DNA of 46,942 nucleotides, from contig JALEVV010000035.1 of NCBI GenBank assembly GCA_022788185.1, positions 1 to 46,942 of the forward strand, read 5' to 3'. Within the stretch, counting starts at the first letter, position 1. Each line of letters begins with the position of its first letter. The notes under the pieces were generated by a model. That model ran no database searches and was not told where the DNA came from. It worked only from the letters and a program-made list of their open reading frames with translations. The stretch is from Spirochaetales bacterium. GTDB lineage: Bacteria > Spirochaetota > Spirochaetia > Sphaerochaetales > Sphaerochaetaceae. The translations under genes were made by a program, and so were the position numbers. Shown here piece after piece: positions 1 through 46,942 of the stretch.

Positions 1-28
1 TAACATACAAAACGGGCAATTAAAAGGG

Positions 29-64
29 AAAACCAGCAGAAAACGGTCCATTTCTGCTGGTTTT
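29..64 (+). terminator. Rho-independent-type hairpin
   Basis: A perfect 14-bp stem (29-42 pairs with 51-64) encloses an 8-nt loop and its 3' arm ends in TTTT. The TAA at 1-3 could be the stop codon of a gene to the left of the window, which this hairpin would terminate. Confidence 0.6.
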
Positions 65-127
65 GTGGGTGTTTAAGTATATTTTGATTGGAATTACGCC
101 AGTCTATTAGGATTTAGTACATAACTT

Positions 128-1282
128 TTGCACTTGTTGTGTTATACACCAGAAACTGATGGTGATTTGATTACGGGATTTACTCCTGAAACAGCAGAGT
201 CTATTCAGAAGATAATGGCTTCTGTCAATAAAATAGCACAGGGAGAAGATTCTCAGAAGCTCCTGATTGATGTATTAACAAATGTACTTAGCAAAGGTGT
301 TACTCTCAGACTCCCTGGAAATGGAAGTGATACCATTTCTATAGTATCTACTGGTAATTATACTCCTGGGAAACTTACTGTCAATGTAAATGCTAATGTG
401 TTTAATTATCAGTTAGGAGATTCTGGTGTATCAGCAGATGGAACATTTATAGCAAGTGTTGATATTGATATTGCAAAAATGAATAGTCATAATCCCGCGG
501 ATTATCCTTATGTACCTACTTTCAAAATTGATCCAGAATCAACACTGACTCTTACTGTTAAAGAAAAAGAATACAGACTGAATAGTATTGCAAGTATTGA
601 AGCCTTCCAAAAAGAAATTAATGCTAATAATGGTGAAAATGAGTTATCTAAAAAACTGTTGGATGCATTAAAAAATAGTTATAAACAAATATGTGTTGAT
701 GTTCTGAAAATAGCAAAAGAGTTCCTTGCAGATGATGGATACAGAATTGAAACAGATCAATATTTAATCTCTCTTAAAGGGACTCTTGATTGGAGACTAG
801 TGAGTGATACTGAGAAAGATAAACTTTATTTACCTAATCAGAAGATTAGTAATATTTATGAGTTCTTTGGAAGTATTTTTGATATCATTTCTGTCAGGAA
901 TTTAACATTAGAAGTATCTACAAAGGATGTTATTACTTTGGATGATGCTGGTTTTGAAGTGAAACTAGTTGGAAAAGTAAGTAATGCCTATTTATCTTTT
1001 GTGAAAACAATATATAACGAAACTGAAACTTGGACACCTACCAATATTCTTGCGGTTTGCAATTCCGCCGATGTTTCACTAGCTATTCTTACTCATGGTA
1101 ATAATATTGGAGAAAACACAATCTATGTCGTTGGGCATTTTGAAGGAAGAAAAGGGCTGAAATATCCATTAAAAGATAACAAGACTGCCTATGGTTATAT
1201 AAGATTTAATGGAGAAGATTACAAAGTAGAAGACTTCTTTAATAATATAGGAAAGATGATGTCTCAGGCGCCAGTAAAATAA
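128..1282 (+). CDS. Secreted-type protein lacking its signal peptide (probably 5'-truncated)
   Basis: A 384-codon open frame with no family I recognise. It is rich in Thr, Ser, Asn and alternating hydrophobic beta-strand-like segments, like the surface proteins that follow it. The only usable in-frame starts are TTG codons (128, 134, 137), because an in-frame TAA lies at 122-124. There is no clear ribosome site and no signal peptide or lipobox, whereas the next three genes all have one. The hairpin at 29-64 leaves no room for a normal N-terminus. I infer a gene that has lost its 5' end or an exported protein with a degraded start; expression is doubtful. AT-rich like its neighbours. Confidence 0.5.
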   Translation: MHLLCYTPETDGDLITGFTPETAESIQKIMASVNKIAQGEDSQKLLIDVLTNVLSKGVTLRLPGNGSDTISIVSTGNYTPGKLTVNVNANVFNYQLGDSGVSADGTFIASVDIDIAKMNSHNPADYPYVPTFKIDPESTLTLTVKEKEYRLNSIASIEAFQKEINANNGENELSKKLLDALKNSYKQICVDVLKIAKEFLADDGYRIETDQYLISLKGTLDWRLVSDTEKDKLYLPNQKISNIYEFFGSIFDIISVRNLTLEVSTKDVITLDDAGFEVKLVGKVSNAYLSFVKTIYNETETWTPTNILAVCNSADVSLAILTHGNNIGENTIYVVGHFEGRKGLKYPLKDNKTAYGYIRFNGEDYKVEDFFNNIGKMMSQAPVK

Positions 1283-1297
1283 TTTGTAAATCAAAAT

Positions 1298-1319
1298 GCT
1301 CTCCCTGCTTGGGGAGAGC
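1298..1319 (+). promoter_or_regulatory. Hairpin containing the putative ribosome site of the next gene
   Basis: Arms 1298-1305 (GCTCTCCC) and 1312-1319 (GGGAGAGC) pair perfectly around a 6-nt loop. The 3' side carries GGGGAG at 1311-1316, the only Shine-Dalgarno-like string before the ATG at 1328, so the fold would hide it. The tail TATATTATA is a poor terminator. Confidence 0.4.
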
Positions 1320-1327
1320 TATATTAT

Positions 1328-2398
1328 ATGTGTATAAAAGTTCTTATTTTTTCTGTTTTGCTATTATTATCCTCATGTGATTTTTCATTAGGAGAAAAAA
1401 CTATATCCGCGATATTCCCTGGAGATGGTTTTACAGGCTCTGATAACACAGGAAACTTTACGCCATACAGTCCTATCTCAGTTGATGAATTGCTTGAAGA
1501 AGGCAATACACCGATAGATATTGGATCATCTGATGAGATAAACAGAATTATGAATGCTGCAAGTGACGTGCTTGCTGTTCTGAATGCAGATTTCTTTATA
1601 AACATAGCTGAGGGGCTAGGGTTTAGCGAAGAAGATTTCTTTGGATATGAACATATTAAACCTCGTACTGTCAGTTCTTCTTTTGAGTTTCATGCCGATG
1701 ATGAAGGCATAAAGATTATTAACGGGCAAAAAGAGCTTTACTCCATAAATGTTGATTACCTTGATTTTTTCGCTTCTTTAGGATGCAAAGATTTTGTTAG
1801 ATTCTTTCTGAACTACATTGTTGGGGGAAAGTACAATTACAGTTATAATTATATAAAAGCAGACGGTAAAATCGATTTATCTTTTAGACTTTCTTCATAC
1901 GGTGTTAATCTTCCGAGTATGTTGTTAAGTGGACTTGTTAATGTTCAGGCAAAAGATTTAATGCTTGAGGAATACAATTTCAATGGAGTAAATGGTATTG
2001 GTAAGATTTTTTTGCCAATAAAGGGTGGCCTGAAGATTGGCGGTGTGGTTTCTTTTGGCAAGAGTGGCTTCATGGTTGATTTAGATGTGCCTGATTATTC
2101 CGGATTTCCTGCCCTAGATGATCAAACATTTGAGCAGGAGTATATATATCATCCTTACAGTGTAACGCTGTTCGTACGAGAATCCGTACTAGTTGACTGT
2201 GCTGTATTATACAAAGATATAGTCAATATCATAAAAAGTGGTTCATCGTTAATTAGTGAGGATTTGTATAACACCATAGCATCTGCACTATGGCCGGAGC
2301 ATGACAACGGAAATATAGTACTGTCAGTCAAGTATGCTGACGGTAATGAATATATTATTTCGGACTGGACTCTTTTCCAGTTCATATTTGCAAACTGA
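1328..2398 (+). CDS. Predicted lipoprotein, function unknown
   Basis: A 356-aa protein with a type II signal peptide: MCIK, a hydrophobic stretch, then lipobox LLSSC with the lipidated Cys at residue 17. It would be anchored in the inner or outer membrane facing the periplasm or surface. The mature part has many aromatic and Gly/Asn-rich beta segments and no recognisable domain. It follows the truncated frame at 128-1282 by 45 bp and precedes another lipoprotein by 56 bp on the same strand, so the set may be co-transcribed. The ATG at 1328 is chosen because it gives the complete signal peptide. No function can be assigned. Confidence 0.72.
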   Translation: MCIKVLIFSVLLLLSSCDFSLGEKTISAIFPGDGFTGSDNTGNFTPYSPISVDELLEEGNTPIDIGSSDEINRIMNAASDVLAVLNADFFINIAEGLGFSEEDFFGYEHIKPRTVSSSFEFHADDEGIKIINGQKELYSINVDYLDFFASLGCKDFVRFFLNYIVGGKYNYSYNYIKADGKIDLSFRLSSYGVNLPSMLLSGLVNVQAKDLMLEEYNFNGVNGIGKIFLPIKGGLKIGGVVSFGKSGFMVDLDVPDYSGFPALDDQTFEQEYIYHPYSVTLFVRESVLVDCAVLYKDIVNIIKSGSSLISEDLYNTIASALWPEHDNGNIVLSVKYADGNEYIISDWTLFQFIFAN

Positions 2399-2454
2399 TC
2401 ATTTCTGATTTATTCTGACTTATAGCTATCAGGCGAATGGAGGGGGATTGTATT

Positions 2455-4464
2455 ATGGGAAGAAAAGCATTTGGGATCATTGCTTTAATACTCATTTCGT
2501 TATTGACTTTTATGGGTTGTGAACTGAATTCCAGTTCAAGTACTGCTCCTGGTAATTTAAAAATATATTTGAGTTCCAGTGCTGTGTCTTCCTTGGCTGC
2601 CGACAGTTCGTTGACTGCATACATCAGAACCGGGAACTCATCCGGGGCGATTGTTAAAGAGGTTGTTTTGTCCAAAGATTCCACTGCAGTAAATATTGAT
2701 CTCAACCCAGGAACATATTACCTGACACTTAACAATAAGTCTTTTACGATTGCAACTACAATCAGTATATCTTCCGGTGGCAAACACAGTGTATCTATAA
2801 ATCCTGTTACAACGGGTAAAGTAAAGTTTGTCCTTTCTGATAGTGTTAAAGAAATAATTAAAAAGAATTATTACAGCCTCTCGATCGAAATACGGAAGAC
2901 CGTATCATCTGCCCCTATTAATACCGTGTTGTTCCATTCCGGCTCATTATCAAACCAATTATATCAGCTGGAAAACGGGTCTTATTATTTAACTTATACA
3001 TTCAGTTCATATAATGGTGGTATTGAGCTGACAATCCCCGAAACTGTAACCGTAAAATCAGGAGAAACAACTCAGGTTGATATTGATTGTAAACCTAATG
3101 GTACCGTAAAAGTCGAAATGAGCAGTGAAGCTAGTTCTGTTTCTCCAAGCAATTTTGTCATTTACTTCTACTGTGATGCAGAAAGAACCGATTTGGCTAA
3201 TTCATTAAAGTATTATTCATTGAATAATACTCTTTCGCTTGATCCAGGCACTTACTATATTTCTTATACCTGTGACAATGGTGATCCTTTTGACATTGAT
3301 GAAACTGTTGATGTAGTAAATGGCGGCGCATCAACCGTGAAAGTTGATAAAAAAAATGATATAAATTATGTTTTTATTGATGATTATATAAGAAATAATT
3401 CTTCTAATTTGTACCCGCCTGACCGAGATGGTTTTAGAATTGTTTTTTCTGACAAGGATAGTGATTACACCTATTCTTATAATTATAAATATTCAAACAA
3501 TGTATACCTAAAAAAAGGTACATATAATATATCATTTGAGAATAATCCTGACGATTCAGGTTTCCTTGTCTCATCAGATACAACACAGATTTCAATAGGG
3601 GCTGAAAGGTCTAATTTAATTTTGAATCTGTGGGTTGTTGGATCAATCAACTTTGCTATAAATGATTCTAGCGAAGCTTCCGTCGCTCTTACCCTTGAGA
3701 AAATCGTTGAGAGTAATGAATCTGAAGTTAAGAAGATATACTCTGTCGATAATAATGTACAGAAGGTATATTTACCAGTAGGTGAGTATAAGGTAACCGG
3801 ATCTCTTGTTACAGATAATCCGTATATTGATTTCAGGTTGCCTTCTGAAACTATTTTTCTTTATCAGAAGAAAAATGTTGATTACAGACCTGAAGTATTC
3901 AGAACAGGTGTATTGGAATTGTCATTAACAGATGATTTCTATGAAAAGCTGGACAAACTCAGTGTTGTGGTTCATCTATATAGGAATGGTGAGTACTTTA
4001 AAGACTTGGTTATTTCTGAAACAACAAGAGAGAATAACAGATGGTATCTTCCTGAAGGCGTCTATACATATGAGCTGGAATATGATAAGCACCTAATGAA
4101 CTTAGCTTTTGATGCGGATTCCTTTAATGTATCGTATGCAAAGACTACACCAATTGTATGTAATAATTATGGTTTTGCTCGTTGTATTGCTGTGGATATA
4201 CAAAATAAAATTCCAGGCGCTTCAAAGATTGAATATTACAGTTATCAAGATTATCCAGTATTAAAGATAAGACTGAGAAATTATCCTGAGGGTTCTGTCA
4301 TTAAATTATATGATATGAGTAATGGAACAAGGTTCCTCGGTGAAGGTGATTATTTTGAAATCAGTCTGGATCAGCAAGGAATAAATAAAGATAATCTTCA
4401 AATTAGAATAACTAAGGATAATATGCTATTAGATGTTCAACAGATCGGAAATCTATGGAAATAA
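2455..4464 (+). CDS. Large repeat-containing lipoprotein
   Basis: A 669-aa protein. The ATG at 2455, not the in-frame ATG at 2437, is the likely start: it follows a strong GGAGGGGGA ribosome site at 2439-2447 and opens a lipoprotein signal peptide (MGRKAFG..., lipobox TFMGC, Cys about residue 22). The mature part holds several degenerate beta-sandwich-like repeats of roughly 85-100 residues, each with a G(T/S)YYxxY segment followed by a Val/Thr-rich 'T.xI..G' strand and a 'V.V/V.ID' strand. This resembles PEGA- or Ig-like surface repeats. Role probably in the cell envelope or adhesion; no catalytic motif is visible. The next gene starts 13 bp downstream. Confidence 0.72.
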   Translation: MGRKAFGIIALILISLLTFMGCELNSSSSTAPGNLKIYLSSSAVSSLAADSSLTAYIRTGNSSGAIVKEVVLSKDSTAVNIDLNPGTYYLTLNNKSFTIATTISISSGGKHSVSINPVTTGKVKFVLSDSVKEIIKKNYYSLSIEIRKTVSSAPINTVLFHSGSLSNQLYQLENGSYYLTYTFSSYNGGIELTIPETVTVKSGETTQVDIDCKPNGTVKVEMSSEASSVSPSNFVIYFYCDAERTDLANSLKYYSLNNTLSLDPGTYYISYTCDNGDPFDIDETVDVVNGGASTVKVDKKNDINYVFIDDYIRNNSSNLYPPDRDGFRIVFSDKDSDYTYSYNYKYSNNVYLKKGTYNISFENNPDDSGFLVSSDTTQISIGAERSNLILNLWVVGSINFAINDSSEASVALTLEKIVESNESEVKKIYSVDNNVQKVYLPVGEYKVTGSLVTDNPYIDFRLPSETIFLYQKKNVDYRPEVFRTGVLELSLTDDFYEKLDKLSVVVHLYRNGEYFKDLVISETTRENNRWYLPEGVYTYELEYDKHLMNLAFDADSFNVSYAKTTPIVCNNYGFARCIAVDIQNKIPGASKIEYYSYQDYPVLKIRLRNYPEGSVIKLYDMSNGTRFLGEGDYFEISLDQQGINKDNLQIRITKDNMLLDVQQIGNLWK

Positions 4465-4477
4465 AGGAGATAAGAAT

Positions 4478-5167
4478 ATGAAGAGGAAAGTGATGTTTCT
4501 AATTACGCTATTGGTTATTCTCCTTGCTGGATGTTCTTTGGAAAATGCACCCACTAAAGGCGAGATCATATTACAGATTGGGACTGCATCAAGAAGCCTT
4601 ACAAGTGGTGAGGTATTGAAAAATATGGATACTGCATACTATAAGGTTACTATAGGAAATCATTCAGCTAAAATAGTTTCAGAAGGTTCATATTTCAGAC
4701 AACAAATTGAAACAGGATATTATTCAGTTAATGTTGAAGCTTATAATTGTGATGATATTCTGCTGGGAAGTGGATCAACCGAGGTATATGTAACACCAGG
4801 GGAAGTAACGAAATGCAGTGTTGAAGTAAAGGAAATCAGTGGAAATGGAACACTGATAGTTCATATGGATAGAACAGCATCTGCTATTGAACAATACAGC
4901 CTTTCGGCAAAAATATACAAAATTTCTGCAGACGGGAATGATGTAGAAATTGCAGAAATACCCAATGACAGTTTTAATTCTATTATGAATGATGTAACGA
5001 TTGAATTGCCTGATGGATATTACTATATTTACTTTATTCCAGCTTTCAATTCATCGGAGATCCCAAAAACAGTAGAAAACCACATCCAAACATTTAGAAT
5101 TGTAAATGATTCTAATTCATATATTTACTGTAGAAATGATTCATCTGGTATGACTTATATACCGTAA
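4478..5167 (+). CDS. Lipoprotein; N-terminal part of a gene split by an in-frame TAA
   Basis: A 229-aa product. The start is ATG 4478 with AAAGGAG at 4463-4469; the frame's earlier ATG at 4433 lies inside the preceding gene and spoils the signal peptide. The signal sequence MKRKVMF... ends with lipobox LLAGC. The mature part resembles the repeat domains of the previous gene (YYxV, G.T.V.V strands). It stops at TAA 5165-5167 and the very next codon is an ATG in the same frame that opens 903 further codons. The simplest reading is that 4478-7879 was one gene of about 1,130 codons interrupted by a nonsense mutation (see findings). Confidence 0.65.
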   Translation: MKRKVMFLITLLVILLAGCSLENAPTKGEIILQIGTASRSLTSGEVLKNMDTAYYKVTIGNHSAKIVSEGSYFRQQIETGYYSVNVEAYNCDDILLGSGSTEVYVTPGEVTKCSVEVKEISGNGTLIVHMDRTASAIEQYSLSAKIYKISADGNDVEIAEIPNDSFNSIMNDVTIELPDGYYYIYFIPAFNSSEIPKTVENHIQTFRIVNDSNSYIYCRNDSSGMTYIP

Positions 5168-7879
5168 ATGTCATTTGAGGTTCTCACAGACACACCTGTT
5201 ATGAATGGGCCATTCAAAATCAGATACTCAAAGGTTGGTAAACAAAAAATTGATTCATTATCTTTTGATAGTGAAGGTTCATTTCCTTTCTCTCATTCCC
5301 AGAAAATCAATATTGATGACACTCATATTTACACTGATCATCTCAATGTTTCTAGTGGCGAACAGATTCTTTTATTGCATGCTCAATATTCAGATTCATC
5401 AAATCAGATTAAAACGTGTGAATATATAATAGGTGAGTATAATATAAAAGATGGTGATCGATTTTATATCACTCCAGAAAAAAAGGAGTTCGTTGTCGGT
5501 AGTACTGCTGAATTCCAGTTGAATTGTTATCCTAGCACCTATTCTTTTTCAACAGAGTGGTATTATAATGGAACAAATCTTCATGAATTAAATGGTTTTG
5601 GAATTTGGTATAACGGGTGCTCGTTCCGTCCTGATGTTATTGGTGAAAATATTATTGAAGCTGTCATAACAATGGAAGATGGTAATCAGACAACGGTATC
5701 ATATACTTTTGAAGTCTGCGAGAATGCTACTCTTTTGGATGACATTGGTGCAGGAATTGGCACACCGCTGGATGATGGAAGATTAGAAATATTAATATAT
5801 GGTAATTATTCAGGTTCATTAATTGCTTATCCTTGTGATGAAAATGGGAATAAAATAGGAGAGGGCGTAGAGGTTACGCAGAAGAATAATTGGGATAAGT
5901 CAGCAGCACTCAATTATCCTAGAGATTATCAGGCTGATAGTCTATATGTATATTTGGAAGGGTATATCAATGATAAGTTGGACGACTCTAAAATAATTAA
6001 GCTTTATGATTATTTACATTGTTTCAGGGTCGCTCTTTCTGAACCTATGTTTGGAGTATACACAAATCATGATAAACCAAAGTTACTTCTAGCAGGACTT
6101 GAACATTATCAGAAATATGATGTCAGGATTGGATACAGGCTTGGTGCCGGTGAAATGCACTATGTAGATGGCTATGACGGTCCTATTGAAGTAATCATGC
6201 CTGAGGATGCAATTCAGAGTACCTATGATCTTCACTGGGAGATTGAACTTTACAAAAATGGTTGGAGTAATGGTACATCAAGCGGTACTCTTTCCTTTGA
6301 TTATTATCCTGAAGGTTTGCCTACGATTCCGTCTGAAAAGGTCTATCAGGCTGTTGTATCCAAGGCTGATCTCAGTGGAAATCTGACGTTTGAGTATAGA
6401 ATTCTTACCCTTGATGCTGACAGTTATTATTTCTTCCGTGCTGTTGCAACAGACAATAAGAATGTCTATGTGAAGCAGTATCTTGAATCTGGAAGAGGAA
6501 AGCTTGATTCAAATGGTTCGACATTCACTATGAATGTAAAGACAACTAATGGCAGCAGAAGAGCGGTTGAATGCGAAATGCTTGAAAACGGTAATGTCAG
6601 AATAGATGGTATTGAATATACTTCGCTGAATTCCATTGGTATTAAGCAGCCGGGTAAATCATATGAAGGAGCATGGAATGTACCGAAAATAAGCCTGGGT
6701 ACAAAAATTCTATACTCAATATTCGAGAAATATGTTAACAGCCGACCTGAAGTAAAACAGATATTCCCCGACATTGATCAGCTACTCAGTGCCAGAGTCA
6801 CTGAAGGAGCTTCTGCTGATATCGGTGCATATATCAAGGATGGTACTATTAAGTTCGGTATCAGTGCAGATATTGATTTCTCACTGTTTGATAAAGCACT
6901 GTCTCTGGCAGATAAGTTCAGTCCCTATGCGGAGCTTTCACTTTCTTTCAGTGAAAAATCCAATGATGTACTGACAATCAATGGAGAGGATTACCCTGCA
7001 AGAATCATGGTTTCGTCTGATGGTGCAGTACTTATTATATATGTCTACAGATATGGAATCATTATCCCAATAGCAATGAGCAGGGCTTCCGAATACAGTA
7101 ATCCTTCAGTCAGTGCTGAAAACATCAAAGCATTTAATGCTGACAGATATGTTACCCTGACCCAGATATCTGAGTTTGCTGAAAAGATGAACAAGGAAAA
7201 CCCTGACATCTATCAGTCACTGATTGACAGTGCGACTACTGCAATTACTGTTGGTGATGATCAGGTTGAATTCGCCGGATGCTGGAATGTTATCAGTGAT
7301 GATATTTCTTCACTTGATGGTACAAGAATCGGTGTTGCTGCCGGAAGAATGTTGATAAAGCCTTCTGATACTAATGTACCGATCAATGGTGATTTCAGTG
7401 ATGCTGACGGTATTGTAACCTTCGATAATGGTGCTACCATGAAGATCAATGAAAGAAGAGTATCCTATGGTACGCTTATCCTCAGAGTGGATTATTCCGT
7501 AAATGGCATTACTCAAAGCGGTGAGCTTTGGCTTGAAAAGTATTCAGGAAATGCTTTTGATCTCCTGGTGAAGTACAATGAGCTTACTGGATACAGTCTA
7601 AATAAGATTGACTTCACGACAAGCGGAGATATCAGTGCTGACATTATCAGGGAAGGATCAAAAGAGACCGTAACAATCGGTAATTATTCAATTGGAGATG
7701 GAACTATTACGATTCAGCTGGATTCAGAAAAGATACAGCTCCCTGATACTCTTAAGGGATGTGAGCTCAAAGCAGGTGTCACACTTGCTTACCGTGACAA
7801 TGAAATCATCATGCTTGAAAAGTTCAAAGATGAAATGTCCGACGGTGAGTTTGGCATCCAGCTTGTTGATACGCTCTGA
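5168..7879 (+). CDS. C-terminal part of the split surface protein (or a separate protein without export signal)
   Basis: A 903-codon frame in the same reading frame as 4478-5167, starting directly after its stop. There is no signal peptide and no purine-rich ribosome site before the ATG at 5168. The first half looks like tandem Ig/PKD-type beta-sandwiches (strands such as 'EWYYNG' and 'TTVSYTFEV' around residues 110-180); the second half is Asp/Gly-rich beta-strand sequence of unknown family. Without the upstream lipoprotein signal the product would stay in the cytoplasm, which is implausible for this composition. I therefore infer a broken gene or a sequencing-level error rather than two real proteins. 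A good hairpin terminator follows at 7888. Confidence 0.5.
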   Translation: MSFEVLTDTPVMNGPFKIRYSKVGKQKIDSLSFDSEGSFPFSHSQKINIDDTHIYTDHLNVSSGEQILLLHAQYSDSSNQIKTCEYIIGEYNIKDGDRFYITPEKKEFVVGSTAEFQLNCYPSTYSFSTEWYYNGTNLHELNGFGIWYNGCSFRPDVIGENIIEAVITMEDGNQTTVSYTFEVCENATLLDDIGAGIGTPLDDGRLEILIYGNYSGSLIAYPCDENGNKIGEGVEVTQKNNWDKSAALNYPRDYQADSLYVYLEGYINDKLDDSKIIKLYDYLHCFRVALSEPMFGVYTNHDKPKLLLAGLEHYQKYDVRIGYRLGAGEMHYVDGYDGPIEVIMPEDAIQSTYDLHWEIELYKNGWSNGTSSGTLSFDYYPEGLPTIPSEKVYQAVVSKADLSGNLTFEYRILTLDADSYYFFRAVATDNKNVYVKQYLESGRGKLDSNGSTFTMNVKTTNGSRRAVECEMLENGNVRIDGIEYTSLNSIGIKQPGKSYEGAWNVPKISLGTKILYSIFEKYVNSRPEVKQIFPDIDQLLSARVTEGASADIGAYIKDGTIKFGISADIDFSLFDKALSLADKFSPYAELSLSFSEKSNDVLTINGEDYPARIMVSSDGAVLIIYVYRYGIIIPIAMSRASEYSNPSVSAENIKAFNADRYVTLTQISEFAEKMNKENPDIYQSLIDSATTAITVGDDQVEFAGCWNVISDDISSLDGTRIGVAAGRMLIKPSDTNVPINGDFSDADGIVTFDNGATMKINERRVSYGTLILRVDYSVNGITQSGELWLEKYSGNAFDLLVKYNELTGYSLNKIDFTTSGDISADIIREGSKETVTIGNYSIGDGTITIQLDSEKIQLPDTLKGCELKAGVTLAYRDNEIIMLEKFKDEMSDGEFGIQLVDTL

Positions 7880-7887
7880 TTCAGAAA

Positions 7888-7917
7888 TACAGCAGCCGGG
7901 ATTTCCTGGCTGCTGTA
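7888..7917 (+). terminator. Terminator hairpin after the surface-protein run
   Basis: Arms 7888-7897 and 7908-7917 form a perfect 10-bp stem, extendable inward by three pairs to a 4-nt loop. The tail TTCTAATG is only moderately T-rich. It lies between the rightward run and the convergent selenium gene ending at 7951 and may serve both directions. Confidence 0.6.
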
Positions 7918-7950
7918 TTCTAATGAATATTAGAAAGTATTACTAAGATG

Positions 7951-8859
7951 TCACTCAACTCTCTGGAACAGAATCTCCTCGTCCCCGCCGCAGATCATAT
8001 TTAGATCACCTTTTGGGTTGAGGACGTATTCTTTGAGAAGGGCATCTCCCTGCAGGGCCCTCGCATCCTCAATGGTTCTCTTTTCAAGTGCTCCTCCGCC
8101 GACAGTGCCGTATACGGTGTCTGCAGTCACGAACATGCTTGTTCCGATCTGGCGTGGGGCCGAGCCTTTCTTAGAGATGATCCTGCATAGGACTCCGTTA
8201 CCTTTTTCCGCAACTTCCTCAAGAAGGGGAATGTCCGCAAGACTTCTGTTTGCCTTAGACGAATAGACCTGAATGATCTCGCCCATGATCGAAACTGCTA
8301 TCTCCGCGGGAGTGTCTCCTCCTATCTTGATGCCGATGGGAGCATGCACTCTAGAAAGCTGCTCTTCCGTATACCCCTCATTTCTGAGTTTCTCAAAGGT
8401 AGTCTTCACCTTTCCTTTTGAGCCTATCATTCCCACATACTCACTTTCCTGATGAAGACACCATTCAAGACATTCCTTGTCTCCGAAGTGACCATGGGTG
8501 AAAATGCAGTAATAGGGGTTATAAACATCAAGCTTCAGTGATGATAAGTCACTGTAATCCACTTTGATAAGGTCCGCCCCTGGAAAGTCCTCAGGGATGA
8601 GTATCTCATCTCTTGAATCTATTACGGTCACATTGATGTCCAGCAGGCGGGCAAGTCTGAAAACTGCTTTGCCGACATGGCCTGCCCCGAAGAGAACAAG
8701 ATGCACCTGCGGTGTCAGATCCTCCTCAAGCACCCTCCCTGAGAAGATATTATCGTTCAGGTTTTCCTTTCCAAGTGTATCACCTTCAAGGGAAGTGAAG
8801 CGTCTGACACTTCCTTTCCTTAGTAATCCTAGCAGTGTGTCAAAGTAGTCCTTTTTCAT
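7951..8859 (-). CDS. XdhC/CoxI-family molybdenum hydroxylase maturation factor, domains in reversed order
   Basis: A 302-aa protein. XdhC proteins bind molybdenum cofactor, protect it while a terminal ligand (sulfur, or probably selenium in this context) is installed, and pass it to xanthine dehydrogenase-type enzymes. Residues about 52-200 form the Rossmann-like XdhC_C domain (GAGHVG at 58-63, THGH at 121-124, GMIGSK at 143-148, APIG at 173-176). Residues about 205-300 form the XdhC_CoxI domain (GSAPR at 232-236, GGG at 254-256, MICGG at 288-292, with Cys290). Canonical XdhC has these domains in the opposite order. The start overlaps the end of the desulfurase gene by 20 bp, so the two are co-transcribed. 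Assignment to the family is firm; the partner hydroxylase is not in the window. Confidence 0.85.
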   Translation of the reverse strand: MKKDYFDTLLGLLRKGSVRRFTSLEGDTLGKENLNDNIFSGRVLEEDLTPQVHLVLFGAGHVGKAVFRLARLLDINVTVIDSRDEILIPEDFPGADLIKVDYSDLSSLKLDVYNPYYCIFTHGHFGDKECLEWCLHQESEYVGMIGSKGKVKTTFEKLRNEGYTEEQLSRVHAPIGIKIGGDTPAEIAVSIMGEIIQVYSSKANRSLADIPLLEEVAEKGNGVLCRIISKKGSAPRQIGTSMFVTADTVYGTVGGGALEKRTIEDARALQGDALLKEYVLNPKGDLNMICGGDEEILFQRVE

Positions 8860-9979
8860 TCAGAAACTCCTTTACAAGATTGATGCAGGAATCTGCTTCC
8901 TCTTTCGTATTATAGTGGCTGAAGGAAAATCTGATCGTTCCCTCAGGATATGTTCCGATATATCTGTGAGTCATGACATTGCAGTGCAGTCCGACTCTGG
9001 TCTGCACGTTGTTAGCTGCAAGATAGTTTGAAAGCTCCGCCACATCAAAGTCCTTTGATGAGAGCGAGACAATGGGTATTTCAGCTGATGCTGAATGTAT
9101 TTTGATATGTTGAATATCCAATAGGGTATTAAGGAAATATTCCTTAATGCACCTTTCCTTTTTCCTTATCCCGTCTTTATTCCGTTCAAGGTATTCTAAT
9201 GCGGCTTCAAGCCCAATGAGACCGATTATGTTCTGCGTACCGCTTTCAAATCGGTCAGGAAGATTCTCAGGCTGTGTAAGAAGGTCGCTGAAGGAGCCTG
9301 TTCCGCCAAAGATAAGCGGTTTGATCTTCTTTATCATCTCAGGCTTTGCAATAAAGCCTCCTGTACCCTGAGGGCCAAGCAGGCCCTTGTGGCCTGTAAA
9401 GCACAGTACTGAGATGTTATCAGCTTCCATATCAAGCTCGATATGGGGCAGGGCCTGAGCGGAATCTATTATCAGGGGTAATCCGTATTCCCTGAGTACC
9501 TTCCCTGTTTCATGAACAGGCTGTACGGCACCGGTCACGTTGTTTGCAGCCTGAATTATCACAGCTTTTGTTTTTGGTGTTATCAGCTTTGAAATTTCAT
9601 TCGGGATAATTTTACCATTAGCGTCAGCGGGGATTATTGAGTATTTTATTTTTCTCTCGATGAGCACACGCATCAATGCATTGTGCTCCAGGGGGGAGAT
9701 GAGAACCTCATCTCCCTCACTGAGATACCCCTGAATAACCGTGTTAAGTGCTGATGTGACATTAGGTGTGAATACAGTACATTCCGGGTGAGCAGAATTC
9801 ACAAGTGATGAAAGTCTTTCCCGTAAGGAAATTATCTTATCCTCGGCAGAGAAATTATACTCTGTTTCACCTCTCTGGATGTTTGATCCGTTGTTCAGAA
9901 AGTAGTCTTCCATTGCTGAAAGAACCTCTTGCGGCTTGGGAAAGGATGTGGCACTGTTGTCGAGGTAGATTCTGTTCAT
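8840..9979 (-). CDS. Class V aminotransferase / cysteine desulfurase, EF2568-type selenium-locus family
   Basis: A 379-aa PLP enzyme of the NifS/SufS fold. Visible features are the N-terminal YLDNSATSFPKP motif, His99 (LEHN), Asp172 in the PLP-pyridine motif IDSAQ, the Schiff-base Lys198 in TGHKG, and Cys333 in LHCN, the expected persulfide- or selenide-carrying cysteine. It should take sulfur or selenium from cysteine/selenocysteine. This class of desulfurase-like protein is known to travel with orphan SelD and selenium-dependent molybdenum hydroxylases, and here it is transcribed divergently from yedE-tusA-DUF3343-selD. ATG 9979 has no ribosome site; it sits in the loop of a perfect dyad (9969-9990) just after a TATTCT -10-like box. 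Confidence 0.88.
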   Translation of the reverse strand: MNRIYLDNSATSFPKPQEVLSAMEDYFLNNGSNIQRGETEYNFSAEDKIISLRERLSSLVNSAHPECTVFTPNVTSALNTVIQGYLSEGDEVLISPLEHNALMRVLIERKIKYSIIPADANGKIIPNEISKLITPKTKAVIIQAANNVTGAVQPVHETGKVLREYGLPLIIDSAQALPHIELDMEADNISVLCFTGHKGLLGPQGTGGFIAKPEMIKKIKPLIFGGTGSFSDLLTQPENLPDRFESGTQNIIGLIGLEAALEYLERNKDGIRKKERCIKEYFLNTLLDIQHIKIHSASAEIPIVSLSSKDFDVAELSNYLAANNVQTRVGLHCNVMTHRYIGTYPEGTIRFSFSHYNTKEEADSCINLVKEFLNEKGLL

Positions 9980-9990
9980 GAAAACAGAAT
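9969..9990 (-). promoter_or_regulatory. Perfect 8-bp dyad enclosing the desulfurase start codon
   Basis: ATTCTGTT and AACAGAAT arms (9969-9976 and 9983-9990) flank 6 nt. On the minus strand the ATG (9979-9977) lies in the loop. It can be read as a repressor operator covering promoter and start, or as an RNA hairpin presenting a leaderless start codon. It lies in the only promoter-bearing gap of the selenium locus (9980-10050). Confidence 0.45.
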
Positions 9991-10050
9991 ATCACTGATA
10001 TATTGAAAAATCCATTGCATTCTCAAAAATACAATGGTAGTCTAAATAGC

Positions 10051-11124
10051 ATGAAACTACTCAAAGACAAAAGAAATTTACTCATTGCAGGACTCATCAT
10101 TGGCGTCGTCGCCTTCCTGCTCCCGCTCTTCGGCAATCCCAAGAACATGGGATTCTGTATCGCATGCTTCGTCCGTGACATTGCAGGCGGACTGAAGCTC
10201 CATAATGCATCAGTCGTTCAGTACATCCGTCCCGAGATCATCGGTCTCATCCTGGGCTCCTTCCTGATTGCAGTGATCACAAAGGAATTCCGTCCCCGCG
10301 GAGGTTCATCCCCGGCTCTGAGATTCATCATCGCAGCCTTCGTCATGATCGGCGCACTGGCATTCCTTGGATGCCCGTTCCGCATGATCATCCGTCTTGC
10401 CGCAGGTGATCTCAATGCACTGGTCGGACTTTTTGGCTTCATAGCCGGTATTGCAGTGGGTGCTGTTTTCCTTAACCATGGATTCTCCCTTGGAAGGTAT
10501 CAGAAGCAGAGTGCCGTTGAAGGTGTTGCCCTTCCGTTTTCAAATGTAGTGCTTCTTGTGCTCTTCCTTGCCGTTCCGGCACTCTTTGCCTTCTCTGAAA
10601 AGGGACCAGGATCAATGCACGCCCCTGTAATCCTCTCTCTTGCAGCGGGATTAATCGTAGGTGCACTCGCCCAGAAGACCAGACTCTGCATGGTCGGCGG
10701 TATCCGTGATACCATCCTCGTCAAGGATCCCACACTGCTTTTCGGCTTTGTCTCAATCTTTGCCGTAATGCTGGTTCTCAACCTTGCCACAGGAAACTTC
10801 AAGCTTGGTTTTGCAGGTCAGCCCGTTGCTCACTCAGACCATCTCTTTAACTTCCTCGGTATGGCTCTCTGCGGTCTTGGAAGCACAATGCTTGGCGGAT
10901 GTCCCTTAAGACAGCTCATCCTTGCCGGTGAAGGTAACAGTGACAGTGCCGTATCTGTATTCGGACTTCTTGTCGGAGCTGCCATCAGCCACAACTTCTC
11001 ACTGGCCGGTGTTGCAAATGAAGGCGTTAAGACAAATGGCCGTGTAGCGGTAATCTTCGGTCTTGTCTTCCTGGTTGCAGTTGCACTTGTGAAGATTTAT
11101 CAGGTTAAGAAGGAGGAAGCATAA
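10051..11124 (+). CDS. yedE: YedE/YeeE-family membrane transporter, selenium-metabolism type
   Basis: A 357-aa integral membrane protein with about ten hydrophobic segments. YeeE/YedE proteins move thiosulfate-like sulfur, and a selenium-locus subfamily is presumed to move a selenium compound. The paired cysteine motifs are present: GFCIACF near the N-terminus, GCPFRM, TRLCM and GGCPLRQ. I chose ATG 10051 because TTG 10003 would add a charged 16-residue leader; no strong ribosome site is visible for either. The stop overlaps the TusA-like gene by one base (TAATG), so the two are translationally coupled. Substrate is inferred from the SelD and desulfurase neighbours. Confidence 0.85.
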   Translation: MKLLKDKRNLLIAGLIIGVVAFLLPLFGNPKNMGFCIACFVRDIAGGLKLHNASVVQYIRPEIIGLILGSFLIAVITKEFRPRGGSSPALRFIIAAFVMIGALAFLGCPFRMIIRLAAGDLNALVGLFGFIAGIAVGAVFLNHGFSLGRYQKQSAVEGVALPFSNVVLLVLFLAVPALFAFSEKGPGSMHAPVILSLAAGLIVGALAQKTRLCMVGGIRDTILVKDPTLLFGFVSIFAVMLVLNLATGNFKLGFAGQPVAHSDHLFNFLGMALCGLGSTMLGGCPLRQLILAGEGNSDSAVSVFGLLVGAAISHNFSLAGVANEGVKTNGRVAVIFGLVFLVAVALVKIYQVKKEEA

Positions 11125-11330
11125 TGAAGACCATTGACTGCAGGGGACTCAGCTGTCCCGAACCTGTCGTTCAGACCAAAAGAGCCATCGGCGGCCAGAA
11201 GGAGCTTGCCGTAATCGTTGACAACATTGCTGCCAGGGAAAACGTCACCAGACTTGGAAATGCCCTCGGTTATGATGTTGTTGTAAAGGCGGATGGCGGA
11301 GAGTATACTCTTACTCTGAAGAAGAGATGA
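11124..11330 (+). CDS. Stand-alone TusA-like (YedF N-terminal type) sulfur/selenium carrier
   Basis: A 68-aa protein of the TusA/SirA fold. Residues 4-14 contain the signature CRGLSCPEP, whose CPxP cysteine carries a persulfide or selenopersulfide. In many selenium loci the matching protein (YedF) is a longer two-domain protein; here only the N-terminal TusA-like part exists. A strong AAGGAGG at 11110-11116 precedes the ATG. It overlaps yedE by 1 bp and the DUF3343 gene by 4 bp. By position it probably takes selenium or sulfur from the transporter or desulfurase and hands it to SelD or DUF3343; this relay is inference. Confidence 0.88.
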   Translation: MKTIDCRGLSCPEPVVQTKRAIGGQKELAVIVDNIAARENVTRLGNALGYDVVVKADGGEYTLTLKKR

Positions 11331-11542
11331 AGTATATAATAACATTTTATTCACACTACGAGGCCGTTCAGGCCAGACGTATCGCTAAAGGGGGACGCCT
11401 CATAAGCGTTCCTCGTGTTTTATCCTCATCCTGCGGGACGGCAATGGAACTGGAGGAGAAGGATGGTTTTGTTCCTTCCTTCCGCTTCGAAACGCTCTAC
11501 AGACACGATGGGGAAGGTTATTCAAAGGTAACAGATGGTTAA
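11327..11542 (+). CDS. DUF3343 small protein, putative Se/S carrier
   Basis: A 71-aa protein of the DUF3343 family, whose members are often found beside YedE, YedF and SelD and are described only as putative Se/S carriers. It begins with a beta-strand (YIITFYSHYEA) and has a single conserved-looking Cys in the SSSCGTA motif around residue 36, a candidate chalcogen-binding residue. It overlaps the TusA-like gene by ATGA and selD by 8 bp, so all four genes are coupled. Function is not established; the tight coupling supports a role in handing selenium to SelD. Confidence 0.82.
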   Translation: MKYIITFYSHYEAVQARRIAKGGRLISVPRVLSSSCGTAMELEEKDGFVPSFRFETLYRHDGEGYSKVTDG

Positions 11543-12548
11543 ACTCACAAGTATGGTTAAGACCAGCGGGTGTGCGGCAAAGCTCTCTCCCAAGGAGCTC
11601 TTTTCCGTCATCGACACTCTTCCGGTCCTTACCAGTGATAAACTGCTGAATGGCTATGAAGGTGCTGAAGATGCCCTGATCTATGACCTGGATGACGGAA
11701 GGGTGATGCTGGAAACGGTTGATTTCTTTCCTCCCATGGTTGATGATCCCTATACCTTCGGGCAGATAGCTGCGGCCAATGCCATTTCAGATATCTATGC
11801 AATGGGCGGGAAACCCGCCGTGTGCATGAATCTTGTATGTTTCCCTGCCTGTCTGGATCTCTCTGTCCTCAGTGAGATCCTCAAGGGCGGAATCGATAAA
11901 GTACGTGAAGCAGGCTGTGTTATCGGGGGCGGACATACTATCAGTGACCCGACACCTAAGTATGGGCTCTGCGTCACGGGCTTTGCTGAAAAGGGAAAGG
12001 TTTGGAGAAACAGGGGAGCAATACCCGGTGATGTGCTTGTCCTTACCAAGGCTCTGGGAGTGGGAATCATTAACACTGCAAAGAAAGCTGATATGTGTGA
12101 TGATACTTCATTTGAGCTGGCAGTTAAGAGCATGACCACACTCAATAAGCGGGCTTACGAGTGTGCCCTTCCGCTGGAAGTTCATGCCGCAACCGATGTA
12201 ACGGGCTTCTCCCTGGCAGGTCACTCCAATGAGATGGCTGCATCTTCAAAGGTTAAAGTGGTAATTGATTCCTCGAAACTCAATATCATTCCCGGTGCCC
12301 TTGATGGTGCCAGATTCGGACTCATCCCTGAAGGTCTTTACAACAACAGGGAGTATCTGGAGGATAAGGTGACTTTCAGGGGTGATATCCCCCTTGAGTT
12401 GAAGGATATCTGCTTTTCTCCGGAAACCAGCGGTGGTCTTCTCTTGAGCCTTCCGGAAAAAGATGCACAGAGTTTCATCTCCTCCTTCGGAGAGCCTGCC
12501 CGGATAATCGGAAGGGTAGAGGAAGGTGAAGGGGTGGAGATTATCTGA
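11535..12548 (+). CDS. selD: Selenophosphate synthetase SelD
   Basis: A 337-aa cytoplasmic enzyme that makes selenophosphate from selenide and ATP. Cys13 and Lys16 in the motif SGCAAK align with the catalytic Cys17 and Lys20 of E. coli SelD; the catalytic position is Cys rather than selenocysteine. AIR-synthase-like motifs follow (DFFPPMVDDP near 57-66, GGGHT, ATDVTGFSLAGH, SPETSGGLL). ATG 11535 is chosen because AAAGG lies at 11524-11528; ATG 11553 is possible but would leave only six residues before the Cys. No selA, selB, selC or selU is in the window, so this may be an orphan SelD serving molybdenum hydroxylases. It ends 62 bp before the IS256 element. Confidence 0.95.
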   Translation: MVKLTSMVKTSGCAAKLSPKELFSVIDTLPVLTSDKLLNGYEGAEDALIYDLDDGRVMLETVDFFPPMVDDPYTFGQIAAANAISDIYAMGGKPAVCMNLVCFPACLDLSVLSEILKGGIDKVREAGCVIGGGHTISDPTPKYGLCVTGFAEKGKVWRNRGAIPGDVLVLTKALGVGIINTAKKADMCDDTSFELAVKSMTTLNKRAYECALPLEVHAATDVTGFSLAGHSNEMAASSKVKVVIDSSKLNIIPGALDGARFGLIPEGLYNNREYLEDKVTFRGDIPLELKDICFSPETSGGLLLSLPEKDAQSFISSFGEPARIIGRVEEGEGVEII

Positions 12549-12602
12549 TGGTGGTAAGCGACAATTTCTTTATAGTCCTATTTGGGGGAAAAGGAGTGTT
12601 AA

Positions 12603-12610
12603 ATTTCAAA
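12603..12610. repeat. Left 8-bp target-site duplication of the IS256-family element
   Basis: ATTTCAAA at 12603-12610 directly abuts the left end of the element and is repeated exactly at 13953-13960 directly after its right end. Eight bases is the usual target duplication for IS256 elements. Confidence 0.8.
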
Positions 12611-12638
12611 GAGGTTGTCAACGGGAGGTTGTCAACGG
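12611..12638. repeat. Perfect 14-bp tandem duplication in the left IS end
   Basis: GAGGTTGTCAACGG occurs twice head-to-tail at 12611-12624 and 12625-12638. Either copy placed next to the TTTTGTGTAAAT core gives the correct register with the right terminal repeat. Confidence 0.85.
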
Positions 12639-12658
12639 TTTTGTGTAAATAGTTTTAA

Positions 12659-13890
12659 TCATAGTTTTACTCTATCTCCAAACATTATTGACAACTGGTT
12701 GATTATCACACCCCAGTTCTGAACAGGCATGGTCCATTTTTTCGAGATGTTGTTAATCGCCAGATACATGATCTTATAGACGGAATCGTCATCAGGAAAA
12801 GCATTGCGGTTCCTGGTGACTTTTCTCAAGGTGTAGTTAAGGGACTCAATGGCATTCGTGGTGTATATGAGTTTCCTTATCTCTTCAGGGTATGAGAAGA
12901 ACTCCTTCAGGTCATTCCAGTGGTTTTCCCAGGACTTCCTTATTATCGGGTATTTGGAATCCCATATTTCACCGAATGCCTCAAGCTGGTCCAGAGCCTC
13001 TTCCTCATTGGCACTGCCGTAGATTTTCTTCAGATCCCTGCAGATGGCCTTAAGATCCTTATAGCTTACGAACTTCGTGCGTTTCTGACCATGTGCACGA
13101 TGCACAGCTGTACAACGGTCTACGGGAAAACCGCCCTGACGGCTTCAGGAAAGCCCGTGAGGCCATCCATGCATGCAAACAGTATATCCTTCACCCCACG
13201 GGACTTAAGGTCGCTCAGAACGCTCATCCAGAACTTGGCACCTTCATTGTCGGACAGATACATTCCCAATACTTCCTTACGGCCTTCCAGATTGATTCCG
13301 AGAGCGATATACAGGGCTTTGTTCTGGTTCTTTCCGCTTTCCCTGGAGTTTATGCGCAGCGCATCAAGATACACTACGGCATACATATCCTCCAATGAAC
13401 GCCTGCGCCATTCATTGACGTCATCCATCACGGCATTGGTAACCTCACTGATCAGGGCCGGGGACACATCGACATTGTATATATCCTTAAGGTGCTTAAC
13501 GATATCCCTTGCCGTCATGCCTCTGGCGTAAAGCGAGATGATCTGGTCATTGAAGAGTTCTATCCTCTTTGAGTACTTCGGAACGATGACCGGTTCAAAT
13601 TCCCCGGTACGATCCCTGGGGACTTCTATTTCCACTTCCTGATCGCCGGTCAGCACCTTCTTCGTCGTATGTCAGTTCCTGCTGTTCCCGGTATTGTTCC
13701 CCGCAGCAGAGTTCTTCTTATACCCAAGGTGATGGTCCATCTCCGCTTCCAGGGCCTTATTCAGCAATCTGGTTGTTAATGTCTTTATCAGCCCTCCTTC
13801 TCCGAACAACTCATCCTGGGTGATTCCACTTAAATCCAGCTGATCGATTAACTGATCAATCTGATCCTTTTCCTTTGGTGCTCTTGGCAT
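12659..13890 (-). pseudogene. IS256-family transposase, three disabling lesions
   Basis: Reading from 13890, the protein begins MPRAPKEKDQ and runs through the family motif GYKKNSAAGNNTGNSRN to a TGA at 13672-13674 where the family has Gly. The same frame continues (HTTKK, then EVEIEVPRDR, catalytic Asp in YLDALR and in CMDGL) to a TAG at 13120-13122 where Gln is expected. It continues in frame through VQLCIVHMVRN and then loses one base near 13080-13090; the C-terminal part resumes in another frame as TKFVSYKDLK and includes the catalytic Glu in TNAIESLN. All three DDE residues survive but no full-length product can be made. Confidence 0.9.
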
Positions 13891-13952
13891 AAGATTCTCC
13901 TAAATCTATTAAGTTTCTCTTTTACCATTTACACAAAATATCGTACGCCCTC

Positions 13953-13960
13953 ATTTCAAA
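13953..13960. repeat. Right 8-bp target-site duplication
   Basis: ATTTCAAA identical to 12603-12610. It includes the TGA stop codon (13956-13958, minus strand) of the DUF4143 ATPase gene. Confidence 0.8.
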
Positions 13961-15314
13961 GCATCATTACCATATATGGAGGGATACACACGATATCATC
14001 CTTAACTATCAGGTTTCTCGGGTGAATAATATAACTTTCTCCTATTCTGTCTTTATATTTTTCTTTAAATCTTGACAGTGATTTAGTTGTGTATTTTACG
14101 CCTGACTTTACCTCAATCGGAAATATCCTGTATTTCAGTTTGCTGTTATTTGAAAGTACAAAATCTATTTCGATGTCATTTCTGTGTTTCTCTTCGTTAT
14201 AATGCGTATAAAAGTACAGTTTATGTCCGTTTGCAGTAAGCATTTGTGCAATGATGTTTTCATAAAGCATTCCTTCATTTAATGAAAGTTTACCTGATAA
14301 TATCTGCTTATATACTTCATCCTCCAGTAATTCATTTTCATCAAATGCATGGCTTACCAGCAGTCCTGTGTCACCCATATAGCATTTTACATATGTCCTT
14401 ACTTCATTCACCGATAATCCCGTATTAGGATCGCTGCACATAAAGCATTCATTGGATATCATGGAGTCTGCAAGCCAGAAAAATGTCTCCTCGTATTGTT
14501 CAGCTGAAGATCTCTCCTGTATGTTTTTGAAAACCACTCTTTTCTCATGCTGAGAAAGGAGACCGGGTATCTGATCAAATATGGAAAGCACCTTACTCCG
14601 ATACCGGGTATTTATCTTCATGATATCTTCCCTATACAGTTTAAGGATGTCTCTTTTTTCTCTGTCAGCTAAAGAAAAATCCTTATTGTTTTCCACAAAA
14701 AGAATGACAGGTTTAGGCATTCCTCCGACTAACATATATTGTTTAAACAGAAGCATGGCTTTATTATGCAGACTTCTGTCCATGGGTATTCTGTTAATGA
14801 AACAGCTCTTGATGCATTCTAAAAGCATATCTTCTCCAAGAGCCCATGCAAATTCCTCAAAATCCAGTGGATACATGTTCAGATGACGTTCTTCTGACGG
14901 AATTACGATATCTTTTACATTTTCCTTTATTGAGATCAAAGATCCGGTTTCGATATAGTCATATCTTCCATCTGCCACCAGGTACTTTATCGCCGCCCTT
15001 GCCTGAGGATACATCTGTACTTCATCAAAAATTATAACTGCATCCCTTTTTTTTAATCTTTTCCCAAAATGAGCCTGTAGCATCATAAAAAATGTATCAA
15101 GGTCATTCAGATAGCTTTCAAAATACTGCTCTACATCTTTATCTTTTTTTGCAAAGTCAATAAGAATATAATTATTATACTCGTTTCTGGCGAATTCCTC
15201 ACAGATTGTTGACTTTCCGATACGTCTTGCTCCTTCTATAAGAATTGCTTTACTGCCTTTTGATTCTGTTTTCCATTCAAGGAGTCTGGAATATATCTTT
15301 CTTTTCAATATCAT
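13956..15314 (-). CDS. DUF4143-type AAA+ ATPase with C-terminal nuclease-like domain
   Basis: A 452-aa protein. Residues 1-200 are an AAA ATPase with Walker A GARRIGKST (28-36), Walker B IIFDEVQ (94-100) and the sensor-like TGSLIS motif. The C-terminal third is the DUF4143 region and ends with a PD-(D/E)xK-like core (IDFVLSN... FPIEVKSG, about residues 388-415). Such proteins are abundant and laterally mobile in anaerobes; proposed links to toxin-antitoxin or defence functions are unproven. The gene is AT-rich compared with selD and ygeW, consistent with transfer. The C-terminus looks complete despite the IS at the stop codon. Three copies of a 10-bp repeat lie upstream, the nearest overlapping a CATAAT -10-like box 11 bp before the ATG. 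Confidence 0.85.
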   Translation of the reverse strand: MILKRKIYSRLLEWKTESKGSKAILIEGARRIGKSTICEEFARNEYNNYILIDFAKKDKDVEQYFESYLNDLDTFFMMLQAHFGKRLKKRDAVIIFDEVQMYPQARAAIKYLVADGRYDYIETGSLISIKENVKDIVIPSEERHLNMYPLDFEEFAWALGEDMLLECIKSCFINRIPMDRSLHNKAMLLFKQYMLVGGMPKPVILFVENNKDFSLADREKRDILKLYREDIMKINTRYRSKVLSIFDQIPGLLSQHEKRVVFKNIQERSSAEQYEETFFWLADSMISNECFMCSDPNTGLSVNEVRTYVKCYMGDTGLLVSHAFDENELLEDEVYKQILSGKLSLNEGMLYENIIAQMLTANGHKLYFYTHYNEEKHRNDIEIDFVLSNNSKLKYRIFPIEVKSGVKYTTKSLSRFKEKYKDRIGESYIIHPRNLIVKDDIVCIPPYMVMML

Positions 15315-15325
15315 AGCTTTACCTT

Positions 15326-15403
15326 ATTATGCGCATATATGTTTTTATAATAATATCCGATTATGCGCAGATGTAAATATGTATTTTCTTTTGATTATGC
15401 GCA
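15326..15403 (-). promoter_or_regulatory. Three ATTATGCGCA repeats at exact 34-bp spacing upstream of the ATPase gene
   Basis: ATTATGCGCA occurs at 15326-15335, 15360-15369 and 15394-15403, start-to-start 34 bp each time, with unrelated AT-rich sequence between. Each is half of the dyad ATTATGCGCATAAT. On the minus strand each reads TGCGCATAAT, and the nearest supplies a -10-like CATAAT for the ATPase gene. Reads as an operator array. Confidence 0.55.
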
Positions 15404-15863
15404 TTTATCCAGGGGGATTCTTAAAAAATCCGACAAGTTTGTCAAATTTTACTGTAATTGATGTGTTTCTGGTGTATATGCCTTGATGCTGATAGGTAAG
15501 GTTCTGCTTATTGATCATCGTTAGGATAATTGCACGGGGATGGACCGAAAAAGTGCAGGTGTAGCGTTTATTCATGAAAAGATAGGGTGACTTTTGCGCA
15601 TTCAGCCTTAATTAGATAGATTACCTGAATAGTCCCCAGCCAGGATCACCCCACAATATAGGTGAGTTGATGCGTGCCGGGGATTCGTTTTGTCAACTGC
15701 TCAATTAAGATGTTTCTGACAGTATCGTTGCTCTGTCTTTCTTCAGTGACAGAGTTGAAGAAATAATACGTGCAACAAAACGCAACATTTTACTTGCAAA
15801 TGATAATATGCCGTGGTAAAGTATCAGCATAAAATGATTTTCTTTACAGGAGAGTTTTATATT
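15404..15863. other. 460-bp gene-free region before ygeW
   Basis: No coding frame is convincing here. Visible structure: a GACAA/TTGTC hairpin followed by AAATTTTA near 15433-15450; a TCCCC...GGGGA long-range pairing (15633-15682) enclosing TCACC/GGTGA (15646-15650 with 15661-15665); and a CTCTGTC/GACAGAG hairpin around 15731-15755. The last 100 bp should hold the ygeW promoter. No riboswitch class was recognised. Confidence 0.4.
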
Positions 15864-17066
15864 ATGAAAAAATCCAAGGCTGAGATTCAGAGCATGATCA
15901 GTACCCTCAAGGGACTTAAGACTGATAACATGTATCTCAACGACTTCTTCCATACATGGAAAGAGACAGATGATGAGATCAGCGCAGTATTTGAGGTTGC
16001 TGAGATCCTCCGCGCCATGAGAGAGAACAACATCTCCACCAAGGTTTTCGATTCAGGCCTTGGTATCTCAGTGTTCCGCGATAACTCAACAAGAACACGT
16101 TTCTCATTTGCATCCGCATGTAACCTCCTCGGTCTCGAGGTTCAGGATCTTGATGAGAAGGTTTCCCAGATCGCACATGGTGAAACAGTCCGTGAGACAG
16201 CAAACATGGTTTCCTTCATGGCAGATGTCATCGGTATCCGCGATGACATGTACATCGGTAAGGGCCACACATACATGAAGACCGTTTCCGAAGCAGTTCA
16301 GGAAGGTTACAATGACGGCGTTCTCGAGCAGAGACCCACTCTCGTAAACCTCCAGTGTGATATCGACCATCCGACCCAGTCCATGGCTGATATGCTCCAT
16401 GTAATCAACTACTTCGGCGGTGTTGAGAACCTCAAGGGCAAGAAGATTGCAATGACATGGGCTTATTCTCCTTCCTACGGTAAGCCGCTCTCAGTTCCCC
16501 AGGGTATCATTGGTCTCTTCTCCAGATTCGGCATGGACGTTGTCCTCGCTTATCCGGAAGGCTATGACATCATGGATGATGTTGTTGAAGTCGCAAAGAA
16601 GAATGCTGAAGCATCCGGCGGTTCCTTCAAGAAGGTTAACTCAATGGAAGAGGCATTCAAGGATGCCGATATCGTATATCCCAAGTCATGGGCTCCCTTT
16701 GCAGTAATGGAAGAAAGGACAAAGCTTGTTGGCGAAGGTAAGTTCGATGAACTCAAGGAACTCGAGAAGAGATGTCTTGAGAACAATGCCAAGTTCAAGA
16801 ACTGGACATGTACCGAAGAACTCATGAAGACCACCAAGGACGGTAAGGCTCTCTACATGCACTGCCTCCCTGCAGACATTTCCGGTCTCTCCTGTAAGGA
16901 AGGTGAGGTTGAGCAGAGCGTATTCGACCGCTACCTCGTTCCTCTCTACAAGGAAGCAAGCTACAAGCCTTACATCATCGCCGCAATGATCTTCCTTGCC
17001 AAGTTCAAGGATCCCAGCGCCAAGCTCGAAGAGCTCCTTGAGGATGCAAAGCCCAGAATCAAATAA
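15864..17066 (+). CDS. ygeW: YgeW-type knotted carbamoyltransferase
   Basis: A 400-aa member of the aspartate/ornithine carbamoyltransferase superfamily, YgeW branch. The carbamoyl-phosphate motif STRTR is at 75-79, HPTQSMAD at 169-176 and HCLPAD at 333-338. YgeW proteins bind carbamoyl phosphate but lack known ornithine or aspartate activity; the true substrate is unsettled. In E. coli and gut anaerobes ygeW belongs to the gene set for selenium-dependent, xanthine dehydrogenase-linked purine breakdown, which fits the selenium and molybdenum genes on both sides here. ATG 15864 is chosen because CAGGAGAG lies at 15847-15854; the frame's earlier start (15813) has no such site. Monocistronic, with a terminator at 17091. 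Confidence 0.9.
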   Translation: MKKSKAEIQSMISTLKGLKTDNMYLNDFFHTWKETDDEISAVFEVAEILRAMRENNISTKVFDSGLGISVFRDNSTRTRFSFASACNLLGLEVQDLDEKVSQIAHGETVRETANMVSFMADVIGIRDDMYIGKGHTYMKTVSEAVQEGYNDGVLEQRPTLVNLQCDIDHPTQSMADMLHVINYFGGVENLKGKKIAMTWAYSPSYGKPLSVPQGIIGLFSRFGMDVVLAYPEGYDIMDDVVEVAKKNAEASGGSFKKVNSMEEAFKDADIVYPKSWAPFAVMEERTKLVGEGKFDELKELEKRCLENNAKFKNWTCTEELMKTTKDGKALYMHCLPADISGLSCKEGEVEQSVFDRYLVPLYKEASYKPYIIAAMIFLAKFKDPSAKLEELLEDAKPRIK

Positions 17067-17090
17067 TACTGATATTCATCAGTCCTCCTG

Positions 17091-17116
17091 CTCCCGGTTA
17101 CGTGCCGGGAGTTTTT
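17091..17116 (+). terminator. Rho-independent terminator of ygeW
   Basis: CTCCCGG (17091-17097) pairs with CCGGGAG (17105-17111) around a 7-nt loop and is followed by TTTTTAT. Confidence 0.9.
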
Positions 17117-17130
17117 ATCTAAGCGACAGG

Positions 17131-17165
17131 GCAAAAAGAAGCTGCCGGAGATGATCCCCGGCAGC
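17131..17165 (-). terminator. Rho-independent terminator of the leftward importer operon
   Basis: GCTGCCGG (17141-17148) pairs with CCGGCAGC (17158-17165). On the minus strand it is followed by TTCTTTTT (17140-17133), so it ends the operon whose last gene stops at 17183. Confidence 0.85.
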
Positions 17166-17182
17166 AACATGAAACAAACTCT

Positions 17183-18232
17183 TTATCTTGAAAGCTCTCT
17201 CTTCTCTGCTTCAGTCAGTGTATGTCCGTAGTAGAGTGAATAGAACTCTTCAGCCTTTGAAAGGAAATCCTCTGTGTTGAGCTCGGGATAGAGCTTTGAC
17301 GCTGCATAGTAGATTCCGATTATCCTGTTTACCGCAGGTGGTGCATCGATCATGGGGAAGAGCACTTCAGGCACTCTGTATACCTTATTAGCCTGAACTG
17401 CGGGAAGGTACGCCCATTCGCTCTTCGTCGTGATCACATTATATGCACTGTCTTCCAGAACGAAGATCATCTCAACATTGAGTTTATAGAGCTCCTCGAG
17501 GGAAATTTGGTTGTTACCGCTGGAGATCGTGGTATCAACAACGTTGTTTCCGCCCACTGTTTCCAGTACTTCAGCATGGAAGTTTCCTCTTGGAATGGCT
17601 CCAAGACCATCCAGGTTGGTTGCATAGTAGAAATCGGTGCTGTCGGTAACCTGTCCTGCAATGGTGTGAGCATAGTTCACTGCTTCCTGAGCGAAGGCTG
17701 CAAGCTCATTGCCCCTTTCTTCCCTGTGGAGTGCTTCCCCCATCCTTGAGAATGTATCTGCAATGCCATTGAGATGGCTTTCAATGAAGATTACGGGAAT
17801 TCCGATGTCCGATGACAGTTTATCCAGATCGCTTATCATGTCTGCAGTGCTTCCCTTGATCTCGCCCACGTCGATCACGACCTGAGGGGAGGCCACAATG
17901 AGGGCTTCCCTGTTGAGATTGGCTTTCTTTCCATAGAAGGTTCCCAGTACGGGAAGGGAAGCGTAATCGCTGCCGAAGAACTCGGTTTCAACGGCGGAAG
18001 GCCTGGTCGTGACACCTATGATCAGGTCTGAATCAAAGGCAAGCAGGAATGCACTTGCCATGCTTCCGCTAGGAGCAACACGATCGATGTTCACAGGAAG
18101 TGTCACTTCACGTCCCAGATCGTCCGTGAAGACGAAGGTTTCCTCTGCCTTTGCCGCTTCTGCTGCCCCCTGTGCGAACAGTACAGTTACCGACAGTAAG
18201 AGTACCGTGATGATCAGAGTCAGTTTTTTCAT
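17183..18232 (-). CDS. Periplasmic binding protein of FecB/BtuF/MolA type, probable molybdate/tungstate
   Basis: A 349-aa class III solute-binding protein. The signal peptide (MKKLTLIITVLL...) ends with LFAQGAAEAA and has no lipobox cysteine, so the protein is probably soluble in the periplasm. The mature start FVFTDDLGREVTLP is the usual opening of this family, and two Rossmann-like lobes follow. Such proteins bind siderophores, cobalamin, heme or, in the MolBCA system, molybdate/tungstate. I favour molybdate because the operon begins with a ModE-type DNA-binding domain and lies beside molybdenum hydroxylase maturation genes. It is the last gene, with its ATG immediately after the methyltransferase stop. 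The substrate is inferred, not seen. Confidence 0.8.
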   Translation of the reverse strand: MKKLTLIITVLLLSVTVLFAQGAAEAAKAEETFVFTDDLGREVTLPVNIDRVAPSGSMASAFLLAFDSDLIIGVTTRPSAVETEFFGSDYASLPVLGTFYGKKANLNREALIVASPQVVIDVGEIKGSTADMISDLDKLSSDIGIPVIFIESHLNGIADTFSRMGEALHREERGNELAAFAQEAVNYAHTIAGQVTDSTDFYYATNLDGLGAIPRGNFHAEVLETVGGNNVVDTTISSGNNQISLEELYKLNVEMIFVLEDSAYNVITTKSEWAYLPAVQANKVYRVPEVLFPMIDAPPAVNRIIGIYYAASKLYPELNTEDFLSKAEEFYSLYYGHTLTEAEKRELSR

Positions 18233-18877
18233 TTATTCCTCCTTTGAGATTACAAAAAGGCCGAATGCCTTTCTGTTGATGGCGATGTATCCGCCTTCAG
18301 TCTTTTCTATTGATGTATTTATCGTCCTGTTTTTATAGTTCTCCCTGATGAAGCTTTCCGCTTCCTCCTTTGAGGAAAGCGGCTGGTTGAATGAAAGCCT
18401 TTCAAGAGAGAAGGTGTACTTCACGCCTCTTTCCCTGAGATAGTTTACGGTCTCAAGACTTCTGGAAAACCTTGTCTCACCGGCTCCGGCATGTTCATTC
18501 TGGATGTAGATAAGCTTCTTAGTGCATGATGATAGAAGTACATCAAGATTATCCTCTTCCCTTATGCGTCCGAAGAAGACGGCAAGAGCCACATCCCTTA
18601 CTATCGGGGTGGTATAGGCATCTTCTAGCAGGAAGGATGAGGATGGGAATCTGTTTTTTGCAAATGTAATTGCCTTCTCATCCGTGTCGATACCCGTCAC
18701 GTCAAATCCGTTGGATGACAGTTCGTGAGTAATGTATCCAAGTCCGCATCCTAGTTCCACAATGGTATCTTCCGCATCAAGGTAATCCATAATAAGCTTA
18801 GTGAGATCTTTATGGAAACTGGAAGCGGATGCCGCTTTCTCATATAGTCTTATTCTCTCATCACTCCACCACATCAT
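18233..18877 (-). CDS. Class I SAM-dependent methyltransferase inside the importer operon
   Basis: A 214-aa cytoplasmic protein. The SAM-binding motif I VELGCGLGYIT is at about residues 39-49 and motif II acidic residue in GIDTD at about 61-65, with the Rossmann strands expected of class I enzymes. The second half (residues about 110-205) is less typical. The start overlaps the ATPase gene by 17 bp and the stop abuts the binding-protein start, so it is an integral operon member. Its substrate is unknown: it might modify the transported ligand, a metallophore, or an unrelated molecule. Similar methyltransferases occur near several metal importers, but no function follows from that. Confidence 0.75.
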   Translation of the reverse strand: MMWWSDERIRLYEKAASASSFHKDLTKLIMDYLDAEDTIVELGCGLGYITHELSSNGFDVTGIDTDEKAITFAKNRFPSSSFLLEDAYTTPIVRDVALAVFFGRIREEDNLDVLLSSCTKKLIYIQNEHAGAGETRFSRSLETVNYLRERGVKYTFSLERLSFNQPLSSKEEAESFIRENYKNRTINTSIEKTEGGYIAINRKAFGLFVISKEE

Positions 18878-19640
18878 GCCATCCCTTCAGGACTATGTAC
18901 TGTCCTTTGTAGTATTCAACGGAAATAGGTGTGTTATAGTAATCAGAAAGAATGTCTGCCTTTATTAGCTCTTCCACGCTTCCGCTGAATATAATCACAC
19001 CATCCTTCATCAGGACTATGCGGGATGCGGTGTTAAGTGCTTCCGATAAGCTGTGCATCGATATTATCGATATGTAGCCATCAGAACTTAGCTTTCTGAT
19101 GAGGTTCAGAAGGCACTCTGAGTTGCCATAGTCCAAAGCGGACGTGGGTTCATCAAAGAGCAGTATCCTTGATCCCCCAACCAGTGCCCGGGAAGCGGTA
19201 ACAAGCTGCCTCTCACCTCCCGAGAGTGTTGTTATGTCCCTGTCCTTAAGGTTTCTTATTCCGAAGAAGTCCAATGCCCGGAGTGCCGCTTCCTCATCCT
19301 TATCCTTTGGTGATGACAGTGTGGAAAGGGTAGGGGTTACCCCCATGAGCACATAGCTCAGTACTGAGTAGGAATAGATATTCCTGCTCTCCTGCGGGAT
19401 GTAGGAAAGGAGTCTGCTCCTTTCCTTAATGGTCATTGTGCCCACATTCATGCCACCAACGGTAACCTCTCCTGATGATGGGGTGAGCAGGTGAAGGATG
19501 TTCTTTAACAGCGTGCTCTTTCCGCTTCCGTTCTTTCCGAGAAGGGCAACGGTCTCACCGCTTTCCACCCTGAGGTTTATGTGTTTCAGTGTTTCCTTCC
19601 TGCCATAGGAGAAGGAAAGATCTTTAACTTCCAGGATCAT
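18861..19640 (-). CDS. ABC importer ATPase, FecE/BtuD/MolC type
   Basis: A 259-aa ATP-binding subunit. Walker A GKNGSGKST is at 35-43, the Q-loop in IPQE at about 81-84, signature LSGGERQ at 139-145 and Walker B LLFDEP at 160-165, followed by the H-loop SMHS. It should power the FecCD-type permease encoded upstream, with which it overlaps by 4 bp. Length and motifs are typical of type II importers for iron chelates, cobalamin or molybdate. Substrate is taken from the operon context (ModE-type regulator). Confidence 0.92.
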   Translation of the reverse strand: MILEVKDLSFSYGRKETLKHINLRVESGETVALLGKNGSGKSTLLKNILHLLTPSSGEVTVGGMNVGTMTIKERSRLLSYIPQESRNIYSYSVLSYVLMGVTPTLSTLSSPKDKDEEAALRALDFFGIRNLKDRDITTLSGGERQLVTASRALVGGSRILLFDEPTSALDYGNSECLLNLIRKLSSDGYISIISMHSLSEALNTASRIVLMKDGVIIFSGSVEELIKADILSDYYNTPISVEYYKGQYIVLKGWHDVVE

Positions 19641-20623
19641 ATCTTCCTTCCCTCCCTTATTATGAGATACAGGAAGAAGGGTGCTCCGATGAGGGATGTC
19701 AGGATACCAAGTGGCAGCTCCACTGTGGTCAGTGTCCTTGAGACAGTATCAACCAGAAGAATGAACGAAGAGCCTAAAAGGATTGAGGCAGGTACAGTCC
19801 TCCTGTAGTCACAGCCAAGGACCATGCGGACAAGGTGAGGTATTACCAGTCCCACATAGCTTATCATTCCGCAAAGGGAAGTGGCAGTAGCCGTGATTAC
19901 TGTCGCCGATATGATGCATACATATCTCAATGCCTTTGTGTTTACTCCCAGGGCCTTTGCTTCCTCTTCACCCTGAGTCATTACATTGAGTCTCCAGCGG
20001 AATATCACTATGGGTATTGTTGCCAGTGTGATGAGGATGGCTGTGGGAAGTATGTCTTCAGATCTCACACTGCTCATGGAGCCCATCAGGAAGTATGTTA
20101 TCTGGGGAAGGGATTCCTCCGGATCGGCAATTAGTTTAACAAAGCTGATTAGTGCCGAGAACACTGATGAGACCATCATGCCTGCAAGCACAAGCGTAAG
20201 GGTAGGGTTACCCTTAACATTTCTGGCAATGAGCAGGACTATTGCAACGGCAAAGAGTCCAAACAGGAAGCTTGTCACAGTTATGGTGAAGTAATTCATG
20301 CCAAGCAGAATCGCGAGGGCTGCTCCGAAGCCAGCCCCGCTGGTTGAGCCCAGCATATCAGGTGATACCATGGGATTCTGGAATATCCCCTGGTAAACAA
20401 GGCCTGCAAGGGCAAGACCTGCTCCTATGAAGAGGGATATTACGATCCTGGGCATTCTAAGGCTGAATATGATGCTTTTTGCCTGGGGTGAGACTGAAAA
20501 ACCGAAAAGGCCTTTCAGGACCGTTAAGGGTGAAAGGCTGTACCTTCCAAGCTGGAAGGATAGGAGTATTGATACTATGAATATGAGAGCAAAAGGAAAA
20601 AGCCAGTGTCTCCTAAGCTTCAT
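19637..20623 (-). CDS. FecCD-family ABC permease, MolB type
   Basis: A 328-aa inner-membrane protein with about ten transmembrane helices and the FecCD hallmarks: LRLPR-like SLRMPRIVISLFIGAGLALAG near residue 60, GSTSGAGFG near 95, the coupling-helix GEEEAKALG near 220, and GLVIPHLVR near 260. It forms the channel of the type II importer with the ATPase and binding protein that follow. Its start overlaps the end of the ModE-like gene by 11 bp, which ties the regulator to the transporter. It could equally be an iron-chelate or cobalamin permease by sequence alone. Confidence 0.9.
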   Translation of the reverse strand: MKLRRHWLFPFALIFIVSILLSFQLGRYSLSPLTVLKGLFGFSVSPQAKSIIFSLRMPRIVISLFIGAGLALAGLVYQGIFQNPMVSPDMLGSTSGAGFGAALAILLGMNYFTITVTSFLFGLFAVAIVLLIARNVKGNPTLTLVLAGMMVSSVFSALISFVKLIADPEESLPQITYFLMGSMSSVRSEDILPTAILITLATIPIVIFRWRLNVMTQGEEEAKALGVNTKALRYVCIISATVITATATSLCGMISYVGLVIPHLVRMVLGCDYRRTVPASILLGSSFILLVDTVSRTLTTVELPLGILTSLIGAPFFLYLIIREGRKI

Positions 20624-20924
20624 AGATCTCTCCGAACTTCAGTCGTGTGAACTCTTCGACTTCCTTTTCCAGCCTTTCATACTTTTCCATGAAGGAAAGT
20701 GCATAAGGAGTGAGCGTGGCGCTTCCGCCTCCTGCACCCCCTGCCTGGGAGATTATCGCATTCTCTCCGGTTTCGAGTCTGAAGGTCTTAATCATCTTTC
20801 TTGCTTTCGAGTAGGAGAGCCCCATCTCCTCTGCAGCTGTAAGCAGGGAGCCTGTCTTAGCAACGTTCTTCAGCAGTTCAAGTGTCCCGGGACCAAAGAA
20901 CTTATCTTCATTTATTACTGTCAT
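20613..20924 (-). CDS. ModE-type winged-helix regulator (DNA-binding domain only)
   Basis: About 103 aa from ATG 20924, chosen because family members start just before the strand that precedes LELLKNVAKTGSL; a start at 20981 would add 19 atypical residues. The LysR-like helix-turn-helix (GSLLTAAEEMGLSYSKARKMI, about 25-45) and the Gly-rich wing GGAGGGSATLT (62-72) match the ModE N-terminal domain. The molybdate-binding MopI domains of full ModE are absent, as in many short relatives. It is the first gene of the importer operon and probably regulates it in response to molybdate or tungstate, but how a short form senses ligand is unknown. Confidence 0.82.
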   Translation of the reverse strand: MTVINEDKFFGPGTLELLKNVAKTGSLLTAAEEMGLSYSKARKMIKTFRLETGENAIISQAGGAGGGSATLTPYALSFMEKYERLEKEVEEFTRLKFGEIYEA

Positions 20925-20972
20925 TTTTACTGCTATCTTCACGATTGTTTTCCAAAAACTATTCGAAGTATA

Positions 20973-20993
20973 ACATATCAATCATCAATATGT
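20973..20993 (-). promoter_or_regulatory. Candidate operator upstream of the ModE-type gene
   Basis: ACATAT (20973-20978) and ATATGT (20988-20993) form an inverted repeat with a 9-bp spacer about 50 bp before the chosen start. It resembles the AT-rich dyads bound by ModE proteins but is short. Confidence 0.3.
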
Positions 20994-21023
20994 AAAATGA
21001 AAAATAATGGATGATAAATAAAT

Positions 21024-21047
21024 GATCCTGTCCGGATGGACAGGATC
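21024..21047 (-). terminator. Terminator of the CxxC lipoprotein gene
   Basis: Perfect 10-bp stem (21024-21033 with 21038-21047) with loop GGAT. On the minus strand it is followed by ATTTATTTATC. Confidence 0.75.
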
Positions 21048-21068
21048 GAAATAACAGAATTCCTTCAA

Positions 21069-22292
21069 TTAATCAAGTTTTTTAAAGGTATGCTTTCCAA
21101 TACCCCCTGCTTGTATTGTAATGTCAATTGTACCATCTTTAAGATTCTCGGTTGTAATACCTCCAAAATTTGTTGGTTTTTTATCATTAGGAGACATCCA
21201 AGCCTCAATAATTATACTTGTTTCACTAGAAGATACATTTACACGATAATTATTTATGGAAGTTAACTTTGTTGTTTCTCCTTTCTCATTTTGTGCATAG
21301 ATAAATCCTGAGCCACCTTCCAGAAATTCGATAATCAGATAATGATCCTTTATGGTTGGAATTTCACTTGTTTTGTTTGGTTCTGTAGAAATCCATTTTG
21401 TGTTAACCAATGGAAGTAACAAGGTTTGATCCCCATCATATCCACAAACATCACAACCAGACCATTTATATTTTCCATATGTAAAATATCCAGGTTGTTC
21501 AGTTACTTCGAAATTTCCTGTATGGTTATAGGGCCCAATACTCATGGAGTCAACTGTGACTTTATCTTCTACCATTGCTTCTCCATTATCATAGGCATAG
21601 GGTAAATCGATTGGACATTTTACAGAGAAGAAATGACCTTCAGATTCTGGGATGGGTTCAGAATTTATGACAAGAGGAGTAAAAATATCGTAGTTTGTAC
21701 CTTTTTGTTTCAGAATAATCGAAGTAACATCACCCTGTGAATCAACTACTTCTTCCAGTTCATTCTCTACGACCATGTCACCAGCGCTGATTATTAATTT
21801 GGATTCTTTAATTGAATACGGGAAGGAACCAAAGAATTGGGTTTTTACTTCTTTATTGATTACATCGCCCATAAAACCTAATATCTTTGATTCTTCAAAA
21901 TGATAAATATTAACACTTGCTGGTTGATTAGGCCCGCGGTATCTTGATGAAGCAAAAACCTTTCCGTTTAAAGAAATTGTAGGAATTTCAACAATTGATT
22001 CAGTTTTACAAATAGTGCATTTTGTTTTTTTTGTTCCTGTCGTTAAGTAAGTTGCTTTTTTAGTTGTTTCTCCCTCATCCCAAATATGATTCTGAGGATC
22101 AACAGGTGTTTCTTCTGTTCTTGTCTCCTTACATCCAGTACAGGTGTAGGTTATTACTCCTTTTTCCGAACAGTTTGCTACTTTTGTTACGGTTCCCTTA
22201 TCCCATGTGTGTTCATGAGTGTTGTTCTCACATGATGTGAATGCTGCAAGAACAAGGATAAGTGTTAAAGCGATGATAATCGTTTTTTTCAT
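21069..22292 (-). CDS. Lipoprotein with N-terminal CxxC repeats
   Basis: A 407-aa protein from ATG 22292, chosen for its AAAGGA ribosome site and the signal peptide MKKTIIIALTL... with lipobox AFTSC. After the lipid anchor come two imperfect repeats of about 40 residues (HTWDKGTVTK..., then HIWDEGETTK...). Each contains the pattern T(Y)xCTGC or KTKCTICK, a rubredoxin-like CxxC knuckle common in surface proteins of gut Firmicutes and Treponema. The remaining 300 residues are beta-rich with a further CDVC pair near the middle and no known family. Probably surface-exposed. The gene stands alone with its own terminator and an unusual three-hairpin leader, and is AT-rich relative to flanks. Confidence 0.75.
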   Translation of the reverse strand: MKKTIIIALTLILVLAAFTSCENNTHEHTWDKGTVTKVANCSEKGVITYTCTGCKETRTEETPVDPQNHIWDEGETTKKATYLTTGTKKTKCTICKTESIVEIPTISLNGKVFASSRYRGPNQPASVNIYHFEESKILGFMGDVINKEVKTQFFGSFPYSIKESKLIISAGDMVVENELEEVVDSQGDVTSIILKQKGTNYDIFTPLVINSEPIPESEGHFFSVKCPIDLPYAYDNGEAMVEDKVTVDSMSIGPYNHTGNFEVTEQPGYFTYGKYKWSGCDVCGYDGDQTLLLPLVNTKWISTEPNKTSEIPTIKDHYLIIEFLEGGSGFIYAQNEKGETTKLTSINNYRVNVSSSETSIIIEAWMSPNDKKPTNFGGITTENLKDGTIDITIQAGGIGKHTFKKLD

Positions 22293-22326
22293 TTTGTTTC
22301 CTTTCAAATATGTCATGAGCGAATCA

Positions 22327-22380
22327 CAGGGAAAAAAGCTTCCCTGCGATATCCTATGGATATCAGACAGGAAGCTGTCT
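22327..22380 (-). promoter_or_regulatory. Three tandem perfect hairpins in the leader of the CxxC lipoprotein gene
   Basis: CAGGGAA/TTCCCTG (22327-22333, 22340-22346), GATATCC/GGATATC (22348-22354, 22358-22364) and AGACAG/CTGTCT (22365-22370, 22375-22380) lie end to end, 35 bp before the start codon. Could be a cis-acting RNA or a set of operators. Confidence 0.4.
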
Positions 22381-22877
22381 GTAATTCCCTATGTTCGTTA
22401 AATATAAATTTTTTACATTTAAATACTTAATTAATCCCCACCCCGTTAAGCAAACAGGAGAAAGGGTCATTGATTGTTGTTTCATAGCCCCTCTAACATC
22501 AATAAACCTTAATTAGGGCTTTACGCAAGTTAAAATGTGCTGTCAAGAAAAATCGTCAGTACTGTGATGAATAAATAATAAGAAAGCAGATTTTTTTTGT
22601 ATCAATAGTACATATTGTAATTGATGATAGTTATTTAGGTGTCTCCAAGCATCATGAAGTGACAGGATGGTGGGTGGCGCAGTGATAAAATGGGATTTGT
22701 ATTTGTGCACATCAGTGTGTGCTATTTTCAGCCATAATGAAATCCCGCCATTCCAGTCCAAAGAAAAAGCGGGATTAATTTTCCTAATTTTCTGAGGTAA
22801 CCACCGTCTATCGGTAGTTGCTTTCATTTGCAATAGTACTTGGGATTTTCTCTTAAGTCAAAGAGTTGTGAGTTGTT
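22381..22877. other. 497-bp gene-free region
   Basis: AT-rich spacer between the CDF gene stop and the lipoprotein leader. A 96-codon minus-strand frame at 22543-22833 has no ribosome site, no family and unusual composition, so I do not call it. AGCCC and GGGCT around 22484-22525 could pair at long range. The promoter for the lipoprotein gene should lie here; nothing else is recognised. Confidence 0.4.
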
Positions 22878-23993
22878 TCAGTCATATTCAGGGTCGATCG
22901 TGAATTCAAAGGTGTAATCGGGCCATTTATCTTTCAGAAGTTTCAGGAGTTCCTGCTTGTATGCTCCGTAGTTGGAAACCTTGAAATCAACAACAACATC
23001 GAAGTGGACCAGATTGGAATCAAGATGGACGTGGAAAGCATGAAGGGATAGAACATGCGGTGTTTTTTCCTTCAGATACTCAAGTATGTCTTTCTTAAGT
23101 TCCCTTACATCCTCCCTGAAGTCGTTTACCGCAAAGAGACCGAAGGTGAAGTATATTCCCAGTTCATCTTCAATTTCCTTTGAGGCATCTGTCATTGCAT
23201 CAAAGATGTTTTCGGCATGGGCCCTGGTCGGAACCTCCACGTTGCATGTGCCCATGCACCTTTCAGGTCCATAAGAGTGGAGCATGATGTCATAGCCACC
23301 CTTCAGAGGCGGATGCTTTCTTATGATTGCCCTGATCTTATCAACGGTTTCCTTGTCAGGGCGTTCACCCATAAGGGCCGAGTTTGTTTCAAGGAATGAT
23401 GATATGGCTGCATAGAATATGAAGAGTGAAACAACTATACCCATGACACCATCAACGGGGAAGGTGGTGTATCTGGATGCAAAGAGGGATATAAGTGTAA
23501 GCGATGTTACGAGCACATCGGAAAGGGCATCCTTTCCGGTTGCCTTAAGCGCTTCACTGTCCACTCTTTTTCCCTGGGTTGTATTCAGGATACTCAGTCC
23601 TATCTTGGTTATTATGGATAGGATAAGGATTACAACTGCAACCGGTGCAAGTGTTATCGTTTCCGGGTGCTTCAGCTTATCGATTGAAGACATCAGACAG
23701 TTATATCCCGCAATGAGGATGATAATGGAGATTATCATTGCAGAGAGATACTCTGTCCTTCCGTACCCCAAAGGATGCTTTCTGGTAGGCTTCATCTTTC
23801 CCATTCTGTAACCCAGCAGGGTAATGACTGCAGAGAGGGAATCGGAAAGGTTGTTGATGGCGTCGTTGGTGATGGCGACACTCCTGGTGATCGTACCTGC
23901 GATGAATTTAAGAAGCGAGAAGGAAAGGTTGGCTACGATCCCGGTGAGACCTACCCTTCTTATGACCTTCTGTCTTGTTAAATCATTTTTCAT
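22878..23993 (-). CDS. Cation diffusion facilitator (CDF) metal efflux protein
   Basis: A 371-aa inner-membrane protein with six predicted helices (residues about 15-210) and a long cytoplasmic tail. It exports divalent metals in exchange for protons. Metal-site motifs are visible: NDAINNLSD in the second helix (residues 43-51) and KDALSDVLV in the fifth. The TM2 motif differs from the HxxxD/DxxxD of typical zinc exporters, so manganese, iron or another metal is possible. The C-terminal region is duplicated-looking, with a first ferredoxin-like domain (about 215-290) and a second segment (about 300-371) containing HAFHVHLDSNLVHFDVVVDF, making the protein longer than usual. Flanked by two lipoproteins; no operon partner. 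Confidence 0.88.
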   Translation of the reverse strand: MKNDLTRQKVIRRVGLTGIVANLSFSLLKFIAGTITRSVAITNDAINNLSDSLSAVITLLGYRMGKMKPTRKHPLGYGRTEYLSAMIISIIILIAGYNCLMSSIDKLKHPETITLAPVAVVILILSIITKIGLSILNTTQGKRVDSEALKATGKDALSDVLVTSLTLISLFASRYTTFPVDGVMGIVVSLFIFYAAISSFLETNSALMGERPDKETVDKIRAIIRKHPPLKGGYDIMLHSYGPERCMGTCNVEVPTRAHAENIFDAMTDASKEIEDELGIYFTFGLFAVNDFREDVRELKKDILEYLKEKTPHVLSLHAFHVHLDSNLVHFDVVVDFKVSNYGAYKQELLKLLKDKWPDYTFEFTIDPEYD

Positions 23994-24112
23994 AGAACAA
24001 CATATTATGTTGCCGAATAGTAACCGTCAAGAGTTATTTGAAAAATTATATTATTCTAACATAAGTAGTTATGGCTAACGCTCTTGGTGTGTTTTAACTT
24101 AGTTTTGATAAA

Positions 24113-24146
24113 AGAACAGCCATGATCACGTGACCATGGCTGTTCT
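24113..24146 (-). terminator. Long hairpin terminator of the 24169-25134 lipoprotein gene
   Basis: AGAACAGCCATG (24113-24124) pairs perfectly with CATGGCTGTTCT (24135-24146); three of the next four pairs also form. The minus-strand tail is TTTATC. A T-run (24154-24160) on the plus side would let it work both ways. Confidence 0.75.
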
Positions 24147-24168
24147 CAGATTAGTTTTTTCTAATAAT

Positions 24169-25134
24169 CTATTTGACTTGTGAAATGCTAGTTAACAGAT
24201 TCATAAATTCCTTAGAATTAGTAAGACTATCGCTGGTAAAATACCTTCCATTTAAAGATGCGTATTCAATCTGAACATCAGTAACAGTTGGCATACCTTT
24301 TTCATCGAAAGTTAAATATTCTACTATCTTAGCTGTTAACGAAGAATCATTAAGTTTTGAGAAATTAACCATGATTACCTGATATGAGTTATTCGGATCT
24401 GTTCTATCCATCTTAATACTAAGATTTCCTTTTGTTGATTCTGAATCAAAATTAAATGTCTTGATGTATACATCTTCATCGATTTCTTTTTCAGATATGT
24501 CTTCGTAGATAATACGTGGCATAATAGTAATATAATAATTATTAAAACTGTCAGAATTCGTATTATTGGGGTCAATGAGTTCTGTACCGTTAAGCTTTAA
24601 TGATCCCTGATATGTTGTGACACCTGATGGGTCATTTTCATTAGGTACAATTTTAACAGTAAAATCACTCATTACATATACATCTTTGTCATCACCATCA
24701 CCAATAATCACAGTTCCGTTGTATATGGTAACTTTACTATATGGTTTATTTGCACCTGATTCTGTTTTTTCATAGGTTGATTCGCTACTAAAGTCTTCTG
24801 TAATACTCCCTGAAACTTTTCTTTCGTTACCTTGGCTAATATCGAATATTTTAGCATCTTTTTTTATTGTAAAGGTATATTTATGAGAAACAGTTGATAT
24901 CCCCGAATCGCAAGCATATATATTCATTTGTGAGAGAGCTGACATAATATTAGAAATGTCTGTATCATTTGCTTTTTCAAACTTATCCTTTGATGGAACA
25001 TTAGGATCTTCAGCTACACCGGGGATAGATGTCGGATCATCTGTTGCTGCGGGCTCTTTTGTCGCAGGGTTACATGCTGTCATGAATAACAATACTGCTG
25101 CAAGCAGTAATACGAACAATGTGGATTTTTTCAT
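24169..25134 (-). CDS. Predicted lipoprotein, function unknown
   Basis: A 321-aa protein. ATG 25134 is chosen because GGGAGG precedes it and it opens the signal peptide MKKSTLFVLLLA... with lipobox FMTAC; the frame's earlier start at 25170 adds an arginine-rich leader that does not fit. A Pro/Asp/Thr-rich linker (residues about 23-50) is followed by a beta-rich, Asp/Ser/Thr-rich domain with no recognised family. It is AT-rich compared with the genes to its right and is flanked by its own terminator, suggesting an independently acquired or fast-evolving surface protein. Confidence 0.75.
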   Translation of the reverse strand: MKKSTLFVLLLAAVLLFMTACNPATKEPAATDDPTSIPGVAEDPNVPSKDKFEKANDTDISNIMSALSQMNIYACDSGISTVSHKYTFTIKKDAKIFDISQGNERKVSGSITEDFSSESTYEKTESGANKPYSKVTIYNGTVIIGDGDDKDVYVMSDFTVKIVPNENDPSGVTTYQGSLKLNGTELIDPNNTNSDSFNNYYITIMPRIIYEDISEKEIDEDVYIKTFNFDSESTKGNLSIKMDRTDPNNSYQVIMVNFSKLNDSSLTAKIVEYLTFDEKGMPTVTDVQIEYASLNGRYFTSDSLTNSKEFMNLLTSISQVK

Positions 25135-25287
25135 AGCTTCCCTCCATTTAAGATGTCTTAACCGTAGCACCGAGGGGGGCTATTGTCAAGAAATTGTCTG
25201 GTTCGGAAGGAGAAATAGAGTCATTTGTGAATTATTGTCTTATCGATTAAGACCTTTGTTTTGTGTATCATCCCATGAGAGGTTTAT

Positions 25288-25875
25288 ATGAGTTTTTCAG
25301 CGTTTGATCTTTATTTCCTGATAATCAACCTGCTTGGATTTGCATTCGGGGCTGTCAATTCCAGGGTGCGTTCGAAGAAGCCTGAGGGGAAGAGTGATGC
25401 GGTTCTGGCTTTTCTTTCTGTATTGGGTGGGGCAGTCGGATGTCTTTTAAGTGTGCTCATCTTTGACAGGAAGGCTGAGAAGGGCAATATGCTATCCAGA
25501 GTCATCATGTCATGTCTCTCCGTCATCGATGTTATCATCCTTCTGATGGTGAAGGGGACATTATCAGGTAAGCTTTCCTTTGCTTTCTGGGATGTGTTCG
25601 TCAAGTATCCCTATGCTCTGGTTTACGTCGGTCTTGTCAATTTCATTTCGTTTGTTCTTTACGGTCTTGACAAGAGGAAGGCGGTGAAGGGGAAGAACAG
25701 GATCAGGATAGTCACACTTCTTGGTAGTGCGTTTATCGGGGGCTCTGTCGGTTCCCTTGCCGGAATGTACCTTTTCAGGCACAAGACGGATAAGAATTAC
25801 TTCTATATCGGGGTACCCCTTATGGTCGTCATGCAGGTTTTTGTACTATTCTATCTATCGAATTTACTTTGTTGA
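25288..25875 (+). CDS. Membrane protein with two DUF1294-like units
   Basis: A 195-aa integral membrane protein. The C-terminal half (residues about 105-190) is a clear DUF1294 domain: [16 protein letters not shown], then R(I/V)[18 protein letters not shown] and the conserved [11 protein letters not shown]. The N-terminal half (about 5-95) repeats the plan in degraded form: [14 protein letters not shown], then [26 protein letters not shown]. Internal duplication is therefore likely. The function of DUF1294 proteins is unknown. A GAGAGG ribosome site precedes the ATG, and the malic enzyme gene begins 14 bp after the stop, so the two are probably co-transcribed. Confidence 0.85.
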
Positions 25876-25889
25876 CTGTGGAGGCTTAT

Positions 25890-27152
25890 ATGGACAAGGC
25901 ACTTGAATACCATGAAAGACTTCCCCACGGTAAGGTGAGCGTGGTACCCACCAAGCCGTGTGAGAGTGCTGAAGATCTTTCATATGCATATACACCGGGA
26001 GTGGCAAAGCCGGTCCTGGAAATCGAAAAGAACCCTGAGGATGCCTACAGGTATACGTCCAAGGGTAATCTGGTGGCGGTAATATCCAACGGAACCGCCA
26101 TCCTCGGCCTGGGAGACAGGGGGGCCCTGGCATCGAAGCCTGTCATGGAAGGAAAGGGCGTGCTCTTCAAGAGGTTTGCCGACATCGATGTGTTTGACAT
26201 CGAGGTCGATGAGAAGGATCCTGATAAGTTCATCGAAACTGTAAGGGCCATCAGTCCCACCTTCGGCGGCATCAACCTTGAGGACATAAAGGGACCTGAG
26301 TGTTTCTACATTGAAAAGGAGCTTATCAGAAGGTGTGATATCCCCGTGTTCCACGATGACCAGCATGGAACCGCGATCATTGCAAGTGCCGGGCTCATCA
26401 ATGCAGCCGAGGTTGTTGGAAAGCAGCTTTCAGAAATGAAGGTCGTCGTGAACGGTGCGGGGGCGGCAGGGCTTTCGTGCGCAAAGATGTTCCTCTCCGT
26501 GGGCGTCAGAAAGGAGAACCTTATTCTCTGCGACAAGGAAGGCGTCATCAGAAGTGATTACCCCGGCGGAGTCAGGGATGTGTGGAAGCCTTTCATCAAC
26601 GACAGCGGGATAAAGACCCTTGCCGAGGCTGTGAAGGGTGCCGACATGTTCATGGGTTTAAGTGCCAAGGGTGTTCTGAAGCCTGAGATGCTTCTTACGA
26701 TGGCTTCTGATCCCGTGGTGTTTGCAATGGCCAATCCCGATCCCGAGATCACCTACGAGGATGCGAAGGCAACCCGTGATGACGTCATCATCGCAACGGG
26801 CAGAAGTGACTATCCCAACCAGATCAACAACGTGCTCGGCTTCCCTGCCATCTTCCGCGGTGCACTGGATGTGAGGGCTACGAGGATAACGGAAGGCATG
26901 AAGCGCGCTGCGGCATTTGCTCTCAGTGCCCTTGCCAAAGAGGATGTTCCTGATAAGGTTGCAGCAGCCTATGGCGGTGTAAAGTTCTCCTTTGGCCGGG
27001 AATATCTCGTTCCGAAGCCCTTTGACCCCAGAGTGGTTCCCGTAGTGGCGGCCGCAGTTGCCGGGGCGGCAGCGGAAGACGGGGTTGCAAGACTTCCTGT
27101 TGAGGATATCGACGCTTACAGAAAGAGCCTTGAGGAGCGCCTTTCAAGGTAA
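25890..27152 (+). CDS. NAD(P)-dependent malic enzyme (short bacterial type)
   Basis: A 420-aa cytoplasmic enzyme that converts malate to pyruvate and CO2 with reduction of NAD(P). ATG 25890 follows GTGGAGG and is preferred to TTG 25869, which overlaps the previous gene. The catalytic tyrosine lies in SYAYTPGVA (about 32-40), the catalytic lysine in [15 protein letters not shown], metal ligands in [10 protein letters not shown] and FHDDQHGTA, and the dinucleotide site is [10 protein letters not shown]. The C-terminal phosphotransacetylase domain of MaeB-type enzymes is absent. In a fermenting anaerobe it would link malate to pyruvate and reducing power. Confidence 0.95.
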
Positions 27153-27188
27153 CTTCCTTTTTCCGTTCACTTTCCGTTTATTATTAAT

Positions 27189-28526
27189 ATGAAGGAAAGT
27201 GTTCTCTTTGCATTGCTGCTCTCTGCAGCATACTTTCAGAAGGATGTAGCCATTCCCCTGATACTCCTCTGGCTTATATATATTATCAGGTTCAGAAAGA
27301 GGTGGGGCCTAGGCATTCTGCTTACTCTGGTGTTCGCTTCTGCACTCTGTCAGATTTACAGGGTGCAGAACACGGAGTTTGTCTCCTACGGCTTTGATGA
27401 GACCAAGGTATTTTCAGTCACGGGGCGGGTCGCTGAGGACAGCGTCCCTTCCCGGTGGGGGAGAAAGTCCTGCGTCATTAAGCTTCTCGAGTGCAATCTG
27501 AAAGGAGGCGATGTGGCAACTGCAAAGGGCCGCATCAGGATAAGCTACACAGGAGAAGCCCTCTATGCAGGTGACGAAGTACGCTTTTCAGGAAGGTTTT
27601 CCGAGAATGGCTTCAATGCAAAAAGCTGCCGCCTCCTGAAGCGTCTTCATGTCACTGCTGTGAGAGCACGGTTCATTTCCTTTATCTATGAGAGGCTCGG
27701 AGGCAATGAGGCTGAGAAGGAGCTTTCAGCCCTGCTCCTCCTCGGGATAAAAAGCAACCCTGAGAGCGAAGTCACCGCTCTTGCGGTAAAGAGCGGAAAC
27801 AGCCACATCCTGGCTCTCTCCGGGATGCACCTGTCGCTTTTCACCTGGATGCTGTCAGCAGTGCTGACTCCTTTATTCGGCAAGCGTTATGCAAAGCTGA
27901 TATCCCTTTCCTTTCTGCTGCTGTACATCATGATGATTGGACCGAAGCCTTCACTGCTTCGTGCATTCATTCTCTCGTTTGTGTTCTTTGCCTTTCCGGT
28001 GAAAAAGGGAATTGATGCGCTGCTTATCTGTTTTTTTATCCAGTTATTCCTGCTACCAGATACGGTACTTACGCTTTCATCGCTTCTCTCATACCTCTCG
28101 CTTTCAGGGATAATGACACTGACTCCGATCCTTGTTGCCAGTATTGATTCCTTCATACTCCTTCCTGAAAAACCGCTGTCTGCCTTCTTAGCGACCTTAG
28201 GTGCCCTCATCTTCACGGTTCCCGTATCATTTTATGTTTTCGGTGCCTATCAGCTTTCATCCCTCATCACGAGTCCCGTCACGGGTGTGCTGATCTACCT
28301 TTACATGTTATTGGCCATGGCAGGGATTTTCACTCCTGCCATGAATGGAGCAGCTTCATATATCCATGACCTTCTTTTGATCGTGATGGAAAAGGGCGCT
28401 TCCTTTTCCATGTTCACAACCTTAAACGGGTACTTTGTTCTGTTAGCAGCAGTCGTTATTGTGTCTGTGGCGGGATTGATAAAACAAAGAAGGGTAGGAT
28501 ATCCTAAGAGTCATGTGGAATCTTAA
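27189..28526 (+). CDS. comEC: ComEC/Rec2-type DNA-uptake channel, membrane core only
   Basis: A 445-aa polytopic membrane protein. The N-terminal part holds two or three helices and an OB-like soluble region (residues about 75-165, 'VFSVTGRVAEDSV... GDEVRFSGRF'), as in DUF4131. The competence domain follows, with its hallmark SGNSHILALSGMHLSLF near residues 200-216 and about seven further helices. The C-terminal metallo-beta-lactamase domain of B. subtilis ComEC is missing, as in some other bacteria. No other competence gene is present in the window, so natural transformation cannot be concluded. The stop overlaps rsmA by 14 bp. No strong ribosome site precedes ATG 27189. Confidence 0.85.
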   Translation: MKESVLFALLLSAAYFQKDVAIPLILLWLIYIIRFRKRWGLGILLTLVFASALCQIYRVQNTEFVSYGFDETKVFSVTGRVAEDSVPSRWGRKSCVIKLLECNLKGGDVATAKGRIRISYTGEALYAGDEVRFSGRFSENGFNAKSCRLLKRLHVTAVRARFISFIYERLGGNEAEKELSALLLLGIKSNPESEVTALAVKSGNSHILALSGMHLSLFTWMLSAVLTPLFGKRYAKLISLSFLLLYIMMIGPKPSLLRAFILSFVFFAFPVKKGIDALLICFFIQLFLLPDTVLTLSSLLSYLSLSGIMTLTPILVASIDSFILLPEKPLSAFLATLGALIFTVPVSFYVFGAYQLSSLITSPVTGVLIYLYMLLAMAGIFTPAMNGAASYIHDLLLIVMEKGASFSMFTTLNGYFVLLAAVVIVSVAGLIKQRRVGYPKSHVES

Positions 28527-29361
28527 CTACACCAGCGTGAAGGAAGTTTCTTCAGTTCTCACTGAGGAAGGACTTGCCATGACAAAGAAGTTCGGTCAGA
28601 ACTTTCTCATTGACCAGAATGCCAGAGCCGCCGTTGGCGCGGCTGTGGGTGCTGAACCCGGCATGCACTGCTGGGAGATCGGTCCAGGCATGGGGTCCAT
28701 TACCGCGATGGTGCTTTCTGAGGGTGCCTTCGTGAAGGCCTTCGAGATCGACAACGGATTCTGCAGGCTTTTAAGCGGAAGGGCCTTTGCCGATGAAGAG
28801 CGCTTCACGCTCATTTCAGGGGATGCCCTCAAAACCATTCCGCTGGAGAAGGAAGTTCCCGACATCATCTACGGAAACCTGCCATATAATGTCGGCTCTG
28901 TGATAATAGCCAGGCTTATTGAGTCTTCAATCCTTCCTCCCCGCATGGTCTATACCCTGCAGAAGGAGGTCGTTGAGAGAATGTGCGCACAGCCGGGAAG
29001 CGATGAGTGGTCATCGTTTTCCGTTCTCTGCCAGATCGATTACATCCCCCGGCTTGCATTCGTGATAAAAAAGGGATGCTTTTATCCGGAGCCCAAGGTG
29101 GAAAGTGCCGTGGTTGTCATGGAAAGACGGGAAAAAAGCCTTGTCCCTTCTGAGATAAGGGATGTGTTCCTCTCAATGAACAGGGCACTCTTTGCCCAGA
29201 GGAGGAAGACTGTCAGGAATAACCTGAAGGCACTGAACCTCCGTGATATCGACAGTGTCCTTTCCGCTTCCGGACTTGCCGGAAGCGAGAGGGCGGAAAC
29301 GCTTCCCGTTTCCACTCTCGTGAAGCTTGCATCCGCGATCAGTAGTGATAGGTCTTCCTGA
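28513..29361 (+). CDS. rsmA: 16S rRNA dimethyladenosine transferase RsmA (KsgA)
   Basis: A 282-aa enzyme that dimethylates two adjacent adenosines near the 3' end of 16S rRNA during small-subunit maturation. Family landmarks are KKFGQNFLID (25-34), the SAM motif EIGPGMGSIT (55-64), the acidic FEID (77-80) and the catalytic NLPYNVGS (122-129), then FYPEPKVESAVV. ATG 28513 overlaps comEC by 14 bp; an alternative ATG at residue 23 (TKKFGQN) would remove the usual N-terminal helix. The 3' end overlaps the convergent MATE gene by 23 bp. Confidence 0.96.
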   Translation: MWNLNYTSVKEVSSVLTEEGLAMTKKFGQNFLIDQNARAAVGAAVGAEPGMHCWEIGPGMGSITAMVLSEGAFVKAFEIDNGFCRLLSGRAFADEERFTLISGDALKTIPLEKEVPDIIYGNLPYNVGSVIIARLIESSILPPRMVYTLQKEVVERMCAQPGSDEWSSFSVLCQIDYIPRLAFVIKKGCFYPEPKVESAVVVMERREKSLVPSEIRDVFLSMNRALFAQRRKTVRNNLKALNLRDIDSVLSASGLAGSERAETLPVSTLVKLASAISSDRSS

Positions 29362-30664
29362 GTTTCAGGAGGAAGAAGAGGGAGAGGAAGAAGGCGATTA
29401 CCTCCGCCACGTCAATTGAAAGCCATATTCCGTCCAGACCCAGGAAGCGGGGCAGTATGAGGACTGAAAGTGTCTGAAGGATGAAGGTCCTCAGCAGTGA
29501 TATAACCGCAGAGACGATTCCATTGTTGAGGGCCGTAAAGAAGGATGAAGCGAAGATGCTCACTCCCGCAAACAGAAATGAGAGGGAGTAGATCAGAAAG
29601 CCCCTAACCGTCATCTCATAGAGCGCCTCATCATATCCCACGAAGAGGTGGGAGAGGGGACGGGCCATCGTGATGCTGAAAGCAAGCATGAAAAGTGATG
29701 ATATCACGGTAAGAGTCAGGAGTTTTCTGGTGAGGCTCTTCAGCTCCTCATGGTTTTCAGCACCGTAGCAGTAGGAGATTATCGGAGCTGAGCCCGAGGA
29801 GAGACCCAGGAACACGGCTACGAAAACCATCGAGACGTACATGAGCACGCTGTATGCGGCAACGCCGTCCTCACCTGCGAAATGGAGCAGCTGGGCGTTG
29901 AAGAGCATGCTGACGACTGCCGATGAGATGTTTGACACCAGCTCGGAAAGGCCGTTTGACGCACTTTTCCTGATGGCCCTGAAATCGGGTTCGGGCCTGA
30001 CGAAGTATAGTTTTCCCTTCCTGTTGATTGAAAAGTACAGAAGCGGGATGATTCCCCCGATCGCCTGGCTTATGGCGGTTGCACCGGCCGCTCCGGGAAT
30101 TCCCCACCTGAAAAGGGCACAGAAGAGATAGTCCAGTACCATGTTGGTGCCGCAGGCGAATACTGTCATCATCAGCCCGAGTCTTGGTTTTTCAGCCGCG
30201 ACGAAGAAGATCTGTGACTCCAGCTGGATGAGAAAGAGAACGGAAGTCAGAAGCAGGATGCGGCCGTAGATGATGCAGTTTTCAAGCAGCTCACCGGTTG
30301 CACCGAGGAAGGCCGCGATTTCGGGAAGGAAAACCGTTGCGGGGAGGGCAATGGCGAGTCCTGCCAGGGCAGAGGCCAGGTAGATTGTGGAAAACCTCTT
30401 CCTTGCCTTCTTCTCATCACCTTCGCCCAGCGTCTTGGCCACAAGGGCACTGCCGCCGGTGCCGAACATGAAGCCGATCGCACCCACGATCATGATTACG
30501 GGGTAGATCATGTTCACAGTGGCAAGGGCGTTCTTTCCGACGAAGTTTGAAACGAAGTAGCCGTCCACGACAAGGTATACCGATGTGAAGAGCATCATCG
30601 TTATCGAGGGAAGGGTGAATCTGAGGAGCCTTCGGGTGGTGAAGTGGTCACTGAGCCTTATCAT
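29339..30664 (-). CDS. MATE-family multidrug/metabolite exporter
   Basis: A 441-aa inner-membrane protein with about twelve helices in two similar halves. Each half begins with the typical region (LRFTLPSITMMLFTSVYLVVDGYFVSNFVG at about 14-43, and GLSELVSNISSAVVSMLFNAQL at about 236-257). MATE proteins exchange Na+ or H+ for organic cations or drugs. The start overlaps the upstream MarR-type gene by 4 bp, which is the common regulator-exporter pair; the 3' end overlaps rsmA on the other strand by 23 bp. Substrate unknown. Confidence 0.92.
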   Translation of the reverse strand: MIRLSDHFTTRRLLRFTLPSITMMLFTSVYLVVDGYFVSNFVGKNALATVNMIYPVIMIVGAIGFMFGTGGSALVAKTLGEGDEKKARKRFSTIYLASALAGLAIALPATVFLPEIAAFLGATGELLENCIIYGRILLLTSVLFLIQLESQIFFVAAEKPRLGLMMTVFACGTNMVLDYLFCALFRWGIPGAAGATAISQAIGGIIPLLYFSINRKGKLYFVRPEPDFRAIRKSASNGLSELVSNISSAVVSMLFNAQLLHFAGEDGVAAYSVLMYVSMVFVAVFLGLSSGSAPIISYCYGAENHEELKSLTRKLLTLTVISSLFMLAFSITMARPLSHLFVGYDEALYEMTVRGFLIYSLSFLFAGVSIFASSFFTALNNGIVSAVISLLRTFILQTLSVLILPRFLGLDGIWLSIDVAEVIAFFLSLFFLLKLRKTYHY

Positions 30665-31095
30665 AGCTTCGCAAGGCCCTCCTTCATGAGGCGGTTGTAC
30701 TCCCGGGTATCATCAATGTACGCGGCGCTTTTATGGGCGCCCCAGCCGGAGAGAATCCGGTTTTCTATTTCGATTAATTTTACGACGGTGTCAGAAGCCA
30801 GAGCGCTTCCCGCTTCAGTCAGGTGAACGGCCTTCTTCCTGCCATCGGTTTCGGTTAATGTCAGGATTCCATCCGCTTCCAGCTTCCTCAGGGCGGAATT
30901 GACTGTCTGCTTGGGCAGTCCCGAGAGTCTTACGAGTTCGGTTATTCCGATTCCGCTTCCCTCACAGCAGAGGGTGTACAGGATTGCGAACGCACTGTCT
31001 GAAAGGGAGAACCTGAGCGCCGCCTGATGGTAGAAGTGGTCAAGCTCGGCTATGAGGTGATTTATTCTCCTTAATTCGGGATTTGAATACTTCAT
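30661..31095 (-). CDS. MarR-family transcriptional regulator
   Basis: A 144-aa dimeric winged-helix protein. ATG 31095 (MKYSNPEL) is chosen over 31152 because the latter runs through the promoter and operator. The winged helix lies at about 50-110: GIGITELVRLSGLPKQTVNSALRKLEADGILTLTETDGRKKAVHLTEAG. It is co-transcribed with the MATE exporter and probably represses the pair until a ligand binds. A 14-bp palindrome sits in the putative -35/-10 spacer just upstream. There is no Shine-Dalgarno site; the transcript may be leaderless. Confidence 0.9.
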   Translation of the reverse strand: MKYSNPELRRINHLIAELDHFYHQAALRFSLSDSAFAILYTLCCEGSGIGITELVRLSGLPKQTVNSALRKLEADGILTLTETDGRKKAVHLTEAGSALASDTVVKLIEIENRILSGWGAHKSAAYIDDTREYNRLMKEGLAKL

Positions 31096-31102
31096 ATTTG
31101 TA

Positions 31103-31131
31103 AAAGTACGAAATCGTACAAAAACAGTCAA
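31103..31131 (-). promoter_or_regulatory. Promoter with embedded palindromic operator for the MarR-MATE pair
   Basis: On the minus strand, -35 TTGACT (31131-31126), 17-bp spacer, -10-like TACTTT (31108-31103), then 7 nt to the ATG at 31095. The palindrome GTACG-AAAT-CGTAC (31106-31119) fills the spacer and overlaps the -10, as expected for a MarR autoregulatory site. Confidence 0.6.
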
Positions 31132-31173
31132 CGGTCTGACGGAAAAATACATTGAGTGGACTCTTTGACACCC

Positions 31174-31202
31174 TTGCGGGAATCAGGGATTTGGCTGATA
31201 AT
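31174..31202 (+). promoter_or_regulatory. Candidate promoter of the PduL gene
   Basis: -35-like TTGCGG (31174-31179), 17-bp spacer, -10-like GATAAT (31197-31202), 29 bp before the start codon. Confidence 0.4.
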
Positions 31203-31231
31203 GTAAGGGCTATAAATAACGGAGGATTATC

Positions 31232-31810
31232 ATGGCAAATCAGTTTATCGTAGAAACCAGTGCAAGGCACGTTCATGTAACACAGGAAACACTGGAGAAG
31301 CTCTTCGGTGAAGGCTATCAGCTTACAGTCAAGAAGGAGCTTTCCCAGCCCGGTCAGTATGCATCCAACGAGAGAGTCACTGTCGTGGGACCCAAGAAGG
31401 AAATCGCTAACGTATCCATCCTCGGACCCTGCAGAAAGCTCAATCAGGTTGAACTCTCAGCAACCGATGCCCGCTCAATCGGTATCGACGCTCCCATCAG
31501 GGAGAGCGGTGATGTCGCAGGTTCAGGCGCATGCACTCTTGTCGGTCCTGCAGGAAAGGTCGAGCTTTCAGAGGGCGTAATCGTCGCAAAGAGACACATC
31601 CACATGACTGAAAAGGATGCTGAGACCTTCGGCGTCAAGAACGGTGAGATCGTAAACGTCCTCGTTGAGAACGGCAACGGCAGAAAGACAATCTTCGGAG
31701 ACACCGTCATCCGTGTTTCCAACAGCTATGCCCTTGCAATGCACGTCGACACAGACGAGTCCAATGCAGCCGCATGTGCAAGAGCTCAGATGGGCACCAT
31801 CGTAAAATAA
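31232..31810 (+). CDS. pduL: PduL-type phosphate acyltransferase
   Basis: A 192-aa enzyme unrelated to classical Pta that interconverts acyl-CoA and acyl-phosphate (acetyl or propionyl). The two zinc-binding repeats are visible: ARHVHV (11-16) and KRHIHM (120-125), with the linking SGACTLVGPAGKV (98-110) and LGPCRKLNQVE. A strong GGAGG lies at 31221-31225. No microcompartment shell genes or N-terminal encapsulation peptide are seen, so this is probably the free phosphotransacetylase of acetate fermentation. Monocistronic with its own terminator. Confidence 0.93.
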   Translation: MANQFIVETSARHVHVTQETLEKLFGEGYQLTVKKELSQPGQYASNERVTVVGPKKEIANVSILGPCRKLNQVELSATDARSIGIDAPIRESGDVAGSGACTLVGPAGKVELSEGVIVAKRHIHMTEKDAETFGVKNGEIVNVLVENGNGRKTIFGDTVIRVSNSYALAMHVDTDESNAAACARAQMGTIVK

Positions 31811-31834
31811 TTCGTGTCAGCGTCCATAATGAAG

Positions 31835-31867
31835 GAGGAGCCTTTTCGGGCTCCTCTGATTTTTTTT
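31835..31867 (+). terminator. Rho-independent terminator of pduL
   Basis: GAGGAGCC (31835-31842) pairs with GGCTCCTC (31849-31856), followed by TGATTTTTTTT. Confidence 0.92.
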
Positions 31868-32437
31868 CTAGAGTACTATCGAAACGCCCAAGAAGGGAGT
31901 TATGTGGAAGAATTTAATCCCCAGGTCTGACTGGGTGTAGGTGCCTTCAGTGATGTTTTTTACATAGTCAGATGCAATTAACGGCATGTAACCCTTCACG
32001 CCGATCCTGAATGCCGCATTTTCCTGGAGGCGGAGCGAGAAGGCTGCTTCCAGCAGGAGGTCGATCTCGCTGTGAAGGCGGGAGGTTTCCTCGGTGCGGT
32101 AGGGTGAGAAGAGGAATGAAATACCCGCCGCAGGCTCGAAGCAGAGGGCTTTTGTCAGGGAAATCACATAGGACAGAGTCATGTTGGGGGCGAACCTTAC
32201 CGATTCAAGGCTGCCGCTGACCGGTATGTGGACGAATATACCGCCTCCGAGGGCGAAGGATGGGGACATGTAACCCTTTCCGCCCAGCTCGAATAAGAGG
32301 CCGGAGGAGCTGTTTTCCTCTCCGGTCATCCATCCCTTTGAATAGGTGTACCCTGCGTCGACGTTGAAGGCGCCGCCGGCATAAAGCAGCGATACCGTTA
32401 AAAGCAGTATCATTAACATGGACATTCTTTTTGTCAT
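31868..32437 (-). CDS. Predicted outer-membrane beta-barrel protein
   Basis: A 189-aa protein. ATG 32437 is chosen because GAGGAGG precedes it by 12 nt and it opens a signal peptide (MTKRMSMLMILLLTVSLLYAGGAF); the frame's start at 32497 adds a charged leader. The mature protein alternates hydrophobic and polar residues in short strands separated by Gly/Asn turns and ends in a strand with terminal hydrophobic residues (FLGVSIVL), as OMP-like barrels do. No family name can be given. It follows the helical-repeat gene on the same strand. Confidence 0.6.
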   Translation of the reverse strand: MTKRMSMLMILLLTVSLLYAGGAFNVDAGYTYSKGWMTGEENSSSGLLFELGGKGYMSPSFALGGGIFVHIPVSGSLESVRFAPNMTLSYVISLTKALCFEPAAGISFLFSPYRTEETSRLHSEIDLLLEAAFSLRLQENAAFRIGVKGYMPLIASDYVKNITEGTYTQSDLGIKFFHITPFLGVSIVL

Positions 32438-32493
32438 GACTGAAGAATACCTCCTCTTCCACCTCTCATCAAGCAGAAAACGGGGGGAATGTT

Positions 32494-33363
32494 TCATTCC
32501 TCATCGGGGTAGGGAATGAAGGATTCATCTGAGAGGGAATCGAGCAAGTCTTCAAAATCCTCAAAGGCGGAATCCATCTGTTCATGAAGGTGTTTCGCAA
32601 ATGCAGGGGACTCTGCTATGGAGCTGAAATCAAAGGGCGATCCGTCTCCGATCAGGGAAAGTGCATGGGAAGCCACTTCCCGTGCGATTGACGCACTCAT
32701 CAGGTCGACGTACGCCGGATCCATTTCCTTCTGCAGACTGTGGTCGATATTCATGAAAGCCTCTTTCCTCACTAAGGAAAGTAATTTGATGAATTCCCTC
32801 AGCGTGGATGAGGCTGCCTTGACCTTGCCCATGGCATTAAGGACTCCGGCCCTGTTTATGACTGACATGTAGTAGGTCGGATTCGTGATGTCTTCCTCTT
32901 CCCGGTCCATGTCAGTGATCATTTTCTTCAGCAGTTTCTCGGATTCACTGAAAAGTCCCTGCTTCGTATATCCTTCAGAAAGGAGCAGAACGTATCCGGC
33001 AATATCCATTGTCATGTGGGAAAACTTCTTCCTGATGACTGGAAGGGCCACGGAGCCGATCTGAGTTGCCTCGGCATAGCGCCCTGTTGCGATGCATGCG
33101 AGCAGGGGAAACTTTGCCATCTCAAGGCATTCGATGTCATTGATCTCATCGGACCTGGAGAGCGCCTCTTCGGAGAAGCCCTTCGATATTTCGTAGAGCT
33201 CCTCATAGTTTTCGCATCTTTCAAGGTATGATGCCAGGGTGTGCTTCATCATAAGCGTCATGATGTGTTCATCACCGAGCTGGGATCGGAGGCATTCATA
33301 GGCCTCCCTTGCCCTGTCGGCCAGGTAGGCCGGAGTGTTTTTTGCTTTCTTTTTCTCTTTCAT
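32494..33363 (-). CDS. Helical-repeat (TPR-like) protein, function unknown
   Basis: A 289-aa cytoplasmic protein made almost entirely of amphipathic helices of 30-40 residues. Pairs such as ADRAREAYECLRSQLG, YEELYEISKGFSEEAL, and the segment from YVLLLSEGYTKQGLFSESEKLLKKM are TPR-like. The C-terminus is acidic (EDFEDLLDSLSDES...DEE). There is no signal peptide or membrane segment. TPR proteins mediate protein contacts; the partner is unknown. Its coding frame ends 57 bp before the barrel-protein start, so both may be co-transcribed. Confidence 0.65.
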   Translation of the reverse strand: MKEKKKAKNTPAYLADRAREAYECLRSQLGDEHIMTLMMKHTLASYLERCENYEELYEISKGFSEEALSRSDEINDIECLEMAKFPLLACIATGRYAEATQIGSVALPVIRKKFSHMTMDIAGYVLLLSEGYTKQGLFSESEKLLKKMITDMDREEEDITNPTYYMSVINRAGVLNAMGKVKAASSTLREFIKLLSLVRKEAFMNIDHSLQKEMDPAYVDLMSASIAREVASHALSLIGDGSPFDFSSIAESPAFAKHLHEQMDSAFEDFEDLLDSLSDESFIPYPDEE

Positions 33364-33499
33364 GGATGAATTCTATCATAACTCCGGACTTTTCAGGAAA
33401 AAAATGAGCGAAATAGTTCAAATTACACAGTTTGTTCCGGGTTGCGAAAATATGATTACGTGGTATTCTTTCTTCATGGGATTTTCCCACAAACTTTAC

Positions 33500-33535
33500 A
33501 GGAGGTCCCGGCCGGGAGCCGGGGACATGAAATGA
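33500..33535 (+). promoter_or_regulatory. Ribosome site separated from its start codon by a GC-rich hairpin; two-codon upstream frame
   Basis: AGGAGG (33500-33505) is 26 nt before ATG 33532, too far for normal initiation. Between them GTCCCGGC (33505-33512) pairs with GCCGGGGAC (33518-33526, one bulge). A minimal frame ATG AAA TGA (33527-33535) overlaps the true start. Confidence 0.45.
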
Positions 33536-34629
33536 AGAAAGTTTTAACGTTCGCTCTTGTCGTGCTCTGTGCACTCTCTCTCTTCGCAGGCGGTGCGAAG
33601 GAAGCTGCTGAAGGTGCCAAAGAGATCAAAACAGTACTCCTTACCGACTCAACAGGTATCGATGACAAATCCTTCAATGCCGCTGCATGGCGCGGTATCC
33701 TTGCCTTCTACGGCGATGAGGGTGCGGGAAGAGGCACACTCTATCAGAACATCACCGCTCAGTCATCTGACGAGTATGTTCCCAACCTGAAGAATGCGGC
33801 TGAAGGTGACTGGGACCTGATCATCACCACAGGCTTCACCTGGGCAGATGCACTTGAGGAAGTTTCAGGTCAGTATCCCGATCAGAACTTCATCATCGTC
33901 GATGTCGATTACCTGACACAGCGCGACAACCTCATCCAGTACATCTATGAGGAAGAGCAGGGCTCATACCTCGTCGGTATCGCAGCCGCAATGCAGGCAA
34001 AGAAGGACGGCATCGAGAATCCTAAGTTCGGTTTCATCGGCGGTATCCCCGGAGCAACCATCACCAAGTTCGAGATCGGTTACTTCGAAGGCATTAAGAG
34101 CATCTACCCCAATGCAGAGTTCGTTGACTACTATGCAAACGCATGGGATAAGCCCGAGCTTGCAAAGGCAATGGCAAAGAACTGGTATGACAGCGGCGTT
34201 TACTGCATCTTCTCCGCAGCAGGCGGTACGGGCGGTGGTACTATCGCACAGGCAAAGGAGTACAGAATGGCAGGCAAGAACGTCTGGGCAATCGGTGTTG
34301 ACTCCGACCAGTATGAGGACGGTATCTACGGCTCAAACGGCGAATCCTCAGTTCTTACATCCATGCTCAAGATGGTTGAGAACTCAACCGTCGATGCCCT
34401 GACAAAGGTCAAGGAAGGCACATGGAAGGGCGGCGTCGTCAACCAGAACATGGCTAACGGCGGTGTCGGCTACTCCAAGGCAAATCCTGCCCTCGCACCT
34501 GAGGCAATCGAGGCTGCCGACAAGGCTGCTGAAGGCATCCTGAACGGATCCATCAAGGTCGACAAGACTTATGCGGAAGCACGCGCAAAGGGTCTTGTTC
34601 CCTCAACTCTCTCAGCAATCGACGACTGA
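33532..34629 (+). CDS. BMP-family nucleoside-binding protein of an ABC importer
   Basis: A 365-aa periplasmic binding protein of the BMP/Med (PnrA-like) family, whose known ligands are purine nucleosides. The signal peptide MKKVLTFALVVL... ends in LFAGGAKEAA without a lipobox cysteine, the style common in Spirochaeta/Treponema relatives. Family motifs include DSTGIDDKSFN near 41-51, FIGGIPGATITKFEIGY near 183-199, FSAAGGTGGGT near 226-236 and GVDSDQY near 256-262. It heads the transporter operon, followed by ATPase, two permeases, a nucleoside phosphorylase and a nucleoside hydrolase, which supports nucleosides as ligand. The start is fixed by the signal peptide although the ribosome site is unusually distant. 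Confidence 0.92.
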   Translation: MKKVLTFALVVLCALSLFAGGAKEAAEGAKEIKTVLLTDSTGIDDKSFNAAAWRGILAFYGDEGAGRGTLYQNITAQSSDEYVPNLKNAAEGDWDLIITTGFTWADALEEVSGQYPDQNFIIVDVDYLTQRDNLIQYIYEEEQGSYLVGIAAAMQAKKDGIENPKFGFIGGIPGATITKFEIGYFEGIKSIYPNAEFVDYYANAWDKPELAKAMAKNWYDSGVYCIFSAAGGTGGGTIAQAKEYRMAGKNVWAIGVDSDQYEDGIYGSNGESSVLTSMLKMVENSTVDALTKVKEGTWKGGVVNQNMANGGVGYSKANPALAPEAIEAADKAAEGILNGSIKVDKTYAEARAKGLVPSTLSAIDD

Positions 34630-34640
34630 TCGTCTTTCAG

Positions 34641-34704
34641 GGCACTTCCTCATGGGGGAAGTGCCCATATTCATCTTCCCTTCATGCGGAGGGAAGATGA
34701 ATAT
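34641..34704 (+). promoter_or_regulatory. Two intercistronic hairpins between the binding protein and ATPase genes
   Basis: GGCACTTCC/GGAAGTGCC (34641-34649, 34657-34665) is followed by a perfect 14-bp stem (34667-34680 with 34691-34704). Neither has a T-run. Such structures usually stabilise the upstream mRNA so that binding protein is made in excess. Confidence 0.6.
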
Positions 34705-34722
34705 CAATAATAAGGGTGAAAG

Positions 34723-36258
34723 ATGAGCGAATATGCTATAGAGATGCTTGGCATCACCAAGACATTCCCCGGTATCATCGCAAATGACAACGTGGACCTG
34801 AGGATCCGTACCAATGAAGTCCATGCGATTTTAGGTGAGAACGGAGCGGGTAAGAGCACTCTCATGAGTGTGCTTTTCGGTGCCTATGCCCCGGACAGCG
34901 GTGAGATCCGCATCAAGGGGAAGAAGGTTGAGATAAAGAATCCCAACATCGCGACGGAGCTCGGAATAGGCATGGTCCACCAGCACTTCAAGCTGGTACA
35001 CAACTACACCGTCACGGAGAACATCGTGCTCGGACGTGAGCCCCGTAACCGCTTCGGCATAGTATCCCTTGCCCAGGCAGAGAAGAAGGTGAGTGAGTTA
35101 AGCAGGCGTTACGGACTCTCCGTAGATCCCAGGGCGAAGATTGATGACATCACCGTCGGTCAGCAGCAGAGGGTTGAGATCCTCAAGACCCTCTATTCCG
35201 ACTCGGACATCATCATCCTCGATGAGCCGACAGCCGTGCTCACGCCTCAGGAAATCGATGAGCTCATGGACATCATCAGGACCCTCAAAAAGGAGGGTAA
35301 GACCATTGTCCTCATTACCCATAAGCTTAAGGAGATCAAGGCGGTTGCAGACCGCTGCTCGGTCCTGAGACGCGGCCGTTTCATAGGGTGTGTGGACATC
35401 ACACCGGAAACTGAGGAGCAGGAGCTTGCCACAATGATGGTGGGACGCAGCGTGCGCTTCGACATTGACAAGGCTCCGTGCACGCCCGGAGAGGCTGTGC
35501 TTGAAATAAAGAATCTCTCGGTGAAGGACTCAGTTGGTACCATGAAGGTAAAGGATCTCTCCCTTACGGTCAGGCGCGGTGAGATCATGGGTGTGGCCGG
35601 TGTCGACGGCAATGGCCAGAGCGAGCTGCTCTACGCCCTTTCCGGACTGTCCCCCGTTGCCGGCGGTGAGATAATCCTCTCAGGCAGGGTTATAAACAAA
35701 GACACCATCATGGAGCGCATTGAAGAGGGTATGGGCCACATTCCCGAGGACAGAAGGAAGCACGGCCTGGTCGCAGGTCTCACCGTTGCCGAGAACCTGG
35801 CCCTCAAGGACTTCAACTCGGATAAGTATTCGGGTCCCTTCGGCATGCTCAACTTCAGGGCCATGGAGGAAAATGCCGAAAAACTCATCAGTGAGTTTGA
35901 CATCAGGACGGCACAGGGTGCCGTGACCGAGGCGGGCTCCCTTTCAGGCGGTAACCAGCAGAAGGTAATCGTTGCCAGGGAAATAAGCCTTTCCCCGGAT
36001 GTCCTCTTAATCGCACAGCCCACGAGAGGTCTGGATGTGGGGGCCATCGAGTACATAAGAAAGCGCATCGTCGAGGAGAGGGACAAGGGCAGGGCAATTC
36101 TGCTTGTTTCCTTCGAGCTTGACGAGATAATGAATCTCTGTGACCGGATCGCCACGATAAGCAAGGGCTCCATCGTGGGCGTCTTCGACCGGGATGAGGT
36201 CACCAGTGAGGAAATCGGTCTCATGATGACAGGCATCAGGGCAAAGGAGGCAAAGTGA
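34723..36258 (+). CDS. nupA: Nucleoside ABC importer ATPase with two nucleotide-binding domains
   Basis: A 511-aa ATPase of the ribose/nucleoside importer class. The N-terminal domain has Walker A GENGAGKST (38-46), the Q-loop in VHQHF, a variant signature TVGQQQRVE and Walker B IIILDEPTA. The C-terminal domain has a degenerate Walker A (GVDGNGQSE) but an intact signature LSGGNQQKV and Walker B-like LIAQPTRGLD, the usual asymmetric arrangement in this family. It powers the NupB/NupC-type permeases that follow. Its stop and the next ATG share one base. Confidence 0.94.
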   Translation: MSEYAIEMLGITKTFPGIIANDNVDLRIRTNEVHAILGENGAGKSTLMSVLFGAYAPDSGEIRIKGKKVEIKNPNIATELGIGMVHQHFKLVHNYTVTENIVLGREPRNRFGIVSLAQAEKKVSELSRRYGLSVDPRAKIDDITVGQQQRVEILKTLYSDSDIIILDEPTAVLTPQEIDELMDIIRTLKKEGKTIVLITHKLKEIKAVADRCSVLRRGRFIGCVDITPETEEQELATMMVGRSVRFDIDKAPCTPGEAVLEIKNLSVKDSVGTMKVKDLSLTVRRGEIMGVAGVDGNGQSELLYALSGLSPVAGGEIILSGRVINKDTIMERIEEGMGHIPEDRRKHGLVAGLTVAENLALKDFNSDKYSGPFGMLNFRAMEENAEKLISEFDIRTAQGAVTEAGSLSGGNQQKVIVAREISLSPDVLLIAQPTRGLDVGAIEYIRKRIVEERDKGRAILLVSFELDEIMNLCDRIATISKGSIVGVFDRDEVTSEEIGLMMTGIRAKEAK

Positions 36259-37367
36259 TGGCACGAAAAGAGAAAAAGAACTTCATAGACTGGTTCCTTT
36301 CAAGCCAGGGAGCGACTTCCATAGCGGTCATCCTCATGGGCTTTTTAATCGGAACCCTGCTCGTCATAGCAGTCGGCAGGAATCCCTCGGGACTCTTCAC
36401 GGCCATCGGACAGTCGCTGATCGGAAAGGCGGGAAAGAACGGCGCCTGGAATTTCAGAAACGTGGGTGAGACTCTGGCTTACTCAATTCCGTACGTCCTA
36501 TGCGGCCTTCCCATGGGTTTTGCCGCAAGGGTAGGTCTATTCAACATCGGAGGTGAGGGACAGTACATCATCGGAATGCTTGCCGCCCAGGCAGTTGCGG
36601 TATGCATTCCTTCCTTCCCCTTCCAGTGGCTCGTATGTCTGGCAGTCGGACTTCTGGCAGGAGCTCTCTGGGGCGGAATCGTCGGTATCCTGAAGGCAAA
36701 GTACAAGGTCAGTGAGGTCGTCGCCACGATCATGCTGAACTACATAGCCCTTTACCTGGCCAGGATAATTGCATTCAGAATGCCCGCAGGCCTTACCAAC
36801 AGGACATATCAGACGGCACCGCTCGCAAAGGATGCCTTACTTGCCAGGTTCCTCATTACGAACTCAAATCTGAACATCGGCTTCTTCTTCATGATCGCCG
36901 CATGTCTCATCTACTTCTTCGTCATGGAAAAGACGAAGCTCGGCTTCTCCTTCAGGGCAACGGGCTTCAACATGGATGCCGCCAGATGCTCAGGCATCAA
37001 CGCGGACAGGGCGATCAGCGTCTCGATGGCCATTTCCGGAGCCTTCGCCGGGCTTGCCGGAGCATGTGTCCTCTTAGGCGGCGCATACACCACCGGCCGT
37101 ATCATCCAGGGTATGGACAACTACGGCTTCATGGGAATCGCCGTGGCCCTGGTAGGTAACAACAGGGCACTGGGCATCTTCCTTTCAGGCATCCTCTTCG
37201 GTGTGCTGAAGCAGGCCCAGTCGATAATGCAGGGTATGAACATTCCTAAGGAAATCACGTTCATCATCCAGGGACTCATAGTTATTTTCATAGCACTCAG
37301 GAGCGGTCTTGAACTCGTGAGGGCATACAGGGCCAAGGTCCTTATCAGAAAGGAGGTGAAGGCATGA
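36258..37367 (+). CDS. nupB: Nucleoside ABC importer permease 1
   Basis: A 369-aa inner-membrane permease of the BPD_transp_2 family with about nine helices. ATG 36258 (MARKEKKN) overlaps the nupA stop by one base; the preceding GTG is less likely. The conserved region FNIGGEGQYIIGMLAAQ (about 95-111) and the GINADRAISVSMAISGAFAGLAG segment (about 248-270) identify the nucleoside/simple-sugar permease family. It pairs with the next gene product as a heterodimer. Confidence 0.93.
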   Translation: MARKEKKNFIDWFLSSQGATSIAVILMGFLIGTLLVIAVGRNPSGLFTAIGQSLIGKAGKNGAWNFRNVGETLAYSIPYVLCGLPMGFAARVGLFNIGGEGQYIIGMLAAQAVAVCIPSFPFQWLVCLAVGLLAGALWGGIVGILKAKYKVSEVVATIMLNYIALYLARIIAFRMPAGLTNRTYQTAPLAKDALLARFLITNSNLNIGFFFMIAACLIYFFVMEKTKLGFSFRATGFNMDAARCSGINADRAISVSMAISGAFAGLAGACVLLGGAYTTGRIIQGMDNYGFMGIAVALVGNNRALGIFLSGILFGVLKQAQSIMQGMNIPKEITFIIQGLIVIFIALRSGLELVRAYRAKVLIRKEVKA

Positions 37368-38269
37368 TGCTCCTTCAGTCAATCCCGACGATCATGATGA
37401 TCGTCGCACCCATATTGATTACCGCGATCGGTGGCATGATCTGTGAGCGCAGCGGTGTCGTCAACATCGCCCTTGAGGGTCTCATGAGCATAGGTGCATG
37501 TACCGCGGCCAGCGTTCACTGCATCATGGAAGCCGCAGGCTGCGGCAGGTACTCCCTTGCGGTAGGCCTTCTGGCGGGTATGGCCGTCGCCGGTCTCATT
37601 TCAATGATCCACGGTGTTGCTGCCATCGATCTCAAAGCCGATCAGACAATCTCCGGTACCGGTATCAACCTCCTGGCAGACGGTATTACCGTTTTTGCCT
37701 GCCAGATTCTCTTCTCCCAGGACAGGTCAAGGGAGTTCAAGGTCGGAATGCTCACGGACGGTCTCGGATTCTATCCCACCTTCTACATTGCCATAGCTGT
37801 GGTCCTCGTCAGCTGGTTCGTTCTCTACAAGACACCCTTCGGCATGCACCTCAGGGCGTGCGGTGAGCACCCTGCCGCAGCAGACAGTGTCGGCATCAAC
37901 GTACGCCGCGTGCGTTACACCGGTGTTCTCATTTCCGGCGTTCTTGCAGGTCTTGCAGGCGGATGCGTCGTTCTCACCCAGACAATCCAGTTCACCTCTT
38001 CTCTTATCAACGGACGCGGCTTCATCGCCCTTGCAGCCGTTGCCTTCGGACGGTGGACACCGTGGGGCGTCACCGGTGCGGCCCTCCTTTTCGGAGGAGC
38101 TCAGGCGCTTGCCGTCCTTTCAACGAACTTCCCGGCCCTCAAGGTACTCCCTTCAGAGGTCTTCAACATCCTTCCTTACCTCGTGACCCTGCTTGCCCTC
38201 GTCATCTTCTCAGGACGTGACTGGGCACCCCAGTCCTGCGGTAAGCCCTACAGCAAGAGTTCATCATGA
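37364..38269 (+). CDS. nupC: Nucleoside ABC importer permease 2
   Basis: A 301-aa inner-membrane permease, partner of the previous protein. It starts MMLLQSIPTIMMIVAPILITAIGGMICERSGVVNIALEGLMSIGA, the typical opening of the second permease in these systems. The GVNIALEG-like motif and the region VGINVRRVRYTGVLISGVLAGLAGGCVVL are conserved. ATGA overlaps on both sides couple it to nupB and to the phosphorylase gene. The symbol nupC follows the lactococcal NupABC naming and is not the E. coli NupC symporter. Confidence 0.93.
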   Translation: MMLLQSIPTIMMIVAPILITAIGGMICERSGVVNIALEGLMSIGACTAASVHCIMEAAGCGRYSLAVGLLAGMAVAGLISMIHGVAAIDLKADQTISGTGINLLADGITVFACQILFSQDRSREFKVGMLTDGLGFYPTFYIAIAVVLVSWFVLYKTPFGMHLRACGEHPAAADSVGINVRRVRYTGVLISGVLAGLAGGCVVLTQTIQFTSSLINGRGFIALAAVAFGRWTPWGVTGAALLFGGAQALAVLSTNFPALKVLPSEVFNILPYLVTLLALVIFSGRDWAPQSCGKPYSKSSS

Positions 38270-38988
38270 CACCGCATAACAGAGCAGAAAAGGGGGATTT
38301 CGCAAAGCGAGTCCTCCTTCCGGGCGACCCCGCCCGGGCAACCTTCGTTGCAGAAGAGTTTTTGTCAGATGCCCGTCCTGTCACCGACGTGAGGGGCATT
38401 AAGGGATATACCGGAACCTATAAGGGCCTTCCCGTATCGGTAATGGCATCGGGCATGGGAGGCGCTTCAGCGGGAATCTACTCCTACGAGCTTTACAGGT
38501 TCTATGACGTGGAGACGATAGTGAGGATCGGCACCTCCGGAGGCCTCAGGAAGGAACTCCTTCCCGGCGATCTGGTACTTGCCATGACGGCCAGCACCGA
38601 CAGTGCCTGGGCGCACCAGTATTCACTTAACGGGACACTTTCCCCGGCTCCCGACTTTGACCTTTTCAAAAGCGCCGTTAAGTGTGCCGAGGCGCTTGGA
38701 CTCAGGCACACTGCGGGAATGGTCTTCTCCTCGGATCTCTTTTCTTCCTACAACGCCCTGGGCGAAGGGGAGTGGAAAAAGTGGGCCGCCATGGGTGCCC
38801 TCGTTCAGGACATGGAGACTTACGCACTCTACTCCACCGCGATGTACCTGGGTAAGCGGGCCCTATCCATTCTGACCATGACCGACAACTGCGTTACGGG
38901 TCAGAGCTTCAGAAATGAGGAGCGCATGAAGGGTAACTCCGCCATGATAAGGCTTGCCCTGGAGACACTGCTGGAGGACGGAAGATGA
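38266..38988 (+). CDS. deoD: Purine nucleoside phosphorylase (DeoD type)
   Basis: A 240-aa hexameric-type nucleoside phosphorylase. It cleaves purine nucleosides with phosphate to free base and ribose-1-phosphate. Motifs are LLPGDPARA (17-25), VRIGTSGGL in the phosphate site, VQDMETYALYSTA (the nucleoside-binding Met-Glu) and LTMTDN in place of the usual SDH-type acid motif. It is embedded by 4-bp overlaps in the nucleoside importer operon, so imported nucleosides are cleaved at once. Uridine phosphorylase is the main alternative within the same superfamily. Confidence 0.9.
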   Translation: MTPHNRAEKGDFAKRVLLPGDPARATFVAEEFLSDARPVTDVRGIKGYTGTYKGLPVSVMASGMGGASAGIYSYELYRFYDVETIVRIGTSGGLRKELLPGDLVLAMTASTDSAWAHQYSLNGTLSPAPDFDLFKSAVKCAEALGLRHTAGMVFSSDLFSSYNALGEGEWKKWAAMGALVQDMETYALYSTAMYLGKRALSILTMTDNCVTGQSFRNEERMKGNSAMIRLALETLLEDGR

Positions 38989-39602
38989 GAAACGTCAATG
39001 ACATCCTTGCCCATCGTTTCGCGTGCAAGAAGTATAAGAGCGATCCGATTTCAAAGTCTGACATGATCTCGATTCTGGAAGCAGGCAGGCTTTCCCCGAC
39101 CTCCTTCGGTCTTGAGGCGTGGACATTCCATGTGGCAGAGAGCAGTGCCCTGCTCTCCTCCTGTTTTTATCAGGAGAGCATGAAGACATCCCCCGTGACG
39201 GTGGTTATCACCGTAAAGAGGGGGTGCTTCTTCGATCCCGACGGAGCTTTCATACGAGAGCGTGCAGAGCGTTTCCCCGGAAGCGTGGAGGAGTTCATCG
39301 ATGACTACCGGGGCTACTATGAGTTTCTCAGGGACGGGGGACGCCTTGACGGATGGTCAAGAAGCCAGGCCTACCTGGCGTGCGCATCCATGATGACAAG
39401 GGCTGCTGAAATGGGTATTCAGAGCTGTGCTATCGAAGGCTACGACAACGATAAGGTTCTTTCGGTCCTGGGTCTGGATCCGGAGCTTGAGGAAGTCGGC
39501 ATTGTAGTGACCTTCGGATACCCCGATGAACCGGAGCGGGAGAAGATAAGGATCAGTCAGGAGGAAGCATTCATCTTTCACTATGGAAAAGATAATATTT
39601 GA
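38985..39602 (+). CDS. Nitroreductase-family flavoprotein
   Basis: A 205-aa FMN-dependent NAD(P)H oxidoreductase. The N-terminal segment with the family pattern HRFACKKYKSDPIS and ILEAGRLSPTSFGLEAW (FMN-phosphate binding Arg and Ser region) and the late GYDNDKVLSVLGLDPE...VTFGYPDEP are diagnostic. Substrate in vivo unknown. It is locked between the phosphorylase (4-bp overlap) and nucleoside hydrolase (20-bp overlap), an unexpected redox gene in a nucleoside operon; a role in reducing a purine or flavin-linked intermediate is possible but unsupported. Confidence 0.9.
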   Translation: MRNVNDILAHRFACKKYKSDPISKSDMISILEAGRLSPTSFGLEAWTFHVAESSALLSSCFYQESMKTSPVTVVITVKRGCFFDPDGAFIRERAERFPGSVEEFIDDYRGYYEFLRDGGRLDGWSRSQAYLACASMMTRAAEMGIQSCAIEGYDNDKVLSVLGLDPELEEVGIVVTFGYPDEPEREKIRISQEEAFIFHYGKDNI

Positions 39603-40503
39603 CTGTGATACGGGCCATGACGATGCGATCGCGATTGCCATGGCCGCAGGTCTCAAGGATGAAATCGAGATAGTCGGAATCATAGCCTCAATGGGAAACT
39701 CTCCCCTTGAGAACACGCTGAGAAATACCCTTAACGTGGCAGAGGCCGTTGGACTGGAGTGTCCCGTCTTCAGGGGCTCTGAGAATCCGCTTGTAAGACA
39801 GCGCGTCGCGGCCGGTGACTTTCATGGTGAAAGCGGCCTTGACGGTGTTTCCTTTCCGCCCCGAAAGCGGCAGGAGTGCATGGGAAACGGCATCCTCTGG
39901 GCGATTGACACAGTAATGAGTCACCCCGGTGAGATAACCTTCGTGTCGGTGGGACCTTACACGGATCTGGCACTCTGCATCAAGGCAGAGCCCGGTTTTG
40001 CAAAGGCATTGAAGAAAATCGTGCTCATGGGCGGCTCGATGGGGCGGGGAAATGCGACACCCTCTGCGGAATTCAACATCTTCGCCGACCCGGAGGCGGC
40101 TGAAATAGTTTATTCCTCCGGTGCAGAAATCGTGGCGATGGGGCTGGACGTGACAACTAAGGTAACCCTCACTGAGGAAATCCACGACAGGATAAGGAAT
40201 ATGAAGGACTCTGGGTATAAGAAGCTCCTTCTTGATCAGCTGGCCTTCTACATCAGGTCAAACCTCACCCATAACGGCTCGATGCCGAACATGCATGATC
40301 CGTGCACGATCGCATATCTTGCCGATCCCGGCATGTTCACCCTTGAGCGCCATCAGGTCCATGTGGAGACAAAGGGTGAGCTTACCTACGGCCGTACGGT
40401 GACGGGACCCGTCGATGAGACAGCCCCGGTCAGCTTCGGCACTGACTGTGACACAGAGAGGTTCTGGCGTCTCTTTTTCAGGTCAGTCGGAAACCTTAAG
40501 TGA
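39583..40503 (+). CDS. Inosine/uridine-preferring nucleoside hydrolase
   Basis: A 306-aa Ca2+-dependent N-ribohydrolase. The metal-binding motif FDCDTGHDD (6-14) is the variant of DTDxGxDD, and the later LMGGSMGRGNATPSAEFNIFADPEAA and NMHDPCTIAYL segments complete the site. It splits nucleosides to base and ribose without phosphate, complementing the phosphorylase two genes upstream. Its ATG overlaps the nitroreductase by 20 bp. Last gene of the nucleoside operon; no clear terminator follows. Confidence 0.94.
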   Translation: MEKIIFDCDTGHDDAIAIAMAAGLKDEIEIVGIIASMGNSPLENTLRNTLNVAEAVGLECPVFRGSENPLVRQRVAAGDFHGESGLDGVSFPPRKRQECMGNGILWAIDTVMSHPGEITFVSVGPYTDLALCIKAEPGFAKALKKIVLMGGSMGRGNATPSAEFNIFADPEAAEIVYSSGAEIVAMGLDVTTKVTLTEEIHDRIRNMKDSGYKKLLLDQLAFYIRSNLTHNGSMPNMHDPCTIAYLADPGMFTLERHQVHVETKGELTYGRTVTGPVDETAPVSFGTDCDTERFWRLFFRSVGNLK

Positions 40504-40545
40504 AAGCAATTGTAAAAAAGGAATAAAACAAATAAGCTTGTGGCC

Positions 40546-41298
40546 ATGCAGATCGGAGTATACGGACTTGGAAGATTCGGCTCATTCTGGGCATCGATGC
40601 TTGCACGCCATCCATTTAAGGATGCCCGTGTCGTGGCATATTCCCGCTCGAGTCACAATCTTCCCTTCGGAGTAAATAAGGTTAGCGAGGATGAGGTGTT
40701 GCAATCCGACATCCTCTTCTTCTGTGTCGCGATATCATCCTTCGAGGATGTGCTTGAAAGCGTATCGGGAAGGATAAAGAAGGGCTGTATCGTCATGGAC
40801 ACATGCTCGGTAAAGACATACCCCGCCGCCTGGATGGAAAAGCATCTTTCCGGGCAGGGACTTTCCCTCATCGCAACTCACCCGATGTTCGGGCCTGACA
40901 GTGCCAAAAACGGCATCAGGGGCCTTCCCATCGTCATGTGCAGGCTGGAAGAGTGCGATGACCGCTATGACCTTGTTAAGGATTACTTCACTTCAATCGG
41001 GCTTCAGGTACTGGAGATGACTCCCCGTCACCACGACAGGGAAGCCGCCTACTCACAGGGGGTTACCCACTTCGTAGGGAGAACCCTCCATGAGCTCGGC
41101 ATGTGCCCGACCCCGATAGCCACCCAGGGCTACCGCTCCCTCATGACGATCGTGGAGCAGACGTGCAATGACCCGATAACCCTCTTTTACGATCTTCAGC
41201 GCTACAACCCATATGCCAAGGAGATGAGACTCTCACTGCAGGTTGCAATCGAGAAGGTGCTGAACACTCTGGCCGAGCAGGAGGAGGAACTGCGTTGA
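40546..41298 (+). CDS. Prephenate dehydrogenase-family protein
   Basis: A 250-aa NAD(P)-dependent oxidoreductase of the TyrA type. The Rossmann motif GLGRFG is at 7-12, followed by FFCVAISSFEDVLESV, DTCSVKTYP and the substrate-site THPMFGPDSAKNG, then a helical C-terminal domain. It would convert prephenate to 4-hydroxyphenylpyruvate in tyrosine synthesis. No ACT or chorismate mutase domain is present. ATG 40546 is preferred to GTG 40540; AAAAAGGA at 40516-40523 is rather far from both. The stop overlaps the mtaB start (TTGA). Confidence 0.86.
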   Translation: MQIGVYGLGRFGSFWASMLARHPFKDARVVAYSRSSHNLPFGVNKVSEDEVLQSDILFFCVAISSFEDVLESVSGRIKKGCIVMDTCSVKTYPAAWMEKHLSGQGLSLIATHPMFGPDSAKNGIRGLPIVMCRLEECDDRYDLVKDYFTSIGLQVLEMTPRHHDREAAYSQGVTHFVGRTLHELGMCPTPIATQGYRSLMTIVEQTCNDPITLFYDLQRYNPYAKEMRLSLQVAIEKVLNTLAEQEEELR

Positions 41299-42587
41299 AC
41301 GTATGTGTCTACACCCTCGGCTGCAGACTCAATCAGTGTGAAAGCGAAGCCATAAGCGACAGCTTCGTCAGGGAAGGCTTTACCATCGTCGGTGAAGAGG
41401 CTTCTTCCTCCCTCACGATCGTCAATACATGCACCGTTACCAGCAAGGCCGAGCAGAAGGCCAGAAGGATGATAAGGCTCTTTGCGAAGCGCTCGGAGGC
41501 AGTTGTCGTTACCGGATGCTACGCGGAGATGAATTCAGACGAGCTCAAGGCGCTCGGTGAAAACGTCACGGTCGTTCCCCTTGTGAAGAAGGCCTCCCTT
41601 CTCAATCTGGCGGCTCACATAAAGACATCCCTCATGGCAGGGTGCAGCGTGGCTGAGAGTGTCGCCTCCTTCAGCGATGAGGAAGCATCCCCCTTCAGCT
41701 ACAGGGCAGAGTCCTTCTCATACCACTCAAGAAGCTATCTGAAGATACAGGAGGGGTGTGACAACGAGTGTGCCTACTGCCGTGTCCATGTGGCCAGGGG
41801 CAAGAGTCAGTCCCTTGACAGGAGTGAGGTCATCAGAAGGGCTCTGGAGCTGGAAGAGGCAGGTTTTTCAGAAATCGTCCTCACCGGAGTCAATCTCACC
41901 ATGTATGACCATGAGGGGGACGGCCTCGGAGGGATGCTCCTGGAGCTGCTTCCCAGACTCAGAAGTACCACCAGGCTCAGGCTGAGCTCCATGGAGCCCG
42001 ACCACATCGATGAGAAACTCATCGAGGCATGCGCGGATGTGAGGATGCATCCTCACTTCCACATTCCCCTTCAGAGTGCCAGCGACAGGGTGCTGAAGAG
42101 GGTGAACAGAAAGTATTCAGCCTCCCACCTGGAGTGGGTCATACGTGAACTGAGGCGCGTCAAGGATGATCCCTTCATCGCATGTGACGTCATAACCGGG
42201 CTTCCTTCGGAAAGCGGGGAGGACTTTGAGATCACCAGGGATTTCCTCATTAAGGAAGGCTTTGCCGCCCTCCACGTCTTTCCCTTCTCGCCTCGCCCCG
42301 ACACACCCCTTGAAAAGGCCCGGGACAGGGTGGAGGAAAGAGTCAGGGATGAGAGGGCCGCTGTCCTGAGAAGCCTCTCAGCCGAGCTTACCGAGAGGTA
42401 TGTTTCACGCCAGATAGGCAAAAGAGGGGAAGTGCTCCTGGAAACCAGGAGGGACGGTGCATTCTACGGGACCACGGGAAACTATCTCAAGGTCCGGGTG
42501 GAAAACGTGCCGCTCTCTGCCCAGAGGGGACAGCTGCTTTCAGGCACGCTGACAGGAAAGGGAGTATTCACTCTTGACGAGGCATAA
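41295..42587 (+). CDS. mtaB: tRNA t6A37 methylthiotransferase MtaB
   Basis: A 430-aa radical-SAM enzyme that adds a methylthio group to t6A at position 37 of tRNAs. N-terminal cluster cysteines are Cys10 (TLGCRLN), Cys46 (VNTCTVT) and Cys75 (VTGCYAE). The radical-SAM triad EGCDNECAYC supplies Cys155, Cys159 and Cys162. A TRAM-like domain closes the protein. The start is TTG 41295, overlapping the previous stop by TTGA; no ATG gives the conserved N-terminus. Overlaps the following MATE gene by 14 bp. Confidence 0.93.
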   Translation: MNVCVYTLGCRLNQCESEAISDSFVREGFTIVGEEASSSLTIVNTCTVTSKAEQKARRMIRLFAKRSEAVVVTGCYAEMNSDELKALGENVTVVPLVKKASLLNLAAHIKTSLMAGCSVAESVASFSDEEASPFSYRAESFSYHSRSYLKIQEGCDNECAYCRVHVARGKSQSLDRSEVIRRALELEEAGFSEIVLTGVNLTMYDHEGDGLGGMLLELLPRLRSTTRLRLSSMEPDHIDEKLIEACADVRMHPHFHIPLQSASDRVLKRVNRKYSASHLEWVIRELRRVKDDPFIACDVITGLPSESGEDFEITRDFLIKEGFAALHVFPFSPRPDTPLEKARDRVEERVRDERAAVLRSLSAELTERYVSRQIGKRGEVLLETRRDGAFYGTTGNYLKVRVENVPLSAQRGQLLSGTLTGKGVFTLDEA

Positions 42588-43938
42588 TGCGGACTTTGAC
42601 AGTCCTCAGGTAAGGAAAACAATAATCAGACTGGCGCTTCCCATGATCGCGGCCCAGTTCATAAACCTCCTTTATTCCATCGTGGACAGGATGTTCATCG
42701 GACACATACCCTCTGTGGGACAGAGTGCGCTTACGGGCGTCGGACTGTGCTTTCCGATAATCCAGATCGCATATGCGTTCAACCACCTCTGGGGCTTCAA
42801 CGGAGGAGCTCCGCTTTCGTCCATAGAACGGGGAAGGGGAAACCGCGAGGAAGCCGGAATGATACAGGGCAACGCCTTTGTCATGCTCATCCTCACCGGT
42901 CTCATAATGACTGCAGTCTCACTTCTTTTCACTGCGCCGATACTCCGCCTCTTCGGTGCAAGCGATGGGACGATAGGGTATGCTTCAGAGTATCTCAGGA
43001 TCTACTCACTGGGCTTCACGTTCTCCCTCGTGGCAACAGGCATGAATGCCTTCATAAACAGCCAGGGCTTTTCCAGGACGGGAATGATGACCGTCGTGAT
43101 AGGGGCGGCACTCAACTTCGCCCTTGATCCTCTGTTTATCTTCGTCTTCGGGTGGGGTGTTTCCGGTGCCGCTGCCGCCACGTGCATTTCCCAGGCTGTA
43201 TCGGCAATCTGGGTATTTCTATTCCTGATATCGAAAAAGCCGCTTATAAGAATTGAAAGAAGGCATCTTGCCCTGGACGGAAAAAGGGTTGGAAAAGTTG
43301 CGGTTCTCGGACTTTCCGGATTCACCATGGGAGCCACGAACTCCGCGGTCCAGATCGTATGCAACCGCATGGCCTTCATGTACGGAGGAGACCTCCTCGT
43401 CGGAGCCATGACCGTCATAAACAGTGTCCGCGAGATCTTCTCGACCCCGATCGGAGGCTTAACCAGTGCATCAAGCCCCGTAATGAGCTACAACTACGGA
43501 GCAAAGCGCTATGACAGGGTAACAAAGGCAAGCAATTTCGCGATTTTGGTAAGCGCCGCCTTCTCTCTGGTATTCACCCTGGCAGTGGAACTCTTTCCCC
43601 ATCTCTTCGTCGGAATATTCACTCCTGACGCTTCCCTTGCCGAAGTGACGGTGAGGGCAATGAGAATCTACTTCTGTCTCTTCCTGTTCATGTCGCTTCA
43701 ACAGGTTGCCCAGAGTACCTTCGTGGCATTGGGGAAGGCGGCAAATGCGATTTTCTTCTCCCTCTTCAGGAAGATCATCATTGTTGTTCCCCTCACGATC
43801 CTGTTTCCCCTGTTCATGGGAGCGGATGGAGTCGTTGCCGCCGAGCCTGTAAGCAATCTGGTGGGTGGACTTGCCAGTTTCATAACAATGAAGATAGTAA
43901 CCGGAAGGGAGTTCAGGGCCGCCGGATCCGCTCGGTGA
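42574..43938 (+). CDS. MATE-family exporter (second copy type)
   Basis: A 454-aa inner-membrane protein with about twelve helices, only distantly similar to the MATE protein at 29339-30664. The opening IRLALPMIAAQFINLLYSIVDRMFIGHI and the GAALNFALDPLFIFVFGWGVSGAAAAT segment are typical of the DinF/NorM superfamily. Start TTG 42574 lies 11 nt after GGGAG (42559-42563) and overlaps mtaB by 14 bp; no in-frame ATG is available. Its end overlaps the convergent cysE gene by 26 bp. Substrate unknown. Confidence 0.9.
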   Translation: MTRHNADFDSPQVRKTIIRLALPMIAAQFINLLYSIVDRMFIGHIPSVGQSALTGVGLCFPIIQIAYAFNHLWGFNGGAPLSSIERGRGNREEAGMIQGNAFVMLILTGLIMTAVSLLFTAPILRLFGASDGTIGYASEYLRIYSLGFTFSLVATGMNAFINSQGFSRTGMMTVVIGAALNFALDPLFIFVFGWGVSGAAAATCISQAVSAIWVFLFLISKKPLIRIERRHLALDGKRVGKVAVLGLSGFTMGATNSAVQIVCNRMAFMYGGDLLVGAMTVINSVREIFSTPIGGLTSASSPVMSYNYGAKRYDRVTKASNFAILVSAAFSLVFTLAVELFPHLFVGIFTPDASLAEVTVRAMRIYFCLFLFMSLQQVAQSTFVALGKAANAIFFSLFRKIIIVVPLTILFPLFMGADGVVAAEPVSNLVGGLASFITMKIVTGREFRAAGSAR

Positions 43939-44797
43939 TTATCACCTCCGGGTCGGGAATCATGACACGGGAGAAGGGCGGAACGGATGTTTTGATCCAG
44001 GCGGATGAACCTATTGTCGTGTTGTCCCCGATCACTATGTCACCGAGCACCGTTGCATTGGCGTAAATCGTGACGTTGTTCCCGATGGTCGGATGACGCT
44101 TCGCACCCTTTAAGAGCATTCCGCAGCCGTCCTTGGGAAATGAGAGGGCACCTAGCGTCACGCCCTGATAGAGCTTAACGTTGTTCCCGATCACGGTGGT
44201 CTCTCCGATTACCACGCCGGTACCGTGGTCGATGAAGAAACTTTCCCCGATCGTGGCCCCCGGATGGATGTCTATGCCGGTCTCCCGGTGCATGAGCTCG
44301 TTCATCATCCTGGGAATGAGCGGGACACCTTCAGTGAAGAGCAGGTGGGCCACCCTATGAACCGCAAGGACCTTGAGGGCCGGGTAGCACAGAATTATCT
44401 CATGCTGGCTTCTGGCGGCAGGGTCTCCCCTGAATCCGGCCTCTGCATCCTTTTTTATCAGTGTTCTTATGGAAGGAAGCTCGGTAAGGACCTTTTCAAC
44501 GACCTCCTCAACCCTTCTGTCGGCAGCATTGCTGTCCATTCCCTCATAGAGGTATGCGAGCCTCGATGCCTCACTCAGGATGGAAACGAATCGCTTCATT
44601 TCCGACTTCACCGCACACTCCAGCGAGAGACAGCAGCTGTCTTTGGTCCGCCCGGGAAAGAAAAGCTCCATGAGAGTGGAAATGAGATTTGACGCATCCT
44701 CCATCCTTGGAAGTGCGGTCAGTCCCTGAAAGTTATGAACCCTCTTTGTCCTGTCAAATGAGCTGAGGTACGCCCTTACGTGTTCGTCGATGTCCAT
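43913..44797 (-). CDS. cysE: Serine O-acetyltransferase (CysE/EpsC type)
   Basis: A 294-aa enzyme that acetylates serine, the first step of cysteine synthesis. The N-terminal helical domain (1-160) is followed by a left-handed beta-helix of hexapeptide repeats (GIDIHPGATIGESFFIDHGTGVVIGE and onward), with the catalytic His/Asp region in FIDHGTG. The C-terminus is short. No CysK lies nearby. ATG 44797 has no ribosome site but follows a TATATT box (44809-44804) by 6 nt, suggesting a leaderless transcript. Confidence 0.93.
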   Translation of the reverse strand: MDIDEHVRAYLSSFDRTKRVHNFQGLTALPRMEDASNLISTLMELFFPGRTKDSCCLSLECAVKSEMKRFVSILSEASRLAYLYEGMDSNAADRRVEEVVEKVLTELPSIRTLIKKDAEAGFRGDPAARSQHEIILCYPALKVLAVHRVAHLLFTEGVPLIPRMMNELMHRETGIDIHPGATIGESFFIDHGTGVVIGETTVIGNNVKLYQGVTLGALSFPKDGCGMLLKGAKRHPTIGNNVTIYANATVLGDIVIGDNTTIGSSAWIKTSVPPFSRVMIPDPEVIITERIRRP

Positions 44798-44821
44798 GAC
44801 AGAAATATAACACTTTTAATT

Positions 44822-44853
44822 GGAAATAAAAATAAGCGGAGCTTTCCGCTTAT
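44822..44853 (-). terminator. Terminator of bioY
   Basis: ATAAGCGGA (44832-44840) and TCCGCTTAT (44845-44853) form a perfect 9-bp stem with loop GCTT. The minus-strand tail is TTTTTATTTCC. The same stretch also lies in the cysE promoter region. Confidence 0.75.
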
Positions 44854-44915
44854 AGGATAATTCTTATTTGCGGGAGAAGTGAAGGGCCCGCCTCTGAAAA
44901 GACGGGACGGACACA

Positions 44916-45464
44916 TTATTCGCCGTCACTCTTCAGCATTGAGAGTACCTGAGGTCTCAGCTTCCAGGCTACCAGTGAGCTTACGATCATCTTAAGGACG
45001 TCACCGACGATGAAGGGGGTAAGTCCGCCTGCAAGAGTCTGGGAGAGGGTGAGGTGGCGGGAGAACCCGAGCCAGAAGAGTCCCGGGATGTAGATGGCCA
45101 CTGTCGCGACAAAGGAGGCAAGGAGGTAGTACCAGAGCGGTTTTTCCTTCTCTGACCTGACCATGAGGCCGCCGATGATAACGGCAGGGATGAGGCCGAT
45201 GAGATAGCCGCCGGTGGGGCCTGTCACTGCCGCAAGTCCGCCGCCGCTCGTGAAGATCGGAAGACCGATGATTCCGAGAAAGAGGTAGACCAGCACTGAG
45301 GAAATGCTGACCGGAAGGGGAAGAAGGAGTGCCGCCACCAGAGTGAAGAGTGTCTGGAGTGTGATGGGTACCGGAGGAAGCGGTATCCTTATGAAGGCGC
45401 CTACTGCGATGAGCGCTGCGAAAAGTGCGATCAGTACGATCCGGGTAATCTTAGTTCTGTCCAT
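44916..45464 (-). CDS. bioY: Biotin transporter substrate-binding subunit BioY
   Basis: A 182-aa membrane protein with six helices, the S component of an ECF-type biotin importer. Family motifs are IPLPPVPITLQTLFTLVAALLLP (26-48), GLPIFTSGGGLAAVTGPTGGYLIG (66-89) and the C-terminal GLTPFIVGDVLKM. No EcfA/EcfT genes are adjacent, so it either works with a shared energising module or alone. It is divergent from birA, and a BirA-type operator begins two bases before its start codon, so biotin-dependent repression is expected. Confidence 0.95.
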   Translation of the reverse strand: MDRTKITRIVLIALFAALIAVGAFIRIPLPPVPITLQTLFTLVAALLLPLPVSISSVLVYLFLGIIGLPIFTSGGGLAAVTGPTGGYLIGLIPAVIIGGLMVRSEKEKPLWYYLLASFVATVAIYIPGLFWLGFSRHLTLSQTLAGGLTPFIVGDVLKMIVSSLVAWKLRPQVLSMLKSDGE

Positions 45465-45465
45465 A

Positions 45466-45500
45466 TTGTAAACCCTTTATGAATGAAAATGAGTTTACAA
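45466..45500. promoter_or_regulatory. BirA (biotin repressor) operator between bioY and birA
   Basis: TTGTAAAC (45466-45473) and GTTTACAA (45493-45500) are the exact half-sites of the bacterial BirA box, separated by 19 bp. The site covers the bioY translation start region and presumably its promoter. Confidence 0.85.
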
Positions 45501-45528
45501 ATATCATTGCAATTTGTCCATACCCATG

Positions 45529-45558
45529 TTTACCGATCCGGTGAATTGGAATTATAAT
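45529..45558 (+). promoter_or_regulatory. birA promoter, apparently giving a leaderless transcript
   Basis: -35-like TTTACC (45529-45534), 18-bp spacer, consensus -10 TATAAT (45553-45558), then only 7 nt to the ATG at 45566. No Shine-Dalgarno site can be read. Confidence 0.6.
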
Positions 45559-45565
45559 CTCATTC

Positions 45566-46519
45566 ATGACAACGAAAGACAAAGTTCTCCGCCTGCTTGA
45601 GGAGAATGAGAGCGGATATATTTCCGGTGAGGAGATGGCTGAAAAACTCAGTGTCAGCAGGGCCAGCATCTGGAAGGCCGTGAAAGCGCTGACCGATGAG
45701 GGCTATATCATAGAGGGTGTCACGAAGAAGGGGTACAGGCTCGTATCGGCCGATATCCTTTCTCATGAGACGCTTTCTCCTCTCATCCCGGTTCCGGTTT
45801 ACTACTACCCTGAGATCGATTCCACCAACAACGAGGCGAAGCGCCTCGTGGCAGAGGGAGTGAAGCCTCCCTTTGCCGTCATTGCCGAGATGCAGACAGG
45901 AGGACGCGGCCGCAGGGGCAGAACCTTCGTCTCCGATAAGGGAGGCACTTACTTCACGCTATGCATCGGGACTTCGGATGGCCTTGACATCGAGAGCACG
46001 ACGACAAGATCGTGCCTGGGGATCGCGGATGCAATTTCATCACTGGGCTTCTCACCCCAGATCAAATGGGTGAACGATGTTTATCTTAACGGGAAAAAGT
46101 GCGTCGGTATTCTGACAGAGGGCATCATAAGCCTGGAAGAAAACAGGGTGAGCGAGGTGCTTATCGGAATCGGAGTCAACTTCATGACAAAGAGTTTTCC
46201 AGAGGAGCTTAAGGACATATGCACATCCCTCTATCCCGATTCCAATCCGCCCATCACCAGGGCTGAGTTTCTGTCCCGTGAGATCAGAAACGTGCTTTCG
46301 GTCCTCAGTGAGAAGGATTACATAAAGAGGTACAGAGAGCTCTGCTTCGTCATCGGGAAGGACATCGATGTGATAAAGCTTGATGAGAAGAGAAGGGGAC
46401 ACTGCATCGATGTGGATGAGAGAGCCCATCTCGTCGTAACCTTCCCGGACGGTCACACTGAGCACATTTCCAGCGGGGAAGTGTCGGTGCGCCCTGTTGA
46501 GAATCATCGGGATATCTAA
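45566..46519 (+). CDS. birA: Bifunctional biotin ligase/repressor BirA
   Basis: A 317-aa protein. Residues 1-60 are a winged helix-turn-helix (ISGEEMAEKLSVSRASIWKAVKAL). The ligase domain follows, with EIDSTNNEAK (83-92), the biotinyl-AMP loop GRGRRGR (113-119) and IKWVNDVYLNGKKCVGIL. A C-terminal SH3-like domain ends the protein. It biotinylates carboxylase carriers and, with biotinyl-AMP, represses genes such as the divergent bioY, whose operator it should bind. The HTH confirms the regulatory type of BirA. Confidence 0.95.
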   Translation: MTTKDKVLRLLEENESGYISGEEMAEKLSVSRASIWKAVKALTDEGYIIEGVTKKGYRLVSADILSHETLSPLIPVPVYYYPEIDSTNNEAKRLVAEGVKPPFAVIAEMQTGGRGRRGRTFVSDKGGTYFTLCIGTSDGLDIESTTTRSCLGIADAISSLGFSPQIKWVNDVYLNGKKCVGILTEGIISLEENRVSEVLIGIGVNFMTKSFPEELKDICTSLYPDSNPPITRAEFLSREIRNVLSVLSEKDYIKRYRELCFVIGKDIDVIKLDEKRRGHCIDVDERAHLVVTFPDGHTEHISSGEVSVRPVENHRDI

Positions 46520-46535
46520 TATAGTTGGAGTCGTT

Positions 46536-46942
46536 ATGTTACAGAGAATAAAGAATCAGTGGAAAGATTTGGTCGCCTGCGAGGTAAAGGCCCTTGCAGC
46601 GGAAAAGGGCTTTGCCATCGAGCCCGACATACAGGTACTGACCCCTCCCAAGCCGGAGCTGGGTGATGTCGCATTCCCGATGTTTGCCTTTGCCAAGGCC
46701 ATGAGGATGGCTCCTCCTGCCATAGCAGCCGAGGTAAAGTCCAGACTTGAGAAAAAGAGCGGGGTTCCATCCGGCGAGCTGCTGGTCGCAGGTCCCTATC
46801 TCAACCTGAAGATTGATACTTCCGCCCTTGCAGGGGAGCTTTATGAGAGAGTCTCCGCAGAGGGGGATGAGTACGGAAAGAACAAATCCCTTTCCGGACG
46901 CAGGATCATGATCGAGTTCTCATGCCCCAATACCAACAAGCC
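46536..46942 (+). CDS. argS: Arginyl-tRNA synthetase ArgS (5' part, runs off the window)
   Basis: The first 135 codons of a class I aminoacyl-tRNA synthetase. Start ATG 46536 has TTGGAG at 46525-46530 and lies 16 bp after birA. The N-terminal additional domain is recognisable from ELGDVAFPMFAFAKAM and VAGPYLNLKID. The last visible residues, IEFSCPNTNKP, are the conserved stretch just before the HxGH ATP-binding motif, which lies beyond the window edge. Confidence 0.93.
   Translation, partial: MLQRIKNQWKDLVACEVKALAAEKGFAIEPDIQVLTPPKPELGDVAFPMFAFAKAMRMAPPAIAAEVKSRLEKKSGVPSGELLVAGPYLNLKIDTSALAGELYERVSAEGDEYGKNKSLSGRRIMIEFSCPNTNK

Follow-up and report, generated by a model that had tools for sequence, protein, structure and literature searches.

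What selenium is used for in a gut spirochaete whose selD gene sits in a tight cluster, and how it reaches SelD, are the questions that this locus raises. The source is the Spirochaetales bacterium (Sphaerochaetaceae) assembly GCA_022788185.1, a draft of 90 contigs that is 94.9% complete, and the window, meaning the whole stretch of DNA that was analysed, covers positions 1-46,942 (46,942 nucleotides) of contig JALEVV010000035.1. ORF coordinates place all six genes exactly where the first-pass annotation had put them (Table 1), with overlaps of 1, 4 and 8 bp along yedE, the TusA-like gene, the DUF3343 gene and selD, and they reveal a further overlap of 20 bp between the desulfurase and XdhC-like genes. 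For YedE, the ATG that gives a protein of 357 aa is a likelier start than the TTG at 10003, and the short divergent stretch before it would be expected to hold two promoters. The same gene order is repeated in many independent genomes, which puts a chance layout far out of consideration. We conclude, with a probability of roughly 0.82, that the locus collects selenium and activates it for the molybdenum hydroxylases of purine breakdown. Comparisons were made with 61 genomes of relatives (16 of them in the genus of the source genome), with 80 YedE loci from named genomes (the best 80 of 526 confirmed) and with 247 genomes sampled across the phylum; at least two genomes are common to the first two of these sets (L118 with G021:C56, L126 with G001:C6). 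Genome co-occurrence tallies (SelD/SelA/YqeB, SelD/YedE and YedE-TusA) were counted by hand.

Table 1. Features of the selenium locus and its surroundings in the window
Feature	Coordinates	Strand	Basis
XdhC-like molybdenum-cofactor chaperone	7951..8859	-	Pfam; domains in reverse order relative to PDB 2we7
EF2568-type cysteine desulfurase / candidate selenocysteine lyase, Cys333	8840..9979	-	Profile score 362.1 bits (cut-off 377)
Short divergent intergenic stretch	9980..10050	.	YedE more probably starts at the ATG at 10051
YedE-family candidate selenium transporter	10003..11124	+	TIGR04112 495.3 bits, cut-off 200
68-aa TusA-domain protein, CPEP motif, Cys11	11124..11330	+	PF01206
71-aa DUF3343 / Se_S_carrier, motif P-R-x-L-S-S-S-C-G, Cys36	11327..11542	+	PF11823; conservation
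SelD, selenophosphate synthetase, Cys13 form	11535..12548	+	TIGR00476 347.1 bits, cut-off 125
Mutator-type transposase, broken, three pieces	12659..13890	-	PF00872 matches in three separate ORFs
YgeW knotted carbamoyltransferase	15813..17066	+	TIGR03316 772.5 bits, cut-off 500

SelD, almost certainly the maker of selenophosphate here, is present in a single copy above the cut-off in the source genome, and its C13 aligns with the GC-motif cysteine close to the N-terminus in SelD chain 3u0o, which we take to be E. coli SelD. Profile searches of the source genome gave no match to SelA and none to SelU/YbbB; above the cut-offs, SelA was found in 0/16 genomes of the genus (three congeners, G002, G007 and G011, have matches of 21.7-24.6 bits below it) and SelU in 0/61 genomes. 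The host apparently lacks the synthesis of both selenocysteine and selenouridine. Its contig C61 encodes one YqeB (TIGR03309; 354.8 bits) and one YqeC (TIGR03172; 121.9 bits), both above cut-off, and the genome further encodes a selenium-dependent xanthine dehydrogenase (TIGR03311; 1285.8 bits, cut-off 830.45), a TIGR03313 hydroxylase (1183.6 bits, cut-off 1101.9) and SsnA (546.6 bits, cut-off 455.5). YgeW, a member of the published gene set for purines and selenium-dependent molybdenum hydroxylases (SDMH), is encoded 3.3 kb beyond selD in the window; of 15 further fetched stretches that match it strongly, 12 have it 66-608 bp after selD. The broken transposase that lies between selD and ygeW in the window is no part of the system. 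SelD without SelA or SelU, accompanied by YqeB, YqeC, hydroxylases, SsnA and YgeW, identifies the known third selenium trait, in which an orphan SelD serves SDMH. The first-pass annotation had come to the same reading, and it withstood the SelA, SelU and hydroxylase parts of the refutation test proposed there.

Selenium could also be destined for selenocysteine or tRNA selenouridine, with the genes located in stretches that the draft is missing, given its incompleteness and a search that covered selA and selU rather than selB and selC. We give this hardly any credence in the face of the genus-wide counts for SelA and the 61-genome count for SelU, and of YqeB, which exceeds its cut-off in 15/16 genomes of the genus and is present as a fragment in the last. 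Orphan SelD serving SDMH is also the pattern among the relatives: SelD was above cut-off in 39/61 genomes, 33 of which lacked above-cut-off SelA, and YqeB was above cut-off in 32 of these 33, the remaining one (G027) having YqeC. Hydroxylases with MoCoBD_1, which has four matches in the source genome, were found in 57/61 genomes, a wider spread than that of SelD, and their occurrence alone therefore counts as weak evidence. The locus shares a fetched stretch with hydroxylase genes in 9/16 genomes of the genus.

The orphan-SelD/SDMH trait itself is already established (Haft and Self 2008, PMC2276186; Zhang et al. 2008, PMC2432076). As described in the portions of these papers available to us, it has in common with our source genome a SelD without SelA or SelU, the set of YqeB, YqeC, SsnA, YgeW and hydroxylases, and an EF2568-type desulfurase and a TusA/SirA-domain protein encoded next to selD. 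Relative to those same portions, the present locus differs in having a one-domain TusA protein instead of the two-domain EF2566, an operon that includes YedE and DUF3343, YqeB and YqeC on a different contig, and a reversed-order XdhC adjoining the desulfurase. Good growth of C. difficile on xanthine and urate is reported to require SelD and YqeB (PMC11448449, seen in part). Since gut bacteria can rely on enzymes of this kind to degrade xanthine and uric acid, the parts of the system are of wider interest, and the locus supplies a compact, well-conserved list of them.

We then considered how selenium might reach SelD, and from gene content, order, conservation and co-occurrence we infer each transfer step set out below. 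YedE, by a somewhat favoured first step, would import a selenium species. Directly after it, a TusA-domain gene was found in 80/80 named-genome loci (best 80 of 526), and the pair was present in 31 of the 32 YedE genomes among the 61 relatives. The ORF was ≤116 aa in 79 of the best 80 of 526 loci, the 80th (L146) being a 166-aa ORF that begins upstream of the YedE end; a TusA match ≥180 aa occurred in two stretches, as a true long YedF (L145, 208 aa) and as a weak match in an 816-aa ORF (L177). A separate short TusA-like protein, which had been called unusual, is thus the rule at these loci. The protein in the window (PF01206; 62 bits, cut-off 28.6) is not the two-domain YedF (TIGR03527; TusA plus a C-terminal DsrE-like domain over 194 positions), matching positions 1-65 of that model at 57.4 bits against a cut-off of 110, and its CPEP cysteine, C11, is kept in 80/80 aligned sequences (window + 79).

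The 80/80 adjacency suggests that transporter and acceptor form a pair on the pattern of TsuA-TsuB (YeeE-YeeD) of thiosulfate uptake, in which a YeeE/YedE-family transporter is likewise followed by a one-domain CPxP protein (PMC11073785, available in part). By this analogy the TusA-domain protein is a probable cytosolic partner of YedE, and at about even odds it may dock at the cytosolic face of the transporter and take the chalcogen on its CPEP cysteine, as TsuB/YeeD does with TsuA/YeeE. The three relay cysteines of Spirochaeta thermophila YeeE, C22, C91 and C293, have possible counterparts in C229, C300 and C124 of YedE, respectively, in weak alignments (E 0.0056 overall) of which the C124/C293 stretch is not significant alone; the YedE cysteines are invariant in 10 YedE sequences and pair in the same way against E. 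coli TsuA. Compared with TsuA, YedE has its two halves in opposite order and carries extra conserved cysteines, C52 and C55. Neither DUF3343 nor selD adjoins E. coli tsuAB, and thiosulfate is the TsuA-TsuB substrate whereas YedE is a candidate selenium transporter. The TsuA-TsuB model makes YedE and the one-domain TusA protein a testable pairing.

The DUF3343 protein (42.7 bits, above the cut-off of 25) gives a structure model with a pLDDT of 90, and its C36 is present in 70/70 aligned sequences (window + 69). We tentatively propose that this invariant cysteine could ferry the chalcogen to SelD. By our counting rule, 11 of the best 80 of 526 loci have no DUF3343 after TusA, three of these having it upstream of YedE, L131 and L150 farther upstream, and L146 as the gene next after TusA but excluded by the rule. 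The module of YedE, TusA and DUF3343 is also found in SelA-positive genomes such as G031 and G059, and hence is not hydroxylase-specific. Consecutive Slackia locus tags in the portion of Lin et al. 2015 available to us (PMC5322559), Shel_25110 (DUF3343), 25120 (SirA-like) and 25130 (YedE), point to the same triad as in the window, there in a host with selenocysteine genes and here in an orphan-SelD host with selD as fourth gene. That source proposed YedE and DUF3343 as selenium transport and trafficking proteins, and also weighed YedE as an exporter, so the earlier description of the carriers as essentially uncharacterised stands only in part.

Relatives that handle sulfur raise the alternative that YedE, TusA and DUF3343 form an uptake or trafficking module for thiosulfate or sulfane sulfur that selD merely adjoins. 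TsuA and TsuB are such relatives of YedE and the TusA-domain protein, the YedE profile gives 50.7 bits against E. coli TsuA, and some organisms with DUF3343 have no SelD (PMC5322559, in part). In Methanococcus maripaludis, deletion of yedE and its neighbour gave no clear selenium-transport phenotype and only a mild selenocystine phenotype common to other mutants, according to the part of PMC11097638 available to us. We nevertheless judge the sulfur module improbable. In favour of a role in selenium supply, the same source reports a strong increase of the yedE transcript in that archaeon when selenium was scarce. YedE far exceeds the cut-off of the selenium-associated model (Table 1) and stays far under those of the TsuA models (33.1 of 645 and 31.6 of 400 bits); in the window the DUF3343 gene runs into selD, which is present in 44/80 YedE stretches (best 80 of 526); and SelD is above cut-off in 31 of the 32 genomes with above-cut-off YedE, the exception (G006) having YedE at a contig end.

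For the selenium module so favoured, the desulfurase may offer a second supply. Its best model is the EF2568 type (TIGR01977), although it scores 15 bits below that cut-off; against SclA it reaches 301.8 bits, under the cut-off of 525, and its C333 aligns with the HHC-motif cysteine of the cysteine desulfurase 8d8s. There is an even chance that it returns the selenium of selenocysteine to the same pool, and a smaller one that it instead feeds XdhC. Together with XdhC it might also supply the molybdenum cofactor with sulfur in place of selenium and leave SelD unfed, as the overlap of the two genes and the precedent of Rhodobacter capsulatus, where NifS4 sulfurates the XdhC-bound cofactor (PMC2997495, seen in part), would allow. 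We regard this as unlikely: the best-scoring family is linked to SelD in print, and while a desulfurase is divergent from YedE in 53/80 loci (best 80 of 526), it has an XdhC-like gene as neighbour in no more than 12 of the 53, which ties the desulfurase mainly to the selenium module. The R. capsulatus pair, as presented in the same part of PMC2997495, shares with ours the matching of a cysteine desulfurase to an XdhC chaperone; ours differs in having overlapping genes, an XdhC with reversed domains and a place on the selenium module.

Lastly, on a joint reading that we somewhat favour, the reversed-order XdhC and YqeB, whose gene lies elsewhere in the genome, would equip the molybdenum cofactor with its selenium ligand and insert it into the hydroxylases. 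Genetic evidence for maturation that we found in the literature concerns YqeB only (PMC11448449, in part), and a reversed-order XdhC was not found singled out in the literature searched. Pfam places the Rossmann domain (XdhC_C, residues 54-195) of the window protein before XdhC_CoxI (218-269), the opposite of the canonical order, in which XdhC_CoxI comes first. Because XdhC proteins of ~300 aa came up as yqeB with the xdhC and yqeB profiles, assignments were decided by domain order. Canonical XdhC co-occurs with SelD in 41/55 phylum genomes, so presence alone does not single out the reversed form, and its tie to selenium rests on gene neighbourhood. A separate selenium-dedicated chaperone, which would turn selenium from the desulfurase or selenophosphate into the Mo=Se ligand and leave sulfur to canonical XdhC, is a doubtful proposal; if true, it would provide a genetic handle on selenium insertion alongside YqeB, and the reversed layout could help explain how selenium gets to molybdenum hydroxylases. 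The reversed form was found in 23/61 relatives, in each of them beside SDMH or selenium genes or on a contig shared with them, and in 3/247 genomes sampled across the phylum; the fetched stretches hold 29 such proteins, the window's included (L071 and L126 are probably one contig).

The six genes and the overlaps between them that the first-pass annotation had described matched the ORF coordinates of the window exactly, forming two divergent operons that share one short intergenic stretch. The leftward operon carries the desulfurase and the XdhC-like gene, which overlap by 20 bp, and the rightward operon carries yedE, followed by genes for a TusA-domain protein (68 aa) and a DUF3343 protein (71 aa) and then by selD. 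Using Pfam and NCBIfam for family assignment, we found that the match of the TusA-domain protein to the YedF model (194 positions) was confined to positions 1-65, and that EF2568 was the nearest model for the desulfurase, yet scored 15 bits below cut-off. A second, NifS/IscS-type cysteine desulfurase was encoded on contig 62 of the same genome (L051:2609-3781; best model 474.8 bits, below the cut-off of 530.75), therefore the window desulfurase is not the genome's sole one. The draft genome to which the window belongs, as contig 25, measures 2.27 Mb and is 94.9% complete. Since the nearest named relatives of its YedE among the matches listed (≤71% identity) were Sphaerochaetaceae and Spirochaetales metagenome genomes, several of them from animal gut, the organism is most likely a gut spirochaete.

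SelD had been proposed to be an orphan serving selenium-dependent molybdenum hydroxylases, and this proposal withstood the search for SelA and SelU that had been set to refute it: the genome gave no match to either, and YqeB/YqeC and hydroxylases were present. The profile search of the genome returned no SelA, and none of the 16 genomes of the genus exceeded the SelA cut-off (three, G002, G007 and G011, scored weakly at 21.7-24.6 bits); the search itself works, since 7 of the 61 genomes in our set of relatives exceeded it. SelU was over cut-off in 0/61 relatives and in 1 of 14 control genomes. Contig 61 encodes YqeB and YqeC, whose presence is described as marking the use of selenium-dependent molybdenum hydroxylases (PMC2276186, PMC11448449). 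Because MoCoBD_1 hydroxylases occurred in 57/61 genomes, only selenium-specific hydroxylase models were counted. A contig 62 protein matched the selenium-dependent xanthine dehydrogenase model at 1285.8 bits, and contig 69 encodes a TIGR03313 hydroxylase, SsnA and further xanthine-dehydrogenase-type subunits. Across the set, SelD was over cut-off in 39/61 genomes, 33 of which lacked SelA over cut-off; YqeB was over cut-off in 32 of these 33, and the remaining one (G027) has YqeC (hand counts). The window system thus belongs to the already known third selenium trait. The same YedE-TusA-DUF3343 module was also seen in two SelA-bearing relatives, G031 (L091, L092) and G059 (L097); the G059 SelD has one TGA read through and is probably a selenocysteine SelD.

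YgeW, another member of the gene set described for this trait (PMC2276186), was found in the window at 772.5 bits. Strong YgeW matches were present in 15 further fetched stretches (two of which, L071 and L126, are probably one contig). In 12 of them, ygeW lay 66-608 bp downstream of selD; in two it lay ~1.7 and ~2.0 kb downstream, and in one on the opposite strand. Since the gap in those 12 stretches is too short for it, the AAA_14/DUF4143 gene of the window is probably an insertion.

Positions of features in and around the locus (window coordinates)
Feature	Position	Remark
Five large consecutive ORFs (384, 356, 675, 244, 903 aa)	128-7879	+ strand; 0 Pfam matches
XdhC-like gene	7951-8859	- strand
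Intergenic stretch	~9980-10050	common to both operons
Mutator-type transposase (PF00872)	12659-13890	broken, split over three ORFs; lies between selD and ygeW
AAA_14/DUF4143 ATPase gene	13956-15314	between selD and ygeW
FecCD-type ABC permease, ATPase, methyltransferase, periplasmic binding protein	17183-20623	
Weak substrate-binding-protein match, ABC ATPase, two permeases, DeoD-type purine-nucleoside phosphorylase, nitroreductase-like ORF, nucleoside hydrolase	33442-40503	

Two features of the locus are worth following, the strict pairing of YedE with a TusA-domain protein and the domain order of the XdhC-like protein. A separate short TusA-like protein had been considered unusual; instead, it proved to be the usual partner of YedE. 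A TusA-domain ORF lay immediately 3′ of YedE in 31/32 genomes with YedE over cut-off (hand count), the exception being G006, where YedE is at a contig end. Among named genomes, the best 80 of at least 526 confirmed YedE loci all had a TusA-domain ORF immediately after YedE (66-116 aa in 79); DUF3343 came next in 69 by the rule used, a desulfurase was divergent from YedE in 53, SelD was within the fetched stretch in 44, and one (L145) additionally had a long YedF. Hydroxylase genes were on the same fetched stretch as the locus in nine congeners (G001, G002, G004, G007, G008, G009, G011, G012 and G014). Long YedF (201-243 aa) was found on fetched stretches of G020, G029, G039 and G058, which have no YedE over cut-off, and of G060, which has both forms. 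In E. coli K-12, a 77-aa yedF overlaps yedE by 4 bp and a 75-aa tsuB adjoins tsuA. The yedE pair there is only a distant parallel, since no control genome, E. coli included, reached the YedE cut-off, and a 10-protein YedE profile scored E. coli YedE at 10.6 bits versus 50.7 for TsuA.

The transporter TsuA/YeeE is reported to require TsuB/YeeD, whose CPxP cysteine, at the cytosolic mouth, follows three membrane cysteines as the fourth and cleaves thiosulfate (PMC11073785). C229, C300 and C124 of the window YedE, in which the two transporter halves are in opposite order, align with those three cysteines, weakly (E 0.0056 overall) and as positional evidence only, the C124 stretch (6.0 bits) not being significant alone; the YedE profile gave the same pairing against E. 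coli TsuA. By analogy with TsuA-TsuB, YedE would pass selenium or a selenium-sulfur species on to the TusA-domain protein. DUF3343 would then hand selenium over to SelD, which is plausible given that one of its cysteine positions is kept in 70/70 sequences and that it is co-encoded with SelD; Lin et al. proposed DUF3343 as a selenium trafficking chaperone (PMC5322559). Two reports speak against such a route: Lin et al. considered that YedE might instead be an exporter (PMC5322559), and a yedE deletion in M. maripaludis is described as having no clear phenotype, its mild selenocystine one being common to other mutants; selenium starvation raises the yedE transcript there (PMC11097638). The desulfurase could have either of two roles, the recycling of selenium from selenocysteine or a partnership with XdhC like that of NifS4 in R. 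capsulatus (PMC2997495). Because only 12 of the 53 desulfurases divergent from YedE in the best-80 sample have an XdhC-like neighbour, we favour the recycling role.

In the solved relative 2we7, a CoxI-type part precedes the Rossmann part, whereas the window XdhC-like protein has the opposite order. Profiles of the two domains found, on the fetched stretches, 29 proteins with this reversed order, counting that of the window, and 12 of canonical order, 8 of which are YqeB (495-561 aa), the window genome's own among them. A whole-genome search with the reversed protein found this form in 23/61 relatives, all one family with alignments continuous through both domains (that of G003 is a fragment at a contig end). 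By coordinates, 16 of the 23 adjoin the desulfurase and/or YedE, 3 are ≤1.5 kb from YqeB or YqeC, and 4 share a contig with hydroxylase genes (at ~1.2 kb in three and ~7 kb in G030); in a Clostridia genome (L183) the reversed gene lies between YqeB and selD. In a phylum sample of 247 genomes, the reversed order was present in 3, each of which has SelD over cut-off, and the other 55 matching genomes scored as separate domains or fragments. As 41 of these 55 also have SelD over cut-off, versus 109/247 overall (hand count), co-occurrence alone is not telling, and the tie of the reversed form to selenium therefore rests on gene neighbourhood. Shared descent rather than function could lie behind it, since the reversed form is found mostly within a single family, and we consider a dedicated selenium role for this protein rather unlikely.

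Elsewhere in the window, the run with the FecCD-type permease resembles an operon for the uptake of a metal or siderophore, and the run with the phosphorylase and hydrolase looks like nucleoside uptake and breakdown, consistent with purine use.
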